A DNA stretch of 64,000 nt, taken from NCBI RefSeq assembly GCF_029892065.1, contig NZ_CP120375.1, positions 124,001 through 188,000 on the forward strand, in the 5' to 3' direction. Below are positions 1-64,000 of this stretch, one piece after another. Each line of letters begins with the position of its first letter. Positions within the stretch are counted from its first letter, which is position 1. The notes beneath the pieces are model-generated. The model was not told the DNA's origin. It worked only from the letters and a program-made list of their open reading frames with translations, and made no database searches. Both the position numbers and the translations under genes were made by a program. Origin of the DNA: Sinorhizobium garamanticum. Lineage in GTDB: Bacteria > Pseudomonadota > Alphaproteobacteria > Rhizobiales > Rhizobiaceae.

Positions 1-94
1 TGGCCGGTGCAGCAATATGAAACCTGACCTGGCAAGGGTTTCGTCGCAGCACGTCGTCCGCTGCATCCATGTCGGCGAAGGGGTACGTCAATGA
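1..94 (+). CDS. Peptide-type ABC transporter ATP-binding protein, C-terminal end (DppD/OppD family, partial)
   Basis: Only the last 30 codons lie in the window, read in frame from base 2 to the TGA at 92-94. The tail has the late-Cys pattern (a Cys, a Pro-Asp-Leu turn, then Val-Val-Arg-Cys) that ends the oligopeptide-binding C-terminal extension of DppD/OppD ATPases. The stop overlaps the ATG of the next ATPase gene by four bases (ATGA). This is the normal arrangement in dpp/opp operons, where two different ATPases sit side by side. The nucleotide-binding domain is outside the window, so the family call rests on the tail and the context. Confidence 0.7.
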   Translation, partial: GRCSNMKPDLARVSSQHVVRCIHVGEGVRQ

Positions 95-1050
95 CATTGT
101 TGCGTCTCAATGCGGTTAGCCGCCGATATCCGATCGGGGCACAAGTCTTCGGACAAAAGAACTTTCTGACCGCAGTCGATGCGGTGTCGCTGGAGGTCCG
201 CAAAGGCCAGACGACCGGCGTCGTTGGCGAATCCGGCTGCGGAAAATCCACTACCGGACGCATTGCGCTGGGTTTGGAGCAAGCCGATGGCGGGCAGGTC
301 CTGTTCGAGGGAATTCCACTGCCGCAGGCTGACACAAAGGATTGGCGTGCGAAGCGGCAGCGCATGCAGCTTGTCTTCCAGGATACCTTGGCAGCGCTCG
401 ACCGGCGAATGACGGTAGGCGATCTGATTGCCGAGCCCTTGATCATCCATCGGATCGGCAAAGCCAGAGATCATGCGCAACGTGTTCTGGAACTTCTCGA
501 AGCCGTCGGTCTCAGCAGGCATCACCAAGCGCTCTATCCGCATCAGCTTTCCGGCGGCCAGCGCCAACGCGTGGTGCTGGCGCGCGCGCTCGCGCCGAAC
601 CCATCGCTTCTGGTTTGCGACGAGCCCGTGTCCGCGCTCGACGTTTCCGTCCAGGCGCAAATCGTCAACCTGCTCATGGACCTTCAGCGCGAACACGGGC
701 TGGGCATTCTCTTCATCAGCCACGACCTGAGGATCGTTCGACATGTCAGCGACCGTATCGTCGTCATGTATCTCGGTCGGGTGGTTGAGGAAGGACGTGC
801 TGACGCCGTCATCGATCGACCGGCTCATCCTTACACGCGGGCGCTCGTGTCGGCTCTGCCGAGGCTTCCAGGTGGCTTCGAGCACTATGTCCCCTTACCC
901 GGCGAACCGCCAAGTCCCGCCGATCGGCCGCAGGGATGTCCTTTCCATCCACGCTGTGCCCTGGCAAAAGACATCTGCCGCAACAGCGAACCGCCTCTCC
1001 TACCAACGGAACCGGAACGGCAGGTTGCTTGCCATCTGGTGACAGACTGA
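91..1050 (+). CDS. Peptide/nickel-type ABC transporter ATP-binding protein (DppF/OppF family)
   Basis: Cytoplasmic ATPase subunit that powers an oligopeptide-class importer. In the 319-residue product I see Walker A (GESGCGKST, about residues 47-55), the ABC signature LSGGQRQR near residue 153, Walker B ending CDEP, and the switch His in ISHD. The C-terminal oligopeptide-binding extension carries the usual Pro-rich stretch and Cys residues (CPFHPRC). The length is typical of DppF. The ATG overlaps the previous gene's stop, and its own TGA overlaps the next gene's ATG (TGATG), so the ATPases and permeases are translationally coupled. The substrate cannot be read from an ATPase. The binding protein gene must lie upstream of the window. 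Confidence 0.93.
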   Translation: MTLLRLNAVSRRYPIGAQVFGQKNFLTAVDAVSLEVRKGQTTGVVGESGCGKSTTGRIALGLEQADGGQVLFEGIPLPQADTKDWRAKRQRMQLVFQDTLAALDRRMTVGDLIAEPLIIHRIGKARDHAQRVLELLEAVGLSRHHQALYPHQLSGGQRQRVVLARALAPNPSLLVCDEPVSALDVSVQAQIVNLLMDLQREHGLGILFISHDLRIVRHVSDRIVVMYLGRVVEEGRADAVIDRPAHPYTRALVSALPRLPGGFEHYVPLPGEPPSPADRPQGCPFHPRCALAKDICRNSEPPLLPTEPERQVACHLVTD

Positions 1051-1991
1051 TGACATCCTTCGTCTATTATATCGCCCCCAAGATCCTGCGGGCTGCCCTC
1101 TCGATCGTAGTGGTCGTCACCCTGACATTCGTCGTGCTGCGTGCCTCGGGCGATCCTGCGCTGCAAATCCTCGGGCCGAGCGCTCGCGCTCCGGATCTCG
1201 AGGCGTTCCGGCAGCGCTGGGGATTGGATCAGCCTCTTTACATCCAGTATGTCCACTATCTCTGGGCCGCCTTGCAGGGCGACTTCGGAAACTCGATGTT
1301 GGGCGGCAGGCCTGCAATGCAGCTGGTCCTTGAGAGAATGCCCCTGACGCTAGCGCTGATGCTCCCTGCGCTCGCACTGAATGTTCTGATAGGCATTCCG
1401 ATCGGCGCTTATGCCGCCATGCACCGCGACAGCTGGATCGACAGGTGCGTGATGATGCTGACAGTGCTTGGCTTCACGGTTCCGAGTTTCGTTCTCGGGC
1501 TACTGTTCATTCTGATCTTTTCGGTGACACTTGGATTGTTTCCATCGGGCGGCGCTGACAAGTGGCAAAGTTTCGTCCTGCCGGTGCTGACGCTTGGCAT
1601 TGGTGGTGCGGCCGTCATCGCCCGCTTCACCCGCAGCGCCATGATCGAGGTCTTATCCCAACTCTATGTAGTGGCTGCCAGCGCCAAGGGCGTTACCTGG
1701 CGCCAGGTCATCCACTATCACGCTTTGCCCAACGCGCTGATTCCCATTCTTACGCTCTTGGGCCTCATGCTGGGTGGGCAAGTGGCCGGAGCAGTGCTTG
1801 TCGAAGCTGTCTTCGGCTGGCCGGGCATCGGCCAGCTTCTCGTGATTTCTGTTGGAAACCGCGATCTGGCTGTCGTGCAGGTCATCCTTCTTCTCGTTGC
1901 GCTGACGATGACCTCCGCGAACCTGATGATGGACCTGCTCTATGGCGTGATTGATCCACGTCTGCGGACAAATCGCTCCGCATCGCACTGA
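1050..1991 (+). CDS. Peptide/nickel-type ABC transporter permease (DppB family)
   Basis: Inner-membrane permease of 313 residues with six hydrophobic segments. The first is an N-terminal helix right after MTSFVYYIAPKIL, followed by the periplasmic loop typical of DppB and the binding-protein-dependent transport domain. The cytoplasmic EAA-like loop (AASAKGVTWRQVIHYHALPNAL) is clear. I start at the ATG at 1050, which overlaps the previous TGA. A longer in-frame reading to 936 only runs back through the ATPase gene. It pairs with the following DppC-type permease. Confidence 0.93.
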   Translation: MTSFVYYIAPKILRAALSIVVVVTLTFVVLRASGDPALQILGPSARAPDLEAFRQRWGLDQPLYIQYVHYLWAALQGDFGNSMLGGRPAMQLVLERMPLTLALMLPALALNVLIGIPIGAYAAMHRDSWIDRCVMMLTVLGFTVPSFVLGLLFILIFSVTLGLFPSGGADKWQSFVLPVLTLGIGGAAVIARFTRSAMIEVLSQLYVVAASAKGVTWRQVIHYHALPNALIPILTLLGLMLGGQVAGAVLVEAVFGWPGIGQLLVISVGNRDLAVVQVILLLVALTMTSANLMMDLLYGVIDPRLRTNRSASH

Positions 1992-2000
1992 GGAAGCCGC

Positions 2001-2834
2001 GTGCAAAAGAAACAAAAAATCGACCCGCCGACGCTCATTGCGGCGCTCTGGCTTTGCCTTATGCTGCTGATCGCGATCGCCGCACCGCTGATTGCGCCAC
2101 ATGACATCACCGCGATGGATCTCCGCCACCGCCTCGATCCGCCTTTCGGTTTCGGCGGAACGGTCTCGCATCTGTTCGGAACCGATGATCTCGGTCGTGA
2201 CGTCGCGTCGCGACTCTACTTCTCAATCCGCACAAGTCTCCTGATTGCCTTCAGCGCAACTCTGATCAGCGTCTTCATCGGAACGGCGATCGGATTTGTC
2301 GCAGCTTATTTCCGCGGTGTTGTGGAGCATTTCCTGCTGCTGCTCATCGACGTTCAGGCCTCGCTTCCGTTTCTTATCGTGGCACTTGCAATGCTGGCCT
2401 TTTTCGGCAATTCGCTCGTGCTGTTCGTCGGGCTGATGGGGCTTTACGGATGGGAACGCAACGCCCGCCTGGCGCGCGGACTGGCACTTGCGGCTGGCGC
2501 TCAAGGATATGCCGGCGCCACCCGGCAGCTCGGCGCGCATCCCTTGCGGATCTACCTTCGCCACATATTGCCGAACAGTGCCGCCACGCTGCTGGTGGCG
2601 GCGACCGTGACCTTTCCGGAGATCGTCCTTGTGGAAAGCGGACTCTCCTTCCTCGGCCTCGGCGTTCAGCCACCTATGACCAGCCTCGGCGTCATGGTGG
2701 GTACCGGTCGCGAATATATCACCCGCGCTTCCTGGATGTTGCTTGCCCCCAGCATTGTCATCGTGGTCACGGCCATGGCCATCAGCGTTCTTGGCGACTC
2801 ACTCCGCGACAAACTCGATCCTACGCTCAGGTAA
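2001..2834 (+). CDS. Peptide/nickel-type ABC transporter permease (DppC family)
   Basis: Second inner-membrane permease of the importer, 277 residues, starting at a GTG preceded by AGGAAG. After an N-terminal membrane helix come the DppC hallmarks: the FGTDDLGRDV motif, five further membrane segments, and the EAA loop (GATRQLGAHPLRIYLRHILPN). It ends with the family-typical GDSLRDKLDP tail. It lies nine bases after the DppB-type gene. Together the genes give a complete translocator minus its binding protein. The position next to a phosphonate cluster invites the idea of phosphonopeptide uptake, but nothing in the permeases shows this. Confidence 0.93.
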   Translation: MQKKQKIDPPTLIAALWLCLMLLIAIAAPLIAPHDITAMDLRHRLDPPFGFGGTVSHLFGTDDLGRDVASRLYFSIRTSLLIAFSATLISVFIGTAIGFVAAYFRGVVEHFLLLLIDVQASLPFLIVALAMLAFFGNSLVLFVGLMGLYGWERNARLARGLALAAGAQGYAGATRQLGAHPLRIYLRHILPNSAATLLVAATVTFPEIVLVESGLSFLGLGVQPPMTSLGVMVGTGREYITRASWMLLAPSIVIVVTAMAISVLGDSLRDKLDPTLR

Positions 2835-2846
2835 TGGATAATCCCG

Positions 2847-2930
2847 ATGCAAAAGAAGCTTATTTCCATCCTCGTTGACGGCGTCAGTGCCGACACATTC
2901 GAGACCTATGCGCACCGGTTGCGAACATGA
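2847..2930 (+). pseudogene. Truncated 5' end of a gene, possibly alkaline-phosphatase-superfamily (27 codons)
   Basis: Thirteen bases after the permease stop an ATG opens a 27-codon frame whose start (MQKKLISILVDGVSAD) looks like the N-terminus of type I phosphodiesterase/alkaline phosphatase superfamily enzymes. In those proteins a beta strand runs into the metal-binding Asp-Gly. The frame then stops, and the next gene is on the other strand. I read it as the remains of a fifth operon gene whose body was lost when the neighbouring DNA arrived. The family call rests on one short motif and is weak. Confidence 0.4.
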
Positions 2931-3084
2931 GCCGGGTTGGCAGACACGCTGGGCTTCGCTGTAAGCGACATAAGAGCATAGCTGGTAAAGAGCAGATATG
3001 TCGGCGAAAAACCCAAAACTCACCGACCGGAATCTTCAGGAACGAACCGGACAAACAGCGTCAGCGCGCCGGTTGGGCTAACCC

Positions 3085-4800
3085 TCAAGCTGGGGCCCCA
3101 GGCGATCTCGCAAAGGGGATCGTGCAATCGCTTAGATTGCGCCCTAAGATCTTTACCAGTACTTTGTTCTCAGCGGGGGTGCGAACTGCCAGACGCAAAT
3201 AACGATCCGCATCCTTCATTATCTGATAGCCACAATCTCTGACCAGAACGGATTCGCGCACAACAAGGCGGCGCTTCAACGCGACGGCTGAAAGCGAATC
3301 CTCGGGCAACCGGCATAAGACGAAATTTGTCTGTGACGGCACGATCTCCAGTCCCGGGACGGTCCTGAGATCTCGGATGAACTGCTCTCGATCCTCTCGC
3401 AGCAGTTTGAGACTGTTGTCCAGTTCTTTCAGGAATTCGGGCAGGATGAACAGCGCATATTCCGCAATACCATTTATGTTCCACAGTGGCAGCTTCCGCC
3501 GGACGGCAGCGACAAACTCGATGTCGCTGCTCATGAGATAGCCCAGCCGTATTCCGCCCAATCCGAAGACCTTTCCGAGGCTTTTGACCACTATCAAATT
3601 GCCATGGGACGGCACAAGGGTCTCAGCGCTGCTGGCACGACCATCACTGGGAAAATCGATGAAAGACTCGTCAACGACCAGCCGCCGGCCGTGACTTTCG
3701 AGCGCTTTGATCAGCCAAACTATGTCTGCGAAATCGACTAGCCGGCCAGTAGGATTGTTGGGATTGACTACGATTGCAGTGTCAGCATCGGTGGCTACCA
3801 CGAATTCCAAAAAGGCTTTCACGTCGAGGTCAAAAAGGGGCGGGGCGAGAACGAAACTCTTCTTACGCTCCTGTTCGAGCGGCGTCTGAAACCCGGCAAA
3901 TGTCGGCGTCGGAATCGCTATCGTCGGGTTCAAGGTTGCGTAGAGCGCCTGTATAAGGTCCGTCACGCCGTTGCCGACGGCAAGAAAGGCGCTGGGCTGC
4001 GCTGTCATCGCCGCGACGAGCGACGCAATGTCAACTTGTTGAGAAGGATAACATGTCAGCGCGCCTTCGATCCTGTGCGTAAGCCGTTGATAGAAAGCTT
4101 TCGGTGGAAATCGCGTGTTGCATAGCAGCATGTGCTCCGCAATTGGCTTGCGCCAATATCCTCCAACGCTCGTCTCCAGCCGATACAGCAGGTTCTCGTC
4201 GTCGCATCGAAATTCCGCGACGGAGACGTCCACGCCATCGCGAATGTCGAGCAATTCTTCCTTGGTGCCCTCTTTGCTAACTAAGGGCGGGATTTTTGCT
4301 CGAGACAGGCCCCTTGCGAGCGCTTCGAAGATGTGTTGCGGATCGTCACTGATCACAATGTTGTTTTCGGGCAAAAGCCTGCGCAAATCATGGCAAGTTA
4401 GATGATAAACACCTGTTGGCGATTCGGGCCGCCACGCGGTGCCGCGCAGCCCGCGACCCGGCTTTATCTTGGCAAGAATGGAACTATCGAAGAGCGGCGT
4501 CCCCCAGATGAGAAGAGTGTCGTTTTCGTAACGAAGCAGCGTTTCGATAAACCCATCGCCGGATAGTGAACAAGCTATTGCGTCGAACCCGCTGCAAAGC
4601 GCCTCCAGCCTGTCATCGTCGAGTGCATTGGCGCAGACAAGGATTTCCGTAACGCCACTTTTCATGCATGCTGTGGCTAACCGCTCCAAAAGTGGTTGGC
4701 CGCAAATCGGAACCGAAGGCGCGTTATAACTGCCGCTCCAAAGGTGTATTTCCGATCCCCTGAAATCGAGGAAGAAAATCGCTCGCATTGTGCTCGCCAT
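3085..4800 (-). CDS. Nucleotidyltransferase-like / CobD-like PLP enzyme fusion, phosphonate cluster
   Basis: A 571-residue fusion. Residues about 5-225 resemble an NTP-transferase fold (PICGQPLLERLATA and ILVCANAL strands), but the Gly-rich nucleotide loop is degenerate. Residues about 245-565 are a fold-type I PLP domain with the PNNPTG motif near 347-352, Asp in VVDESFIDF, and the lysine in SLGKVFGLGGIRLGY (Lys410). The DESFIDF stretch, the WNINGIAEYAL helix and the ending RYLRLAVRTPAEN resemble CobD (threonine-phosphate decarboxylase) more than ordinary HisC. It is last in the leftward arm of the phosphonate cluster. A CobD-like decarboxylase could turn phosphonoalanine into aminoethylphosphonate; this is inference, and an aminotransferase role remains possible. 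Start chosen at 4800, preceded by AGGGAG, rather than the longer frame to 4899. Confidence 0.75.
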   Translation of the reverse strand: MASTMRAIFFLDFRGSEIHLWSGSYNAPSVPICGQPLLERLATACMKSGVTEILVCANALDDDRLEALCSGFDAIACSLSGDGFIETLLRYENDTLLIWGTPLFDSSILAKIKPGRGLRGTAWRPESPTGVYHLTCHDLRRLLPENNIVISDDPQHIFEALARGLSRAKIPPLVSKEGTKEELLDIRDGVDVSVAEFRCDDENLLYRLETSVGGYWRKPIAEHMLLCNTRFPPKAFYQRLTHRIEGALTCYPSQQVDIASLVAAMTAQPSAFLAVGNGVTDLIQALYATLNPTIAIPTPTFAGFQTPLEQERKKSFVLAPPLFDLDVKAFLEFVVATDADTAIVVNPNNPTGRLVDFADIVWLIKALESHGRRLVVDESFIDFPSDGRASSAETLVPSHGNLIVVKSLGKVFGLGGIRLGYLMSSDIEFVAAVRRKLPLWNINGIAEYALFILPEFLKELDNSLKLLREDREQFIRDLRTVPGLEIVPSQTNFVLCRLPEDSLSAVALKRRLVVRESVLVRDCGYQIMKDADRYLRLAVRTPAENKVLVKILGRNLSDCTIPFARSPGAPA

Positions 4801-5022
4801 CTTCAGACTCCCTTGTGCGACCAAGCCGATGCGTAGAAGCCCTTTGCGCCGCTTGCAGGGCGGCCATCGGCCGGAATGCCCTGGGTGACCAAATGGCACC
4901 TGTGACTCTGCTGAGACATTCGCCCCGACCTCGCACAGATCCTCGGCCGGTCCGATGCTGCCTTCGCCACGCCACGTCTTTTTTTGACAGGCGCGTCCAT
5001 GCCACCGAAGCTCGCAGTTTCA

Positions 5023-6912
5023 TCACGTCAGAACCTCCTTGAAGAAGAGCCCGAGGTTGGCCAGAAGCCAGAATTTCCGGCCGAAGGCATCAGATGGGTT
5101 TACCCGTCCGCTTTCGAACCAGCGCTTTAAGGCATGAAGGTCGAATAGATCACACAGCGGCGAATCTCCTCCAAGAATGAGGTTTCGATAATCCCGTGCT
5201 CCGTCTCCGATTGCCCATTGGCCGAGCGGAAGCGGAAATCCCATCTTCTTGCGGCAAAGAACGGACTGCGGCAGGACGCTGCGATATTCCCTTCGCAGCG
5301 GATATTTTGACACGTCAAGGTGCTCGCTGAAGGACGAAACGGGAGAACTCAGCGCCTGAGCCGGCGCGATGGGCGACTTCCACTTCAGCCGGTCGGACCC
5401 CGGGATGGCCATCGCCGCCGTTACGAGCTGGTGATCGGTGTAGGGGACACGTGCTTCAATGCCAGCAGCCATCGTGGTGTTATCGACCATTTCGAGTAGC
5501 GCCGGCAAATGTGTCGCGACGAAGATATGGGCGATCTTGCTGAAGAAATCTCCAACCGCCTCCGAAAATTGCTGCTCGAAATGACTGCGAAGTTGCATCT
5601 CCTCGGCGCGAAGGTTGCCTCCGATTGTGAGCGAACGGATCTCCTCGATGGGAAAGTAGGTGTACCTGTCCAGGAAAAACTGCAGCTTATCAGCATGACG
5701 TCCCAATTCGAGCCGCCGACGAGCAATTTCTGCCAAGGGAGATGGGAATGCGGTGAGGAATCTGCTTCGCCGATGATCATAGGGCGTTCGAAACAGTCGG
5801 CTATAACCGGCAAAAATCTCATCCGCCCCCTCGCCGGTGAAGACGACTTTATGTTCCTTTGCAACTGCCTTGGCGAGCGTAAACATGGCGATTTCGTTGT
5901 GCATGCCGAGCGGATGTCCTCGCAAACGAACCAGCTCCGCGATCTCCTTGAGGTCCGACGGCCCTCTGATCGGGATGATGCGGTGGGCAAGACCAAAATG
6001 CGTCGCGACCTCTCTGGCATAGCCGGTCTCGTCGTAGTCGGGGCCTTGAACTTTCCCGGTATAGAAGACCGGCTTCTTGCTCGACCGAGTCGAGAGCTCG
6101 TAGGCCAGAATGCTGGAATCAAGCCCTCCGGACAGCAGCGCAGCGACCGGTACGTCAGCGACCAACTGACGCTCGACCGCATTTCCGAGAAGCCACTTCA
6201 CCTCCGACGGACGCGGCCTTGAACGTTCAAGGTGCGCCGGAAGGCTCCACCAACGTTCGCAACTATGTCGACCTCTTCTGATCTCAAGCAGCCTTCCTGG
6301 TTCCAATTTTGATATGCCAGCAAAGAGCGTTCTGGAGCCGACAACGGCCCGGTAGGAGAGAAAGCTCAGTGCTCCGACCAGGTCGGGTTTACGGGTGATT
6401 CCTGGCCAGCGTATGAGTGCGTTAGGCTGCGAGGCAAAGACAAACCCGGCATCGCTATCGGTATAGTAGAGCGGCTTTACGCCGAGGCGATCGCGCGCGA
6501 TGAGAACGCTGGCTGACCTCGGATCGAAGAGGGCGAAGGCGAATATGCCGTCAAGGCGGCTTAGGAACGACTTGCCCCAGGCGAGATAGGCCTTGAGAAG
6601 AACTTCGGTATCCGACTCCGTCGAGAAGCCGTGACCGAGTTGCGCGAGCTCGTATTTCAGTTCGCGGTAATTGTAAATCTCGCCATTGTAGGTGATCACC
6701 ACGCCACTCGCCGCATCGCGAAATGGCTGGTTCGCCCTCGAGTTTAGATCGATAATCGACAATCTTCGATGCGCAAACGCCACCGAACCGTCAATATAAA
6801 TGCCTTTGGCATCCGGCCCGCGGTGAGCCAAAGCGTCGGCGCAATCTTCGACCGTCTCGGCAGAGACCGCTGCACCACCATGTCTGAAGACTATCCCGAA
6901 GATTCCGCACAT
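5023..6912 (-). CDS. asnB: Asparagine synthetase (glutamine-hydrolysing), AsnB family
   Basis: 629 residues with the complete two-domain layout. The N-terminal class II glutamine amidotransferase domain begins MCGIFGIV with the nucleophile Cys2; the RRLSIID and YNGEIYNYREL motifs follow. The C-terminal synthetase domain carries the PP-loop SGGLDSS (261-267) and the GEGADEIFAGY motif. AsnB enzymes activate a carboxylate as the acyl-adenylate and transfer ammonia from glutamine. In biosynthetic clusters they often amidate or form amide bonds in products. Between a methyltransferase and the CobD-like fusion on the same strand, it probably amidates a carboxylate of the phosphonate product rather than serving housekeeping asparagine synthesis. 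The substrate is unknown. Confidence 0.9.
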   Translation of the reverse strand: MCGIFGIVFRHGGAAVSAETVEDCADALAHRGPDAKGIYIDGSVAFAHRRLSIIDLNSRANQPFRDAASGVVITYNGEIYNYRELKYELAQLGHGFSTESDTEVLLKAYLAWGKSFLSRLDGIFAFALFDPRSASVLIARDRLGVKPLYYTDSDAGFVFASQPNALIRWPGITRKPDLVGALSFLSYRAVVGSRTLFAGISKLEPGRLLEIRRGRHSCERWWSLPAHLERSRPRPSEVKWLLGNAVERQLVADVPVAALLSGGLDSSILAYELSTRSSKKPVFYTGKVQGPDYDETGYAREVATHFGLAHRIIPIRGPSDLKEIAELVRLRGHPLGMHNEIAMFTLAKAVAKEHKVVFTGEGADEIFAGYSRLFRTPYDHRRSRFLTAFPSPLAEIARRRLELGRHADKLQFFLDRYTYFPIEEIRSLTIGGNLRAEEMQLRSHFEQQFSEAVGDFFSKIAHIFVATHLPALLEMVDNTTMAAGIEARVPYTDHQLVTAAMAIPGSDRLKWKSPIAPAQALSSPVSSFSEHLDVSKYPLRREYRSVLPQSVLCRKKMGFPLPLGQWAIGDGARDYRNLILGGDSPLCDLFDLHALKRWFESGRVNPSDAFGRKFWLLANLGLFFKEVLT

Positions 6913-6944
6913 CGGCGTAACTCTCGCGCTACGGGGAAAACTCG

Positions 6945-7859
6945 TTACTGCCTCGGCTTTTCGCCGATCATCTGGATGCAGCCGTCACCAAACCAGAAAC
7001 GCGCCAGCGGGTGGTCATAATAGCGGTACATGGGAGCGAGAAAGCGCCGCAGATTGTGGAAATCGCGGGTATACCGCGATATCCTACGGACATTTTCGAG
7101 ACCGGATTCGGCATACCAACCTCTGATCTGCATCTCTGTGAAATTGAAGTCGTGATATGTCGGTGCCTGGAGACGGTCCCGTATCGTCACGAACAGATCA
7201 TCGTCGAAAAGGCTCCGGAAAAACTCGTTTTCGTTCGGCAGATATTCGGCTTCTTCGCGGTCCTTGGTATCCAGAAGCCAGTCGACGGCCTGGCGCGCTG
7301 TGGCCGCGCTGAGATTGTCGACGGAGCGGCGAAATTGATCGTCGCTTTGATAGAGTTCGCGTAAATGATTGATGCACCGGTAGAGGACACCATTGGCCGT
7401 ACCCATGATGGTCAGGAAGAAATTGCCTCCCGGGCGCGTGACACGCACGAGCTCTTGGAATCCTTTTTGGGGGTCGCTGGTATGCGGGAGGACACCGGCG
7501 CAATGAACGAAATCGAAACTCGTGTCGTCGAACGGCAAGTCGAGGACGCTCCCGGCGACAAGCACTGAGCGCGCGCCAAAGCGGCCGAGCCGCTTGCGCG
7601 CACAGTCCATCCATGCATCGCCCAATTCAAGCGATGTCACGCTGCGAGCTCCCTTGTTGAGGAATGCGTAAGACGCATTGGCGTTTGATCCACATCCCGC
7701 ATCCAGGATGTCGAGACCGCGAAAGCCTCCCGATGGCAGACCGAAATAGTCATCACCAATGAGGGATGTTAACCTGTCAAAGATGTGATCGTCATCCTCC
7801 TGCTGGCGCTGGTGGCAGTCGAAGACGGCACGGGTCTCTGTTTCGAAGGCGCTTTCCAT
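6945..7859 (-). CDS. SAM-dependent methyltransferase, class I
   Basis: 304 residues with a Rossmann methyltransferase core. Motif I is LDAGCGSN (about residues 50-57), an acidic residue ends strand 2 (LELGD), the GSVLDLPF motif follows, and then VHCAGVLPHT and LVRVTRPGG. The C-terminal third (about 190-304) is not part of the core and includes TYHDFNFTEMQIRGWY, a segment also seen in other family-11-type methyltransferases that includes substrate-facing elements. It lies between the CDP-alcohol phosphotransferase (17 bases upstream) and asnB (32 bases downstream) on the same strand, so it is part of the leftward phosphonate operon. Likely O- or N-methylation of the product; the site is not predictable. 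Confidence 0.85.
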   Translation of the reverse strand: MESAFETETRAVFDCHQRQQEDDDHIFDRLTSLIGDDYFGLPSGGFRGLDILDAGCGSNANASYAFLNKGARSVTSLELGDAWMDCARKRLGRFGARSVLVAGSVLDLPFDDTSFDFVHCAGVLPHTSDPQKGFQELVRVTRPGGNFFLTIMGTANGVLYRCINHLRELYQSDDQFRRSVDNLSAATARQAVDWLLDTKDREEAEYLPNENEFFRSLFDDDLFVTIRDRLQAPTYHDFNFTEMQIRGWYAESGLENVRRISRYTRDFHNLRRFLAPMYRYYDHPLARFWFGDGCIQMIGEKPRQ

Positions 7860-7876
7860 GGCTTCCTCCCGATTGA

Positions 7877-8488
7877 TTAGGGTGCGAATTCGCCTGCGAG
7901 CAAGGCGATAGAACCGGCAGTGGAAAGCGTCAGATTAGCCAGACGCAAAGCGGTACCTGTGCCGGGAAATTTGAAACTGGAAAGATGTAATATGGACAGA
8001 AGGAATGCCGCGCCAATCACAATGCCGCCGAGGCGGCCAATGACCAAATAGCGATTCGCTGCAAACAAAATGGCCAGCACGAACAGATCGTTGTTCAGCG
8101 GAAGTCCTCTCCCGTATCCGTCCACATCGAGGCGGAAGACCGAGAAATAGCTGAGACGAAGCGCCGCCGATAGCATCAGACAGACGGCCGCGAGAAAGGC
8201 CAAAGCCGAGAAGGCGTTGAACGACAATATCACCACGGCAGGAAAGACGGCAGCATAGACTAGGTCCGCAAATCCATCGAAGGCGGCCCCGATCTGGGCT
8301 GTCACTGCGGATCGGTTGGGCAAGCTCTTCGCGATCATGCCGTCCAAATCATCGGCGAGGAGCGCCCATAGGGCAAAACAGATCCCGATTTCATAACACC
8401 CCACCAAGGCGAGATAGATTGCTGTCGTCGATAGGACGAGCCCGAGAGCAGTGATAGCATTCGCTGGGTCGTAGAGATAACGTATCAT
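7877..8488 (-). CDS. CDP-alcohol phosphatidyltransferase family membrane enzyme
   Basis: 203 residues, mostly membrane helices. The CDP-alcohol phosphotransferase signature is recognisable around DDLDGMIAK, followed by GAAFDGFAD, giving the metal-binding aspartates. Two departures stand out: Lys replaces the usual Arg, and the spacer before the Gly is 12 residues instead of the usual 8. Further on, RLSYF and GRGLPLNND recall phosphatidylserine synthases. Such enzymes displace CMP from a CDP- or CMP-activated donor. Next to a PntC-like cytidylyltransferase it is the natural candidate to move an activated phosphonate onto an alcohol or lipid (inference). Its ATG overlaps the stop of the broken upstream frame (ATGA), showing former coupling to that gene. 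Confidence 0.82.
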   Translation of the reverse strand: MIRYLYDPANAITALGLVLSTTAIYLALVGCYEIGICFALWALLADDLDGMIAKSLPNRSAVTAQIGAAFDGFADLVYAAVFPAVVILSFNAFSALAFLAAVCLMLSAALRLSYFSVFRLDVDGYGRGLPLNNDLFVLAILFAANRYLVIGRLGGIVIGAAFLLSILHLSSFKFPGTGTALRLANLTLSTAGSIALLAGEFAP

Positions 8489-8931
8489 GGCCTATAGCCC
8501 TGCGCCGGAAGGAACGATCCGGCGTAATACGGCTTGAAGGACTTGAGAGGCCGCGCAAACTGAAACATGCATGTCAGGCGACGGGTGGCAGAGGTCTTGG
8601 GACCTCGCCTGCCGACGAGATGCGGTAGAAGCTCCTCAGTGTGGTCTTTATCGCACCGGAACTCATGAGATCGTCGAGTACTGCAACGATTGTCGGACTC
8701 AAAGCTGCACTGCAGAACCGCATCAAATCGAAAGCCCCGAAGAGAGTCGCCCCGCTCGTTTCGAGGTTGCCGGCGCTCGGTTTCAGCCTCGCTCGACAGG
8801 ATGAGGATGTCATCTGAAAGGATGCGTTCGCGGAGGTTTGCGAGGGAAGGTCTCACCGGCAAGTCACCAGCATACAGCGGTAATTTGCCATCTACTCTCA
8901 AAGGTAATGACTTTGCTTTATTCATTGTCAC
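8485..8931 (-). pseudogene. Decayed copy of a PntC-like nucleotidyltransferase
   Basis: A 148-codon frame is open here but makes no sensible protein throughout. In the neighbouring frame (about 8574-8813) lies a clear relative of the intact cytidylyltransferase at 13191-13964: RLKPSAGNLETSGATLF and FDLMRFCSAALSPTIV align with that protein's RLNQTAASLLSDGPSLF and MNLMRFSSIALSMTIV. The N-terminal nucleotide loop and the centre are missing and the reading frame is shifted. The gene was once first in the leftward operon, with ATGA overlap to the phosphotransferase. The working copy is now in the rightward arm, so the function may have been relocated or duplicated before this one decayed. Confidence 0.72.
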
Positions 8932-9481
8932 GGCTCCCTCTTAAAGATCAACTTCAATGGTCAGCAGAAAAATTTCAAGCCACATCAGAATGTATCTATA
9001 AATATATCTCGGTATACCAGCCCCGACCACGATATGCTGGATATATTGTCTAATGTATCCGCCGAAATATATCTCGCCCTGATCTTTGATCGGCTACTCC
9101 CTTTCGCGTGGTCTAAATAGTTCGTATCTATCGCAGGTCGCACTTTATCCTTGAACCCACCGAAGCCCGCCGAGTCATCTTCCACCAGCTGCAAGGAATT
9201 TGCGTGACCGCCAACGAGATGGCGCGTGAGCGCAGAGCTAAGCTGCGCGAGCTCGCCCGGTTCTCCCATGTGCCAATCGGTGATCCAGCGGATCATGCTG
9301 ACGGCCCTGCCAGACCACATAAAACGGAGCCTGAGCCGTAGCGCACCTTAGATGCACCATGCTACGCTCGATTTGGGAGCATCACACTGTTCTCGGTTTA
9401 TCCTGCTTCTTTGGTGAAAATCTCATCCGCCTTTTCGTTGCTAAGTCAGGTGACCGGTGAAGGACTTCAGGAAGGAAAAGC
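8932..9481. promoter_or_regulatory. Divergent regulatory region of the phosphonate cluster with two AAATATATCT sites
   Basis: No gene is supportable in this 550-base stretch between the leftward operon and the rightward GntR gene. Its left part is strikingly A+T-rich. AAATATATCT occurs at 9000-9009, followed by CGGTATACC with the palindrome GGTATACC at 9011-9018, and again at 9065-9074, followed by CGCC. The same 10-mer appears once more upstream of pepM (10896-10905). I found no further copies while reading, but did not search exhaustively. The sites are plausible operators for the adjacent GntR-family regulator. Confidence 0.5.
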
Positions 9482-10198
9482 TTGGAGATGTGGCTCTGTG
9501 AAAAATTGCCCCAGTGTCGTGGAATAGAAATGCCGAGTTTAGCTTGTGGGCCCACGATGCGCGGAAAAGCCGACCGAGCCTACGATGCGGTCCTGCGGTT
9601 TCTCTATAGCTGCACTCACATGCCAGGGCAGCATCTTAATGAAAAAGAGCTAGCCTCCAAGCTCAACATCGGCCGGACTCCAGTTCGCGAAGCACTGATC
9701 CGGCTCGCTGCAGAAGGAAGGATCGTATCCGTTCCTCGAGAAGGCTTCTTCACGCGGCCATTGCTCGAGTGGGCTCTGCTGGATTCCTACATCATAGCCC
9801 GCCAAATTCTCACCTTTGCACTAACGCGTGTACAGCCCCAAGCATCCCACCACTCTTTGTCCTCCGATGTGTCATCTCCGTCGGTACTCGCTCTCCAGGC
9901 GGAAACGATATTCGCGGTGATAGCGCAAGGGTCGTCAAGCTGCGAGCTTTGCCAGATCATCGAGAAATTTTGTTTTGGCTCCCATCCTCTGCGCATGGAA
10001 ATAGCCGCATCAGAGCTCTCTCCTGGTTTCGAGGCGAGTCTCGCAAGGCTCACAGACGTGATGCCTCAGTTCGGCAACACGCCGGACGTGGTGAAATCCG
10101 CATTGATGAACCACTTAGATTTTGAGGAAGGAGCGATACCCGGGGTTCTACAAGAGTTCAGCAGACGACGGCTGGAAAGCTTCCCGTTAATCACGTAG
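9482..10198 (+). CDS. GntR-family transcriptional regulator, candidate controller of the phosphonate genes
   Basis: 238 residues. About residues 27-90 form a winged helix-turn-helix of the GntR/FadR type: LNEKELASKLNIGRTPVREALIRLAAEG contains the recognition helix with the family's TPVREAL signature. A helical ligand-binding domain follows and is less conserved. Start chosen at the TTG at 9482, six bases after AGGAAGG; an ATG at 9488 is the alternative. It is transcribed divergently from the leftward phosphonate operon and points toward pepM. Repeated AAATATATCT motifs flank it on both sides, the usual picture for a local regulator. The ligand is unknown; a cluster intermediate is likely but not shown. 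Confidence 0.82.
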   Translation: MEMWLCEKLPQCRGIEMPSLACGPTMRGKADRAYDAVLRFLYSCTHMPGQHLNEKELASKLNIGRTPVREALIRLAAEGRIVSVPREGFFTRPLLEWALLDSYIIARQILTFALTRVQPQASHHSLSSDVSSPSVLALQAETIFAVIAQGSSSCELCQIIEKFCFGSHPLRMEIAASELSPGFEASLARLTDVMPQFGNTPDVVKSALMNHLDFEEGAIPGVLQEFSRRRLESFPLIT

Positions 10199-10224
10199 AC
10201 GTATGAGCGGACTGCGACGCCGTC

Positions 10225-10690
10225 GTCGCTCCACGTACCTCTGTTGATGCCTGGTTGATGGGCGGTGTTGGCGCGAGCGTTGTCTTTCGTGGTGGCGCGA
10301 CTGACGTCCTCGGCGGGATTGACGTCGAGCATCCAACGCAAGCGGTTTTCGATCTCCCACCGGGAGCGGCTGGTGGTGAGCGCGCTCGGGCTGATTGCAG
10401 CAGATACCATAAACAGGCGCGACGCCCAGCATGGCCTCGTCGCGTAGGCTGGTGAGGCTGCCATCAGCGCGGTTGGTGCGGCGATGACCTCGGTCAGGCG
10501 CTCGATTCGGCCGGCTTCGCTTGTGCCACAACCGCCTTTTCCGGCCGCTACCAAATGATGGCAGTTGCCCTTTAGCGCGAGTATATAGTCCCGCGCGGTT
10601 CGCAGAAAGCCTCAGCCGCGGGTATGGCAGTGAGTGGCGTGACGATCTTGGCGTTCACAGCAAGCATACCCCCTCACTGATGATGGAGTT
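10225..10690 (-). mobile_element. ISAs1-family transposase remnant
   Basis: On the minus strand, residues resembling the 3' third of ISAs1-type transposases survive in shifted frames: RDYILALKGN near 10570-10600, VSAAISPSAL, then SRWEIENRLRWMLDV and ED at roughly 10290-10380. This matches the family's HW-IEN-LHW-LDV-ED block, with the last catalytic acid still visible. The rest, including the first two catalytic acids, is missing, and no inverted repeats are evident. It sits between the GntR gene and pepM, so an insertion landed inside the cluster and then decayed. Confidence 0.65.
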
Positions 10691-10895
10691 CGGAATTCAA
10701 AAGCGCCTGCTCATCGGCATACGGACCATTATCGGCCATCGCGTGCTCTGTCTTGTACAACATGCGGCGGTAAGTTGGAGGCCTGGATTAGACGGTAGAA
10801 ACCTCTTGGAGATTGAGAACAACAAACGGATAGCCTGGCGCTGGCAAAAGGTGTCTTTGCGATGCGGGTCGTTGGAATTGTTTTCGCATTGTGAC

Positions 10896-10912
10896 AAATA
10901 TATCTGCCGGTA
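10896..10912 (+). promoter_or_regulatory. AAATATATCT operator candidate upstream of pepM
   Basis: AAATATATCT followed by GCCGGTA, about 90 bases before the pepM start. It matches the two copies in the divergent region at 9000-9009 and 9065-9074. The copy at 9000 is also followed by a GGTA. The shared word upstream of both arms suggests one regulator, most simply the GntR protein encoded between them. Confidence 0.5.
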
Positions 10913-10993
10913 CGTTTGTTAAAATAATCAATGGCTTACTTGCCTTTTTCTGAGATGGGGCCCACTCTCCAGTCTCAGGAAGGAAGCATAACA

Positions 10994-11917
10994 ATGAACA
11001 GGGCAACTTCATTTCTGGCCAGCGGCGAAGTGTCGTCACCGACCATCTCATCGGCAATTCTTCGTGAACTCATTCTTTCGAGTGATCTCACATTTCTGAT
11101 GGAAGCGCACGACGGGCTGTCGGCAGCTATCGCTGAGCGCGCGGGGTTCAAGGGCCTGTGGGCTTCTGGCCTTTCTATCTCCTCGGTCCTTGGCTATCGG
11201 GATGCCAGTGAAGCAAGTTGGACGCAGATCGTCGACATAGTCGAACGCATCGTTGATGCAACCAATATTCCGGTTCTCGTCGACGGCGACAGCGGTTTTG
11301 GTAATTTCAATAACGCTCGCATTGTCGCACGCAAGCTTGAACAACGCGGTGCCGCCGGGCTGTGCCTTGAGGACAAGCAGTTCCCAAAAACGAACTCCTT
11401 CGTCGGCGACAGACATGCGTTAGCCGATATCGATGAATTTTCCGGACGCCTCAAGGCTGTAAAGGACACCACCGGCCCCGGTTTCGTCCTCGTCGCCCGC
11501 ATCGAGGCGATGATCGCCGGTCACGGTATCGACGAGGCGATTGTTCGAGCCGACGCATATGCGGAAGCCGGTGCCGACGCCATCCTCATCCACTCCCGCA
11601 AGCCGGTTGCTGACGAGATCCTGGCCTTTGCCAAGGAATGGAACAACAAGTTGCCAGTCGTGATAGTGCCGACGAAATACTACAAGACGCCGGTCTCAGC
11701 CTATCGCGATGCCAGAATTTCGACCGTCATCTGGGCTAACCATACGATGCGAGCGGCCATTGCCGGCATGCGACACATCTGCGACCGAATTCATGCGGAA
11801 CAAAGCGTTGCGGCTATTGAGGACGAAATTGCCGGCTTTGATGAGCTGTTCAGGCTGATGGCCTATGACGAGCTGGCTAAGGCGGAAGAACAGTATCTGC
11901 CTAAACAAACAGCGTAG
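10994..11917 (+). CDS. pepM: Phosphoenolpyruvate mutase
   Basis: 307 residues of the isocitrate lyase/PEP mutase superfamily. The product rearranges PEP to phosphonopyruvate, forming the C-P bond that opens nearly all phosphonate pathways. The diagnostic PepM motif EDKQFPKTNSF is intact at residues 126-136, which separates it from lyases and hydrolases of the superfamily. The metal-binding DGDSGFG lies at 97-103. Start chosen at 10994, just after AGGAAGG; an upstream in-frame ATG lacks such a site. It heads a three-gene run with an aminotransferase and a cytidylyltransferase. Because the equilibrium favours PEP, a downstream step must pull the reaction. No thiamine-dependent phosphonopyruvate decarboxylase is present in the window, so the aminotransferase next door probably does so. 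Confidence 0.95.
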   Translation: MNRATSFLASGEVSSPTISSAILRELILSSDLTFLMEAHDGLSAAIAERAGFKGLWASGLSISSVLGYRDASEASWTQIVDIVERIVDATNIPVLVDGDSGFGNFNNARIVARKLEQRGAAGLCLEDKQFPKTNSFVGDRHALADIDEFSGRLKAVKDTTGPGFVLVARIEAMIAGHGIDEAIVRADAYAEAGADAILIHSRKPVADEILAFAKEWNNKLPVVIVPTKYYKTPVSAYRDARISTVIWANHTMRAAIAGMRHICDRIHAEQSVAAIEDEIAGFDELFRLMAYDELAKAEEQYLPKQTA

Positions 11918-11964
11918 CCGCCGAAGGGCGTGAACCCGCAGAGCGGTAGTGGTGGGGGGTGCAC

Positions 11965-13155
11965 ATGCTTGCGCAACGGGCAAACCTGTTTAGTTCATCG
12001 GGGACGGCCGCGGCACGCGCGGCAGCAAAAGCAGCCGCCGATGCCGGCATGGAAATCATCGATCTCACCGCCGGAGAAATATGGAGCAACCTTGCGCCTG
12101 TCATTCGTGATGGCGCGATCGAGGCCATCAATAAGGGCATCAACCGTTACACCGAAACGATCGGCACTATGGAGCTGCGCGAGGAGCTGGCAAGGAAGAT
12201 TTCGCTCGATACTGACCAGATCTGGAAGGCCGAAGAGATAGCTGTGACGTCCGGCGCCAAGCAGGCTTTGTTCAACGCCGCGATGGTGCTCCTGAACCCC
12301 GGCGACGCGGTGATCATCCCGGCGCCCTATTGGACGACGTTTCCGGCGCAGGTGCTGATTGCCGGCGGCACCCCAGTCTTCGTCGATACGCGCACAAGCG
12401 GCTATGTGCCTCGCGTTGTGGATATCAAGGCAGCGGTAACGGATCGGACGCGAGCTATTGTCATCAACACGCCCAACAATCCCACAGGCGCCGTTTATGA
12501 CGTCCCGACACTGCGCGGCATCGCCGATCTCGCCGTCAAAAGGAATCTCTGGATCATTTTCGACGAATGCTACGGCGACTTCGTGCATGGGCACCACACG
12601 CATCACCCGATCGCCTCGATAGTTCCAGAGGTGCGCTCGCGTACCCTGATCGTCAACGGGTTCAGCAAATCGCTTGCTCTAACCGGCTGGCGGATCGGCT
12701 ACCTTGCGGGTCCGAAAGAGGTGATCAATGCCGTTAAAGCATTTCAGTCGCACACGACTTCCAACCCCAATGTGATCGCGCAGCACGCGGTGCTCGCCCA
12801 CTTGCAACGCGGGGATGGAGCCTATGAAAGCAAGCTGCGGTCACAGCTCGCCAGTGCCAGGCAGATGGGCCTTGACGTCCTTTCCTCACTGACGCGCGTC
12901 CCTGTGCCGAAAGCCGCAGGCGGCTTCTATTTCTATCTCGATCTTTCACGTCTGCTGCAGTCGGTATCCGGAAACGGCGGCCGGACAACAGCCGATGATA
13001 TAGTCGATTCGTTGCTCTCGGAAGCCGGCGTCGCAGCTGTTTCGGGTACCACATTCGGTGATCCTACCGGTCTTCGTCTCTCTTACGGGATTCCACCCGT
13101 AAGGCTTCGGATTGGCTTGAGCAGGCTTGTCCAGGTTCTCAACGCTTGGCGATGA
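11965..13155 (+). CDS. Class I/II aminotransferase, probable phosphonopyruvate transaminase
   Basis: 396 residues of the aspartate aminotransferase fold: NTPNNPTG near 168-175, FDECYGDF near 199-206, and the PLP lysine in NGFSKSLALTGWRIGYLAG (Lys235). The C-terminus is complete (RLSYGIPP then a terminal helix). The ATG at 11965 follows a G-rich Shine-Dalgarno (GGTGGGGGG); a GTG at 11959 is possible. It lies 47 bases after pepM and overlaps the untranslated leader of the next gene. With no decarboxylase present, amination of phosphonopyruvate to phosphonoalanine is the natural role, and it would pull the PEP mutase equilibrium. Activity on another 2-oxo acid cannot be excluded from sequence. 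Confidence 0.88.
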   Translation: MLAQRANLFSSSGTAAARAAAKAAADAGMEIIDLTAGEIWSNLAPVIRDGAIEAINKGINRYTETIGTMELREELARKISLDTDQIWKAEEIAVTSGAKQALFNAAMVLLNPGDAVIIPAPYWTTFPAQVLIAGGTPVFVDTRTSGYVPRVVDIKAAVTDRTRAIVINTPNNPTGAVYDVPTLRGIADLAVKRNLWIIFDECYGDFVHGHHTHHPIASIVPEVRSRTLIVNGFSKSLALTGWRIGYLAGPKEVINAVKAFQSHTTSNPNVIAQHAVLAHLQRGDGAYESKLRSQLASARQMGLDVLSSLTRVPVPKAAGGFYFYLDLSRLLQSVSGNGGRTTADDIVDSLLSEAGVAAVSGTTFGDPTGLRLSYGIPPVRLRIGLSRLVQVLNAWR

Positions 13156-13190
13156 CACCCGTCACTTGTGCAACGAAGAAGGGGAATGCG

Positions 13191-13964
13191 ATGCCCATTA
13201 CTGGACCGAAAAAGGCGGTCATTCTCGCCGCCGGTTTGGGCTCACGTCTGCGTCCGCTGACCGATCTGCAACCGAAACCGCTTGTCAGGGTCAACGGCAC
13301 GCCGATCCTCCACAATGCCTTGCGCAACCTGGAGGCGGTCGGCGTCCAGGAGGTGACGATCGTCGTCGGCTACCGCAAAGATGCCATTCAGTACGCCTGC
13401 GGCAGGCGCTTCGGCGGACTCGAGATCAACTATGTCGAGTCATCCCTCTTCGAGCGTACGGGCAGCGCCTATTCCCTTTGGCTGGCGCGGGACACTTTGC
13501 TGTCCGGCGACTGCTATGTTCTCGAAGGCGACGTTTTCTTCGAAGAGGATGCGCTGCGCTGCCTGATGATGGCCAATGCGCTGAATGCCGCGGCTGTCGC
13601 ACCTTTCGACCCTTCGATGGAAGGCTCAGGCGTTCTGGTCGCTAAGGACGGCCTAATATTCGAAGTCCGATTGAACCAAACGGCGGCCAGCCTCCTATCG
13701 GACGGGCCTTCGCTATTCAAGACGATGAATCTCATGCGCTTTTCCAGCATTGCGCTGAGCATGACGATCGTTCCGGCCCTGGACGAGCTCATCGGCTCCG
13801 GCGCGTCGAAAGCCTACACGGAGGAAGTGCTTGCTTATCTCATCGAGAAGCGCGGGCTGCAACTCGCCGCTGCACGCTGCGACGACCAAAGGTGGTACGA
13901 GATCGACAGTGTAGGTGATCTGCGAGTCGCCGAACGCATCTTCGGCACGCAAGCACTTGGATAG
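13191..13964 (+). CDS. PntC-like sugar/phosphonate nucleotidyltransferase
   Basis: 257 residues of the NTP-transferase family. The nucleotide loop ILAAGLGSRLRPLT is at 11-24, with the following Pro-Lys-Pro at 28-30, a VLEGDVFFEE metal-site segment, and DQRWYEIDSVGDL near the C-terminus, as in choline-phosphate and phosphonate cytidylyltransferases. Start chosen at 13191 behind GAAGGGGA; the longer frame overlaps the aminotransferase gene. In this neighbourhood the expected reaction is CTP plus a phosphonate (for example aminoethylphosphonate) giving CMP-phosphonate and diphosphate, the activation step before a CDP-alcohol-type transferase. A decayed relative lies at 8485-8931. Phosphocholine-like substrates are an alternative. 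Confidence 0.82.
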   Translation: MPITGPKKAVILAAGLGSRLRPLTDLQPKPLVRVNGTPILHNALRNLEAVGVQEVTIVVGYRKDAIQYACGRRFGGLEINYVESSLFERTGSAYSLWLARDTLLSGDCYVLEGDVFFEEDALRCLMMANALNAAAVAPFDPSMEGSGVLVAKDGLIFEVRLNQTAASLLSDGPSLFKTMNLMRFSSIALSMTIVPALDELIGSGASKAYTEEVLAYLIEKRGLQLAAARCDDQRWYEIDSVGDLRVAERIFGTQALG

Positions 13965-14254
13965 ACGCCGTCGTTGCGGGCGAATAGAAGGTATGGGTAT
14001 GTAGCATTACCTATCGATCGCGGCTAACGCAACTACAATCATTGGGAGCTTTTCTCCGGGTTCGCGATTCATCTCGCCTGTCGCTTGCAGATGCAGTGGT
14101 TCCTCTCTAACGGCATCGCAACCTGCCAAGAGACACTGGACGAGGTTGGCACGATGGGGCTCAGATGTTCGTCCAAGCGGCGTTGCCGCTGGCGTTCGGC
14201 GGCGGCGCTGCCATCGCTGAACAAGAGTGGTCGGGAAATATTTGGCGCACACGC

Positions 14255-16084
14255 CTAGCTTCTTTCTCTTGGCTGTAACGGTAGACCGTACGCTCGCATT
14301 TTGTTGTATAGGGTCTTTCGAGATATCCCGAGATATCGCGCGGCTTCACCGCGGCGAAAGCGATGGCGCTGAAGCGCATCGAGGATCCATTCCCGCTCAT
14401 CCCCCGGATGCGGATGTGGCGCGTCCGCGTTCACGTCGCCGAGCGGCGGCAAGTGCTCGGCCTTGATCCAGTCGCCTTCGCAGCGGATGGCGGCCGTTTC
14501 GAGCACGGATCTGAGCTCGCGGATATTTTCTGGCCACCCATAGGTCATCAGAACTCGGTATGCCGAGTGGTCCACCGACAGCTTCCGGCTGCGTCGATCC
14601 TTTCGGAGCGCTTGTAGGAAGTGTTCGCATAGGAGCGGAAGGTCTTCAAGGCGATCGCGCAGATTGGGAAGAAAGACGTGACCCGGCGCGAGACGCGACT
14701 CTAGCGAGGGTATCAGCAGCCCGCTTGAGCCCAACTCAGAGAGCGGCCGCGTCGATGTCAGGATCAGGCGGCCTTCAAACCGCCCTCTCTCATTGTCGCC
14801 CAGGCGCCTGTAAGCCCCCGTCTCAATGACTTCTACCAGACGTTCCTGGGCGTCGACGTGCAGGCATTCGACGTTCTCGATCAGCAGGGTTGCTTTGCTA
14901 TGGTACTGTAGCAGCCCAAGCACCTTCCTCCCGCCTTCGCTCGGGGCGAAGCCAAAAAGCGATTCGCCACTTGCGTCTTCGGAGCTGATGAGCTTGCTGC
15001 CGGGACGTCTGGCAGCTTCATGAATGCCCCTTGCCAGAAGCTTTTTGCCGGTTCCGGCTTCCCCGGTAATCAGAACCGGTAGAGCAGAAGCGGCAAGTTT
15101 TTCGATCCGTTGCTTGATTTGCTGGATGGAAGGTGACCGGCCGACGATCGAGTATTCGCGCTGCACATGCTCGAGCTGGCGCTCCAGTTCATCAATTCGC
15201 TTTTGCAAGGTGCCGACTGATTTGAAAGCCGATGTAATCTGCTCCATCGAAGCTTCGAGTGGCACCCGATCGATGGTGGAGCCTCCGATGTATCCGTCTG
15301 CCTTGGACAGTGCGGATACCTCGTACATTTGATCGGGGCTGACGATAGGGCCGCCCTCCAGGACACAAAGAGTGCCCTGTGAGATGGCCCGTATCTGACG
15401 GAAAATGATCTTCGCATACTCAGCCGCTTGCCTCAGGCTGAGCTCTGTGCGGCTTCCGACAGTCCCTCCGACGTTCCAGCCGAGATTGAGATTTATGATG
15501 TCCACGCCGGCGGTCGCTGCCTGCTGAGCTTCGGCCACAGTTCTAACATAGGCGAGGGTCGCCATATTTCTTCTCTGAGCGGCGCGAAGCATTTCAAGCT
15601 CACGCTGGAATCCCAGCCCTGCTCGCTCGATATCGCCCCGAAACCGTCCATCAAGGAAAATGGAGGTGGGGAAGTTTACAATTCCCCCGAAACCCGCATC
15701 CGCAATTCTTTCCAGTTCAGCTTCTATCGAACAGCGGGGATCGAAAGCACTGGCGCCGAAAAAAACAGGAACTTTGGCGAAAGGCAGGATTTCTGATTTG
15801 GCAAAATCCAGGACAAAGTCATTGCACTTGCGCAATGCGAGCAGGGAAAAGATAGAAGGGGCGCCCATGCTACGCAAACGCCCCGCATTCAGAGCGAGGA
15901 TAAAGTCTGCGCCGCCGCGCGAGGCTGCCTGGGCGGCCATTCCTGTGCCGATCGCGGCGCCGACGAGAGTCGTGTTTGGCTTGCCAAGCGTAGCTTTCAG
16001 AGTCGCGACAATCTCCGCTCTCGCGTGCGCGGGAGCGAAAAATTCAGGACGATGGACCCCAAGATGAACGATCGGATCAGCCAT
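14255..16084 (-). CDS. Transcriptional regulator: TIM-barrel sensor + AAA+ + Fis-type HTH, lacking GAFTGA
   Basis: 609 residues. Residues about 5-285 form a TIM barrel of the family formerly called 'TIM-barrel signal transduction' (PEP hydrolase-like), the same family as the enzyme at 17882-18739 (shared GTGMAAQ, GGIVNFPT and GGPIVSP motifs). A short coiled coil (about 291-311) leads to an AAA+ module with a slightly altered Walker A, GEAGTGKK (341-348), and a Walker B region LLIENVE. A Fis-type HTH ends the protein (RGEAARYLGISRKTLYNKM). The GAFTGA loop that contacts sigma-54 is absent: after ESLFGF the text passes directly to SEGGRKVLGL. It therefore probably acts on sigma-70 promoters, as TyrR does. 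Last gene of the leftward catabolic operon. Confidence 0.88.
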   Translation of the reverse strand: MADPIVHLGVHRPEFFAPAHARAEIVATLKATLGKPNTTLVGAAIGTGMAAQAASRGGADFILALNAGRLRSMGAPSIFSLLALRKCNDFVLDFAKSEILPFAKVPVFFGASAFDPRCSIEAELERIADAGFGGIVNFPTSIFLDGRFRGDIERAGLGFQRELEMLRAAQRRNMATLAYVRTVAEAQQAATAGVDIINLNLGWNVGGTVGSRTELSLRQAAEYAKIIFRQIRAISQGTLCVLEGGPIVSPDQMYEVSALSKADGYIGGSTIDRVPLEASMEQITSAFKSVGTLQKRIDELERQLEHVQREYSIVGRSPSIQQIKQRIEKLAASALPVLITGEAGTGKKLLARGIHEAARRPGSKLISSEDASGESLFGFAPSEGGRKVLGLLQYHSKATLLIENVECLHVDAQERLVEVIETGAYRRLGDNERGRFEGRLILTSTRPLSELGSSGLLIPSLESRLAPGHVFLPNLRDRLEDLPLLCEHFLQALRKDRRSRKLSVDHSAYRVLMTYGWPENIRELRSVLETAAIRCEGDWIKAEHLPPLGDVNADAPHPHPGDEREWILDALQRHRFRRGEAARYLGISRKTLYNKMRAYGLPLQPRERS

Positions 16085-16106
16085 TGTGAGGCTAACCTAC
16101 ATCTTA

Positions 16107-17192
16107 TCAAGACTCGATCGAAGCCCTCTCTCGGTAGGACTGGAGAAATTCCTGTACTTTCACCGGCTGACCCAGTCGGACGCTTTCGATCGCTGAGAAT
16201 ACAAGCGCAACAGACTGCAGATTCTCCCAGACGCTGGTTGCCATCGGCGGGCCGCCATCGAGCCACTCACAAAATTGCTCGATCAACAGTGCATTCTGCC
16301 ACTTCTTCCCGGGTAGCAGCGACACCTGCTGACCTTTTCCTTGCCGGCTGGCTTGTCGAAGCCGCATCGGATAGCGGTGAAATACCTCGATCTCACGATG
16401 GTCGAGGATAGCCGTCCCGGTTTCCCCTTCTACTCGAACATATTCGAAGGTCCAATCATTAAGGCCCGTGGCTTGTGCCGAAGACCCTTCATAGACACCA
16501 TGAGCGCCGTTCGCAAAGTCCATCAACACTATGGCGTCTGTGTCGCCCTCGTAATCTGCCCATTCCGGTTTCCACGTGCGGGCATAGATCGACGTGCAGG
16601 GCGCCCCGGCCAGATCAGCCATGATATCCAGGTGGTGTACGGCGCCCTCGATTAGCATAGGATGCATCATTTCGTGGCGAAAGCGCCCCCAGGAATCGTA
16701 GACGCGGAAGTCTCCGGCAAACCGACACGATATCGTATTGACACGGCCAATGGCGTCGGCACTCACGAGCGCTCTCAGCGTCGATTTGTCCTGATCAAAC
16801 CGGTGGCTCATCGTCACTCCCATGTTAAGGCGGGCCTTTCTCACTTTCTCGGCGATACGGACGGAGGCCTCCAAGGTGTCGGCGATCGGCTTCTCAGATA
16901 GAATCTGCATGCCGCGCGCAAGGGCTAGGTCGACGATCCCCTCGTGCAGAGCTGGCGGAATGACGATGGTGCAAAAGTCGGCATCCACCATCTGGAAGGC
17001 TTGCGCGGCCGAGGTGAAGCACTGTTCGGTCTTCAAGCCGAGATGCTTCCGGCCGATTTCGAGCGCTTTGGCATCGATGTCCACGAGCCCGACCACCTCG
17101 ATCGTCCCGTCCGCCACGTTCGGCGGCAGGAACGTGTCGCACCAGCGCTCTCCGAAACCGCCAGCGCCGATATGCAGGACCTTATACGTCAT
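16107..17192 (-). CDS. Gfo/Idh/MocA-family NAD(P)-dependent dehydrogenase
   Basis: 361 residues. The N-terminal Rossmann domain opens with VLHIGAGGFGERW and has the LSEKPIADT motif (the EKP typical of the family, near residue 98). The C-terminal alpha/beta domain contains GAVHHLDIMADLAG, where the conserved HxxD supplies the catalytic His. Such enzymes oxidise a ring or side-chain hydroxyl of sugars and cyclitols. Start chosen at the ATG at 17192 after GGAGGTG rather than the upstream GTG. It lies 40 bases after the bicupin gene and 22 before the regulator gene, all leftward. It is probably one oxidation step for the compound taken up by the ABC importer at 20.7-24.9 kb; the substrate is unknown. 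Confidence 0.88.
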   Translation of the reverse strand: MTYKVLHIGAGGFGERWCDTFLPPNVADGTIEVVGLVDIDAKALEIGRKHLGLKTEQCFTSAAQAFQMVDADFCTIVIPPALHEGIVDLALARGMQILSEKPIADTLEASVRIAEKVRKARLNMGVTMSHRFDQDKSTLRALVSADAIGRVNTISCRFAGDFRVYDSWGRFRHEMMHPMLIEGAVHHLDIMADLAGAPCTSIYARTWKPEWADYEGDTDAIVLMDFANGAHGVYEGSSAQATGLNDWTFEYVRVEGETGTAILDHREIEVFHRYPMRLRQASRQGKGQQVSLLPGKKWQNALLIEQFCEWLDGGPPMATSVWENLQSVALVFSAIESVRLGQPVKVQEFLQSYRERASIES

Positions 17193-17232
17193 GGATGTCA
17201 CCTCCAGATAGGCAGGACTTGGCGCGCACGGA

Positions 17233-17862
17233 TCAAATCCGCTCGGGGCGCACGTCGGCAGGCCCGTGCGTGTGCTCCCAGAGATGGCCGAAGCGCTTTC
17301 TGCCCTGGAGCGTCGTCTCGAAATAAGCGCCCTTCACGTCGGACCTGACCTCGGGAAGATCATGATGATGGCCCATGCCGATGGCGATGCAATCGCCGAC
17401 TTCGACCTCGAAGCTGTGCAAACCGACGACGACCGTGCCCGCCCCTTCGATGATGACCCAGTATTCGTCGCAGTCGTGATAGTGGGAATCGAAGTTGGTC
17501 GACTTGGGATAGCCGACCGGATCGCCCTTTACCGGAACAGGCGTGTCGGGCGCGAGCTTGAACACCCCGCACCCGCCCAGCTCGTTGCCCCATCTTCCAT
17601 AAAAGACGAGCACCTGTGCTGTGCCATCGCCGGCATCAGCGGTGAAGGGACGATCGGTCCCCTCCATGTCGAGGAACTGGCCTTCACTCAGAACTTGCGC
17701 TCCCTTGGCGCTCGTCAAGCGGCATGATCCGCGCGTGACAAGCAGGCGCTGCTTTTCGGCCGTGACCGGCATCGGCAAATGTTGATCGGCCAGGTCAATG
17801 AACTCAAACCCGGTGAGCTCACACCAGCTCGGCGGTTGATCTCCACTTCTGAAGACGGACAT
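17233..17862 (-). CDS. Bicupin-fold protein
   Basis: 209 residues forming two beta-barrel halves. The C-terminal half has a recognisable metal site: SHYHDCDEYWVIIEGAG supplies His, His and Glu, and GMGHHHDLPE the last His. The N-terminal half is degenerate and lacks such a cluster. Proteins of this kind are found as isomerases, epimerases or lactone-handling enzymes in sugar catabolic operons, but I cannot assign the reaction. It sits between the TIM-barrel gene (19 bases away) and the dehydrogenase gene, leftward, and so belongs to the same pathway. Confidence 0.75.
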   Translation of the reverse strand: MSVFRSGDQPPSWCELTGFEFIDLADQHLPMPVTAEKQRLLVTRGSCRLTSAKGAQVLSEGQFLDMEGTDRPFTADAGDGTAQVLVFYGRWGNELGGCGVFKLAPDTPVPVKGDPVGYPKSTNFDSHYHDCDEYWVIIEGAGTVVVGLHSFEVEVGDCIAIGMGHHHDLPEVRSDVKGAYFETTLQGRKRFGHLWEHTHGPADVRPERI

Positions 17863-17881
17863 CTATTTCCCCTTCCTGTGG

Positions 17882-18739
17882 TCAGGCGGTCTTGCGGCGG
17901 ATCGCCTTGAAGGCGAGCGTCTGGGACTTGATCGCCTCCTCCGTCGGCAACCGCTCCATGCTGCTTGCTCCGTAGAAGCCGTGGCATCTCGGGCAGGAAT
18001 CGAGAATGAAGCGCGCGTCCTCGGGATTGGCGATCGGGCCGCCATGGCAGAGGATGATAATGTCGTCGCGGATCTCGCGTGCCGCCTTGATGCACTGGTT
18101 GATGAGCACGACGCAGTCCTCCATGGTTTTGCCCGATTGCGCGCCGATTGCCCCCCCCGTCGTCAGTCCCATGTGGCAGACAAGGATATCGGCGCCGGCT
18201 TTCGCCATCGCCAGCGCATCTTCGGGGCTGAACACGTACGGCGTAGTCAGGAGATCGAGCTTGTGCGCCTCGGCGATCATCTCGACTTCCTGCGCATAGC
18301 TCATGCCGGTCTCTTCGAGGTTCTGGCGAAAGAGCCCGTCGATCAGACCGACGGTCGGGAAGTTCTGCACACCGGCAAAGCCGATCTCCTTCAGTTCGCG
18401 CAGGAAGGTCGGCATGACGACGAACGGATCCGTGCCATTGACGCCGGCGAGCACCGGCGTGTGCCTGACGACCGGCAGAACCTCGCTTGCCATCTCGACG
18501 ACGATCTGGTTGGCGTTGCCATAGGCGAGAAGCCCGGCAAGCGAACCGCGGCCGGCCATGCGGTAGCGGCCGGAATTGTAGATCACGATGAGATCGATAT
18601 CGCCGGCTTCCTCGCTCTTGGCCGAGAGGCCTGTGCCGGCGCCGCCGCCGATGATCGGCTCGCCGGCGCGGATCTTCTTTTGGAAACGGTCGATCAGCTG
18701 AGAACGGGTGGGATGCTTGACAAAGGTATCAGTGCTCAC
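17882..18739 (-). CDS. PEP hydrolase-like TIM-barrel enzyme (Tm-1 C-terminal-half family)
   Basis: 285 residues. The TIM barrel has [11 protein letters not shown] near the N-terminus, [13 protein letters not shown], a histidine in CHMGLTTGG, and [11 protein letters not shown] near the C-terminus, all family landmarks. Start chosen at the GTG at 18739, eight bases after AGAGG and overlapping the UPF0261 stop by 11 bases; the 302-codon frame would run further back into the UPF0261 gene. In plants this barrel is fused to a UPF0261 domain in the tomato Tm-1 protein. Here the two are separate, overlapping genes in the same order. The enzymatic reaction of bacterial members is not established, and the name PEP hydrolase is nominal. 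Confidence 0.82.
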
Positions 18740-19937
18740 GAAGGGCCTCTTTGAAGTTGGTGACCAGGAGTTCCGCAAATTCCGGATCATTGATGTGAAG
18801 GGGAACGCGGATGAGTTGCCGCTTGTCGCTGCGGCGGACCGTGCGCTCGAGCGCCGCGAAGAGCGCGCTATCTGCCTCGGGATCGTGGAAGGGCCGGCCG
18901 GGCGCGTCGATCGCCGAGACGCCGAGCTCCGGGATCAGGAAGCGGACCGGCCCCTGGCAGAGGTTCAGCCGCTCCCCGATCCATTCGCCGATCCTGTTGC
19001 ACTCCTCCCGGGTCGTGCGCATCAGCGTGACCTGGGGATTATGGACATGCAGGCGCCTCGAGCGGAACTGGCTGGGCACGGTGTCCATGGCCCCGAAATT
19101 GACCATGTCGAGCGCACCGCAGGAGCCGACATAGGGTAGCCTGGTGCGCGCGAAGGCGCCGAAGCGATCGGCCGTACAGGGAAAGACTCCGCCCACCAGA
19201 TAGTCGCAGACCTCGGTGGTGGAAACATCGATCCCGCCGATCAGGAGCCCGGAATCGGCGAGTTTCTCGAACGACTGGCCGCCGGTACCCGTGGCATGGA
19301 ACACTAGGCAGTCGAAGTCTGCCTCCAACGCACCGGTGACTGCCTGGACGCACGGCGTCGTGACACCGAACATTGTTAGGCCGATGGCCGGCCTCTCGTC
19401 GTCGGCGACGCTGACCTTGTTAAGGACCATGCCGGCTACGGAATGGGCCGCGTTGGCGAGGACCACCCGCGAGATCCGGTTGAGCCCGGAGACGTCCGTC
19501 ACCGAATACATCATGCTTATGTCAGTTGGTCCGACATAGGGCGCAACATTGCCAGAGGCGACAGTCGAAACGAGCACCTTCGGCACTCCGATCGGAAGCG
19601 CGCGCATGGCAGGGGCGATCAGCGCGGTGCCACCGGTTCCGCCGGCGCCGATGATGCCGTCGACATCCGTGCGCGACCGGATGAATTCCACCAGGGCCTC
19701 AGACATGGCGGCGACCGCCTTGCCGCGATCCTTGAGCTCTTCGGGTTTCGGTGAAGTCGGATGGAAGCGTGCGACCTCGGACGGCTGGGCATCGACATCC
19801 GCAGCTTCCTTGTGGAACTCCGACACAGAAACGTCGACCAGAACGGCGTCGCATCCTGCCTCCCGGATAAGATCGCGGAGATAGCGCAGTTCGCTGCCCT
19901 TGGTATCGCAGGTTCCCACCACATAGACTGTATTCAT
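18729..19937 (-). CDS. UPF0261 / Tm-1-like ATP-binding protein
   Basis: 402 residues. The N-terminus [21 protein letters not shown] is the family signature. Further landmarks are [22 protein letters not shown], the [13 protein letters not shown] segment and the late-domain [14 protein letters not shown]. The length matches bacterial UPF0261 proteins. It is the first gene of the leftward run UPF0261, TIM barrel, bicupin, dehydrogenase, regulator, and its stop overlaps the TIM-barrel start. ATP binding has been shown for the tomato Tm-1 relative. In bacteria the context here suggests a catabolic or activating role toward the substrate of the nearby importer. Confidence 0.87.
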
Positions 19938-20031
19938 TGTTCTCCTCCCGGCCCCTCCTCAGAGGGCTTTCCTCGCCTCACGGAGACCGTAGTCGTCGAG
20001 GCCGCAGCAAATCAATTGGCGGGGGCCGACG

Positions 20032-20054
20032 ATTTGGGTAGAATTGGGTAATCG
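20032..20054. promoter_or_regulatory. Paired TTGGGTA direct repeats between divergent genes
   Basis: TTGGGTA occurs at 20034-20040 and 20044-20050, exactly ten bases apart, about 100 bases upstream of the UPF0261 start and just before the rightward half-barrel gene. The same pair with the same ten-base step is found upstream of the importer's binding-protein gene (25038-25054). Ten-base phasing places both repeats on one face of the helix, as expected for one regulator. The AAA+/Fis regulator at 14255-16084 is the obvious candidate. Confidence 0.55.
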
Positions 20055-20069
20055 CTTCTCGGGTACTCA

Positions 20070-20660
20070 ATGCACATGCCTTCCACACCTCGCTCTATTC
20101 CGGTCGTCACGGATCTCGCCGCTAGTGCTAGCGATCAGCCAAAGTCCGTGACGCTCTATTGCCCGTCCTGCGAAGGATTAGACGGCAGCGCCTATGACAC
20201 CCTGGCGCTGCTTCCGATCCACGACGCCAACGAACGTCTTCTCGCCGAGCTCCGGAACGGCGTTCCGATCGACAGCCAGGTTTTTGCGGGCGTGTTCGCC
20301 CTCGACCCGTTCCGGCGCCACGTCGACATCCTCAAGGCCCTCGAGGCCGCCGGCTGCCACGGCGTCGTCAATTTTCCGAGCGTGACCGCGATCGACGGCG
20401 AAATGCGCGTCAGCCTCGAGGACTTCGGCTACGGAGTGACGGCCGAAATCAATCTCTTGCGGACGGCTGTCGCGAAGGGCTTCGGCGCGCTTGCTGTCGT
20501 CGACAGCTTCGGGATGGCGCAAGACGCCGTCACGATCGGCGTCAGCGGACTGATCGCGGCGCGGCACGCCAACGACGCCATGCTCGCCGAACTCTCGGAG
20601 CTTGCGCATGAGACCTCCCTGGGGCTGTTTCGACTTCCAGACGCCGTTGGCGGAACGTGA
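20070..20660 (+). CDS. Partial PEP hydrolase-like TIM-barrel protein (half barrel)
   Basis: 196 residues, related to the middle of the two TIM-barrel proteins nearby: FAGVFALDPFRRHVDILKALEAAGCHGVVNFPS aligns with the segment running from FFGASAFDP through GGIVNFPT in the regulator. It lacks the first barrel strands with the GxGTG motif and the C-terminal GGPI region, so it cannot close a complete barrel. No internal stops are seen. It could be a degenerate remnant, or a short regulatory paralogue that senses the same ligand. It is divergent from the UPF0261 operon across the TTGGGTA repeats and convergent with the ABC ATPase gene nine bases away. The ribosome binding site is weak. Confidence 0.5.
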   Translation: MHMPSTPRSIPVVTDLAASASDQPKSVTLYCPSCEGLDGSAYDTLALLPIHDANERLLAELRNGVPIDSQVFAGVFALDPFRRHVDILKALEAAGCHGVVNFPSVTAIDGEMRVSLEDFGYGVTAEINLLRTAVAKGFGALAVVDSFGMAQDAVTIGVSGLIAARHANDAMLAELSELAHETSLGLFRLPDAVGGT

Positions 20661-20668
20661 GCGGGCGT

Positions 20669-21736
<1,068 letters not shown>

Positions 21737-21779
21737 ATTCTGCTCGGCCTTTCTGCGAAGATTGCACCAACCATGCTTG

Positions 21780-22607
21780 TCACTTGACGGAGCCCATGGT
21801 CAGGCCTTGCACCAAGTAGCGCTGCATAATGAAGGCGAAGATGATGACCGGCGTCGACACCAGGAAAGCCGCAGCACCCACGGCGTCCCATTGCACGCCG
21901 TACTGGGTTCTAAAGCCGAGCATCGCGAGTGGCGCCGTCGGGCTCACTGAGGTGGTCAGGATCAGAGCGAATAGAAACTCGTTCCAGACGGCGATGAACA
22001 CGAACACCGAGGTGGCCAGCATTCCGCCAAGCACCAGCGGCAGCATGATCTTTGTGAACACCTGCCATTCGCTGCAACCGTCCGAGATCGCCGCCTCGCG
22101 GAGCGTCGGATGCACCTCCATGAAAAAGCTGCGCATCAGCCAGATCGCGAAGGGGATGTTGACAGCGACGTTGATTACGACCAGCGCCTGATAGGTGTCG
22201 AGCTGGTGGAGGCGTGTCGCGATCAGATAGACCGGCACGCCGATGGCAATACCCGGGATGATGCGTGCGATAAGGATCGCCACCAGAAGAGTACCGCCCC
22301 GCTTGCTGACGTGAGCAAGCGCATAGGCGGCCGGGGCAGAAACGCAGATCACGAGCAAAACACTGACGATCGTCACTACGGCGCTGTTGATAATGTATTT
22401 CTGGAACCCGGTTACTTCGAACAGGTGCCGGAAGCCCGCGAGTGTCGGCTCGAAAATAAAGCGTGGCGGCATCGAGATCGTATCGACGCCATGCCGGAAG
22501 CCCGTCAGCACCATCCATGTGTATGGAAACAGATAGAGGAAGGCGAGCACACACCAGAAGAGGGTCAGGACCGCCTTGCGGGCCGTGCGATTGGATTTGA
22601 TAGCCAT
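21780..22607 (-). CDS. Carbohydrate ABC transporter permease (CUT1 family, MalG type)
   Basis: 275 residues. The N-terminal basic stretch is followed by a membrane helix (LTLFWCVLAFLYLFPYTW) and five more. The cytoplasmic EAA loop reads EAAISDGCSEWQVFTKIMLPL, with the conserved Glu-Ala-Ala and Gly. MalG-type permeases pair with a MalF-type partner, which is the gene just upstream, 13 bases away. Located in the inner membrane; it contributes half of the translocation channel. Confidence 0.92.
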   Translation of the reverse strand: MAIKSNRTARKAVLTLFWCVLAFLYLFPYTWMVLTGFRHGVDTISMPPRFIFEPTLAGFRHLFEVTGFQKYIINSAVVTIVSVLLVICVSAPAAYALAHVSKRGGTLLVAILIARIIPGIAIGVPVYLIATRLHQLDTYQALVVINVAVNIPFAIWLMRSFFMEVHPTLREAAISDGCSEWQVFTKIMLPLVLGGMLATSVFVFIAVWNEFLFALILTTSVSPTAPLAMLGFRTQYGVQWDAVGAAAFLVSTPVIIFAFIMQRYLVQGLTMGSVK

Positions 22608-22620
22608 TACCTCACCTCCC

Positions 22621-23550
22621 CTAGTGGCGGTTGACGCTTGCGCCGCGGAACAGGCGCCAGATCAGCGGTGCGCTGATCGCGAGAACGAAGACGACATAGA
22701 TCCACGAGATCGCAGTGGTCCTGCCGATATCGAAGACCTTGAAGCCTGTGTTGTAGGCATAGACGCTGAGCGTCGTCGTGACGTTGCCGGGCCCGCCCAG
22801 CGTCAACAAGAAGATCTTGTCGAAGTCGGCCATGACGCCGATGATACGAAATGCTGCGGCGATCATGATGTAGGGAACGAGGTGCGGCAGCGTCAGGTAG
22901 CGGAAGACCTGGAGCGCATTAGCGCCGTCCGCCTGCGCAGCGCTCACCGTGTCCCGGTCGAGAGACTGCAGGCCCGCCAGGATGATTAGCGTGAAGAACG
23001 GCGTCGACTGCCACACATCCATGATGATGACGGAGGCCAAGGCGACAGTGAGGCTCAGCCACGGCACCGCCTCGAGACCCAAGGTTACGAGCAAATAGTT
23101 GAAGACTCCGGAATCCTGCTCATAAAGCAGCTTCCAGAAAATCCCGACGACCGCCGGCGTGATCACCATGGGGATCAACATCAGGGAGCGAAAGAGGCCC
23201 CGGCCGAAGAATTCCAGGTTCAAAAGCACGGCGAACAGGATGCCGAGAGCGCATTCCAGCGACACCGCAACCACGGCATAGATCAGCGTCACGCGGATCG
23301 CCGCCCAGAACTCGCTGCTCCTCAAAACATCAGTATAGTTGAGAAGGCCGATGAAGTCCTGGTCACTGCCGGGTATAACGAGAGACCAGCCCGTAAGGCT
23401 GTAGTAGAACGAGTAGACGAGCGGCACGCCCAGAACGAGCAGCATGATCGCCGCAGCCGGTAGCGTGAACCAGACCACCGTGCTGATGCGGATGCGGCGA
23501 CGCCGGCGAACCGCCACTGCGTCCCCTGGAATTGTTTGAGAGATCGTCAT
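22621..23550 (-). CDS. Carbohydrate ABC transporter permease (CUT1 family, MalF/UgpA type)
   Basis: 309 residues with six predicted membrane helices and the EAA loop SAAQADGANALQVFRYLTLPHL, which keeps the Gly of the motif. A basic cluster (RRRRRIR) precedes the first helix. Start set at the ATG at 23550 rather than the upstream in-frame codon, because the shorter start gives the usual N-terminal length; the ribosome binding site is not strong. A terminator-like hairpin lies between this gene and the binding-protein gene upstream, suggesting lower expression of the permeases than of the binding protein. Confidence 0.9.
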   Translation of the reverse strand: MTISQTIPGDAVAVRRRRRIRISTVVWFTLPAAAIMLLVLGVPLVYSFYYSLTGWSLVIPGSDQDFIGLLNYTDVLRSSEFWAAIRVTLIYAVVAVSLECALGILFAVLLNLEFFGRGLFRSLMLIPMVITPAVVGIFWKLLYEQDSGVFNYLLVTLGLEAVPWLSLTVALASVIIMDVWQSTPFFTLIILAGLQSLDRDTVSAAQADGANALQVFRYLTLPHLVPYIMIAAAFRIIGVMADFDKIFLLTLGGPGNVTTTLSVYAYNTGFKVFDIGRTTAISWIYVVFVLAISAPLIWRLFRGASVNRH

Positions 23551-23580
23551 CAGGTAAACCACCCGCGCATTTGCCGTTGT

Positions 23581-23617
23581 AAAAAGAGGGGCAGACGGGG
23601 AGGAACGCCTGCCCCTC
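23581..23617 (-). terminator. Intra-operon terminator/attenuator between binding-protein and permease genes
   Basis: On the minus strand GAGGGGCAGGCG and CGTCTGCCCCTC pair as a 12-base stem (one G-U) around an eight-base loop, followed directly by TTTTT. This is a textbook intrinsic-terminator shape just after the binding-protein gene stop and before the permease gene. Partial termination here would raise the binding-protein to permease ratio, as is known for several sugar importers. Confidence 0.7.
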
Positions 23618-23631
23618 GCGGGAGCGCGATC

Positions 23632-24927
23632 TCAAGTTTTGAGATAGCCGCGGCGCCGCATGAAAGACTCGACCTTGCCCTGAAGATCGCCGGCCGCCTG
23701 TTCCGGCGTCTTGATCTTCGCCACTGCCGCATTCACCTCATCGTAGATCATGATGTGGATTTGCTCGGCTTCCTTGATCGGCGGATATTCGGCGACGTCG
23801 CCCTGCAGGCCGGCAAGCACCGCAGGTCGGTTCGGAGCCTGCTTGACTAGTTCCGGATCTTTGAGCGCAGAAATGCGGGCCGGAGCGCCGCCAGACAGAC
23901 CCATCCGACGAACAATGTCGGGCGATGTAAGCCACGCAACGTACAGCTTGGCTGCATCTTTGGCGCGGGAAGCGTCGTTCACGCCCATGGCCCAGCCACC
24001 CAAAAGTGAAGCCTGCGGGGTCGGCGACCACGCAATCTTATCGGAAACCTGTGACGTTCGCGGGTTGAGCAGATCGCCGAAGGCTCCGGGCCACATCATC
24101 GATTGCGCGGACTGACCGGTCGACAGACTGTTGAACATCTCGGGGAAATCCCAGGTCAGATTGCCCGGAGGGCTGACTGGCGCCAGCTTTTCGACCAGGA
24201 ACTTCATCGTCTTCACGCCGGCTTCGCTACCAAAGGTCGGCGCACCGGAAGCATCAAAGTATTCGCCGCCCATCGACTTGAAGATCAGGATCCAGGTGAC
24301 GGTTGTCTGGATTCCCTTGCCCGCCGGCATGGCATAGCCGAACTGGCCATTGCCAACCAGCTTGGCGCCGCGCTCGGCTACTTCATCCCAGGTCTGTGGC
24401 GCCGCGGCTGGATCCAGTCCCGCGGCCTCGTAAGCGGCCTTGTTCCACACGAAGAGTGTTACGTCCCCGATCGTCGGAAGACCCACAAGCTTGTCGTTGA
24501 CGCGACCGTAGATGTCCAGGGCGCGCTTCGGGTAATCATCGAGCGCGAGATCTGGCGCACCGGGGATTTCGGTCGGAATTTTTGAAAGATCCGTGGAATA
24601 GGGCTCGATCTCATACTTCCACTGGTATGCGAAATTGAAGACGTCGAACGAACCGGCTCCGCTGGTCAGATCCAGGATCAGCTTCTGGTATTGCTCGTTA
24701 TAGGACAGGTTGACGTATTCAACAGCGATGCCGGTCGCGTCGGTGAACTCCCGGCTGATGGTAGCCATTGATTCCCATACGGCACCAGTCGAGGCCAGAG
24801 CGCGGATTTTCTGCCCCGAATAGGTTTTCGGGAGCGAGGCGGCAGCATCTTGCGCGAATGCGCGGGTGAGGCTGGGGCCAAGGAACGGCAGAGCCGCCAG
24901 CCCAGCACTGAATGTACGACGTTTCAT
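23632..24927 (-). CDS. Extracellular solute-binding protein (family 1, carbohydrate ABC importer)
   Basis: 431 residues. The N-terminus is MKRRTFSAGLAALPFLGP, a signal peptide with a twin-arginine-like RRTF, ending near AFAQDA. The mature part has the family 1 binding-protein look: EYVNLSYNEQYQKLI, FDVFNFAYQWKYEIEP, and WNKAAYEAAGLDP, which resembles the conserved YNK-hinge segment. Start chosen at the ATG at 24927, five bases after AGGAGG; a longer frame exists but would bury the signal peptide. It heads the importer operon, and TTGGGTA repeats lie about 110 bases upstream. Confidence 0.92.
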   Translation of the reverse strand: MKRRTFSAGLAALPFLGPSLTRAFAQDAAASLPKTYSGQKIRALASTGAVWESMATISREFTDATGIAVEYVNLSYNEQYQKLILDLTSGAGSFDVFNFAYQWKYEIEPYSTDLSKIPTEIPGAPDLALDDYPKRALDIYGRVNDKLVGLPTIGDVTLFVWNKAAYEAAGLDPAAAPQTWDEVAERGAKLVGNGQFGYAMPAGKGIQTTVTWILIFKSMGGEYFDASGAPTFGSEAGVKTMKFLVEKLAPVSPPGNLTWDFPEMFNSLSTGQSAQSMMWPGAFGDLLNPRTSQVSDKIAWSPTPQASLLGGWAMGVNDASRAKDAAKLYVAWLTSPDIVRRMGLSGGAPARISALKDPELVKQAPNRPAVLAGLQGDVAEYPPIKEAEQIHIMIYDEVNAAVAKIKTPEQAAGDLQGKVESFMRRRGYLKT

Positions 24928-25035
24928 ATCTCCTCCTTGCTGGAGCATCTGCGGCCCCCTCGACCGCCTCTCCTCTCGCTCCACGTAGAAGGCTTACGGC
25001 AGCCCCATGGCGGGTTCAACGCCGATGAGCACGAC

Positions 25036-25056
25036 GATTGGGTAATATTGGGTAAC
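25036..25056. promoter_or_regulatory. Paired TTGGGTA direct repeats upstream of the importer operon
   Basis: TTGGGTA occurs at 25038-25044 and 25048-25054, ten bases apart, reading TTGGGTAATATTGGGTAA across the pair. It is the same arrangement as at 20034-20050 upstream of the catabolic operon. This links the importer and the catabolic genes into one regulon. No sigma-54 promoter is convincing downstream: two weak GG-N10-GC matches exist but lack the rest of the consensus. Confidence 0.55.
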
Positions 25057-25059
25057 AAC

Positions 25060-26043
25060 GCCAGCGTTCGATTGAACTTTCGCGACTCTCTTGTTCGACA
25101 CCCGTGTTCGGCGGGTGGTGCATTGACCGGAAAGGAACAACAGCTTCACCACATGCTGTAGCCCGGCGTCCTCCAGCAGCATTTCGCGTAACAGCCCTGG
25201 AGGAGAAAATCGCGACGCTGGATTCGCCAATCATCGGCCTTGCGGGTGCTGGGCGGCTTTCGTCCGAGCGCCAGTCGGCGCCGAAAATTGGCGACCGTTG
25301 TCTCCTCCGGGCTCCAGAAAAGCGGTTCTCTACCCGCTCAACAGCGTGCTGATGCCCCCGACCACGCCCGGCGGATAGCTTTGAGCTGCCTCGACATCGA
25401 CCGCGCTCATTCAAGGCCGGATGATAGTGCCCGACGCTGTTGATGTATGTGTAATCAACAGTGATGCGAATGGCTCAAGCGGCGCACGAAATCGCGCCGG
25501 AACGGGTTCCGCCTTCCCGCAAGGATCGAGCCTTCGCCCTGGTGCCCTATTTGCGACTGCTCAAAGCGGCATCCGCGTCGAGCTGAAGACCTACCAACAG
25601 ACATAACAGTACTGAAAGCCATGGCAGCAGCGCCTGCATCTATTCCGATCCCCTACCCTGCCTTGGTCCGCCGCCTAAGCTATCACCCGCCAGTGAACGT
25701 CGAACAAGAGACACCTGCTGTCCATCTTGCCGCGTCCGCGACACAGGACGGTCCAGCAGGATCCCTGCCGCCGCGGACGCAGGTCATTGAACAATATGCA
25801 GAAAGTCTCTTCCGATACTCTTTTCGCACGGTTGGCACAATCTTTGAAGCTCCTCTGTCGCATGCGCCTGGAGGTACTGACACCCATGGGGATGGATGGC
25901 ATCGCGGTCGATGGAGAGAGGCAAAAAGCAACATGTCCGCGTCAGCTCACATTTACGCGAAAGCGCGTAGGCCACCACCTCCCCAAAATACGCCCGCCGC
26001 ACTTTGGACCCCTTTCGGGGCGCCCGGCTGGAGGATGCTTCTG
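25060..26043. other. About 1 kb without a supportable gene
   Basis: Several open frames cross this stretch, including an in-frame extension of the following UbiA-family gene from 25621. Their translations are Pro/Arg-rich, have no recognisable domain, and look like chance frames. It probably contains the promoter of the rightward operon that begins at 26044. I saw no convincing nod box or Tts box here. Confidence 0.4.
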
Positions 26044-27510
26044 ATGAAGTCACAGCAAAATGAGATGAAGGTGCTCGATCTGGACTGCTTTGATCGCCAT
26101 CTGCCTTTGATTTGTGACTTGGATGGCACACTGATAAAATCAGACAGCCTACAAGAGAATCTGTTTGACGCCTTCTTCCGTTCGCCGCAGCAGGTGCTTC
26201 GCACCGTTCCACGCTGGTTCAAGGGTCTCGCGGCCTTGAAGGAAACTCTGGCGAACGTTCGTCCGATTGAACCGCGGGCGCTGCCCTACCGTGAACAGAC
26301 GTTGGAACTGGTTCGGCGCGCGAAAGCTACGGGACGTGAAACTTATCTCGTTACGGCAGCTGATCAGAGCATAGCAAATGACATCATTTCTTATCTTGGC
26401 GGTTTCGACGGTGCCAAGGGCAGTGATGGCTCATTGAACCTGAGGGGTCGCCGCAAACTGCAATGGCTTCAGGAGCGCTTTCCCGAGGGATTCATCTATG
26501 CGGGCGACAGTGCCGCCGACCTGCCGATCTGGGCGGCGGCTTCCGGAGCCGTTCTGGTTGGCAACGGAGTGAAGTTCGAAAGCCAACTCCGTGAGGCTGG
26601 TGTCGAGGTCAGGACGATCAGTCCTGAAAAAAGGCATCCGGTGAAGGATTGGCTTTCTGAACTCAGGATACACCAGTGGTCGAAAAATGTGCTGATCTTC
26701 GTGCCCCTGTTTCTCGGCCGTATTGCAGACTTCCATGCCGTGCTGAAAACGGCCGTCGGCTTTCTCGCTTTCGGATTGATTGCTTCGGCAACCTATATCA
26801 TCAACGATCTGGCGGATCTGGAGGCGGATCGGGCGCATGCGACCAAACGCTTCCGGGCGATCGCTGCAGGCCGAGTCAGTGTGATGAGCGGCTTTCTAGC
26901 GAGTTTACTCATGCTGGCCACGGGCATTGGGGTAGCCCTACTTTTGCACCCTCAATTCGCGCTGGTTGTTTCTGTCTATCTAGTACTGACACTGGCCTAT
27001 TCATTCCGCTTGAAGCGTGATGCGTTACTCGACGTGACAGTCATTGGGGCGTTATTCACCCTGAGGATTGTCATGGGTCAGGTGCTGAACGGCCTGGCAT
27101 TCTCCCCTTGGCTTTTATCGTTTTCAGCCATGTTCTTCATTTCGCTGGCTCTGGCAAAACGTCATGTGGAAGCAATGCGCGCGTGCTCAAAAGGGAAGGA
27201 CGCCATCAAAGGGCGCGGATACTTGCCTGACGATTGGCCACTCACCTTGGGCTATGGTCTTGCTTCCGCCTCAGCTTCAATCGTCATCATGCTGCTTTTC
27301 CTCGCGCTCGAGCCCAGAGTGACGCAACTATATCACGATCCGGCGTGGCTCTATGTTGCGCCGCTCGGCGTGTTTATATGGCTGCAAAGGATATGGCTCC
27401 TCAGTCATCGCATGGAATTGCACGACGACCCTATCGTCTTCGCGCTCAACGACAAGACCAGCTGGTTTATTGGCGCCATTATCGGTTTGGCGTTTGTGAT
27501 GGCTATGTAA
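26044..27510 (+). CDS. HAD phosphatase - UbiA prenyltransferase fusion (polyprenyl-phosphate phosphoribosyltransferase-like)
   Basis: 488 residues. The N-terminal HAD domain (about 20-205) has DLDGTL as motif I, a Thr in LVTAAD, and GDSAADLPIW as motif IV. The C-terminal UbiA domain (about 215-488) has YIINDLADLEADR (the NDxxDxxxD prenyl-diphosphate site), a second site at YSFRLKRDALLDV, and some eight membrane helices. In mycobacteria UbiA relatives make decaprenyl-phosphoryl-phosphoribose, and a phosphatase then removes the 5-phosphate. The fused HAD domain could do both in one protein. Start chosen at the ATG at 26044 behind GGAGG. From memory this corresponds to y4nM of NGR234. First gene of the rightward operon. 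Confidence 0.87.
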   Translation: MKSQQNEMKVLDLDCFDRHLPLICDLDGTLIKSDSLQENLFDAFFRSPQQVLRTVPRWFKGLAALKETLANVRPIEPRALPYREQTLELVRRAKATGRETYLVTAADQSIANDIISYLGGFDGAKGSDGSLNLRGRRKLQWLQERFPEGFIYAGDSAADLPIWAAASGAVLVGNGVKFESQLREAGVEVRTISPEKRHPVKDWLSELRIHQWSKNVLIFVPLFLGRIADFHAVLKTAVGFLAFGLIASATYIINDLADLEADRAHATKRFRAIAAGRVSVMSGFLASLLMLATGIGVALLLHPQFALVVSVYLVLTLAYSFRLKRDALLDVTVIGALFTLRIVMGQVLNGLAFSPWLLSFSAMFFISLALAKRHVEAMRACSKGKDAIKGRGYLPDDWPLTLGYGLASASASIVIMLLFLALEPRVTQLYHDPAWLYVAPLGVFIWLQRIWLLSHRMELHDDPIVFALNDKTSWFIGAIIGLAFVMAM

Positions 27511-27528
27511 AATCAGGCGATTGCCAAT

Positions 27529-28599
27529 ATGCACGAGACAACCCCTATAACTTTGAGCGCGCCCCTCGTACTCCTAACTGGAGCTGCCGGTTGGTTGGGC
27601 GGGCGGGTGACGGCCGCGTTGACGACGGGGTTGCCGGACGCAGGTCTTCTCGCACGAGGCAGTTTCCGGATAAGGGCGCTCGTGCCAATGGGAGAAGATG
27701 TATCGCGCCTGCTCGAGCAGGGTCTGGAAATCGTGACCGGCGACATTCGGGAGATGCAATCCGTCCGTGCATTCGTGGCCGGCGCCGAAGGCGCCATCTT
27801 GATTCACATGGCGGGCATCATTCATCCCAAAAATGTTGCCGAGTTTGAAGCGATCAACACACAGGGCACGATCAACCTCGTTACGGCAGCGCAAAAGGCA
27901 GGTGTGCGGCGGGCGGTCATCATGTCGTCGAATTCGCCGGTCGGCTTCAATCCTCACTCGGATCACAGATTCACGGAGGAAAGCCCCTATAAGCCGTATG
28001 CGGGATACGGCCGCTCCAAGATGCTGATGGAAAAGGCACTGCGTGCGGAAATGGCTGCTGGCAGCCCGATGGAGATTGTCATCGTCCGCGCGCCTTGGTT
28101 TTACGGTCCCAACCAGCCTCCAAGGCAAACGCTTTTCTTCAAGATGATCAAAGATGGCAAGTTTCCCATTGTTGGGTCGGGGCGGAACCGCCGCTCCATC
28201 GGCTACACTGACAATCTGGCGCAGGGCATCCTTCTTGCCGCAGTTCACGAGCGGGCGGCGGGAGATATTTTCTGGCTTGCAGACGAGACGCCCTACACCA
28301 TGAACGAAATTGTCGAGGTCGTTAGCATGGTCCTGCACGAAGATTTCGGCATGACCGTCAAGCCCAACACGTTCCATCTGCCGGGCATCGTAGGCGACGT
28401 CGCAACGATAGCTGATGCCACTCTCCAGTATGCCGGCATCTATCACCAGAAAATCCATGTGCTGTCGGAACTGAACAAGACAATTGCCTGCGACATCACA
28501 AAAGCCAGAAAAGTGCTCGGTTACGCGCCGAAAATCGCGTTGCGCGAAGGCATGCGACGTTCGGTCGATTGGTGCCTTAAGAACGGTCAGGCATTCTAG
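27529..28599 (+). CDS. NAD-dependent epimerase/dehydratase (extended SDR)
   Basis: 356 residues. The Rossmann start is VLLTGAAGWLGGRV (GxxGxxG), and the catalytic YxxxK reads YGRSK with a preceding Ser in MSSNSP. The C-terminal half supplies the sugar or lipid-sugar binding lobe. Extended SDRs epimerise, reduce or dehydrate sugar derivatives. Between the HAD-UbiA and membrane transferase genes, it probably alters the sugar on a polyprenyl-phosphate carrier, as DprE2 does in mycobacteria (inference). It resembles y4nL of NGR234 by position and family. It starts 18 bases after the UbiA gene. Confidence 0.9.
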   Translation: MHETTPITLSAPLVLLTGAAGWLGGRVTAALTTGLPDAGLLARGSFRIRALVPMGEDVSRLLEQGLEIVTGDIREMQSVRAFVAGAEGAILIHMAGIIHPKNVAEFEAINTQGTINLVTAAQKAGVRRAVIMSSNSPVGFNPHSDHRFTEESPYKPYAGYGRSKMLMEKALRAEMAAGSPMEIVIVRAPWFYGPNQPPRQTLFFKMIKDGKFPIVGSGRNRRSIGYTDNLAQGILLAAVHERAAGDIFWLADETPYTMNEIVEVVSMVLHEDFGMTVKPNTFHLPGIVGDVATIADATLQYAGIYHQKIHVLSELNKTIACDITKARKVLGYAPKIALREGMRRSVDWCLKNGQAF

Positions 28600-28631
28600 T
28601 CAAGGCCTACCGAAGAATTCGGAGACCGTCA

Positions 28632-30608
28632 GTGTTAGTGCAAACTTCTTCCATCATCGCCAGCGCACTCGTTTCAAGTGCTATAGGATATGCCATAGGG
28701 TTGCCTGTCTCGAAGTATTTCGACAGCAATATTCGGATGCGCCTGCTTCTATCCCCGGTCATCGGACTGGGAATATTCGGCGCCGCAGGCGTTTCCATTT
28801 TTCACTTTTTACCTTTAACAGCGTTCAATCTTATTCTGGTCGTCCTCACATTCTCTGCTGTCGCACTCTGGCTATCGAAAGGTACCATAGACCCACTCCT
28901 GCGTTCGCCTGCGAGTCCCGGATTTTCCTGGTTAGCTGTTGCATTTCTCCTCTGTCTTTTCCCAACCTTCGAGATTATTCCGCAGTATTATGGAGGCAGC
29001 GCCGGCGTCGGTCACCCGATCTGGGATCATGCCAAAATAGCGATCGTAAATGAAATAGCTCAAAACGGTTTGCCTCCTGCCAATCCATTCCATTCCGAAA
29101 CGGGATCTTCCAACACACTCATTTACTACTACGTCTGGCACTTCATGGCCGCGTGTTCATCCGTGATAACAGGCGCAAGCGGCTGGGAGGCCGACATCGC
29201 TCTTACCGGCATGACAGCGCTGTTCTCGACGTTTGTCGTAGCATGGTTGGCTGTGGCGCGAAGCAGATGTGCACATGCGGCTTGGTGGGTACTCCCGCTC
29301 TTGCTTGTCGGTTCGCTTAAGCCAGTCGTGCGATTTGTCTCCGGAAAGTGGCTCGACAATTGGATGGTACATGAACATGGCCTCCAAACGTGGATCATCC
29401 AGGCCCCATGGGTACCGCAGCACGTATTTTCCGGAACGCTGGCCTTGATTGCCATCATGGCATACATGCGAATTCTATATTGCAACGCTGGGCGCGATCT
29501 GGTTCTGGCAGTGTTTATGGGCGCCATGTTGGCGTCTGCTTATGGCAGCTCGATGTGGGCGGGCGGCTTCTCGCTGCTTCTCACATTACCGATTGTGGGG
29601 GCGCTGTCGGTTTCACATGTGGCAAGGGCCAAACGGCTGCTGCAAGTTTTCATTTCACTTTCGGTCACGGCTGTCATGACCGTACTCTGTGCAGGTGTGC
29701 TTATTTATGAGCAGTCTTCTATATTACACAACAGAAAAGTCGTGGACTTCTGGGTTTTTCCCATTTTTTTGGGGCATCACTGGTTTTTGGACGTTCCAGG
29801 ATTCTGGCTTGTTCTGATCCTTCTCGAGTTCGGCATCATATATTTATCATTCATCATCTGGAGCTTAGCTAGGCCATTAGAGGACATTAAACGGTACGCA
29901 CATATTGACCGTGCGTTTTTTGTTTCGGTGCTGGCGCCTCTACTTTGCACACAATTACTTCATAGCGTAATTATGTACAATGATTTAGGGTGGCGTGTGC
30001 TCATCCCGTCGATACTTGTCATGACTGCCCTGACTGCTGCGCTTTTCTCCACACAGATCGGCAAAAGTACGCTAATTGGGCGCCTCACAACCATGACCGC
30101 AATTATATTACTGACTCCTTCAATTTTGAGTGGCGCCAAATCTGTGTATTCGAACACCTTCAGATTTCGAGTTGAAGGACCTGAAACAGAGGAGGGCACA
30201 GCTTTCAAGGCATCTCCTGACATGTGGAAAGCTGTCCGCGAAGTAACGCCACCGAATGAAGCGGTCGCCAATAACCCGCTTGATCTAGCAAGTGTGACGC
30301 ACATTCCGGGGAATATTTCCTGGGCAATTTTGTCTCAGAGGCGACATTGCGGAACTACGGTGGGTTTTTTGCGCGCCTATGCTGCTCAACTAACGCCAGA
30401 ACAAGCATCAGATGTCTATAATTTCTTTGTGGATGCATTCGAGGCAACCGCTACCGAAGACCAGCTCAGAGTTATGAAGGACAAATATCTTTGTAAAACT
30501 CTTGTAGTCACGTCAAGAGACGGCTTGTGGGGCAAGCCGGTGCTGGACAACAATTCAGTCTACAAGCTTATTTCCGAGAAAAAAGGCAAATGGCGCATTT
30601 ATCGATAA
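28632..30608 (+). CDS. GT-C-like multi-spanning membrane protein, putative lipid-linked-sugar glycosyltransferase
   Basis: 658 residues, starting at a GTG, with about 12 membrane helices and a C-terminal soluble tail (about 540-658). The first large periplasmic loop carries GHPIWDHAKIAIVNEIAQNG, an acidic and His pair followed by a Gly-Leu-Pro turn. After it, NTLIYYYVWHF resembles the YYY-H patch of DUF2298-like/GT-C membrane transferases. The tail begins with NNPLDLASV and looks like the extracytoplasmic domain of such enzymes. It would transfer a sugar from a polyprenyl phosphate to an outside acceptor. Position matches y4nK of NGR234. It is third in the rightward operon and is A+T-richer than the genes before it. 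Confidence 0.7.
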   Translation: MLVQTSSIIASALVSSAIGYAIGLPVSKYFDSNIRMRLLLSPVIGLGIFGAAGVSIFHFLPLTAFNLILVVLTFSAVALWLSKGTIDPLLRSPASPGFSWLAVAFLLCLFPTFEIIPQYYGGSAGVGHPIWDHAKIAIVNEIAQNGLPPANPFHSETGSSNTLIYYYVWHFMAACSSVITGASGWEADIALTGMTALFSTFVVAWLAVARSRCAHAAWWVLPLLLVGSLKPVVRFVSGKWLDNWMVHEHGLQTWIIQAPWVPQHVFSGTLALIAIMAYMRILYCNAGRDLVLAVFMGAMLASAYGSSMWAGGFSLLLTLPIVGALSVSHVARAKRLLQVFISLSVTAVMTVLCAGVLIYEQSSILHNRKVVDFWVFPIFLGHHWFLDVPGFWLVLILLEFGIIYLSFIIWSLARPLEDIKRYAHIDRAFFVSVLAPLLCTQLLHSVIMYNDLGWRVLIPSILVMTALTAALFSTQIGKSTLIGRLTTMTAIILLTPSILSGAKSVYSNTFRFRVEGPETEEGTAFKASPDMWKAVREVTPPNEAVANNPLDLASVTHIPGNISWAILSQRRHCGTTVGFLRAYAAQLTPEQASDVYNFFVDAFEATATEDQLRVMKDKYLCKTLVVTSRDGLWGKPVLDNNSVYKLISEKKGKWRIYR

Positions 30609-30613
30609 TGCGC
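30593..30613. terminator. Possible bidirectional hairpin between convergent operons
   Basis: GCGCATT (30593-30599) and AATGCGC (30607-30613) form a perfect seven-base stem around TATCGAT, across the stop codon of the membrane protein and 44 bases before the end of the convergent GMC gene. There is no T tract on either side, so termination is only suggested by position. Confidence 0.35.
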
Positions 30614-30656
30614 ATCGGGCTGGGTTTCTCGATCCTCATCACACTGGCTTTAACGC

Positions 30657-32180
30657 CTACTCTCTTGCGGCTGATCGGGCGCGTTCTTGAGCAGAATGAC
30701 TGAGTGCCGCTTCCGCAACCCGGAATGCCAGAGCCATGATCGTCATCTGGGGATTGACGCCGGGCGCCTCAGGAATGAGGCTGCCATCGGCGACAAAGAG
30801 GTTTTCGACGCCGCGCACCCGTCCGTAACTGTCGACGGCGCAAGCGTCCCTATGCTCGCCGGGTGGGCAGGTGGAAAACAGGTGTATGGTCATCAGGTTG
30901 GTCGACCCTTTGGGCAGAGGTTTGTTCCAGAATTCATCGACCTCATCAGGGCTTGTCCAGCCCTCATGGCCGGATATGCTTGGGAGTACCTTGCGGGCAT
31001 CGGCCGCAAACATCGCCCGGCCGACGCGGGTGAGAACCTGGCCCAAAGCGATCCAGTCCTCAGGGGCGAGTTTGAACCTGACAAGCGGCTCATTAATACC
31101 GGCAAGAGGTCTCACCAAGCCCACCCCGCGAGGTCGTATCATGCCATAATACGAGCCGCAAAAACGCCAAGCCTGCATCAAATCGCCGCGATTGGTCCAG
31201 TCTTCGGCAAGTGAGAGGCCAAAGACCGCGGGCGTGAACACCGACCCCCCGATGCGCTGCTCCGGCATGAATTCGGTAACGGCTGTCAGCGGAAGGCGTG
31301 ACTGATGCGCATCAACAGGTTCATCAAACAGGGCCGTCACTCTGATCGTCGGATGAATGCGCAGCGTATCGCCAATGCGTTTCCGCAGGCTAGAACGGCG
31401 CAAAAGCGCTGGTGTGTGAATTGCTCCCGCGCAGACAAACACCAGTCCGGCTCTTACACGCATGTGCACGGCTTGTCCGACGGGGTCCTGGGAATGGGCG
31501 ACGACTACTGTGGCACGTCCTTTCTCAATGCAGATCTTGTCCACACGCGTTCGCGCAAACAGCCGCATGCCTCGGTCCACCGCCTTTGGGAGAACAGTCA
31601 CCGCCATGGACTGCTTGGCGCCGTTCGGACAAACAAACGAACACCGATTGGCGCCTTTGCAGCCACGCTGCCCCCGTTTCAGCTCCGACACTTTCCAGCC
31701 GAGCGCTTTCCCACCCAGCCGCAGAATGTCGGTGGGACGTCCGAGCGGACCGGAGGTCAGGCTTGCATTTACCGTTGTCTCCGCGCGCTCGTAATATCGC
31801 GCCAGTTCGTCCGGAGTAAAATTCTCGATCTTGTAAAGCTTGCGCCATTGATCAAGGAGATCGCTATCGGCTCGCTGGGCAATCGCGCTGTTGATTTCTG
31901 TTCCTCCCCCAACGCAACAGCCTTCCGCATAAGCAATGGGGGGGCGGCCGATCGCGGCGGTTAATCCTCCGCTGCGCCAGGCTGCCGCGAATGCTTCACT
32001 TGCGACACGAGGAGCCGATGATGGGGGAACATGCCCACCTTCTTCAAGCATGATCACAGACAAACCGGCAGCTGTAAGTACATCTGAAACGCTTGCACCG
32101 CCCGCACCGGAGCCGATAATCACCGCATCGGCTTCCAGTTGGAGTTCGCTGTTCCGACGAAAACTGCCTTTCATATTCAA
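30657..32180 (-). CDS. GMC-type FAD-dependent oxidoreductase
   Basis: 507 residues. The FAD-binding start is AVIIGSGAGGASVSDVL (GxGxxG), with EGCCVGGGTEINSA as the second GMC signature. Near the C-terminus, FVADGSLIPEAPGVNPQMTIMALA carries the conserved Pro-Asn-Pro-type block of the catalytic base region. CRGANRC-like cysteines (CKGANRCSFVC) occur mid-protein, as in long-chain alcohol oxidase and sorbosone-type members. It matches y4nJ of NGR234 by family and position. In this module an oxidoreductase paired with an SDR could perform a two-step epimerisation, as DprE1/DprE2 do, although DprE1 is of a different FAD family. It is the last gene of the leftward operon; its ATG overlaps the previous stop (ATGA). 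Confidence 0.9.
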   Translation of the reverse strand: MNMKGSFRRNSELQLEADAVIIGSGAGGASVSDVLTAAGLSVIMLEEGGHVPPSSAPRVASEAFAAAWRSGGLTAAIGRPPIAYAEGCCVGGGTEINSAIAQRADSDLLDQWRKLYKIENFTPDELARYYERAETTVNASLTSGPLGRPTDILRLGGKALGWKVSELKRGQRGCKGANRCSFVCPNGAKQSMAVTVLPKAVDRGMRLFARTRVDKICIEKGRATVVVAHSQDPVGQAVHMRVRAGLVFVCAGAIHTPALLRRSSLRKRIGDTLRIHPTIRVTALFDEPVDAHQSRLPLTAVTEFMPEQRIGGSVFTPAVFGLSLAEDWTNRGDLMQAWRFCGSYYGMIRPRGVGLVRPLAGINEPLVRFKLAPEDWIALGQVLTRVGRAMFAADARKVLPSISGHEGWTSPDEVDEFWNKPLPKGSTNLMTIHLFSTCPPGEHRDACAVDSYGRVRGVENLFVADGSLIPEAPGVNPQMTIMALAFRVAEAALSHSAQERARSAARE

Positions 32181-32560
32181 GCCTTTGAGTTGCGGGCAGG
32201 CCGCGCAGTTAGCAGCTTTGCGGCGACCGGCGTCTGCTCATAAAATGCAAGCAGCGTCATCGAGCGATAAAGCCGTAGGGCGGAACCGGTAGGACCGGGC
32301 AATCTTTGCAGGAGACGATAAAATCTGTCTACGCGGAGCGCGCGTGCCAAGGGACCGCCTGCACCCGCTGAAATCAACACAATGCAGAGGCTTATGATGA
32401 TCGCAACGGTTTCGACCGCCAACCGAATATGAAATGGGGCAGTTGCAATTGCCCGAGTGACACTGTGTACGACCTCTGATGCCACAGCTAGCTTTTCTTC
32501 CACGTCCAATAATGGCCACGAAGGCGTCAACGTTGCCACGATCACTCGATTGAATGCCAA
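32177..32560 (-). CDS. Small conserved protein coupled to the GMC oxidoreductase
   Basis: 127 residues with one clear hydrophobic segment (ETVAIIISLCIVLISAGAGG, about 49-68) and a basic, aromatic C-terminal part (RFYRLLQRLPGP, LYRSMTLLAFYE). Its stop overlaps the GMC start by four bases, as expected for a subunit or membrane tether of that enzyme. Positionally it equals y4nI of NGR234. I do not recognise a domain with a known function. It follows the SMR-type gene by one base. Confidence 0.7.
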   Translation of the reverse strand: MAFNRVIVATLTPSWPLLDVEEKLAVASEVVHSVTRAIATAPFHIRLAVETVAIIISLCIVLISAGAGGPLARALRVDRFYRLLQRLPGPTGSALRLYRSMTLLAFYEQTPVAAKLLTARPARNSKA

Positions 32561-32561
32561 C

Positions 32562-32915
32562 TCAGTTTCCTCGCGCCAGAAAGATAATGCCGACTAAGAC
32601 AAAGGCGAGACCGATCCATTTGTGCAGGTGGAACGGTTCTCCAAAAATATAACGTGACGCCACCATCAGCATCGCGAATCCGGAGCCTGCCAAAATCGGG
32701 TAAGCGACTGACACCTCCATGGAGTCTAGGGCCTTTGCAAATAATACGACGTTGATGCCATAAAATGCCAGTCCGCCTGCAAAGCCGGGAGAGAGAAACG
32801 TATCGGAGAGACCGGCGTGGGCAGGCAGTGAAGCCCGGCTCCATTTCAGCAATATGTTGCCGATACAGGAATTCAGGCCCGCAGCAAAAACCAGGATTAG
32901 TGGTAGCGCATTCAT
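32562..32915 (-). CDS. SMR/EamA-type small membrane transporter, candidate lipid-sugar flippase
   Basis: 117 residues in four membrane helices, the size and shape of small multidrug resistance and ArnE/ArnF-like proteins. The segment SVAYPILAGSGFAMLM resembles the conserved YA-wGxG segment of SMR helix 3. ArnE/ArnF move undecaprenyl-phosphate-aminoarabinose across the membrane. With a polyprenyl-sugar synthase, epimerases and a GT-C-like enzyme encoded around it, flipping a lipid-linked sugar is more likely than drug export (inference). The ATG overlaps the stop of the epimerase gene upstream (ATGA). It matches y4nH of NGR234 by position. Confidence 0.8.
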   Translation of the reverse strand: MNALPLILVFAAGLNSCIGNILLKWSRASLPAHAGLSDTFLSPGFAGGLAFYGINVVLFAKALDSMEVSVAYPILAGSGFAMLMVASRYIFGEPFHLHKWIGLAFVLVGIIFLARGN

Positions 32916-33961
32916 CCTGGGATCATCCGCAATAAGTAGGGAACCAATGCCAGCAGCCGCTGTTTGACCGGCGACTTATGATGTGATTTTCCGTGCTTAC
33001 TGAGAGACGCCCTATTTGCCTGATACCAATCATAGGATTCAATAATCATCTGGGAATTTGAGTATTTCGGTGCATAACCAAGTTCCTTTTGAGCTTTTGA
33101 GATATCGAAATAAATTGCTCGCCCATACATCAGCGAATGGTATGGCCCTAAGGGAGAGAGGCCGAGCGCGCTTGCCATATTCGCCGCAAGGGCAGTCGGG
33201 GCCATTGGGATGGATTTGATGCGGCTACCCGTTCCGGCATTGTCGATTACGACTTGCAGAAGTTCACGCATGGTACCGAACTCCGCAGCACCGATATTGT
33301 ATGTGGCAAAACCTTTTACATTCGAGGCTGCGATGCATGCCCATGCTAGATCATCCGAGTGCACGAGCTGATATTTGTTATTGCCCCCACCCAGCACTGG
33401 AATATCGAGCCCCCGTTCAATCCAGTCAAAGAGGATTTGGACGACGCCCAGACGGCCATGTCCGAGAACAGTGCGAGGGCGCACAATTGCCACATCCAGG
33501 CCATGGCATTGCACTGCTTCCTTACAGATAAATTCTCCCGCGAGTTTCGCGCGACCATAGTCTTCCGCCGGGTTCGGTTCTGTCTTTTCTGTTACAGGAT
33601 TCAATTCCGGCGCACCAAAAACAGCGCTTGAGGACGTATAGACGAACTTCTCGATTCCCGTCGCGACTGCCTCGTCGACAATGATCTGAGTCCCGCCGCT
33701 GTTAACGGACCAGAAGAGGTCTATTTCCTTAGCCAACGGAACTTGCGCAATGTTGTGGAACACCTTGTCTATTCCGGAAAGTGCTTGCTTGACCGCGTTT
33801 CGGTCAAGAATTGTGCCTTTGAAAAATTCCAGATTAGGATGACTGAAGTCAGGAAGGTTCAGGTCGAACACCCGAACGTGAGTCCCTTGCTCAAGCAACT
33901 GTTCAGTCAGCACTTGCCCGAAATATCCGGAGCCGCCGGTAACTAAAGCTGTATTCACCAT
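32912..33961 (-). CDS. NAD-dependent epimerase/dehydratase (extended SDR)
   Basis: 349 residues. MVNTALVTGGSGYFGQVL holds the GxxGxxG motif; TSSSAVFG and YGRAK give the Ser-Tyr-Lys catalytic set; VRPRTVLGHGR is the substrate-side signature of 3-beta-HSD/UDP-glucose epimerase-like SDRs. Start chosen at 33961, with AGGTC upstream; the longer frame to 34063 has no support. It heads the leftward operon (epimerase, SMR protein, small protein, GMC oxidoreductase) that converges with the HAD-UbiA operon. Corresponds by family and position to y4nG of NGR234. The substrate is unknown; a nucleotide sugar or lipid-linked pentose is likely. Confidence 0.9.
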   Translation of the reverse strand: MVNTALVTGGSGYFGQVLTEQLLEQGTHVRVFDLNLPDFSHPNLEFFKGTILDRNAVKQALSGIDKVFHNIAQVPLAKEIDLFWSVNSGGTQIIVDEAVATGIEKFVYTSSSAVFGAPELNPVTEKTEPNPAEDYGRAKLAGEFICKEAVQCHGLDVAIVRPRTVLGHGRLGVVQILFDWIERGLDIPVLGGGNNKYQLVHSDDLAWACIAASNVKGFATYNIGAAEFGTMRELLQVVIDNAGTGSRIKSIPMAPTALAANMASALGLSPLGPYHSLMYGRAIYFDISKAQKELGYAPKYSNSQMIIESYDWYQANRASLSKHGKSHHKSPVKQRLLALVPYLLRMIPG

Positions 33962-34561
33962 CTTTGACCTATACGAATTGACGGATTCTGAAGAGAAGGA
34001 AGCCGAAAACGACGAGTGCCAAATACCGACTGATTCGCAGGATCTGTCCAAGGTCCGCTCCAACCGACTAGGCGTTCAAGCCAAGAGTCGCTGCGACCCA
34101 GGAACTTCGTTAACTATCGCTTTGGGATCACCACATAGGCGGCGCCGCAGCGCGTTTGTGGATAGCTATGCATGCGTTGTGCCAAGCGAGAAAATCGTTT
34201 CATAGCAACGCGATCACTCTTATTGCGCTGCCCTCGTGTCTGACAGTGTCGAGAACCTGACAATTAAGTGAAACAGTAAGTGCTTAATCGAGCTAGATGA
34301 GCGCGGGGAACACGCGCAAATCTAAGCAATGCAGCTCATGGCGAACTTAGTTGGGGGAAGGCTATGAGCACGATAGGCCCCATGTCGGGCGCGCATTTCT
34401 GTCGGGCGGTTAGCCGGCTTCCTCGTTTTTGCAGCGGCTCGGATTCGGGGACCTACGTAGCCTATGTCGTCGCGCCGTGCGCTGGCGCGATCGCGAACGG
34501 CGTCGCCCGTAACGGGCCTCCTGGCGCTTCCACAATGCCGATCCGGTCGACGCTTGGCTCG
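33962..34561. other. Intergenic region upstream of the epimerase operon, no supportable gene
   Basis: Open frames here are short and their translations show no domain. The left part must contain the promoter of the leftward operon starting at 33961. The right part grades into transposase debris. Confidence 0.35.
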
Positions 34562-34750
34562 GACGCTATAGCGGTATCGAGGTGATCGCGCGCGACCGGG
34601 CCGGCGATCTGCCTACAGTGCCCGTCGCGGTGCTCCCGATGCGGCGCAGATCGCCGATTGTCGGCGTCTTCCGCGAAACTTGGGCGGGGCGTTGCGTCTG
34701 GCCGTCGGGCGCCACCGCAAACCGGTCGCCGCTTTTCATATCGTATCGGC
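34562..34750 (+). mobile_element. ISL3-family transposase fragment
   Basis: Two adjacent frames on the plus strand together read EVIARDRAGD, a gap, DAAQIADC, then LPRNLGGALRLAVGRHRK. This is the central ISL3 transposase block (RDRa...aPdA-QVADR-HL--NL-eal---v-rH). At least one frameshift separates the pieces, and neither end of the gene nor inverted repeats can be seen. It is a decayed internal fragment. Confidence 0.6.
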
Positions 34751-34989
34751 GCAAAACGTCCTTCTTTTCGCGGGCTCCGCAAGGGCGGCCAGGAACCAGT
34801 GCTGCTTCAGACACTCCGCCCGAAAGCGACCGTTAAGCGAATCAATGAGGCGTGTGGGGTCGGCTCTCTATGCCGCGGAAGTCCAGCACAGCAAACGTTG
34901 GCATAGGCCCGTAGGTCAAGATGGCGGGACATGAATTCGGTGCCGTGACCGGCACCTCTCGGGTAGCCGACCTGCTAACACACCACCTG

Positions 34990-35425
34990 CTCTCGCTTCC
35001 GAGGGAGGCCGCAGAGCTTCCGGCGAATGACGTCCTGCAGCATCTCCCGGTCCAGCGTCAGTTGGTCGGTCTCATGGTCCACAGCGCCGACATTCAAGAC
35101 TCCAGACCTCTTGAAATCCATCCGCCAGAGATGGCCGTGGTTGCTGCATGTTTTTGCCAATGGCGGTTATGCTGGCGACAAGTTGAAGAGGCGGCTGAAG
35201 AAAACCGGGCGCTGGTCTCTGGAGATCATCAAGCGCACTGACAAGGCAAGGGGCTTTGAGGTTCTGCCGCGCCGATGGGTCGTGGAACGGACTTTCGCGT
35301 GGCTTGGCAGATGCCGTAGACTGGCGAAGGACTTTGAAAAATCAGTCGCTTCAGCCTATGCATGGATCATGATCGCCCACATTCGCCTCGTCACACGACG
35401 TCTTGCAAGGTATTGCTACCATTAA
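34990..35425 (+). mobile_element. IS5-family transposase remnant (3' half)
   Basis: The plus-strand frame ending at 35425 reads LLKSIRQRWPWLLHVFANGGYAGDKL, then RTDKARGFEVLPRRWVVERTFAWLGRCRRLAKDFE. These contain the GGYAG and the RWVVERTFAW-RCRRL-KD block with the last catalytic Glu of IS5-type DDE transposases. Upstream, in another frame, LMVHSADIQD marks the second catalytic Asp region, so a frameshift splits it. The 5' third is missing. It ends 21 bases from the phosphoribosyltransferase gene stop. Confidence 0.75.
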
Positions 35426-35445
35426 GTTCTTTTCGAGTCCGTCTC

Positions 35446-36288
35446 TTAGACCAAGCGTTTCCTTGCGCCTTCCGAGTGATCGATCGCGTCGCGGATTACA
35501 CCTATGTTGGTTTCATACTCTTGAATTTTGTAATATCCTTCGTGCAAGCAATTGAAATAAAGGCTCTTAAGGTATCTGGCGCTTCTGAACCTTAAAAAAT
35601 CGTGATATAGCTCGCTTGGAGCTGCGGTAAGAATATATTTGATTTGGCGAGCGGTCATGTGATGATTTGGCTCCGCAACGATCTGATTCAGGTCCCTGAT
35701 TGACTTAACCGCAGCAAAATTTATCTCGGACTCTATGTCGGGACGATCGCCCGTGTATCGAGCAAAATATAGGAAGAATGTTTTGTTCTTGAGCTGCTGC
35801 TCGTGCATGAGCTCGACTAACCTGTTTTCGTGAGTGCCAGTGATCTTCACGTCGTCGACAAACAGAAGACAACGACCTTCGAAATGCTGCGAGTTGAAGT
35901 AGAACCTATCACCGGCGATCAATGACTTGCGATGTTCCCCTGACAGGCGTCCGTAGTCGTTCACATAACTGATCTTTCGTGGGACAGTCGCATATTCCAC
36001 GTGTTTGCCTTTGGCATCAACCATGTGGCTGTTGAGGCGATTGAGCAAATGCATCGTCATTATAGTCGCTGCATTCGGGACAAAGTTATATGGCGACGAA
36101 ATCATCAGGCAGCGATTGTTCAGTAGAGCGGGTGCGTTTTTTTGGAAGAACGCGTCTGCAATCTGGTAGCCCATCTCGCGAGCTGCTTCGTCGCAACCGA
36201 ATTTCAGACGTGAATATTGTTCCGGTCGAAAGGGTGCATCCTCGATCGACTGAAATTCATGGAGCGCAAACTCCTGAAATTGATTCAT
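35446..36288 (-). CDS. Phosphoribosyltransferase-fold protein
   Basis: 280 residues. The type I PRTase phosphoribosyl-diphosphate loop is clear: CLLFVDDVKITGTHE (hydrophobic strand, Asp-Asp, then T-G-T-H), near residues 139-153. An N-terminal hood-like part includes CLMISSPYNFVPNAATIM. The C-terminal 100 residues are helical and unassigned. PRTases of this divergent kind, next to HAD phosphatases, are known from predicted nucleotide-like metabolite modules associated with Ter stress operons, but no Ter protein is present here. The ATG lies 32 bases inside the end of the HAD gene, so the two are coupled. A+T-richer than the surrounding rhizobial genes; probably acquired. Confidence 0.75.
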   Translation of the reverse strand: MNQFQEFALHEFQSIEDAPFRPEQYSRLKFGCDEAAREMGYQIADAFFQKNAPALLNNRCLMISSPYNFVPNAATIMTMHLLNRLNSHMVDAKGKHVEYATVPRKISYVNDYGRLSGEHRKSLIAGDRFYFNSQHFEGRCLLFVDDVKITGTHENRLVELMHEQQLKNKTFFLYFARYTGDRPDIESEINFAAVKSIRDLNQIVAEPNHHMTARQIKYILTAAPSELYHDFLRFRSARYLKSLYFNCLHEGYYKIQEYETNIGVIRDAIDHSEGARKRLV

Positions 36289-36916
36289 TCACCACCTCTC
36301 TAATGTCTTCAGGTCGTCTCAGCAGGGCGCCATGTATTCCGGCGCTCTGCGCACCCCGCAGGTCGCAGATCGCGTGGTCACCGACATGCAGGATGTTGTT
36401 GGCCGCAACGTCACACGACTTGATGATTTTGTTGAAGAAGGTTTTCTTCGGTTTTGCATATCCAAGCAAATCGGAATAAATTCCGAACCGAAACACGCAT
36501 CCAAACGTGCTCTCAAGAAAATCGTGGACCACTCGGCCGCTAATAAAGCTCGAGTTGCTGCCTAGTGACAGCGTATATCCGTCTTCGACCAACGCCTGGA
36601 TTAGCCTCACGGTAGTATCCAATACAATTGGCTTGCAGATCTGAAAAATGTCCTCGAACGACTTTGCGATGTAGCTCGGATCTTTGTGAACATTGCAACG
36701 CATCATAAGCAGACGGATATTTTCGAACAGGGATGGAGCGTACCCAGTTTCAATCGCGTGTTGGTTCACCCATATCTTGACCTCGGCGTATGCATTCCTA
36801 ACAGCTGCTTCTTCCGCATCGAAACAGGCCGCGAGAAACTTGGTCCTCATCGGCGCATGGCCGGGATTTGGCGATACGAGAGTGTTCCAGACGTCGAAGG
36901 AAATGTGACTTATCAA
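36257..36916 (-). CDS. HAD-superfamily hydrolase
   Basis: 219 residues from a TTG start placed directly before ISHISFDVWNTLV and seven bases after GGAAGG; a longer frame to 36997 adds an Arg/Cys-rich lead with no homology. Motif I is SFDVWNTLV (nucleophile Asp), motif II LGSNSS, the lysine motif GYAKPKK, and motif IV HVGDHAICDLRGAQ, with the cap between motifs I and II. It is thus a typical small phosphatase of subfamily I. The end overlaps the PRTase gene. The pair suggests synthesis or recycling of a ribosyl-phosphate compound, with the phosphatase removing phosphate from the product (inference). Confidence 0.82.
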   Translation of the reverse strand: MISHISFDVWNTLVSPNPGHAPMRTKFLAACFDAEEAAVRNAYAEVKIWVNQHAIETGYAPSLFENIRLLMMRCNVHKDPSYIAKSFEDIFQICKPIVLDTTVRLIQALVEDGYTLSLGSNSSFISGRVVHDFLESTFGCVFRFGIYSDLLGYAKPKKTFFNKIIKSCDVAANNILHVGDHAICDLRGAQSAGIHGALLRRPEDIREVVNESISGVCAP

Positions 36917-37731
36917 CTTTGCCTTCCCGCAGTCTCTAAAGCGCTCGGAGGACCTGCATCTGCAATTGGTCCGCACCCGCCTCGACGTCCCGTACATATG
37001 CGGCGCGGGTCCGAAATGGATCTGAATGCCCTCATCGACAACGGCGGTAGGCGAGCATCGGGAGATATCGCCCTGCCGGTGCCGCTCTTCTTTGAAAGTG
37101 GATTGTGGCGAACTAACATATTCGCTTTGTCTTCCGTTAATTGTTCGTGACGGCGCTCGACACCTGAATGTCCGGCCGATCCATCGGTTTATGGCTGAGG
37201 ATTAGCAAACGTCGTGCCAACCGCGCTCGAGCGTCTCGGGAGTGGATTCTTGCTCGTTATTTGCAAAGGGTTCCCATGATTGGGACAGCGATGCCGCCAA
37301 ACAAGGCTGCGTCGATAACCGCACAATTCGACAATTGGTGTCGAATTTCTGACATCCCCTCATATGGGGTACGACCTGCGGTGCGCATGGAACAAGCTCG
37401 TCGTCAGCCATGGACGATCATCTCCATCGGCGGCCGCGGCGGGGCACATCAATTATGATCGGCGCTCGTGGATGTGAGCCACAACCGCCATCGGCAAGCA
37501 CGCAGCCGGCACGTGATCTAAGATGGTGGAAGCATCGGTATTCAACAGGATGATCTCGCCGCGACAGAGGTGCTTCTGCGGCGACTTGCGCTCTCTGGCC
37601 AGCCAGTCGTCGGCGATCGGACCGCGGGACTGTGAAGGATATTCCTGTGCACATGCGTCGTACTCGCAAATGCTCGTGCGAAAGGAATCACCGAGCCGGG
37701 CTCTTATGTCTTATGTCAGGCGGAAACCTAC
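36917..37731. other. Degenerate intergenic DNA, no supportable gene
   Basis: Frames in this 0.8 kb are short, overlap on both strands and show no recognisable domain. It lies between the HAD gene and transposon/outer-membrane-protein debris, and looks like decayed DNA at an insertion hot spot. Confidence 0.35.
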
Positions 37732-37850
37732 TTGGTGTGAGCTTTCAACAGATTGTCCATTCGGCCCTTGGGACACGAATGAACATCGAAGTTCACGCCC
37801 CAATGCTCGTCAATCATGTAGTCGAAACCGACCTGCAGCGCGGCGCCCAC
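37732..37850 (-). pseudogene. OmpW-family outer membrane protein fragment (C-terminal part)
   Basis: On the minus strand one frame reads VDNHVGAALQVGFDYMID, then EHWGVNFDV. This is the OmpW block near the C-terminus (asymmetric barrel strand with a Gly-x-Asp-Tyr and a WG-N-DV strand). It then loses the frame and stops. Nothing recognisable of the rest of the gene remains apart from a possible short piece upstream. Confidence 0.45.
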
Positions 37851-38046
37851 ATGATTGTCGACGTCGAGGTGCCGATTGCATTCAACATGATGATCGCCGG
37901 ATCCTTCTCGCGAGGTTCAGCGAAGTCCGCTCGCATGGCTTTAAGCAAGTCGCCAATAGCCCCTCGCCTGCCATTGGGCAACCGAGGTGGCAATGAAATG
38001 GCAGTCGCACGTAATCGCCAAGTGTTGCCCACGACCGGAGGTCACC

Positions 38047-38110
38047 GAGATCGTTTGCGATCTGTTAAGCCCAGGCTTTCGCTTCGCCACAGCCGTGCAA
38101 GTGTTCGAGG
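38047..38110 (-). repeat. IS481-type 3' end remnant (copy of 48508-48548)
   Basis: The 41 bases at 38047-38087 match 48508-48548 with two mismatches; the shared core is GTTAAGCCCAGGCTTTC. At 48.5 kb this sequence is the C-terminal end of an IS481-family transposase (EGKAWA, then stop, on the minus strand), so the copy here is a leftover tail of a second such element. Confidence 0.6.
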
Positions 38111-38189
38111 CGCGGCGCAGCAGTGGGTCGGACTTCTGCCGCTGCCAGAGCCGTCCGCCAAAACCTCGAACACCCTCTTCAATCGGGCG

Positions 38190-38670
38190 GCCGATCCGTA
38201 ACGCGCTCCAAAGCAACTGCTGTGGGAAACAGGCGGCGAGCGGAGAAGAAGCCGGGCAAGGATCAGGTGCTGGGCGTTCTCGAGGCAGACTGACCACCAA
38301 GATCCACATGCCGGTCGATGCGCTCGGACGCCCCCCGTCGTCCGCCAGTCAGGTCGGCGACGTCATGCAGGAAGAGGTCTTGCTAGTGGGGCGATCCGGA
38401 GCCGCCGTCCTCGCTGACAAAGCCTATGACAGCAATGCCCTGCGCGAGACGATCGCCGCCATGAGGCCGAGGCGGTCATCCCCTCAAACCGCTCGCGCAA
38501 CGTCACCATTCCTCATGATGCCCAAGCGTATCGCCACCGCAACCGTAATCGAACGCTGCTTCAACCGCCTAAAATGCTTCCGTCGGTTTCCACCCGCTAT
38601 GATCGCCGCACAATCCACGTCAACGGCTTGCCTTACTCGCGGCCGCAACGATCTGGCTCGGATGAATGTC
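38190..38670 (+). mobile_element. IS5-family transposase remnant
   Basis: In shifting plus-strand frames the text reads TTKIHMPVDALG, VLADKAYDSNALRETIAA, then IERCFNRLKCFRRF. These are the central and C-terminal blocks of IS5/IS427-type transposases (DD and the last catalytic Glu in the IERCFNRLKHFRR block). Frameshifts and small deletions break the gene; the N-terminal part is unclear. It lies directly against the end of the radical SAM gene and separates it from the HAD/PRTase pair. Confidence 0.7.
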
Positions 38671-38682
38671 ACTTCACCCTGC

Positions 38683-40134
38683 CTAGTGTGCTCCTCGGGC
38701 TTCGGGTGCTAGGAACTGGGTGTTGATTATGGCTTCGACTAGCGTTACCCCGTTGGGGGTGAGCGTCACCGCATCCCTGTCGGCGGTGACCAGCGCTTTA
38801 TCGACTAGTGTCATGAGCGTGCGGCGGATAATCGGGTTGTCGAAAAAGCTTCTGCCTTCAAAACGTTGTCTGAACACATTGTCATTCACCGGAACCAGCG
38901 TGGAAAGCGCCATTTTGAAGGCGTTAACTTCGCGCTGAAGCGAGGAGACGCCCCGGCTTTCCTCAATGGGCAGACGGTTTTCATCCAGCGCTTCCTTGTA
39001 TTTTTTGTAGCCGGTGATGTTGATGGCTTCGGCCCAGGTGCATTTCGAGCTACCACCGAGGCCAATTGCCACTTCCGGGTACTGCGTATCAAGGTCGGTG
39101 ATTAACCCTTTCCATTTTTCCGGATGCTGATTATTCCGGTGGAAATACATCGTCGGGTGTTCCACATAACCTGGCAAGAGATACTGTTCGACCAGTTCGC
39201 GCATCTGATACTGCTTGCCGAGCCCCGGGAAAGTCATGTTGTTGATATTAACACGGCCCTTTTTCTGCCACAGGCTTTCTCGTTCCCCGGAAACGCCGGT
39301 ACGCTTTTTCATGAACTCTTCCATGTGCAACTTGGTGCAGACTACGTGTGAAAGGTCCAGCTCGAGGGTTTTCTCCATGTCATATTTCACGTCATCCACG
39401 CTCTGGCCCAACATGCCGTAGATAAGGTCAACGCTGACCCATTCGAACCCGACTTCGCCCGCGTTATAGATGGTTCCCACACACTCTTCGGCAGAATGCA
39501 TACGTCCGCAGGCCGTGATAATGCGGTCGTTGAAGGCCTGAGCACCGAAGCTTATTTTGGTAAAACCCAACTCTTTTAACAGCCGCAGATAGTCTTTAGT
39601 GAGGGTCCGAGGCTCGCCTTCAAAGCGCATGGTGGCGGCAGAAAAGTTAAAATGGCTCCGGTAAAAATCCATCAGGCGCCGTAGCTCAGGTTCAGGAAGC
39701 AGTGATGGCGTGCCACCGAAGATGTTAAATTCGCCGACTTCGGCCTGTGCAAGGCACGGAACGCTCCGAAGCCAGATGGTGGCCTCTTTGATATTATAAT
39801 CTACTAGTTCCCGGAACACAGCCAGCGAGGAAGTGGCCTCTGGGTTTAGAGTAACCGTTGGGTATTGGCAGAAATGGCAACGGTAGCGGCAGGTGGGGAT
39901 ATACGACCACAGGTGTATCTGCTTTGCCTGTTTGATATCACGGTCCATGTCATCGAAAAAAGAATCGCGTGGATAACGGGAGATATCACCGGGGAAAACG
40001 TGGCAACCGAACGGATCTTTAAACACATACTGCAGAAATGCGCTGTTCTCCGGGCACGAGAGAAAATCGTATACTCGCGGCACCGGATAGTCCGCATCGA
40101 TATCGTTCAGCGAGTTCAGAGCTTCTCTATTCAT
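38683..40134 (-). CDS. HemN-like radical SAM protein
   Basis: 483 residues. The [4Fe-4S] motif is CRYRCHFC (CX3CX2C; Cys82, Cys86, Cys89), preceded by LWSYIPT where HemN has Y-HIPF. FNIFGGTPSLL gives the GGTP SAM motif near 133-143; the GGSSKCTW region and a C-terminal winged-helix-like part (about 405-475) follow the HemN plan. The replaced residues before the cluster and an N-terminal extension make genuine coproporphyrinogen oxidase activity unlikely. HemN-like proteins also act as methyltransferases, cyclopropanases and haem-handling enzymes. Its ATG overlaps the glycosyltransferase stop by one base (TGATG). Base composition and codon choice differ from neighbouring rhizobial genes. Confidence 0.85.
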   Translation of the reverse strand: MNREALNSLNDIDADYPVPRVYDFLSCPENSAFLQYVFKDPFGCHVFPGDISRYPRDSFFDDMDRDIKQAKQIHLWSYIPTCRYRCHFCQYPTVTLNPEATSSLAVFRELVDYNIKEATIWLRSVPCLAQAEVGEFNIFGGTPSLLPEPELRRLMDFYRSHFNFSAATMRFEGEPRTLTKDYLRLLKELGFTKISFGAQAFNDRIITACGRMHSAEECVGTIYNAGEVGFEWVSVDLIYGMLGQSVDDVKYDMEKTLELDLSHVVCTKLHMEEFMKKRTGVSGERESLWQKKGRVNINNMTFPGLGKQYQMRELVEQYLLPGYVEHPTMYFHRNNQHPEKWKGLITDLDTQYPEVAIGLGGSSKCTWAEAINITGYKKYKEALDENRLPIEESRGVSSLQREVNAFKMALSTLVPVNDNVFRQRFEGRSFFDNPIIRRTLMTLVDKALVTADRDAVTLTPNGVTLVEAIINTQFLAPEARGAH

Positions 40135-42794
40135 CAGAATACCCCGCCGTTAGCGAAGTAGTTATGAGCTTCACCAGACTCACGGTCTTCGCAGAAGTAG
40201 TAGACAAAGCGCTCGAATTCTTCCGGTTTGACCACATAGAAGCACGCCGGTAACGGCGGCGGAAAACCGATATCTTCACCAACAGCGCGCCGCAAAGCAC
40301 TGAAAATTTCGTTACAGAACTCAAAATAAAGCCGATATGCCGGGGTTTTGTAAGCATGGATCGCTTTGAAGTCGATAATGCGCGATTCGTGCTTAATTTC
40401 ACGGATTCGCTGGTACAAACGATCAGCCACCGGTCCGGTAAAGAATTCACGCACAGCGGGGTTTTCCAGCAATATCTGCGGGTTAAGCAACGCAGGCAGC
40501 ACGACATTTTTGGGAATGTAGTCCTTGATGGAGTAGAACCAGACCTGCTGAGACTGAGCGGGAGTGGTGTCGCACAGCGCTGGCCTTTGCTCTCCCACAT
40601 CCGGGCGCACATCTTTCATGATGATGATACCATCCTGTCCGTAGGCGGTACCGGTGATCACCTCCTCCAGGATGGTATCGAGGCGCCGGCTGTTAATTTC
40701 CACTCGAGAATCCCGGGCGTAAACCGGGTTGCCGCCCCAGGCGATTACGCGGATCCCAAAGTCCCAGTCATCGGAGAGGTGTTCTACAAAGCGGCCATTG
40801 TTCAACTGGTAGAAAATTTCGATACCGCCCACTTTATCGTAGAAAGTGCGCTCAACGGCAAAACCTTTGCCGTCCGGAAAGCCGCCGAACAACGAAAACG
40901 ACATGTCACGACAGCGCAGGGTTTTTTGGATTTCCCGGAAAAGATTGGGGCGATGGCGGAAGGATTCTTCGTTGTAATAGTAATTGCAGGTGCCTAGATC
41001 CCCATTTTCCTCCACCATTTTTTCAATCAGCGCGTGCAGCCAGTAAGGGTCTACCGTGCAGTCCGCATCTGCGGAAACAATGTAATGTTTTTTTTGAACG
41101 CCTAGGCGGCTGTCACGGGCTTTTGAGCGCGAAGAGGCGTAATCCATGCCACGTTTTCTGGCGGACGAGACGCCCTGAACGGTTTCCTTGATAATATGAA
41201 TATCCAAGAGTGGATTTTGGGCATTGAAGGCGTTAATTTTCTCAACGGAATCGTCCGTTGAATTATTATCCACAATAATCAGCTCATAACTTTCATGAGT
41301 AATCATGCCGCGATATGTTTTCTGATTAAACAGAGAGAGCAGTACGTCATTAATACGATTGCTTTCGTTATAAACCGGCAGCACAATCGATACAAAAACG
41401 TTGTCGCGCATATCTCCTTCAAAAGAATTAAAGTCCATAATGTCAATTACGTTATCCGACAGTACCTGCCTGCCAATGCAGAAGTTCCTCATAGCAACGT
41501 CATTCATTCGTTGCTTATTATTGACAAACTCGTACAGATCATTGATGAATGCTTCATCAGGCAGGCCATCCCGCTCCTCTGATATCGCCATAACGGGCGC
41601 TTCAAATCCATATTGCCCATAAACTTCCCAGTAATACTCGTAGCTGGTAGTGATATAGCAGCGCTGGAAGCTAATCGCTTCGCCAATGGGATTTCCGTAA
41701 CTGTCGTAATCCCAAGAGGTAAGAAACGATACCAGGTCGCACGTGTAATATAAATCATCAATAGTTATAGTGTTATTTTCTGCTGTTGCATATTTATGCT
41801 GTAGTGTGCCAATAAAATTAATAAACGATTCGATGTTTAGTTTTTTAGCTAAGGCTCTCAGCTCCTGATAGAAAGTACTATCTTCATGAGGATCGCCTGC
41901 CACAACCAAAAACACTTTACGGTCGACACAGTCCTGAAGAAAACGCTGGTTGAGTCGATGGACTAGATAAATATCTCTGTCAATGCGTTTTTGAGGTATA
42001 ATACGTGTGGTACGAGCAATCAGAATATCGTTGTCACGTACGGACAGATTTTTTCTGATATTTGTGTAATTACCCTGTCTGGTAAAATCATAGGTATTCT
42101 TCTTAACCTTGATTTCCACTTCATGGTGGCACCACGCCTCAAGCTTGTTTTTTAGGTGATTATTGAGTGTGATGTATGTTATGTGGTTGGACTTGATAGG
42201 CTTGACGACGTCAGGATATGGTGCAAGGCCGTATTTCATCACGGTCTTCTCACTATTCCACATTAAGTCGTGATCGCGCCAAATAACGAAGTTGCCCAGT
42301 CCATGACGTTTCCCGTACGCGTCAATCGCCAGATAAAGTGCTTTGGTGTAAATTATATTTTCTGGAAGTGTTCCATTCTCAACGATTACATAACTGATGT
42401 TCAGCCCCTCCCATAGCTGTACAATTCGATGGGCTAGTTGTCGAGACGACTCGCTAATTGCAAGCATGATTTCTTCCTGTTCTTCGGAAGAAACGGTCGT
42501 TTTCCCACTTATCAAAATATTGTGTGAGTGCTCAATAAAACTGACATTGTAGTACGGAACGGAATCAATATCATCGACACGAACCAGGGTAAGTATATCA
42601 CTATAAATCTCTTTTTCATAATCGTAAGGCTTGTTAAATTTGCCTTTATCTATTTTTATGTCATAACCAAGGTCCAGATAGGATTTAATCCGATTCCGTG
42701 CGAGATTTTTAGCTACCTTGAATGCTTCTACAGTAACTCCTGATACAGCAACAGCATCAAACGATACAAATATGGCTCCAGCACGAATATTCAT
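40134..42794 (-). CDS. Dual-domain glycosyltransferase (GT4-like + GT2)
   Basis: 886 residues. Residues about 1-450 resemble a GT-B (GT4) enzyme: an N-terminal Rossmann-like part, ARTTRIIPQKRIDRDI, then a C-terminal donor-site segment with SFLTSWDYDSYGNPIGEAISF, whose late Glu corresponds to the EPFG-E motif. Residues about 465-700 are a GT2 domain: VSIVLPVYNESNRI, LIIVDNNSTDDS, and the DxD-like DADCTVDPYW. The final 180 residues have no assigned domain. No membrane segment or signal peptide is seen, so it is cytoplasmic. The gene is markedly A+T-rich in its 5' half. It starts a leftward pair with the radical SAM gene; the acceptor and sugars are unknown. Confidence 0.85.
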   Translation of the reverse strand: MNIRAGAIFVSFDAVAVSGVTVEAFKVAKNLARNRIKSYLDLGYDIKIDKGKFNKPYDYEKEIYSDILTLVRVDDIDSVPYYNVSFIEHSHNILISGKTTVSSEEQEEIMLAISESSRQLAHRIVQLWEGLNISYVIVENGTLPENIIYTKALYLAIDAYGKRHGLGNFVIWRDHDLMWNSEKTVMKYGLAPYPDVVKPIKSNHITYITLNNHLKNKLEAWCHHEVEIKVKKNTYDFTRQGNYTNIRKNLSVRDNDILIARTTRIIPQKRIDRDIYLVHRLNQRFLQDCVDRKVFLVVAGDPHEDSTFYQELRALAKKLNIESFINFIGTLQHKYATAENNTITIDDLYYTCDLVSFLTSWDYDSYGNPIGEAISFQRCYITTSYEYYWEVYGQYGFEAPVMAISEERDGLPDEAFINDLYEFVNNKQRMNDVAMRNFCIGRQVLSDNVIDIMDFNSFEGDMRDNVFVSIVLPVYNESNRINDVLLSLFNQKTYRGMITHESYELIIVDNNSTDDSVEKINAFNAQNPLLDIHIIKETVQGVSSARKRGMDYASSRSKARDSRLGVQKKHYIVSADADCTVDPYWLHALIEKMVEENGDLGTCNYYYNEESFRHRPNLFREIQKTLRCRDMSFSLFGGFPDGKGFAVERTFYDKVGGIEIFYQLNNGRFVEHLSDDWDFGIRVIAWGGNPVYARDSRVEINSRRLDTILEEVITGTAYGQDGIIIMKDVRPDVGEQRPALCDTTPAQSQQVWFYSIKDYIPKNVVLPALLNPQILLENPAVREFFTGPVADRLYQRIREIKHESRIIDFKAIHAYKTPAYRLYFEFCNEIFSALRRAVGEDIGFPPPLPACFYVVKPEEFERFVYYFCEDRESGEAHNYFANGGVF

Positions 42795-43339
42795 TATTCT
42801 ATACCGTTTTCTTGTCCCAGGCCGATTCCGACCGGAGGGCGGCTGCGCTTGTAGAGGTAGTCGCGCAGAGATCTCCCGGTGACGTCTGCATGTTTGGTGG
42901 GTTGTTCATGGAGATACCCTGCTCAATCAATGCCGTGCTGAGTTGTACTGGGCGAAGCAAGTGCCGTGCCGACCCAGGAAAGCCATTAAAATCAATAGGA
43001 CCGCTCTGATAGCCAGTGCTTCATGTCCGACTTAGTCAGGAAGCCGACAACTAGTGCAAACTGCCCTCGCGGACCTTATGGATTGGCCAGAGATCGCAAG
43101 AGGCTCATCGCGTTCGTCCGAGGAGCGTCGTCGCCACCGGTAGCAGAGAGATAGCCTGGCGTGATGCCCGCATCGTAGCGTTCGGATTGCCGGGGATAGT
43201 GTCCACTGTGGATTTAAGTGGACTCCATGTCTGAGGAGAGCAAGGGGGGAGTTCGTCGATCCTGTTGGCGACGCAATTGAGGAAAAGCAATCCGCGACGA
43301 AGCGTGCTTTTTCAATCAGGTTCACGCGCAACTTCTGTC
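42795..43339. other. Intergenic region between the glycosyltransferase gene and an IS5 element
   Basis: No reading frame in this stretch shows a recognisable product. It carries the upstream region of the glycosyltransferase gene at its left end; the composition returns to a rhizobial G+C level within the first hundred bases. Confidence 0.35.
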
Positions 43340-43340
43340 T

Positions 43341-44120
43341 AAGGCCTGTTGAGATTCATCTTGAGTTTATGACGGCTGCTGCGAGATGGATGATAGCGTT
43401 GAAGCTCTGGTCGGTTTTGTCGGCGCGCATGGCGATGCGCTTGAATTCCTTGAGCTTGCAGAAGAAGTTCTCGATGAGATGACGCCATTTGTACATCTCG
43501 GCGTCGAACGGTAATGGCTTGGCGCGGCGCGGATGCTGGGAGATGACAACCTTGGCGCCGCGGTCGTCGAGGTCGGCGATGATGGTGTTGCTGTCGAAGG
43601 CCTTATCGGCGATCAGCGCGCCGAAAGCGACGCCGTCAATGAGCGGCGGCACGCCGACGGTATCGAAGCGGTGGCCGGGCAGCAGGACGAAGCGGACAAG
43701 GTTGCCGAGCGCGTCGGTCAGCGCGAGGATTTTGGCGGTCATGCCGCCCTTGGAACGGCCTATGGCCTGGCTCTGAGTCCCCCTTTTGCGCCCTGGCCGT
43801 GGCGGTGGACCTTGGTGGCGTCGATCATGGCGTATTCCATGTCGGGCTCGTCCGAGCAGGCCTCGAAAAGCCGTACGAAGACATCGGCCTTGACCCAATC
43901 ACGGTACCGCTTGAAGACGGTGTTCCAGTTGCCGAAGAAGGCGGGAAGGTCACGCCACGGACTGCCGGTTATCGCTGCCGCTTCGCCCCGGGGTCTGTCG
44001 GCTTGCCCAGGCAGTGCGGCTCCATCTTCGCCCATTGGGCGTCAGTCAATACGAATCGTTCCATCCGAAGCTTGACTCATAAACAAGCCGCGGCGGGAAT
44101 CCTGAATCTCAACAGGCCTT
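43341..44120 (-). mobile_element. IS5-family (IS427-like) insertion sequence, internally deleted
   Basis: Bounded by perfect 18-base inverted repeats: AAGGCCTGTTGAGATTCA at 43341-43358 and its complement at 44103-44120, with a further T/A continuing the symmetry. The enclosed minus-strand transposase is complete in outline but defective inside. The exact ends make this the best preserved element in the window. The flanks CT and AG could include a short target duplication, but I cannot tell it from the repeat itself. Confidence 0.85.
43356..44064 (-). pseudogene. IS427-type DDE transposase, frame-disrupted
   Basis: It starts at 44064 with MERFVLTDAQWAKMEPHC and runs on in other frames: GSPWRDLPAFFGNWNTVFKRYRDWVKADVF, EYAMIDATKVHRH, then AIGRSKGGMTAKI, ALIADKAFDSN and KWRHLIENFFCKLKEFKRIA. 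The last carries the final catalytic Glu. Compared with family members, about 15-20 residues are lost after KPTDPG, and two residues are missing in IDATKVHRH. IS427-group elements normally use one programmed frameshift between two frames; here the extra deletions mean the enzyme is almost certainly inactive. Confidence 0.8.
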
Positions 44121-44183
44121 AGAAGACAAATCGGCATTAATGGGTTAGCCCCATTTTGTCTAGAAACCGATAGGCGCTATTGA

Positions 44184-44537
44184 ATGAAAATCATCGACAT
44201 CCGGCCCGAACTAGGCGGCGGCAACGTTATTGCGCGTTTTGACGTGCATCTAGATGAGCATCTACGGATGTCCATGGTTCCGGGAAAACGGCCTGCCCGT
44301 CGTCTGCCTTATGAAGTCAGTCGTCTTCTCGATGGCTCGATCGATACGATACGCGACATGCGCGAGCAGACAGGGATTGCCGGCATCCACGGCGTCAAAG
44401 ACGTGCTGATAGACCTCCGAGTGGCGTCCGAGCGCGCCCGCGACCTTTCCGCCGCAGATATCAGAGACGCCCTCGTCGATGCCGCTGACGTCATCAGGAC
44501 ATTGAAGATTGTGCTTGATGGGAAGGACGAGCTCTAG
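44184..44537 (+). CDS. Hypothetical protein, 117 aa
   Basis: A compact frame starting MKIIDIRPELGGGNVIARFDVHLDEHLRM, with a short beta-rich start and a helical C-terminal half (LSAADIRDALVDAADVIRTLK). The opening 'one strand, Gly-Gly-Gly, then ARFDV' resembles small proteins of rhizobial plasmids and prophages, but I cannot name a family. Composition and codon use look like a real gene. It lies between two IS elements and so is a cargo candidate or a fragment of a longer reading unit. Confidence 0.5.
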   Translation: MKIIDIRPELGGGNVIARFDVHLDEHLRMSMVPGKRPARRLPYEVSRLLDGSIDTIRDMREQTGIAGIHGVKDVLIDLRVASERARDLSAADIRDALVDAADVIRTLKIVLDGKDEL

Positions 44538-44858
44538 GTGTTTGATCCCAGGCTCACATGACGATGCTGAGGTCAAGAGGTGTGTTAGGGCGGCATCGTG
44601 TTGCTCCAATTGGCAGCGGAATCCAGAGCTGGGCCCGATTGCGTGACACGGCTCGGTCAGTCAAGTCTAGTCAAACTCACATCCGGTCGCCGCTTGGGGC
44701 GGCTGCACCAATATCCCGCTTGCGGCGGCAGGGCCCACAAGGGCGAAACCCGTCTTTGATACGGCATTCCAGCCAGCTGGGATCTCGGTTCGCCTTCTGG
44801 ATCCGCCGAGGCTGATCAGGCCTCGAGGGATGGGTGTGTCGGTCCCGTCAGACAGCCT
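44538..44858. other. Intergenic stretch next to the IS110 element, no supportable gene
   Basis: The frames are short and unrecognisable. It probably contains one end of the IS110-type element; IS110 elements lack clear inverted repeats, so the boundary cannot be placed. Confidence 0.35.
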
Positions 44859-46008
44859 TCATGACGGAACCCTCGATGACGACGCCTGCGGTGACGTATT
44901 TCCACAGCGCCACAAGCAGCTTCCTTGCAAGGGCGACGAGGGTCGTCTTTTTGAGGCGCCCTGATTGCGCATCACGCGTTCGTGGAACCAGCGGGTAAGC
45001 GCCGAACCCGGTTGATTGCGCAGCCATAGCCAGGCCAACTCGATCATCGTCGTTCGCAGCCGGGGGTTGCCGGCCTTCGAGACGCCTTGTTCGTGCTGGA
45101 CCGATCCGCTCTGCCAAGGTGTCGGCGCGAGCCCGGCATAGGCAGCGACCTGCCGGCGATTATCGAAGTGCCGGAAACAGCCCTTCCGCGTAGAGGATGG
45201 CCGCACACTCGGGGCCGATACCCTTGAGATCGAGCAATGTCGCTGCCGGAGTCTCGGCGACTTCGATTGCCAGCAGAGCGTCGCGTTCGGCCTGCACCTC
45301 TTTGATCTGGGCTATCACCAGTTCGAGGCGGTCGAGCTCGCGACGGATCTGCCCCTTCAGATGTTCAGGCAGCGCGCGGCCGTCGCCGGTCCTCAGTTCC
45401 TCAAGCCGATGCCGCCGGTCACGGCGCAGCGGCTCGTAGCCGGTGATGCCCTGGGCAAATAGTAGGCCCTTGATGCGGTTGACATGGCAGGTCCGCTCAC
45501 CAACCAGAACCTTGCGTTCACGGCCGATGCGCCGATGGTCCTCCTCCTTGACGCTCGGTACCCTAACCATCGCGCACACGCGCGGCTCGCCCCGTTTGTA
45601 GGCGAGCAGCGCACGCACCAATGCCTCACCATCGATCTTGTCGGTCTTGGCACGACGCCGTCGGCGCGACGTGGCAATCGAGGCGGCGTCGACGACATGG
45701 CTTTCGATCCCCTCGGTCTCCAGGATTCGATGGATCCAGAAGCCGTCGAGACCCGCCTCCTGAATGACCACAAGCGCAAAGTGCCGGCCGGTGCGCACCT
45801 GTGCCTTGTCCTGAAGCTGGGCAAAGCGTGCCAGCAGTCCGGTGATATCGCCGCCGCGTACCGCATGTTTCGACATCCTCTCCCCACTGCCCGGCGACAG
45901 CGAAGTGATCAACCAGGTCGATTTACTCAGTTCCAAAGAAACGAAGATCGCGCCAAGATCGGTGCGGATAGTGGCAGGCGCCGCAGATCGATCGGCTACA
46001 ACATGCAT
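44859..46008 (-). pseudogene. IS110-family transposase, frameshifted
   Basis: The N-terminal frame (45160-46008) has the DEDD-type RuvC-like domain: GAIFVSLELSKSTWLI where the first Asp is expected, VVIQEAGLDGFWIHRIL, KTDKIDGEALVRALL. The C-terminal frame (44859-45206) continues with RRQVAAYAGLAPTPWQSG, then QGVSKAGNPRLRTTMIELAW, the serine-containing transposase_20 domain of IS110 enzymes. A frameshift near 45160-45206 separates the two, and the first catalytic Asp appears replaced by Glu. The element is therefore probably inactive unless the frames are joined by slippage. Confidence 0.8.
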
Positions 46009-46129
46009 GATTGGCCTCCACAGAGTTGTTGGTCAGCAACCCGACTCTGCCAGAGCGCAGGTCGCTATCCACCACCCGTCATGGGATCTTTGATGGTGCA
46101 ATGTTTTCGCCGGCTTGGAGAGAGGCACC

Positions 46130-46365
46130 ATGGGACAGGTTCTACACAGCAGCGCCACGATGACAGAGGCAATCCGTCGAGCAATACAAAATACTCAAGA
46201 GAGCCTGAGGGCGCTTTCGAAGCGGTACGGGATCAATCCGAAGACGGTGGCGAAGTGGAAGACGTAGCTCCGTTGCCGATCGTTCGACCAGTCCGCGGGA
46301 GCCGCGCTCGACGGTCCTGTCGCCGGAGGAAGATTGCCTCTAATTCACTGCAGCCGACCATTCCT
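46130..46365 (+). mobile_element. IS481-family transposase, 5' fragment
   Basis: MGQVLHSSATMTEAIRRAIQ, then ESLRALSKRYGINPKTVAKWK, is the N-terminal helix-turn-helix of IS481 transposases. After an early stop, other frames read VADRSTSPREPRSTVLSPEED and LQPTIP, still following the family. A stretch before LQPTIP is deleted and the catalytic core is missing. A complementary 3' part is on the other strand at 48508-49110. Confidence 0.75.
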
Positions 46366-46541
46366 GAGACTGAACGCCTAGAGCGGGAGGCTGTGTATCG
46401 GAGGCAACTGAGCCGATCTGAAAATCACAACTTAGTCTGCGTGCGACAAAGGCTTTCTGTAAAAGGATGTGATTTGCCAAGCGGCGGAAACGCTTTGTTT
46501 ACTACTGAGTTAGAGACTGTGGTGAGGCCACCATATTTTTT

Positions 46542-46556
46542 GTTCACTTTTTGTTC
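46542..46556 (+). promoter_or_regulatory. LexA (SOS) box, GTTC-N7-GTTC
   Basis: GTTC at 46542-46545 and GTTC at 46553-46556 are separated by exactly seven bases (ACTTTTT). This is the direct-repeat LexA operator of alphaproteobacteria, described in Rhodobacter and Rhizobium. It lies about 85 bases upstream of the first start codon of the small protein/dCTP deaminase unit, in an A+T-rich promoter-like region. The match is exact, and the position suits repression. Confidence 0.7.
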
Positions 46557-46641
46557 TCACTATGAGAGAAAAGATGTGGAGAAAAAAATCCACAATATCG
46601 AATCAGTCGATTTTCCGGTCTGATGTCCAAAATGGAGGAAT

Positions 46642-46887
46642 ATGGCTATGAAAGTTAAAGTCACCCAAGTCGGTCATGGGACACATCCCAGCGAGGTGAT
46701 TGTTACCGTCGATACGACGAGTGGGCCAGAAAGGCTGGTCGTCCACCAGAGATCCATCAAGGATAACGGACTCGACATCGGATACCCGATTAACCGAGAT
46801 CGAAACAGCCTCTTAGTTGAATTGCCGAGAGAAACCATTTCTGGCTCTTGGCGTGTCTGGGTGCCTGAAGCAGTGGTGGTTGAATAA
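46642..46887 (+). CDS. Small hypothetical protein, 81 aa, first gene of the LexA-boxed unit
   Basis: 81 residues, all-beta in appearance, beginning MAMKVKVTQVGHG and ending with a basic/aromatic strand (SWRVWVPEAVVVE). GGAGG lies just before the start; an ATG at 46648 gives the better spacing. I recognise no domain. It is 24 bases upstream of the dCTP deaminase gene, behind the same GTTC-N7-GTTC box, so both probably respond to DNA damage. It could be a partner or an unrelated phage-derived gene. Confidence 0.6.
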   Translation: MAMKVKVTQVGHGTHPSEVIVTVDTTSGPERLVVHQRSIKDNGLDIGYPINRDRNSLLVELPRETISGSWRVWVPEAVVVE

Positions 46888-46911
46888 TCGGGTCACTGGG
46901 GCTGACGCGCA

Positions 46912-47478
46912 ATGATTTTGACTGACCGCGAAATACAGATTGCAATACAGACTGGCGCCATCATTGTTGATCCAGACCCAGATCTATCCTTATACAGCTC
47001 CACCAGTCTTGATTTGACGCTTGACGGAAGGCTAACTCTTTTCAAAGAGCCAAAGGGCGGATTGGCGATAACAATCGACCCTTCAGACCCCAAGTATAAT
47101 CACGAAGAGATTCTGGGGGAGACTACTTCACCCCACGATATCGATGCCGCACTAGGCTATGACTTTAAGCCTGGCCAGATGTTGCTGGCATGGACCAGGG
47201 AATATGTCGAACTTAAGTCCCAATCGCGCATAGCAGCTAGGGTGGAGGGCAAGAGCTCACTTGCTAGGCTGGGGATAGGCATTCATCTGACAGCGCCTAC
47301 CATTCATGCGGGTTTTTCCGGGCAGATACGGCTTGAGATGGTGAACCACAACAAATTTCCGATTAAACTTCGCCCCGGCATGAAGATATGTCAGCTTATC
47401 TTTGAACAGACAGTTGGCACGCCTGTACGAGGCTATGAGGGCCGGTTTGCCGGACAAACGAACGCGAAGAAGGGATAA
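46912..47478 (+). CDS. dcd: dCTP deaminase family protein
   Basis: 188 residues of the dCTP deaminase/dUTPase-trimer family. The start MILTDREIQ and the core VEGKSSLARLGIGIHLTAPTIHAGFSGQIRLEMVN carry the Arg-Ser-Ser-like nucleotide loop (here Lys-Ser-Ser) and the Glu of the catalytic LE. The length suits Dcd. It would turn dCTP into dUTP (or dUMP if bifunctional), changing dNTP pools. The chromosome of a rhizobium normally has its own Dcd, so this is an extra, probably mobile copy. Relatives act in anti-phage defence by draining dCTP, and phages also carry them. The LexA box upstream argues for induction on DNA damage. Which role applies is open. Confidence 0.88.
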   Translation: MILTDREIQIAIQTGAIIVDPDPDLSLYSSTSLDLTLDGRLTLFKEPKGGLAITIDPSDPKYNHEEILGETTSPHDIDAALGYDFKPGQMLLAWTREYVELKSQSRIAARVEGKSSLARLGIGIHLTAPTIHAGFSGQIRLEMVNHNKFPIKLRPGMKICQLIFEQTVGTPVRGYEGRFAGQTNAKKG

Positions 47479-47819
47479 CAACTATTCCGCTCCCAAGTCG
47501 GCTCAGAACTCCAGTTCCGTCACCCGTCGATTCGCTTGACCTCTGCGCGCCCCACGTCGGTGACAACCCACTCACGCATTCCGCGGAAATCTAGTCCGGA
47601 TCTCCTCAGTGCACCCAACTGGGCCAGGCGCTCATTGTGTGCTCGCCAGCGTTGGGGGTTACATCCGGAGTGATGCAGTCCGAATGATCTACCATATAGC
47701 GAAGGACCTTCTCGAAGTGCGCTAGGCTTGTGCGTATCGCGTTCCTTTTCCTAGACGCTCTTCCCCTGGGCCTGGAAGGCCGAACGAGAGGGCATTGCAG
47801 ACCAAGGGCGGTGTGCAGC
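47479..47819. other. Intergenic region, no supportable gene
   Basis: 341 bases between dcd and the UPF0149 gene. No convincing frame or hairpin was seen. Confidence 0.35.
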
Positions 47820-48383
47820 ATGACACATAAGAGCCAGGGTACCGCCGCACGGCCGAAGCTCGACGACGAGGCGTTCGAAGCCTTCATGAGGGCGCGCCGT
47901 CCAGTATCTCCGATCTGGACGATGAGCGGCCTCGACGGCTATCTGACCGCGCTTATCATCGGTCCGAAGTTCATAGACCCACTCGAATGGATCCCGGAGC
48001 TCACCGGTTCAGAGGCCTTGGATATGCCGATGGAAACGACAGCGCACCAGGCCGTGCAGACCATCGTTGCGGAATATAACCGGATCTCCGCGAGCCTTGC
48101 CGAAACACCTGAGGATCACCGGCCGAGGTTCAGCAGGATCGACGACCGAACCTTCGATGCCATGGATTGGCACGTCAGCTTCCTGATGGGGACAGGCTTC
48201 TCGCAAAAGCAGTGGCGGCCGGTCATCCGCGGCCACGCCATCACTGGCGATATCATCGCGCCGATCCGCAAGCTCAGTGAAGCTACTGGACCGGCCACCC
48301 AATCGGACGCCGCAGCGGTCGCTGAAGCGCTCGTTAAAATCCGAAGCTACTTCATGCCAAAGCGAGCAAAGCAACAGTTCTGA
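47820..48383 (+). CDS. UPF0149 (YecA/YgfB-like) family protein
   Basis: 187 residues. The family pattern is visible: FEAFMRARRPVSPIWTMSGLDGYLTALIIGPKFIDPLEWIPEL near the N-terminus (the M--LDGYLtAl--gP block), and a helical second half (DWHVSFLMGTGFSQKQWRPVI). Start chosen at the ATG at 47820. The C-terminal SEC-C zinc motif found in many YecA proteins is absent, which makes this a short form. Function is unknown for most members. It ends just before IS481 debris, so the C-terminus could be foreshortened, although it closes with a helix and a basic tail. Confidence 0.82.
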   Translation: MTHKSQGTAARPKLDDEAFEAFMRARRPVSPIWTMSGLDGYLTALIIGPKFIDPLEWIPELTGSEALDMPMETTAHQAVQTIVAEYNRISASLAETPEDHRPRFSRIDDRTFDAMDWHVSFLMGTGFSQKQWRPVIRGHAITGDIIAPIRKLSEATGPATQSDAAAVAEALVKIRSYFMPKRAKQQF

Positions 48384-48507
48384 AACGACGCGCTACTCCC
48401 ATTCCGCCGATTTCGACATCGAAAGCCGTGGGCTGTTCATCGCGCTCACCACTCAGGAGGGCCCCGGTCAACGTCGGCCCAATTGAGCTGACGTCCCGCC
48501 ATTCACT

Positions 48508-49110
48508 GAGATCGTTTGGGATCTGTTAAGCCCAGGCTTTCCCTTCGCGCCATGCCGTGCACATGTCGTAAGGGGTGAAGCCGTTGAACGTCTTGAGCCA
48601 ACGGCCGAAGTTGTAGGCGGCAACGAAATCGGCGAGGTGCTGGCGTATTCGAAGGCATGGGCCCAGAAGCGTTCACCGTCGGCGATTGCCTCCTTGATCA
48701 GCGGGACAGCCGAGCCGCAAGCGCCGGGTGTCGAACTGGGATGCCGTTGTCGGTGAGCACGGTATGGATCTTGTACGGGACGGCTGCGATGAAACGCAGC
48801 AGGAACTCGCGTGAGACGGCGGTGGTGGCCTTCTCGTGCAGTTCGACAAAGGCGAACTTCGAGATGCGATCGATGGCAACGAACATGTGCAGCTTGCCCA
48901 GTTCAGTGCGCACCTCGGCAATGTCGATGTGGAACTAGCCGACTGGATAGCTCTTGAATTTCTTCTTCGCCGGCCTGTCGCCGCCGACATCCGGCAGACG
49001 ACCGATGCCATGGCGCAGCGGTCAGCGAGGAGCGCGTCAGGTGCGGGATTGTCGGCTGCAGCGCCGGGCCGCCCGCCGAGCTCTCGTTCGTGGATGCGAC
49101 AAAGGCAATA
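48508..49110 (-). mobile_element. IS481-family transposase, 3' part, frame-disrupted
   Basis: On the minus strand the pieces read ALQPTIPHLTRSSL, then in other frames HIDIAEVRTELGKLHMFVAID-like text, RISKFAFVELHEKATTAVSREFLL, IAAVPYKIHTVLTDNG and, at the end, FTPYDMCTAWREGKAWA before the stop. These are the DDE core (first Asp in FxxID, second in LTDNG) and the C-terminus of IS481 transposases. Frameshifts are numerous. It begins with the same LQPTIP words at which the plus-strand fragment at 46130-46365 fades. Confidence 0.75.
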
Positions 49111-49882
49111 GGGCCAATGGTTAAGAATGCCGACGTACCTGTGGCCCGGTCCCGTTGGACATAGGCCAGTTGAGTCCGTGCTGCTGCGTCGTCAGACACT
49201 GAAGTTCGCAGCTTGGTTCTTATGGTGCAAGAGGCGGTCAGGCGTTCATTGTCGAGTTGTCGACGCTGTCGGATATTGGACAATGTCGGACATGAGACAC
49301 TGCACTGTGACCGTTATCCCATTGTTTTACAACAATCTTCTGGTTGGCCCAGCAGTTGCTCCGATAAAGCGAGCTACACTTAACTCAGCCAACAGGAGTT
49401 CCGCCATGAACAGCCCCGCCGGCCAGGCAGTCGCTACGACGAGATTAATGCGAGCGAAGCCACCCACCGGTTACCATGTGGCCAAGTCTGTAACCGTCAA
49501 TCTCCCGCCGCATGTGGGGAAGCCAAGGTCTCACGACGCGGTCGACGCCTAACAAAACGGCGCTCGCTCGTCCCGCCGCCTGATGAAGCCCGGCGGAGCG
49601 ACACTGTAGAGCGCCTTGTCTGAACGCGCCCGGCAGTTTCCACATCGGCTCCGCGGATCGCTAGGTGTGCGCCGCTCCGACCCAGTCCTAACAATTCCAT
49701 CGCTCTCCAGCAAAGGGTGACAAATGTTCTGCGAATACTTCCCTTCCCTTAAGCGGCTCACGCGGCCTGCCTCGCAACAGCACGGCGAAACCGGTCCATC
49801 AACAGCAGCGGCTCGCTCCGTGGGCAAGTCTGAGGCCAGACAAGGGGTATGCGAGGCGGAGAAGATCAGGGCCAACACGGAG
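49111..49882. other. Region between IS481 debris and the omptin gene; one doubtful 48-codon frame
   Basis: No recognised gene. A frame from the ATG at 49406 to 49552 is preceded by AGGAG and would encode a 48-residue basic peptide, but it has no recognisable feature. The omptin reading frame is open back to 49724, so its leader may begin in this stretch. Confidence 0.35.
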
Positions 49883-50851
49883 GTGCTGAACGAAAAACGC
49901 GGTCAGCCTACAAAGCCTGTCATCATCAGATCAGTGGTCACTTCGTCTTTCCTGATGACCACCCCGTCATTCGCCGCCGCCGACGACGTTCTGTTTTCCT
50001 CCGACGACGGCAGTTTCATCTTTTTCGGCGGAATCGGCGTTGCTAACATCAAGGCCCAGGAATTTGTCTATGACGGCGACCAGAAGATCAGCCAGCTGAA
50101 CTGGGAGAGCAAGGGGGTGACCATTTTCACCGTTGGCGTCGACGCGCAGATTGATAACGGCTGGAGCTTGAAGGGCAGCGTCAACTTCGGCACCGGCGGC
50201 AACGGTCACATGGTCGACACCGATTGGGATGACCGGGATGACTGGAGCGACCGCTCAATTCATCCCAATACCGAGCTCGGCCACTATGTCGGCGGAGCGA
50301 TCGAGTTGGACCGGATCATCTACCGCGATGATACCACCAGTATCGCGGTCGGCGCCGGTTATCGCTATACCGACGTCAAGTGGACTGCGTATGGCGGATC
50401 GGGCATCTATTCGAGCGAGGGAAAATTCCGAGACGACCACTGGAAGGATCCAGACTGGGTAAGAGGCATCAGCTACCGGCAAAAGGTTCCGGTTGGCTTC
50501 CTCAGCCTGAGCGGCGAGCACGTCGTGGGCGATCTCACGATCAGCGGCGCCCTTCAGTCCGGCTTAAGTTTCGGCATTAAGGACATCGACAACCACTGGC
50601 TTCGCAATAACCAGTATCATGACTACATGGATCCGGCGCCGGTGATCGGCGCCACTGTCGCTGTCAACTACGCGTTGACGCCGGCCACCTCGCTCTATCT
50701 GTCCGGGTCCTTCGACTGGGTGTTTTTTGGCAGCCGCGGCGACATGAAAGTGCACGACGGGGAGACACGCAAAAATGAATTCGAGAAGGATAGCGCCGGC
50801 GCCACATTCCAAAGGACGTCAATCTCCTTCGGGCTCAAAAGTAGATTTTGA
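49883..50851 (+). CDS. Omptin-family outer-membrane protease
   Basis: A 10-strand beta-barrel aspartyl-type protease of the OmpT/Pla family. KISQLNWESKGV matches the omptin block KVSQLDWKFNN. MVDTDWDDRDDW contains the Asp pair (OmpT Asp83/Asp85), and DIDNHWL supplies the Asp-x-His dyad (Asp210/His212). YRYTDVKWTAYGGSGIYSSEGKFRDD is the long conserved loop, and the protein ends in phenylalanine (LKSRF), the outer-membrane sorting signal. A signal peptide ending SFAAAD is visible, but its start is uncertain: no ATG is well placed, and the GTG at 49883 is my choice while the frame opens at 49724. Omptins need lipopolysaccharide and cleave peptides at basic residues, so defence against host antimicrobial peptides is plausible. 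Confidence 0.9.
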   Translation: MLNEKRGQPTKPVIIRSVVTSSFLMTTPSFAAADDVLFSSDDGSFIFFGGIGVANIKAQEFVYDGDQKISQLNWESKGVTIFTVGVDAQIDNGWSLKGSVNFGTGGNGHMVDTDWDDRDDWSDRSIHPNTELGHYVGGAIELDRIIYRDDTTSIAVGAGYRYTDVKWTAYGGSGIYSSEGKFRDDHWKDPDWVRGISYRQKVPVGFLSLSGEHVVGDLTISGALQSGLSFGIKDIDNHWLRNNQYHDYMDPAPVIGATVAVNYALTPATSLYLSGSFDWVFFGSRGDMKVHDGETRKNEFEKDSAGATFQRTSISFGLKSRF

Positions 50852-50987
50852 CGGCGTACGAGGCTGCATTTCATCGAAGACCATCGCCGCGCTCCGGCCT
50901 AGAACGGGATGTATTTAGGCGCTGACGCAGGAGAGGTGGTGAGAAGGCGGCAGGGCCGAGTGGACCCATTCAACTGAGGTGGCGTTA

Positions 50988-51113
50988 ATGATATTGAATT
51001 TCTTACTTGGATTGGTCGGCGGTCTGATCGGTGGTCCACTTGGACTTGTGCTGATTCAAGCATGGTCCACATTCACTAACGAGGAAGACGGTGAGCCGCA
51101 AACGCGAAACTGA
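50988..51113 (+). CDS. Small single-span membrane peptide, 41 aa
   Basis: ATG at 50988 behind TGAGGTGG opens a 41-codon frame: a hydrophobic, Gly-rich helix (LLGLVGGLIGGPLGLVLI) followed by a polar acidic tail ending EPQTRN. It is not similar to anything I know. The clear amphipathic division and ribosome binding site argue for a gene, but a frame this short can arise by chance. Confidence 0.4.
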   Translation: MILNFLLGLVGGLIGGPLGLVLIQAWSTFTNEEDGEPQTRN

Positions 51114-51146
51114 AATAGCCGAGATCGACGTTCGATTCAGTCCGCC

Positions 51147-51977
51147 TTGTCACCGGCCACGAAACGATCCTACGTGAATTCCGTGACAAAGTTCAGCCGC
51201 TATTCGGCCGCTCGCCGGATCGGCCGGGTTGGAGCCTGGCCGGCGCTCAACCAGGCGGTTTGCGCGCTCCGCTTCTTTTTCGGCGTGACGCTGGACCGGG
51301 CCGAGATCCCCGAACGGATTGGCTACGCGCGCACGCTGCGCAAGCTGCCGGCGATCTTGAGCGCCGACGAGGTCGCGCGCTTTCTCGAAGCGGTGCCGTA
51401 CTTGAAGGCGCGCACGGCGCTGACGACCGCCTATGCCGCCCTGACTGGGCATAGCCTGGAGGTCGCCGACATCGACAGCCAACGCATGGTGATCCAGGTC
51501 CGTCACGGCAAGGGCGCCAAGGATTGCACGGTGATGCTCTCGCCGCAGTTGCTCGGGCATCCTGCCGCACCTATGGCGGCTGGCACGCCCGAGGAATTGG
51601 CTGTTTGCCGGACGGGCAACAAGCCGATCGATGTGCAGGTGCATTATGCCGCCTGCGGTTCGGGGACCAAGACGGCGGGATTGACCAAGCGGGTCAGCGT
51701 GCACACGCTGCGGCACAGCTTTGCCACGCATCTGCTCGAGAGCGGCGTCGATATCCGCCTGCCATCACCACACCTGGCCGGTGCGCAACAGGCCCATCTG
51801 CACTTCATGGGCAATGGAGAGTGCTCCATAACGTTCGCACAGTTCCTTGCCGAGCGGGTTGTAACCGTCATTGGGCATCCGAATTCCATACGTTGCAGGA
51901 ATGGTCTCAATTATGACTGCAGCCACCGTCTTCCGGAGAGAGCCCCTGAAATCGTTGAACGGTACCTGCCGACTTGA
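51147..51977 (+). pseudogene. Tyrosine recombinase/integrase (transposon type), decayed
   Basis: The frame is open but damaged. KRSYVNSVTKFSRYSA followed by WPALNQAVCALRFFFGVTL is the SAM-like N-terminal domain with a deletion between the halves. RKLPAILSADEVARFLEAVP opens the catalytic domain, but the first catalytic Arg region (normally G-RASEV) is garbled to TGHSLEV. HTLRHSFATHLLESGVDIR keeps the HxxR box. The text then departs from the family before the LGH and Tyr motifs, so the nucleophile is lost. It belongs to the XerD-like recombinases that accompany IS91-type elements in rhizobia. Confidence 0.7.
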
Positions 51978-52148
51978 TCGCGACATCGATCGCCTCCGCG
52001 CGCTCGGCGAGAAAAAGGCATAGTCGGATCCTGGACTGACCTTCACCAATGCTCGGCCGGCGCCCTCGCGCCATCGAAAGGAACCAGTGATTCCCAATGT
52101 CGAAACGGGTCGAGGGCCGATTTAGCGTTCGACTATCGCAGGATTCTG

Positions 52149-52345
52149 TCAATTGGTGTGGAGGTCGATCAGCCAGCGGCCATCCATGTCAAAAATTTCG
52201 TAGCCTTCGCGCTTATCGATAACCAAATCGATACCGGCCTCACGCCACAGGCGAGTCTTCCCAGGTTCCAACATCGTCCCGACTTTTCGAGAACTTCATC
52301 CTTCGAACAAACCTTGAACATTCCATAGCGCGACACGTGATCTCC
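52149..52345 (-). pseudogene. Class III aminotransferase, 5' fragment
   Basis: On the minus strand GMFKVCSKDEVLEK is followed, after a one-base shift, by MLEPGKTRLWREAGIDLVI, then EGYEIFDMDGRWLIDLH and a stop. This is the N-terminal strand region of class III (glutamate-1-semialdehyde/ornithine-type) aminotransferases. The PLP-binding body of the enzyme is missing. Confidence 0.6.
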
Positions 52346-52463
52346 AGTTGAGGAACTCAGATGATGCGACGCCTTAAGACATCTCGGGGAGCCCCATCCA
52401 ACTTCAGTCCCAAGACTGAACCGAGAGCTGGTAGAAGTCCTCACAAGTTGCAGGAGGCATGTG

Positions 52464-53015
52464 TCAGCCCCTGCCCCGAGCTGGACTTCCGACGACCTTT
52501 GCCCCTGCAGGAACGTCTCGCGTGACGACGCTGCCAGCGCCCACGACCGCATGATCGCCAATCGTCACGCCCGGGAGAATGATTGCTCCACCGCCGATCC
52601 AGGCGTGGCGCCCGATGCGGACAGGTCGTCCGAGCTGCAACCCAGCCTGCCGCTGCTCGGGATCATGTGGATGATCGGCGGTATAGATCTGCACAGCCGG
52701 CCCAATTGCAGTTCCTTCGCCAATCGCCACCTCTGCCACGTCAAGGATGACGCAGTTGAAATTGACGTAAACGTGGGCTCCGAGCCGGATGTTGAAGGCG
52801 TAGTCGCAGTAAAAGGGCGGGCGGATGACCGCTCCAAGCCCAACCTCTCCCAGCCGTTCGCAGAGGAGTGCATGCCACTGATCGGGGCGGGCGTCCAGTG
52901 CATCATTATACCGCTTCAGCCAAGCCCCGGTGGCCAGCAGGTCGGCTTGGATTTCCGGATCCGCCGCATTGTACATTTCGCCTGCAAGCATCTTCTCTTT
53001 TTGACTGCGTGTCAT
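52464..53015 (-). CDS. NodL/Maa-like sugar O-acetyltransferase (left-handed beta-helix)
   Basis: 183 residues. The N-terminal Maa domain starts SQKEKMLAGEMYNAADPEI. Hexapeptide repeats follow (VGLGAVIRPPFYCDYAFNIRLG, then VYVNFNCVILDVAEVAIGEG), then YTADHP with the active-site His, and IGRHAWIGGGAIILPGVTIGDHAVVGAGSVVTRDVP near the C-terminus. This is the layout of NodL, which puts an acetyl group on O-6 of the non-reducing glucosamine of Nod factors, and of maltose and galactoside acetyltransferases. In a symbiotic region a NodL role is attractive, but no nod box was recognised upstream and pseudogenes surround it. The gene appears intact. Confidence 0.85.
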   Translation of the reverse strand: MTRSQKEKMLAGEMYNAADPEIQADLLATGAWLKRYNDALDARPDQWHALLCERLGEVGLGAVIRPPFYCDYAFNIRLGAHVYVNFNCVILDVAEVAIGEGTAIGPAVQIYTADHPHDPEQRQAGLQLGRPVRIGRHAWIGGGAIILPGVTIGDHAVVGAGSVVTRDVPAGAKVVGSPARGRG

Positions 53016-53145
53016 TGTTTCTTCTCAGATCGTGTTCCATAGGGTGGTAAGTGTCGGCCGAGCGACATGGTCTTTCGTCCACTCGCAACTGCGACGACGA
53101 ATGGAAGTTATAGGGGTTCTCAGATCACACAAAGCAGTTTTTCCC

Positions 53146-53970
53146 TCAGGCGGCCGGATCGATCTTCGTGTGCTCAAGCGGAGAGACAACCTGCCGAATT
53201 GCCGACAGGTAGTCAGCGACCTTGCGCCCGGCCGGCTCCGGAAGCGGCAGATGGACGGGGAGGCTCTGCTTGGCAGACTCCGAGCAAGTCGGCAAGCGCA
53301 TACACTGAGCGAAGGCTAGAGAACTGCTTGAAGAGGTCCCAATCGGGGTCAGGGCTCGCATCGAGCCGGCGCGCCTCGGCAACATCGCCAGTTTGAGCCG
53401 CCCTTACGATGCGGAGACAGACGTCGGGCATGATTCCGGCGAGTACGCTGTGCCAGGTATCTGCGCCGCAGATCATGGCTTCTGTGGCGTTCCAGTCACC
53501 ACTATAACCGATCGAGAAATCGTCTGGCGTGATTCGTCTCTGATCCGCAAGATGGCCCCCAGTTTCGTGGCTTTTGTCCGTCGGGTTCTTGATGGCCACG
53601 TTGCCCGGTACCTGAGCCAACCGCGCCACGAGCGTCGGCGTGAAGCGGAAATGGGTGGTTCCCGGGTTATCATAGATGACGATAGGCAGACCGCTCTCAC
53701 GAGCCACAGCGCAAAAGTGCTCGAACACTTCGTCCTCGGTCAGGGGGGTGTAGGAGACGGCGGCAAGCAGGCCCGCCGCAGCGCCCAGGTCTTTCGCATC
53801 CTGAGCCAACTTGACTGCTTCATCGGTCCGCATGGCGCCGACGCCTGCGACGACAGGGACAGTCCCCGCAGTTTCCTCCAGAGCTGCACCAAGGGCGCGG
53901 CGGCGCCCTCGCGCGACAGATACATGTAGGTTCCGGCGCTACCGAGGATACCGATCGAATCCACGCGCGC
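53146..53970 (-). pseudogene. Dihydrodipicolinate-synthase-family protein, frameshifted and 5'-truncated
   Basis: Three frames in succession on the minus strand carry the family. The first holds VDSIGILGSAGTYMYLS (the G-TGE-like block). The second is MRTDEAVKLAQDAKDLGAAAGLLAAVSYTPLTEDEV, IVIYDNPGTT and VAIKNPTDK, where the Schiff-base Lys is in VAIK. After ALADLLGVCQ a shift leads into LPEPAGRKVADYLSAI. About the first 30 residues are missing, cut at about 53970. MosA of the rhizopine pathway belongs to this family, but there is no other evidence for rhizopine genes. Confidence 0.72.
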
Positions 53971-54670
53971 GCTGCAGAACCTTGCCTATGTCACACCTTC
54001 CCATCAGTTTCCGCTCGGCGGCGTCATGCCGATTTCTCGCCGTCATCAGCTCCTCGAATGGGCACGGGAGAACGACGCTTATGTCATCGAGGACGATCAA
54101 TGACAGCGAGTACCGCTACGATATCGGTCCGATCCCCCCAGTCCATAGTCTCGACGCTGCAAGCGCCGTCATTTATTTCGGTACGATTTCCAAAACGCTG
54201 TCGCCGATGATGCGCATCGGCTATCTCGTCGTGCCACCGGAACTGCAGGACGTGTTCGCGACCGCCAAGCAACTGTGGACAGACATTCGCCGGTGACCGA
54301 ACAGGCAGCCTTGGCGTCTCTGATCGAAAGCGGCGCCTATGAAAGCCATGTGCGCCGCGTACGGCGGCTGAACAGGGAGCGCCGTGAGACATTGTTGAAT
54401 GCGCTGCAGCGGGTGTTTGGCGAACGGATCACTGTAGAAGGCGCCGATGCAGGATTGCATGTGGTGGTCTGGTTCAACGAACTGCCGATGTCGTCCGAGG
54501 CGGCCTTGCTTGAGACCGCCCGACGTGCTGGCCTTGGCGTTCATGCGATCTCGCCTCTTTATGAGCCAGAACCAGAAGAGGCCACAGCGTATCGGCTTGG
54601 ACTTGTCATGGGGTATTCAGCCCTGACACTAGCCAGCCGCATCCGAAGTGAAACTGGACCAGCAACATAG
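53965..54670 (+). pseudogene. MocR-family (GntR/aminotransferase) regulator, C-terminal fragment
   Basis: Plus-strand pieces join across at least two frameshifts: YVTPSHQFPLGGVMPISRR, VIEDD, then YRYDIGPIPPVHSLD with FGTISKTLSPMMRIGYLVVP (the PLP lysine in SKTLSP), then TEQAALASLIESGAYESHVRR and a C-terminal domain to 54670. This is the aminotransferase-like effector domain of MocR/PdxR regulators. The N-terminal DNA-binding domain is gone, cut at the same point as the divergent synthase gene. MocR regulators usually sit divergent from their target, which fits. Confidence 0.72.
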
Positions 54671-56260
54671 CGAACGGCACTGTCTAGAGGACCAGTTACG
54701 CGCGCAGTTCAGCGATGACCGCGGCTGGTGCCGTGACCGCTGGGATTTGCGAGACACGAGCACCAGCGCGCCGGTTCACAAAGCTGATATGGTCTTCACT
54801 TGGAGGCCCGCATCGAAACTTGATGGGGCTGATGCATGACTTGGCCGGGTGGACTGCTCCACATATATTGCGCCTGCGGCTTCCCACGAAATGGAAGAAC
54901 TGGCGGGAGCGCAACTGATTGCAAACAGTGGGATTGCACGGGAACCTATTCGCCAAAACCCGATATTCGCGAAGTCACGCTAATCGAGGCTGAGGTTGTG
55001 GAGGCAATAGCCAAAGGCGAGCCCAAGATCCTGGGTTTCAAAGCCAAGCTCGCGCCCGAGATCATAGACGCAATCTGACGACCCCAGGCGTCCCGCTCAG
55101 CCGTCTCCTCGCAAACTCTTCCAGGTCGGAAAGCATAGGCGCGGAAGCGCGAAGAACGAATTGTTCAACCTGACAACCGGTGAGCACGCCACCGCGATCG
55201 CTTCCGGTGGGCACACAACGACCAGATCAAGGCGACTGCCGCGGCGCTGGGAGCGTATTTCGACCCGCAGAGCATCTTGACAAGCGGCTCTCTATGGAGA
55301 ACAGCGAGAAAATCTGAAGCCCGGCCAGCTCCTCATTCGACCCAAGTGGTCAGTCGGAAGTGACGTTCTGGCCTGAATATCGGTGCTTCCACCCTGCAGA
55401 TCAACTATATCCACCTGACCGTTGGTTTGGCTACCCTGCGCCGTTTCGGTCTTCATCCGCAGACGCGGGCGCAGAAGACATCCGGAAAATGGCATTTCAC
55501 GTAGTTGGAGCCATAGGCGATCAGCACGAAGGACGCGGCATGGCTTTCCCGAAACCACAGGAGTCAAGCCTTTGAGCTGCCTGAATGTCTTCTCAGCGAA
55601 ATCCGGCAGACTAGCCGTTCCGGACCATTCCTGAAACGAACTTGTCCTTGAAGCGTGAAACGCCACCCGTGAGCTTTAACGTCGGTATGGATTTCCGGAG
55701 CTGGTCCGCTTTGCGACCCGTGAACCCGCACACCATTGCCACCTTCATTGCCGACTCCTGGAACAATGGCACGCCCCAGTGTCTTATGGAGGCCTCCAAT
55801 TCGGGTGTCGGGCGGCGGAGCGTGCCCGTCAGCGGGAGCGGTCGATGCAACGAGCCACATCGAGCGTCTGTTGGCGCCGTTGTCGCGGACTGCGGGATCG
55901 CCACGGTGATTGACGGCCACCTGCAACACTCGCCTGCATCGGTGGCTCTATCGGGCACCGGGTCAAGGCGTTGGGGATTGAGCCTTTCGGGCAGGAAGGG
56001 ACGATTGCCGATCGACCGACATCATGGACCTGGTACCAGTGCGATCATTCATGCGGCTCAAGCTGTGAGCGTCGGGCGCGACATTCGCTATTTGAGAGCA
56101 CTGCCTTAGAGCTCGGGTCTTGTGCAACTGCTTGCCGGATCGCCGCATTATTGAAAGGCGAATTGCTTTTCGAGCATGATGCTATTCGGGACGCCCTTCG
56201 AAGCCCTGCCGACTGGCATAGACAACGGGAACTTCGTATCTCTTGGTTACGGCTAAAAAG
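54671..56260. other. About 1.6 kb without a supportable gene
   Basis: Open frames exist on both strands (longest about 155 codons), but their translations are low in hydrophobic core residues, overlap each other and show no family. The region looks like fused remnants of older insertions. Confidence 0.4.
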
Positions 56261-56971
56261 TCAAATTTGAGTATATCCGAAGAGATCGAAATCGGATTTG
56301 AACAATTCATTTATCTTAGAAAGAGTTGACGCAGACATCTGCGCTTCATACCTATATCGACCGCCTTCCGCAAATTGCACAGAGACGTTTTCGTTGATCC
56401 GCTCCGGAAAATCGATGTCCACGAAGCGGCAGAATGCAGCGAAATCAGCTTCGAATTCTTCCACCTTTCCAACGAAGTTGACTGCCTGAATGGCATTATA
56501 GTGGGTCCAGTAGTTCGCCGGGTATAGAGGCAGGCTCGTGTTTCGCCCTACCTCGGAAACTTCGTATTCCTCCAATAGTTCGATCCAAAGATCGAAGTCA
56601 TAGCGCGCCTCAAATAGCTTGGTTTGATTCTCAACCAGCTGCTTCATTACTAATGTTTTTATCCAGTCTGCTGGAAATTCAAGTGATGGCTGATCCTTAA
56701 TATCTCTCTGTAACTGCAGGAAGCCCGAATAAGCCCTGTCGTATGGATTTCTAACGAACGCGGCAACCTTGTAGCCCAATCTGCTTTCGGGGAGAGTTGC
56801 GAATTCGGCGTAGGTAATGTGTCGATGAACTACACGGTTGAGGAATGGGTTAAAGTGAAAAAATCCGCTGTATGGGCTTTCATTGAGAGCCTGAAGACGA
56901 GCATGCGTGGTTGAACTGGCTGTTTTCCACGGCGTGAGCAACACGAATTTGTGCCGATGTGAGATGATCAC
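56261..56971 (-). CDS. Sulfotransferase family protein
   Basis: 236 residues. The PAPS 5'-phosphosulfate loop is near the N-terminus: FVLLTPWKTASSTTHARLQAL, with Lys and Ser/Thr as in sulfotransferase family 2. VAAFVRNPYDRAYSGFLQLQRD is the 3'-phosphate binding motif (Arg-x-Pro, then Ser). The C-terminal half includes FVGKVEEFEADFAAFCRFVDID, the usual carbohydrate sulfotransferase ending. It transfers sulfate from PAPS to a carbohydrate or similar acceptor. It stands alone upstream, on the same strand as the alkylsulfate operon but 330 bases beyond its end. A+T-richer than that operon, so it may have a different origin. The acceptor (Nod factor, polysaccharide) cannot be told. Confidence 0.82.
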   Translation of the reverse strand: MIISHRHKFVLLTPWKTASSTTHARLQALNESPYSGFFHFNPFLNRVVHRHITYAEFATLPESRLGYKVAAFVRNPYDRAYSGFLQLQRDIKDQPSLEFPADWIKTLVMKQLVENQTKLFEARYDFDLWIELLEEYEVSEVGRNTSLPLYPANYWTHYNAIQAVNFVGKVEEFEADFAAFCRFVDIDFPERINENVSVQFAEGGRYRYEAQMSASTLSKINELFKSDFDLFGYTQI

Positions 56972-57302
56972 TGACCTGTTGACTCCTATCCAGAGGTGAT
57001 CCGCCTGTGATAGCTGATCCCATGTACAGATTCAGCCCGGAAGCGAAGGAGGCGGCAATACGGCGCAGCTGCACTTTGAGAGAGCTGGGGCCCATTCCGA
57101 TGGTATGTGGGCACTTCCCTTCTTGACTCCGGTCACGGTCCGACAAGATAGTGCACCGTCATCGGGCTAACCGCCGCCAGGCTAACATTGTCTAGAGGAT
57201 AAACAATGCGCTCGGACGCCCTCGACCCTCGGCGACAACCCGCTCCCTCCTCAGTCCAGATAGCAGACGATTATCCGTCCTTGTCTGTCACGTGGTCAGC
57301 GA
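56972..57302. other. Intergenic region between the sulfotransferase and ATPase genes
   Basis: 331 bases with only short frames. The left part should contain the promoter of the sulfotransferase gene. I saw no repeat or clear hairpin. Confidence 0.35.
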
Positions 57303-58175
57303 TCAGCGCTCGCAACTGGTCGGTTTACGCCCTTTTTCACAAGATGATTCCGCGGCTCCTGCCTGTGCCGTTGTCTGGCGTGCCGCAGCACCGATTCCGA
57401 GAACTCCGAGTACCTTGTCCCGCAGATAGATGAACTCGCGGCTGGACCGGTCTTGACGCGCTTGCTCGGGGATCGAAAGGATCGTGGCGATGCGGCCGGG
57501 GTGAGGCTGCATGATAACGACCCGATGTCCGAGGTGAACCGCCTCGTCGACGTCATGGGTCACCAGCAGCGCCGTCGTCCCCTCATGTTGAACGATGCGT
57601 TTGAGTTCCTCCTGCAGCTTCAGGCGCGTGAGCGCATCCAAGGCACCGAGCGGCTCATCAAGCAGCAGAAATCGCGGCCGGTTGACGAGCGCCCGGGCAA
57701 TCGCAACACGCTGGGCCATTCCACCCGACAACTGCGCAGGGTAGGCCTTGGCAAATTGCGACAGACCGACGAGATCGATATGCTCGCGCACTGTCTCCTG
57801 CTTCGCGGATCGTGATAAAGGGCTGCGTTGCAGCGCAGCCGCGACATTTCCCTCGACCGTGAGCCAAGGCAACAGCCTGTGATCCTGAAAGACGATCGAG
57901 CGATCGAGACCTGGCCGACGGACGGGCGCGCCGTCGACCAGGATATCCCCACTGTAGTCGAGATCGAGGCCGAGAATAAGCCGCAACAAAGTAGACTTCC
58001 CGCAGCCTGACGCGCCCACGATCGTGACGAACTCTCCGGTCTTGACGGAAAGATCGACACCGGCAAGCACCTTCAGCTCTCGCCCTGCGACGGTGAAGCT
58101 TTTGTCGAGATGACGAATTTCAAGTGCCGGCGCGACATTACCCTGAAAAGTGGACGATGGGTATATCCGGTTCAT
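57303..58175 (-). CDS. ABC transporter ATP-binding protein, sulfonate/sulfate-ester type (SsuB/TauB family)
   Basis: 290 residues. Walker A GASGCGKST near 48-56, signature LSGGMAQRVAIARA near 137, Walker B FLLLDEPLGALDAL, and the switch His in VTHDVDEAV. The sequence FQDHRLLPWLTVEGNV is typical of nitrate/sulfonate/taurine ATPases. The ATG at 58175 overlaps the permease stop (ATGA) and follows AGGAGA. It is last in the operon dioxygenase, binding protein, permease, permease, ATPase. With AtsK in the operon, the substrates are probably alkyl sulfate esters. Confidence 0.92.
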   Translation of the reverse strand: MNRIYPSSTFQGNVAPALEIRHLDKSFTVAGRELKVLAGVDLSVKTGEFVTIVGASGCGKSTLLRLILGLDLDYSGDILVDGAPVRRPGLDRSIVFQDHRLLPWLTVEGNVAAALQRSPLSRSAKQETVREHIDLVGLSQFAKAYPAQLSGGMAQRVAIARALVNRPRFLLLDEPLGALDALTRLKLQEELKRIVQHEGTTALLVTHDVDEAVHLGHRVVIMQPHPGRIATILSIPEQARQDRSSREFIYLRDKVLGVLGIGAAARQTTAQAGAAESSCEKGRKPTSCER

Positions 58176-58960
58176 CGCGTTCTTCTCCTGAGAAGCCATG
58201 TTTCCAGCCAGACAGCCGAGCTATTGTAGAGGAGGCCGATGACGGCCAGGACGATGATGCCGAGAAAGAGTAGATCCATCTCGAACAGTTGGCTGCCCTC
58301 ATTGAGCCTGCCGCCGATTCCTGGCGTCACATTGAGAAAAAGCTCAGACCCGAGCGTCGCGAGCCAGGCATAGATAAGAGCGGAATGCAGACCGGTGAAT
58401 ATGGAGGGGAGAGCACCAGGCAGAGCAACGAGACGCGCAAAGTCGATCCGACTGAAGATCAACACCTCCGATAGTTCCCGATAGGCTGGAGGCAGCCCTC
58501 TCACGCCCTGCCAAGTGTTGATGACCACCGGCTGAAACCCCGCGACGGCGATGAAGGCGATCTTGCCGGCATCCGCGCCGCCAAACCATGCTGACAAGAG
58601 CGGTACCCAGGCAAAAAGCGCGATCTGACGAAAGGCCAGCAGGCTTGGACCGACAATCCGCTCCGCTGTGCGCGAGAAGCCAAGCCACAGGCCGAGCAAC
58701 AGGCCGGCGAATGCACCAATCGCAAAGCCAGTGATGTTTCGCCTGAGGCTCTCACTGATATCGAAGGCCAGCGTGCCGGTCGTAAATTCCGTTCTGGCAC
58801 GGGCAGCCACGGCTGCTGGCGAAGGAACAAAACGGGGTTCCACCCATGCAAACTGCGCTGCCGCAAACCAAAGAAGCATGATAGTCCCGAAAGCCAAAAA
58901 GGGGCGCCAATGCCGCGCTGCGCAGCGAAGCACTTGGAAAGGCGAAGCGTCAGCGGCCAT
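58172..58960 (-). CDS. ABC transporter permease, sulfonate/sulfate-ester type (SsuC family)
   Basis: 262 residues with six membrane helices and the binding-protein-dependent transport domain. The EAA loop is recognisable as RELSEVLIFSRIDFARLVALPGALPSIFTGL. It overlaps the second permease gene by 11 bases and the ATPase gene by four. Two SsuC-like permeases in tandem, here about equally long, indicate a heterodimeric channel as in the ats operon of Pseudomonas putida (from memory). Confidence 0.9.
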   Translation of the reverse strand: MAADASPFQVLRCAARHWRPFLAFGTIMLLWFAAAQFAWVEPRFVPSPAAVAARARTEFTTGTLAFDISESLRRNITGFAIGAFAGLLLGLWLGFSRTAERIVGPSLLAFRQIALFAWVPLLSAWFGGADAGKIAFIAVAGFQPVVINTWQGVRGLPPAYRELSEVLIFSRIDFARLVALPGALPSIFTGLHSALIYAWLATLGSELFLNVTPGIGGRLNEGSQLFEMDLLFLGIIVLAVIGLLYNSSAVWLETWLLRRRTR

Positions 58961-59774
58961 AGGCGTCCTCCGTCTTCCAGGGCTGGACGAGACGTTCCAG
59001 ATATTGGAGTGTCGCGTTGAGCAACAAGCCGATTGCCGCGATAACCACCATCGCAGCGATAACCAGTTCCAGCTGGAAGAGCTGACGGCCCCAGGTCATC
59101 AGGTAGCCAAGACCTTCGAAGGACGCGAACAATTCGACAATCACCAGATTCTGCCAGGCGGCGGCCAGTCCTTCGCGAAGGCCGGTGAACAGGGACGGCA
59201 GCGCGGCCGGCAGAACAATGGCCGACACCCGCTGCAACGGTGTGAAATCGAGGACGCGACCGAGTTCCACAAGTTTGGGGGAGACGTCGGTAATGCTGCG
59301 CGTGGTCGCCAGGATCACCGGTATCGCCGTCGACCAGGCGATGCAGACATATTTGAGTTCCTCGTCGATGCCGACGAACAACACGAGGAGCGGCAGCCAG
59401 GCAAGCGTGTTGACCTGCGCAAGGGCGGTGAAGACCGGCGCTACAAATGCTCTGATCCTGGGCGCGAGCCCGAGGGCGGCCCCGGCGACGAGACCCAGCA
59501 TCGCACCGATTGTGAATCCGATGGCGACGCGCCGCAGGCTTTGAAGGGTGTGTTCGGCAAGGGACCCGTCGCGCCACAATTCCACGATGGTTGCCCAGAC
59601 CACCGCAGGAGCCGGCAGGATCTGTTGCGGCAGCCAGCCGAAGCGCGACAAAAATCCCCATACCAGCAACAGGGTTGGTGGCAGTGAAATCCCGTAGGCG
59701 ATGTCGGTCAAAGCCGGCAATAATCGGGTGAACTGTCGTTCTGCAGGCGGATCGGCCGAAACAGTGAAGGTCAT
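58950..59774 (-). CDS. ABC transporter permease, sulfonate/sulfate-ester type (SsuC family)
   Basis: 274 residues, paralogous to the following permease. The EAA-like loop ELGRVLDFTPLQRVSAIVLPAALPSLFTGLREGLAAAW and the helix set are clear. It begins 61 bases after the binding-protein gene. The tandem of two permeases sharing one ATPase suggests a heterodimer in the inner membrane. Confidence 0.9.
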   Translation of the reverse strand: MTFTVSADPPAERQFTRLLPALTDIAYGISLPPTLLLVWGFLSRFGWLPQQILPAPAVVWATIVELWRDGSLAEHTLQSLRRVAIGFTIGAMLGLVAGAALGLAPRIRAFVAPVFTALAQVNTLAWLPLLVLFVGIDEELKYVCIAWSTAIPVILATTRSITDVSPKLVELGRVLDFTPLQRVSAIVLPAALPSLFTGLREGLAAAWQNLVIVELFASFEGLGYLMTWGRQLFQLELVIAAMVVIAAIGLLLNATLQYLERLVQPWKTEDAYGR

Positions 59775-59835
59775 CTCTCGTCCTCGTTGGCGAAGGACCG
59801 GCCGCGCTGGCGGCGCGGTCCAGTCCTATCGACAT

Positions 59836-60921
59836 TCAGTTCGTCTGCTTCTTGTCTAGGTCGCCCCGCCTGGCGACTTCGCCGTTGGCCGTTAAGCTTG
59901 ACCAGTGGTTCTCCAGCTTCAGCTCCTTGAGCGCCTGCCGCAGATATTTCGGCTCCAGCCAGCCGTCGACGTCGACGTCGCCCTTGATCAAGCCGTAGGT
60001 CTTTGCCCGCGCGACCTTGTCCTTGTAACGGGCAACGACGAAATCATCGATGAGGGGATTGAGCCGGTTCGCAAGCGTGTCGCCCTCAAGGTCCGTTTCG
60101 AAGACATCCTTGGGGAAACCCGAAAGCGACCAGCCATCGAAGACCTCGTCCTTGTTAGATGGATCCGAAGCAAAGGCGGCCGCTTTGACGAAGGTGGTAA
60201 CCACCCGCTGCGTCAGATCAGGATGGGCCTGTTCGAAGGCGGCCGTGACCAGATAGGACGAATTGCGACCAAGTGTCGGATCGTCGCCCTTGGTGGTATA
60301 GGCGATCTTCACGATCCCTTTGTTCGCCAGTGCCAGAAATTCCGGGCCGCCAAACACGGCGTCAACGTTGCCCGACGCGAGTGCAGCTACGGCAGCACTG
60401 GTGTCGAGATTGATGAAGCGGACGTCCTTTTCCGTGAGGCCGTGGGTGGACAACACGTGATCGGTGGCGAGCTGCAAATTGGTTCCCTTGAAGAGCGCAA
60501 CCTTCCTGCCCTTCACGTCGTCGATCGACTTTATATCGCTGTTGGCCGGCACGGCGAGATAGATCGGCTCATGCCGGCTGGTGGCGAATAGGAACTTGTG
60601 CTCAAGCCCGCGCGAGCGGCCGACGATCGCCGGCAAGTCGCCGAGCAGGAAGAAGTCGAGCTGCTCTGCCGCAACGGATTCGTTGAGCGCAGGACCAGCG
60701 CCACGGAAGTAGGTCCACTCGACCTTGATGTCCTTATCGGATGCGAATTCCCTCTCGATGAGCTCGCGGGCCCGCGCATAAGACGTCGCGTCCCCATGCG
60801 AATATTGCCTGTTGTCAAGGCCAGTTCCGGGGTGGCCGAGGCGGATGGTCAGTTCCTCGGCTGAGACTGAGCTAAGCGAGGTGAGAAGTGCGGCAAGCAC
60901 CGCGGCGATACGAAGTTTCAT
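59836..60921 (-). CDS. ABC transporter substrate-binding protein, sulfate-ester type (AtsR/SsuA-like)
   Basis: 361 residues. A signal peptide (MKLRIAAVLAALLTSLSSVSA) is cleaved before EELTIRLG. The mature protein has the NMT1/SsuA-like plan: DFFLLGDLPAIVGRS in lobe 1, GRKVALFKGTNLQLATDHVL in lobe 2, and GNVDAVFGGPEFLAL as the hinge motif (D-a--gg-p). It lies 25 bases downstream of atsK. Periplasmic capture of an organosulfur compound is expected; the AtsK partner suggests sulfate esters rather than taurine. Confidence 0.9.
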   Translation of the reverse strand: MKLRIAAVLAALLTSLSSVSAEELTIRLGHPGTGLDNRQYSHGDATSYARARELIEREFASDKDIKVEWTYFRGAGPALNESVAAEQLDFFLLGDLPAIVGRSRGLEHKFLFATSRHEPIYLAVPANSDIKSIDDVKGRKVALFKGTNLQLATDHVLSTHGLTEKDVRFINLDTSAAVAALASGNVDAVFGGPEFLALANKGIVKIAYTTKGDDPTLGRNSSYLVTAAFEQAHPDLTQRVVTTFVKAAAFASDPSNKDEVFDGWSLSGFPKDVFETDLEGDTLANRLNPLIDDFVVARYKDKVARAKTYGLIKGDVDVDGWLEPKYLRQALKELKLENHWSSLTANGEVARRGDLDKKQTN

Positions 60922-60946
60922 GATCTTTCCCCCTGTTCAGCGCCGC

Positions 60947-61876
60947 TCAGGCTGCCTTCGCGACCGGCTTGGTTGCCTTGACATGGGTTACGCTGCGGCG
61001 ACCGTCGACACTAACCGGAACGTCACCGTCAACCGTGGCGCGGCGCACGACCCGGTGCTGGTCGCCATAGTCGTTGACCGCATAATGCTGGGTGGCACGG
61101 TTGTCCCAGATGGCGACATCACCAGCCTGCCAGCGCCACCGCACGGTGTTTTCGGGGGCGGTGACATAGGATTGAAACACCTCGTAAAGTTTGGCGGAAT
61201 CGCTCTTCGACAGACCGACGAGGCGCTGCACGAAATTGCCGAGCAGCAGCGTCCGTTCTCCAGTTTCCGGATGGACGCGGACGACCGGATGCTCCGTTTC
61301 GTAGATCGTCGAGGTGAAGACTTCCTCGAAGTGTTTCTTCTCCTCAGGGCTGGCGCGAGGACGCACGGCCGCGTAGTCGAATGCATTGCTGTGGATCGCC
61401 CAAAGATTGTCGGCCAAGAGCTTCAGCGGCGCCGGCAGACTCTCATACGCGGCGTGGGTGTTGGACCAGATCGTGTCGCCCCCCGCCGCCGGAATGACGA
61501 CGCCACGAAGAACCGAGAATTTCGGATAGGCATCGACGAACGTCACATCGGTGTGCCACTGGTCTGCCCTGCCGCCGCCGCGGCTGGAATCGAGGTTGAG
61601 AATTGAGGCGGTGCCGGCAATCGGTCCCTGTGTGGGATGAGGGACAAGGTCACCCAGGCGCCGCGCGAACAATTCCTGTTCCGCGTCGTCGAGGTGCTCC
61701 TGGCCGCGGAAGAAGATGACCTTGTGCTTCAGAAGCAACTGGTTGATGGCTGCTATCATTGCGTCGGAAAGGTCTCCGCCAAGGCGGACGCCTCTGATTT
61801 CGGCTCCGACACGTCCAGTCAGCGGTACAACGTCGGACTCAGGAATGGTCTGATTGACAAGGATCGGGTTGCTCAT
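60947..61876 (-). CDS. atsK: Alkylsulfatase AtsK (2-oxoglutarate/Fe(II)-dependent dioxygenase)
   Basis: 309 residues of the TauD family. The iron ligands fall at His108, Asp110 (WHTDVTF) and His264 (ATQHYAV), the same numbers as in Pseudomonas putida AtsK, and the 2-oxoglutarate/sulfate arginines at 275 and 279 (QHRVVRR) also agree. The [13 protein letters not shown] block is characteristic. The enzyme cleaves alkyl sulfate esters oxidatively, giving aldehyde and sulfate, with succinate and CO2 from 2-oxoglutarate. Start chosen at the ATG at 61876 after AGGAGA; the longer frame to 61954 has no support. First gene of the import operon; such operons are usually induced by sulfate starvation. 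Confidence 0.92.
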
Positions 61877-62713
61877 GGGGATCTCCTGGTTGATTGCAAG
61901 AGTACAGCAAATCGCATCCGGCCAGCGGATGTCCGCTCGCGTTGAAATTCTCATCGCTAGTCGACAGAGCTATCGAACAGGATAATCCTGTATATCTATA
62001 GAGAAGATGTTCTAAATTTACCTGATCCCACGCAACAGCGATCTCCGTTGCGCCGGTCTCGGTGTTGAATTCTGTTCACGACAGCCGGCGGAACGTGCCT
62101 CCGGATATTCGCGAACCTACCGGCGCCGAAATTCGACCGGCTGGCGAGAGCCGCCGCGAACAGTGCCCACTGTCCCTCCTCCCTCCCATGCGCTTCTTGG
62201 GGTGTTCGCTGTGTCGCGCGACGTGAGGCGCAGCGGAACGTGGCGTGCACTATGGGCCACGACCCGAATTGCCGTCGCCGAAACCCATCGGGCTTTAAAT
62301 CGATCCACAAGCACTTAGGGCAGCGGTATCCGCAAGCCTTCAGGCAATCCTTCGTGCCGAACAGACTGCGCTGAGCGAAGATGCGCACACGTGAATGTTG
62401 GCTCGCCTTCAGTAGCTCCGCGAAAGCGCGAAGTGGTATGATGGAATGGTTTTATGGCGGGACGCGGGAAACATTCGAGTTGTTATAGCATCGTTATCAG
62501 TATTGGTGGTGCTCATGGACCCGAGTAGCCCGGGACGAGAGCTATCGAGATAGAACGCCGGCCATGTTTGGGCAACGGAATTGGTCTAGAGCTAAGAAAA
62601 ATCCTGCGGAAGCAGTCAATAAACATCGACTCCAATCTGCAGCCTTCCTTCAGACCAAAATACCTGCAAGTTATGCGATTCGTTTTTGTTCCATTACAGG
62701 CAAGGAGAATAGC
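61877..62713. other. Intergenic region between atsK and the MucR-type gene
   Basis: 837 bases. The left 100 bases are A+T-rich (around 61960-62020) and should hold the atsK promoter. A minus-strand frame of 130 codons is present, but its Arg/Cys-rich translation has no recognisable family. The MucR-type frame is also open upstream of its chosen start, from 62564. Confidence 0.4.
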
Positions 62714-63187
62714 ATGACCGAATCGCGCATGGACGCCCGGGAACGCAGACTTGAGCTCACCAGCCGTATCGTCGCGGCCTATCTGAGCCGCAATACTGTG
62801 CCCGCCGGGGAAGTGCGGCGCCTGATTGAACAGACCTACGACTCCTTATGTGGCACATCTCAGGCGGAAAAAACCGAACCGGCCAGCGAGTCGCGCCCCG
62901 CAGTGCCGATCAAGAAATCAGTCACTGCGGACTTCATCATCTGCCTGGAAAATGGCAAGAAATTCAAATCGCTGAAGCGACATCTGATGGCCAAGTACGG
63001 CCTCACTCCGGAGCAGTATCGTGAGAAGTGGAAGCTTCCCTTCGACTATCCAATGACCGCTCCAAACTACGCCCACCAGCGCTCCCAACTAGCGCGTGCG
63101 ATTGGTCTCGGAAAGAACCCTGAAGGGCCGGCGCCTGCATCCGCGCCCGCCGCGGAAGCTCGTGCCCGCAAGAAGATAAACCTCTAG
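62714..63187 (+). CDS. Ros/MucR-family transcriptional regulator with incomplete zinc site
   Basis: 157 residues. ELTSRIVAAYLSRNTVPAGEVRRLIEQTYDSL is the MucR N-terminal oligomerisation part; FIICLENGKKFKSLKRHLMAKYGLTPEQYREKWKLPFDYPM is the DNA-binding domain. In Ros the zinc is held by Cys-x2-Cys and two His. Here the second Cys is Asn (CLEN) and the second His region is Lys-Tyr (RHLMAKYG), leaving one Cys and one His. Mesorhizobium homologues with such losses fold without zinc and still bind A+T-rich DNA. Start chosen at 62714 after CAAGGAGA. MucR-type proteins control exopolysaccharide and symbiosis genes and silence A+T-rich acquired DNA. Confidence 0.9.
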   Translation: MTESRMDARERRLELTSRIVAAYLSRNTVPAGEVRRLIEQTYDSLCGTSQAEKTEPASESRPAVPIKKSVTADFIICLENGKKFKSLKRHLMAKYGLTPEQYREKWKLPFDYPMTAPNYAHQRSQLARAIGLGKNPEGPAPASAPAAEARARKKINL

Positions 63188-64000
63188 TTCCGGTGACATC
63201 TGTTGCTCCAGCCCACGGACACCGGTGTGCGGCGCCGACAGAGCAGCGGCCGTCAACGACGACTGGGAGGGCAGTGCCGTTCTAGCGACGCTCTACCACC
63301 AGGATGTATAAAAGGCGGCCAAGCCTTCGCCAGCCGGTCGACGGGCATTGGCCACAAGGGCGAGATCATCGTCGATATCGCTGCCGTCGGACATGCCGAA
63401 GCAAAAGCCTTCGGTATGGGGCATGCGACCCGAATCGCCCCGAAATGAAACGGACGAAGCTCCCTGCGAAGTCCTGCGACCGCACATCGATGGCCCGCGT
63501 TACGGACGGCATTGTCTCATTGTTTGCCGCCCTGTTTTCAGATGGAAGCCTTTATCCGCGGGAGGCTATTCCTCGAACGGCTTTCGGCCGGAAGCCGTGG
63601 CGGCTCCGCCCTCTGATCCGCGTCATCGTACCATGCTCAGGAGTGCTGTCGTGGTACAAGCCCCAATCACGGCCGCGAAATCGTGGGCAGCGGAGAAGGG
63701 ATCCATGTCGGCGCGAAAGCGCCAATGGGCACCACCACCAAAAGGCAGACACCAGGTGTGAGAAGTCGATGACCTGAATGGGCGCATGATCGAACAGATC
63801 TGGACCGGGAAAATCAGGATTTAACTGTGGGCGGGAGCTCCTTTGGCAGATTTGGACCGATCCGCAGATCATCATACCGGCCAGCGGCTTCTCAAGTACC
63901 GTAGCGAAAGGCCTGACAGAAGACCGCACTCGATCACCGGGGCTACCGGGGTCTTGTGATGAGAAGCGGGAAGAGATCATCCCCACGACCATCAAGAGAG
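63188..64000. other. Right end of window, no supportable gene
   Basis: 813 bases with several overlapping frames (up to about 157 codons) on both strands. None shows a recognised domain, and their codon composition is not convincing. A gene fragment could enter from the right edge, but I cannot support one. Confidence 0.35.

Follow-up and report, generated by a model that had tools for sequence, protein, structure and literature searches.

The symbiosis plasmid of Sinorhizobium garamanticum carries a phosphonate gene cluster that lacks phosphonopyruvate decarboxylase (Ppd) and lies beside genes for an AccA-like importer and a phosphodiesterase. Clusters without Ppd recur in rhizobia and agrobacteria, the linkage of the importer to phosphoenolpyruvate mutase (PepM) is seen in other genomes, and the residues by which AccA contacts phosphate are kept. 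In our best explanation, held at about even odds, a small soluble phosphonate ester is the product of the cluster, and the neighbouring module serves to take it up and dismantle it. The pair would be a phosphonate version of the opines and rhizopines, the private food of plant-associated bacteria.

Gene content and location

The DNA analysed here, called the window, is a stretch of 64,000 nucleotides (contig NZ_CP120375.1, positions 124,001 to 188,000). It belongs to the symbiosis plasmid, and nifH is present on the same contig. Besides PepM, the aminotransferase, cytidylyltransferase (CT), CobD-like protein, asparagine synthetase, methyltransferase and phosphotransferase listed in an earlier note on this DNA were all recovered in family searches. 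The genes listed between 3085 and 13964 are open reading frames (ORFs), free of internal stops where this was stated.

1..94, plus strand: 3' end of the first ABC ATPase, matching ABC transporter ATP-binding proteins; gene start at L007:19063 (C3:123063), end (94) estimated from a Mesorhizobium homologue annotated in L006
91..1050, plus strand: second ATPase of the AccA-type ABC importer, of the oligo_HPY type (PF00005, PF08352)
1020..1991 (ORF from 936), plus strand: ABC permease (PF00528), 81% to the L006 permease
2001..2834, plus strand: ABC permease (PF00528, PF12911), 82% to the L006 permease
3085..4800 (ORF from 4899), minus strand: CobD-like PLP enzyme with a degenerate N-terminal nucleotidyltransferase-like part
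5023..6912, minus strand: asparagine-synthetase-like amide ligase (TIGR01536, 403.7 bits)
6945..7859, minus strand: SAM-dependent methyltransferase, by family match
7877..8488, minus strand: CDP-alcohol phosphotransferase, by pssA-like profile score and motif
9000-9010 and 9065-9075, plus strand: two copies of AAATATATCTC, upstream of the minus-strand arm
9200..9298, no strand assigned: remnant matching sequences of which some are annotated as IS30-family transposase
9482..10198, plus strand: GntR-family regulator in the divergent gap, by family match
10896..10906, plus strand: third motif copy, 98 bp upstream of the pepM start
10994..11917 (ORF from 10931), plus strand: PepM, phosphoenolpyruvate mutase, by TIGR02320 and motif
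11959..13155, plus strand: class I aminotransferase, by class I/II family match
13191..13964 (ORF from 13146), plus strand: LicC/PntC-like CT with intact signature

The gene set extends leftward past the window edge into the adjoining stretch L007 (C3:104001-124000), where a formyltransferase, a 2-hydroxyacid dehydrogenase, the phosphodiesterase, a DeoR regulator, the AccA-like binding protein and most of the first ATPase are encoded. At the second ATPase the gene order matches that of L006, L110 and L184. This uptake and hydrolysis module lay outside what the earlier note could take in.

Likely pathway entry and the CobD-like enzyme

The PepM of the window scored 341.6 bits with TIGR02320 (cut-off 319.55) and its motif EDKQFPKTNS matches EDKxxxxxNS, as expected of the intact enzyme claimed earlier. 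The cluster is not a classic Ppd-driven one, since no Ppd passes the cut-off in it or elsewhere in the genome: a genome-wide profile search gave a best score of 34.1 bits against a cut-off of 312.5. A copy at another site was rejected on this result, and the earlier claim of a cluster without Ppd is upheld. The recurrence of such neighbourhoods in rhizobia, proposed there as a check, was found as well. Ppd occurs in none of 26 related rhizobial and agrobacterial PepM loci, compared with 64 of 66 other PepM loci, and class V AEPT is likewise missing from all 26; the aminotransferase is present in 20 and the CT in 24. In the PepM tree, the window's PepM falls into a rhizobial/agrobacterial clade of 32 rows without Ppd, which has a support of 100/99. 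One Ppd-type exception inside the family (G008, locus L141) has Ppd and AEPT, and its PepM is only 56% identical.

The likely entry into the pathway is the transamination of phosphonopyruvate to phosphonoalanine by the neighbouring class I aminotransferase. This forward step had been suggested in the earlier note and finds a precedent in PnaA of Streptomyces, as described in PMC11867202. In the phosphonoalamide pathway of that genus (PnaD-PnaA), PepM and a partner of the aspartate aminotransferase type replace Ppd in the same manner (PMC11867202). Unlike that pathway, the cluster described here contains a CT, a phosphotransferase and AsnB, and ATP-grasp ligases are absent from the families found for 3085-13964.

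The CT has LicC (1jyk, 4e-16) as its nearest match, with PntC (6pd1) at 2e-7, and this homology and the intact signature AAGxGSRL...PK place it in the PntC/LicC type. The CDP-alcohol phosphotransferase gave no Pfam match and a weak pssA-like score (45 bits), and carries the motif DDLDGMIAK...GAAFDGFAD. Activation with CMP followed by transfer, as proposed earlier, is a reasonable reading of these two genes. The arrangement resembles the PntC-AEPT system of the Treponema Pnt pathway in having a LicC-like CT beside PepM and in the fusion of a PLP enzyme with a CT-like part, according to the description in PMC6697681. It differs from it by the lack of Ppd and class V AEPT in the 26 loci, and by a fused CT part that is degenerate here while the separate CT is intact.

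The fused protein is the CobD-like one, in which the PLP enzyme follows an N-terminal nucleotidyltransferase-like part; active cytidylyltransferase in this part is unlikely, its signature being lost. Structure search, mainly with residues 209-563, placed CobD and SMUL_1544 among the nearest solved folds, and a chain annotated as histidinol-phosphate aminotransferase tied with CobD. Fold and PLP site resemble those of the phospho-amino-acid decarboxylases CobD and SMUL_1544, but the TIGR01140 score (174.9 bits) lies below the cut-off for CobD threonine-phosphate decarboxylase (290.55) and, unlike CobD, the protein has no linkage to cobamide genes in this cluster. The His preceding the GG motif is present in four CobD-like relatives without PepM and replaced in the PepM-linked ones; it is also absent from two PepM-less copies.

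Decarboxylation of phosphonoalanine to aminoethylphosphonate (AEP) by the CobD-like enzyme is possible in this cluster, judging from sequence. The neighbouring CobD and SMUL_1544 folds and the changed His in PepM-linked copies speak in its favour. The earlier argument that phosphonoalanine is a close isostere of phosphoserine was loosely worded, phosphonoalanine being one atom shorter. As a general AEP route the enzyme did not hold up. Its gene is present in nine of the 26 related loci and missing from 17, counted at 200 bits within the locus stretches compared, and CobD-like relatives adjoin a CDP-alcohol phosphotransferase without PepM in the stretch examined. The idea of an essential AEP maker was therefore dropped as a general rule. 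The 17 loci keep the aminotransferase in 12 cases, the CT in 15 and the phosphotransferase in 12; with most of them retaining it, the CT must often use another substrate, unless another decarboxylase was missed. In the foremost alternative, the CobD-like enzyme forms AEP from phosphonoalanine, and AEP is activated with CMP and attached to a cell-surface lipid or glycan. We give this reading roughly half the weight of our best explanation, with which it is compatible in so far as the decarboxylation step could belong to either.

The AccA-like importer and phosphodiesterase

Among solved structures, the binding protein of the importer is nearest to AccA, the agrocinopine-binding protein (1e-82; next family 1e-29). 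Tyr375, Tyr376 and Ser419, reported in PMC4526662 as the phosphate contacts of AccA, are all kept, and together with the homology they point to a protein of the AccA type. The three residues are exactly conserved in 12 of 14 AccA-like proteins from the loci compared at that stage (K84 left out), with Trp at 375 in the two exceptions, and in none of six generic binding proteins, three of which are near-copies. The binding protein of L128 (G373) was classed as generic and set aside. At the position of Asn54 of AccA, Asn was found in one of two alignments. The pyranose contacts are changed (Asn284 to Trp, Thr430 to Met, Glu434 to Ile), which makes agrocinopine an unlikely ligand.

The gene content is of the same kind as in the acc operon of K84. 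The agrocinopine/agrocin 84 system (accA-accF, accR) shares with it the binding protein family, an opp-type transporter, a DeoR-type regulator and a phosphodiester hydrolase. The hydrolase here is a type I phosphodiesterase/NPP (PF01663) where K84 has gdpD, and the DeoR protein is only 25-28% identical to AccR of K84. Linkage to PepM, and to C-P lyase in some relatives, further sets the module apart from the acc system.

In a search of 394 genomes, an AccA-like protein was located within 20 kb of PepM in six of the 12 PepM genomes. The chance of this linkage is about 3e-13 (from roughly 120 hits listed), or 2e-7 if every genome had three, for a test picked after the linkage had been seen that assumes uniform placement, ignores kinship and scores at most three hits per genome. 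The other six, with no AccA-like protein within 20 kb, include the Ppd-type G008 and G009, which ends after 16 kb. At a loose threshold AccA-like proteins occur in 94 of the 394 genomes and in seven of the 12 with PepM (p 0.01), so that genome-wide co-occurrence taken alone is weak. The phosphodiesterase was detected in five of the 394 genomes, four of them PepM genomes (p 2.5e-6). Neither protein was found in the other plasmid DNA of this genome (779 kb). Within the stretches of the 26 loci, an AccA-like protein is present in five and the phosphodiesterase in three, counts that exclude the window's own copies just outside the counted stretch; in 16 loci, no AccA-like protein and no opp-type permease reached 150 bits. 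The importer of the agrobacterial clusters is of another kind. C-P lyase genes adjoin the module in L004, L109 and L130 and are on the same plasmid in pMLa; in this genome they are on a separate replicon, plasmid C2.

That the cluster makes a phosphonate for secretion, as an antibiotic or a factor in competition, with importer and phosphodiesterase serving self-resistance or recapture, appears rather unlikely and slightly less probable than attachment of AEP to the cell surface. Phosphonate natural products are often antimicrobial, as noted in PMC11867202 and PMC12871164, and agrocin 84, an antibiotic, is also imported by AccA according to PMC4526662. However, family searches recognised no dedicated exporter within 3085-13964, the linked transporter should import because a periplasmic binding protein is present, and the C-P lyase genes linked to the module in some relatives suggest that the compound is used as a nutrient. 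A phosphonolipid, or a phosphorus reserve for the bacterium's own use, with an unrelated importer nearby, would suit the weak PssA score of the phosphotransferase (45 bits) and the many PepM-core loci without an AccA-like module in the stretch compared, but is improbable given that binding protein and phosphodiesterase are linked to PepM above background.

In the pathway of the preferred soluble phosphonate ester, whose substrates, product and ecological role we infer, PepM would convert PEP to phosphonopyruvate, and the aspartate-aminotransferase-like enzyme, standing in for Ppd, would trap it as L-phosphonoalanine. Where a cluster has the CobD-like enzyme, decarboxylation of phosphonoalanine or of a derivative may follow. 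The CT would activate the phosphonate with CMP, the CDP-alcohol phosphotransferase would transfer it to an alcohol, and the AsnB-like ligase and the methyltransferase, which vary among clusters, would decorate the product. After uptake by the AccA-like importer, the phosphodiesterase would cleave the ester; phosphate would then be freed by C-P lyase, whose genes lie on plasmid C2 in this genome and adjoin the module in some relatives. In the wider and more tentative proposal given below, the steps of making and dismantling would mirror each other: PepM and C-P lyase, CT plus phosphotransferase and phosphodiesterase, AsnB and a peptidase in some relatives.

Regulation and possible role in the nodule

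Three copies of the motif AAATATATCTS are present in the window, and every one lies inside the divergent gap (expected 0.01). At the third copy, upstream of pepM, AAATATATCT is conserved in S. fredii (L004) and S. numidicum (L005). Scans upstream of pepM and window-wide gave no nod-box or FixK site that could control the gene. NifA and sigma54 sites were identified upstream of pepM in seven Mesorhizobium loci, and none was found upstream of pepM here or in the window's own lineage, so that nodule expression in this lineage is an extrapolation and the NifA/sigma54 control of rhizopine biosynthesis has no counterpart at the window's pepM.

Rhizopines follow a make-and-use logic on a symbiotic replicon, which the present cluster would appear to share with mos/moc of S. 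meliloti. Unlike mos/moc, it is known from its genes and points to a phosphonate route, with no inositol derivative shown. The likeness extends to M. loti R7A, where pepM, aatA and asnB, matched to this cluster by name, are nodule-specific, nifA2-dependent and dispensable for fixation (PMC3538637). As reported there (Sullivan 2013), the three genes sit on the symbiosis island, mutants are Fix+, and fusions gave 827 (pepM), 2456 (aatA) and 862 (asnB) units in bacteroids, less than 20 in broth and 8-22 in nifA2 mutants. The authors of that study saw no NifA promoter for pepM, considered direct activation very improbable and proposed that metabolism or oxygen was at work. The earlier statement that the gene set had not been described in a rhizobium must be amended accordingly: these genes had been mutated and found to be nodule-induced, in an article whose main text does not contain the word phosphonate. 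The literature searched contained nothing combining opine, phosphoenolpyruvate mutase and plasmid, and, judged from its listings, nothing linking phosphonates to rhizopines; the gene set may stand in the early branch point inventory of Li and Horsman 2022.

The best reading, at even odds in our judgement, is that bacteria in the nodule produce a phosphonate ester which their kin recover, in the manner of a rhizopine. We propose more tentatively, at somewhat less than an even chance, that genes for making phosphonate esters are paired with genes for their import and degradation on the symbiosis plasmids and islands of rhizobia and on some plasmids of agrobacteria, one of them named as a Ti plasmid. 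Only carriers could then win back the carbon, nitrogen and phosphorus that had been invested in the compound within the plant. If true, nodule bacteria would own a private currency of phosphorus and nitrogen, opine/rhizopine chemistry would be widened to C-P bonds, and a Ppd-free phosphonate branch would exist in alphaproteobacteria. A purpose would also be found for the strong expression that pepM and aatA show under nifA2 in nodules of M. loti, genes to which the relevant parts of the 2013 article assign no product or role. The finding would also bear on symbiotic phosphorus exchange and make genes available to favour chosen inoculant strains.

Recurrence of the Ppd-less PepM type

The genome of S. 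garamanticum (6.83 Mb) consists of three contigs, and the window corresponds to C3:124001-188000. Since nifH is located on the same 623-kb contig, C3 is the symbiosis plasmid. PhnJ of the C–P lyase is encoded on C2. ORF and family searches confirmed that the genes named in the earlier note are all present in the cluster (window 3085-13964) without internal stops: PepM, the aminotransferase and the LicC/PntC-like cytidylyltransferase (CT) on the plus arm, the CobD-like fusion, the AsnB-like protein, the methyltransferase and the CDP-alcohol phosphotransferase on the minus arm. The proposed absence of phosphonopyruvate decarboxylase (Ppd) also held genome-wide, as no match exceeded the cut-off (top match 34.1 bits vs 312.5); at this loose threshold, the 14 control genomes gave matches as well.

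PepM neighbourhoods, mostly 10–15 kb on either side, were compared by tblastn using the window's own proteins as well as Ppd and AEPT (class V aminotransferase of the Treponema-type Pnt pathway) of Mycetohabitans. The 26 rhizobial/agrobacterial loci comprised the window, all 15 such loci of the PepM search and 10 chosen by hand from plasmid matches; the 66 other loci comprised 65 from the PepM search and Mycetohabitans. Recurrence without Ppd was clearly observed, Ppd being detected in none of the 26 loci. Matches to CT were found in 24 of them, to the phosphotransferase in 21 and to the aminotransferase in 20. The CobD-like enzyme and an AsnB-like protein were each detected in nine loci, and the methyltransferase in four. 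Among the 66 other loci, Ppd was present in 64, AEPT in 61 and the aminotransferase in none. Because the cut-offs had been chosen on proteins of the window, distant CTs and phosphotransferases are undercounted there.

The 99-row PepM tree placed the rhizobial type in a clade of 32 rows (support 100/99; the window's sequence counted twice), none with Ppd: 25 with the aminotransferase, four with CT only and three with neither within the stretch. Second, distant PepM-like copies of genomes G351 and G380 fall outside this clade. The exception in the family is G008, a Ppd-type cluster whose PepM is only 56% identical.

A putative uptake and hydrolysis module left of the cluster

The following genes were identified in the adjoining stretch (C3:104001-124000) and at the beginning of the window.

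Genes of the module
C3:115738-116655, minus strand, 2-hydroxyacid dehydrogenase
C3:116646-117446, minus strand, formyltransferase
C3:117563-118804, type I phosphodiesterase
C3:120466-121272, DeoR regulator
C3:121495-123057, AccA-like substrate-binding protein
After the binding protein, most of the gene of a first ATPase
Inside the window, after the first ATPase, second ATPase and two permeases

AccA, the agrocinopine/agrocin 84 binding protein, is the nearest family of the binding protein (1e-82; next family 1e-29). Its phosphate contacts are given as Asn54, Ser419, Tyr375 and Tyr376 in PMC4526662. Tyr375, Tyr376 and Ser419 occur together in 12 of 14 AccA-like proteins from the compared loci (K84 reference left out), two having Trp at 375, and in none of six generic binding proteins. 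In the window-linked protein, position 54 was aligned as Asn in one of two alignments. Since the other three phosphate contacts are kept and the sugar contacts are changed in this protein, its ligand, judged from sequence, is probably not agrocinopine but another organophosphorus ester.

Out of 394 family genomes, PepM was detected at E 1e-80 or better in 12. An AccA-like protein is encoded less than 20 kb from PepM in six of these (G000, G064, G341, G344, G351, G380), with a rough, post hoc chance expectation of ~3e-13 (matches listed) or 2e-7 (three matches per genome, maximum scored). None lies within 20 kb in G008 (Ppd type), G009 (contig of only 16 kb), G147, G150, G257 and G373. Anywhere in the genome, AccA-like proteins occur in 7/12 PepM genomes vs 94/394 genomes (p 0.01). 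The phosphodiesterase was found in five of the 394 genomes, four of which are PepM genomes with the gene 4–16 kb away (p 2.5e-6, kinship ignored). A further 779 kb of the genome's C3 and C2 DNA contained no AccA-like binding protein and no phosphodiesterase, and one permease-like match (192 bits). Within the 26 locus stretches, the binding protein was detected in five, the phosphodiesterase in three, and neither binding protein nor importer-type permease in 16.

Named replicons that carry the core, the importer and a protein annotated as a member of the alkaline phosphatase family, by strain
S. fredii CCBAU 83666
Mesorhizobium 131-3-5
S. meliloti AK83
S. meliloti M270
S. meliloti AK57 (binding protein annotated as two pieces)
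M. loti 582 (hydrolase without tblastn match to that of the window)
Rhizobium CCGE531

In CCBAU 83666, M270 and G341, the module has C–P lyase genes next to it, and in AK83, CCGE531 and AK57 peptidase genes lie within it or close by. On pMLa, the importer, the phosphodiesterase and phn genes share the plasmid with the pepM cluster, roughly 150 kb off.

Promoter sites and related loci

PMC3538637 reports fusions of pepM (msi327), aatA (msi326) and asnB (msi323) in Mesorhizobium loti R7A. Activities were below 20 units in broth, reached 827, 2456 and 862 units, respectively, in bacteroids (nifH 855), and were 7.7, 16 and 22 units in a nifA2 mutant; mutants in the three genes were fully effective. 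Its authors recognised no NifA promoter at this locus and were doubtful that NifA acts directly. Here, a NifA site with a -24/-12 site was detected 5' of pepM in seven Mesorhizobium loci, six from one lineage, and the site of one Mesorhizobium locus (L006) is also present in G064 (L133:410). The background for such pairs was 14 in 779 kb of own plasmids, none in 1.26 Mb of non-rhizobial loci and one in 0.94 Mb of shuffled sequence. The site scan revealed no such pair 5' of pepM in the window. The divergent gap of the window harbours AAATATATCTS three times, and the pepM-side copy is kept in two relatives as AAATATATCT.

Elsewhere in the window, good sigma54 sites preceded by NifA sites are located at 34184 (minus), 37219 (minus) and 49344 (plus). 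The first faces an epimerase gene, the second a HAD hydrolase/PRTase pair and the third the gene of an omptin-family protein. Window 14255-24984 encodes a PEP-hydrolase-like/sigma54-activator fusion, a Gfo/Idh oxidoreductase, a cupin, a second PEP-hydrolase-like protein, a UPF0261 (Tm-1-like) protein and a sugar-type ABC transporter; similarly annotated genes lie ~12 kb from the PepM core in Rhizobium CCGE531 (L229). Window 38683-42794 is of low GC (down to 43%) and encodes a radical SAM protein together with a protein of 886 aa that contains two glycosyltransferase domains.

On agrobacterial plasmids L106 (pTi_CFBP1905, named as a Ti plasmid), L009 and L187, the PepM-aminotransferase-CT core stands beside a larger phosphotransferase, a different importer, and ornithine cyclodeaminase, cysteine synthase family and ParB-like genes, which we take to be an SbnA/SbnB/SbnI-like set; the product is perhaps a diaminopropionate-linked phosphonate. 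L190, on a plasmid of M. mediterraneum R31, encodes a GHMP kinase, a CT, a phosphotransferase, a CobD-like fusion and an AccA-like importer. The stretch read contains no PepM, and the locus is perhaps a phosphate version of the system; a RolB-family gene is annotated ~5 kb away. NGR234 (L012, pNGR234a) has a CobD-like fusion with no PepM within the 21 kb read. This fusion is possibly y4wE, a gene with links to a nod box and to indole acetic acid.

Proposed product and role

The gene content of the compared loci and the precedent of PnaA (PMC11867202) give good support to the predicted route from PEP via phosphonopyruvate to phosphonoalanine. By sequence and analogy, this Ppd-free entry is likely. 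From the predicted chemistry, a CMP-activated phosphonate ester is the probable product of the cluster. The decarboxylation step of the earlier note is more tentative, in that the CobD-like enzyme of the window's cluster may possibly act on phosphonoalanine. The chances that the cluster and the importer together make and reclaim such a compound appear about even.
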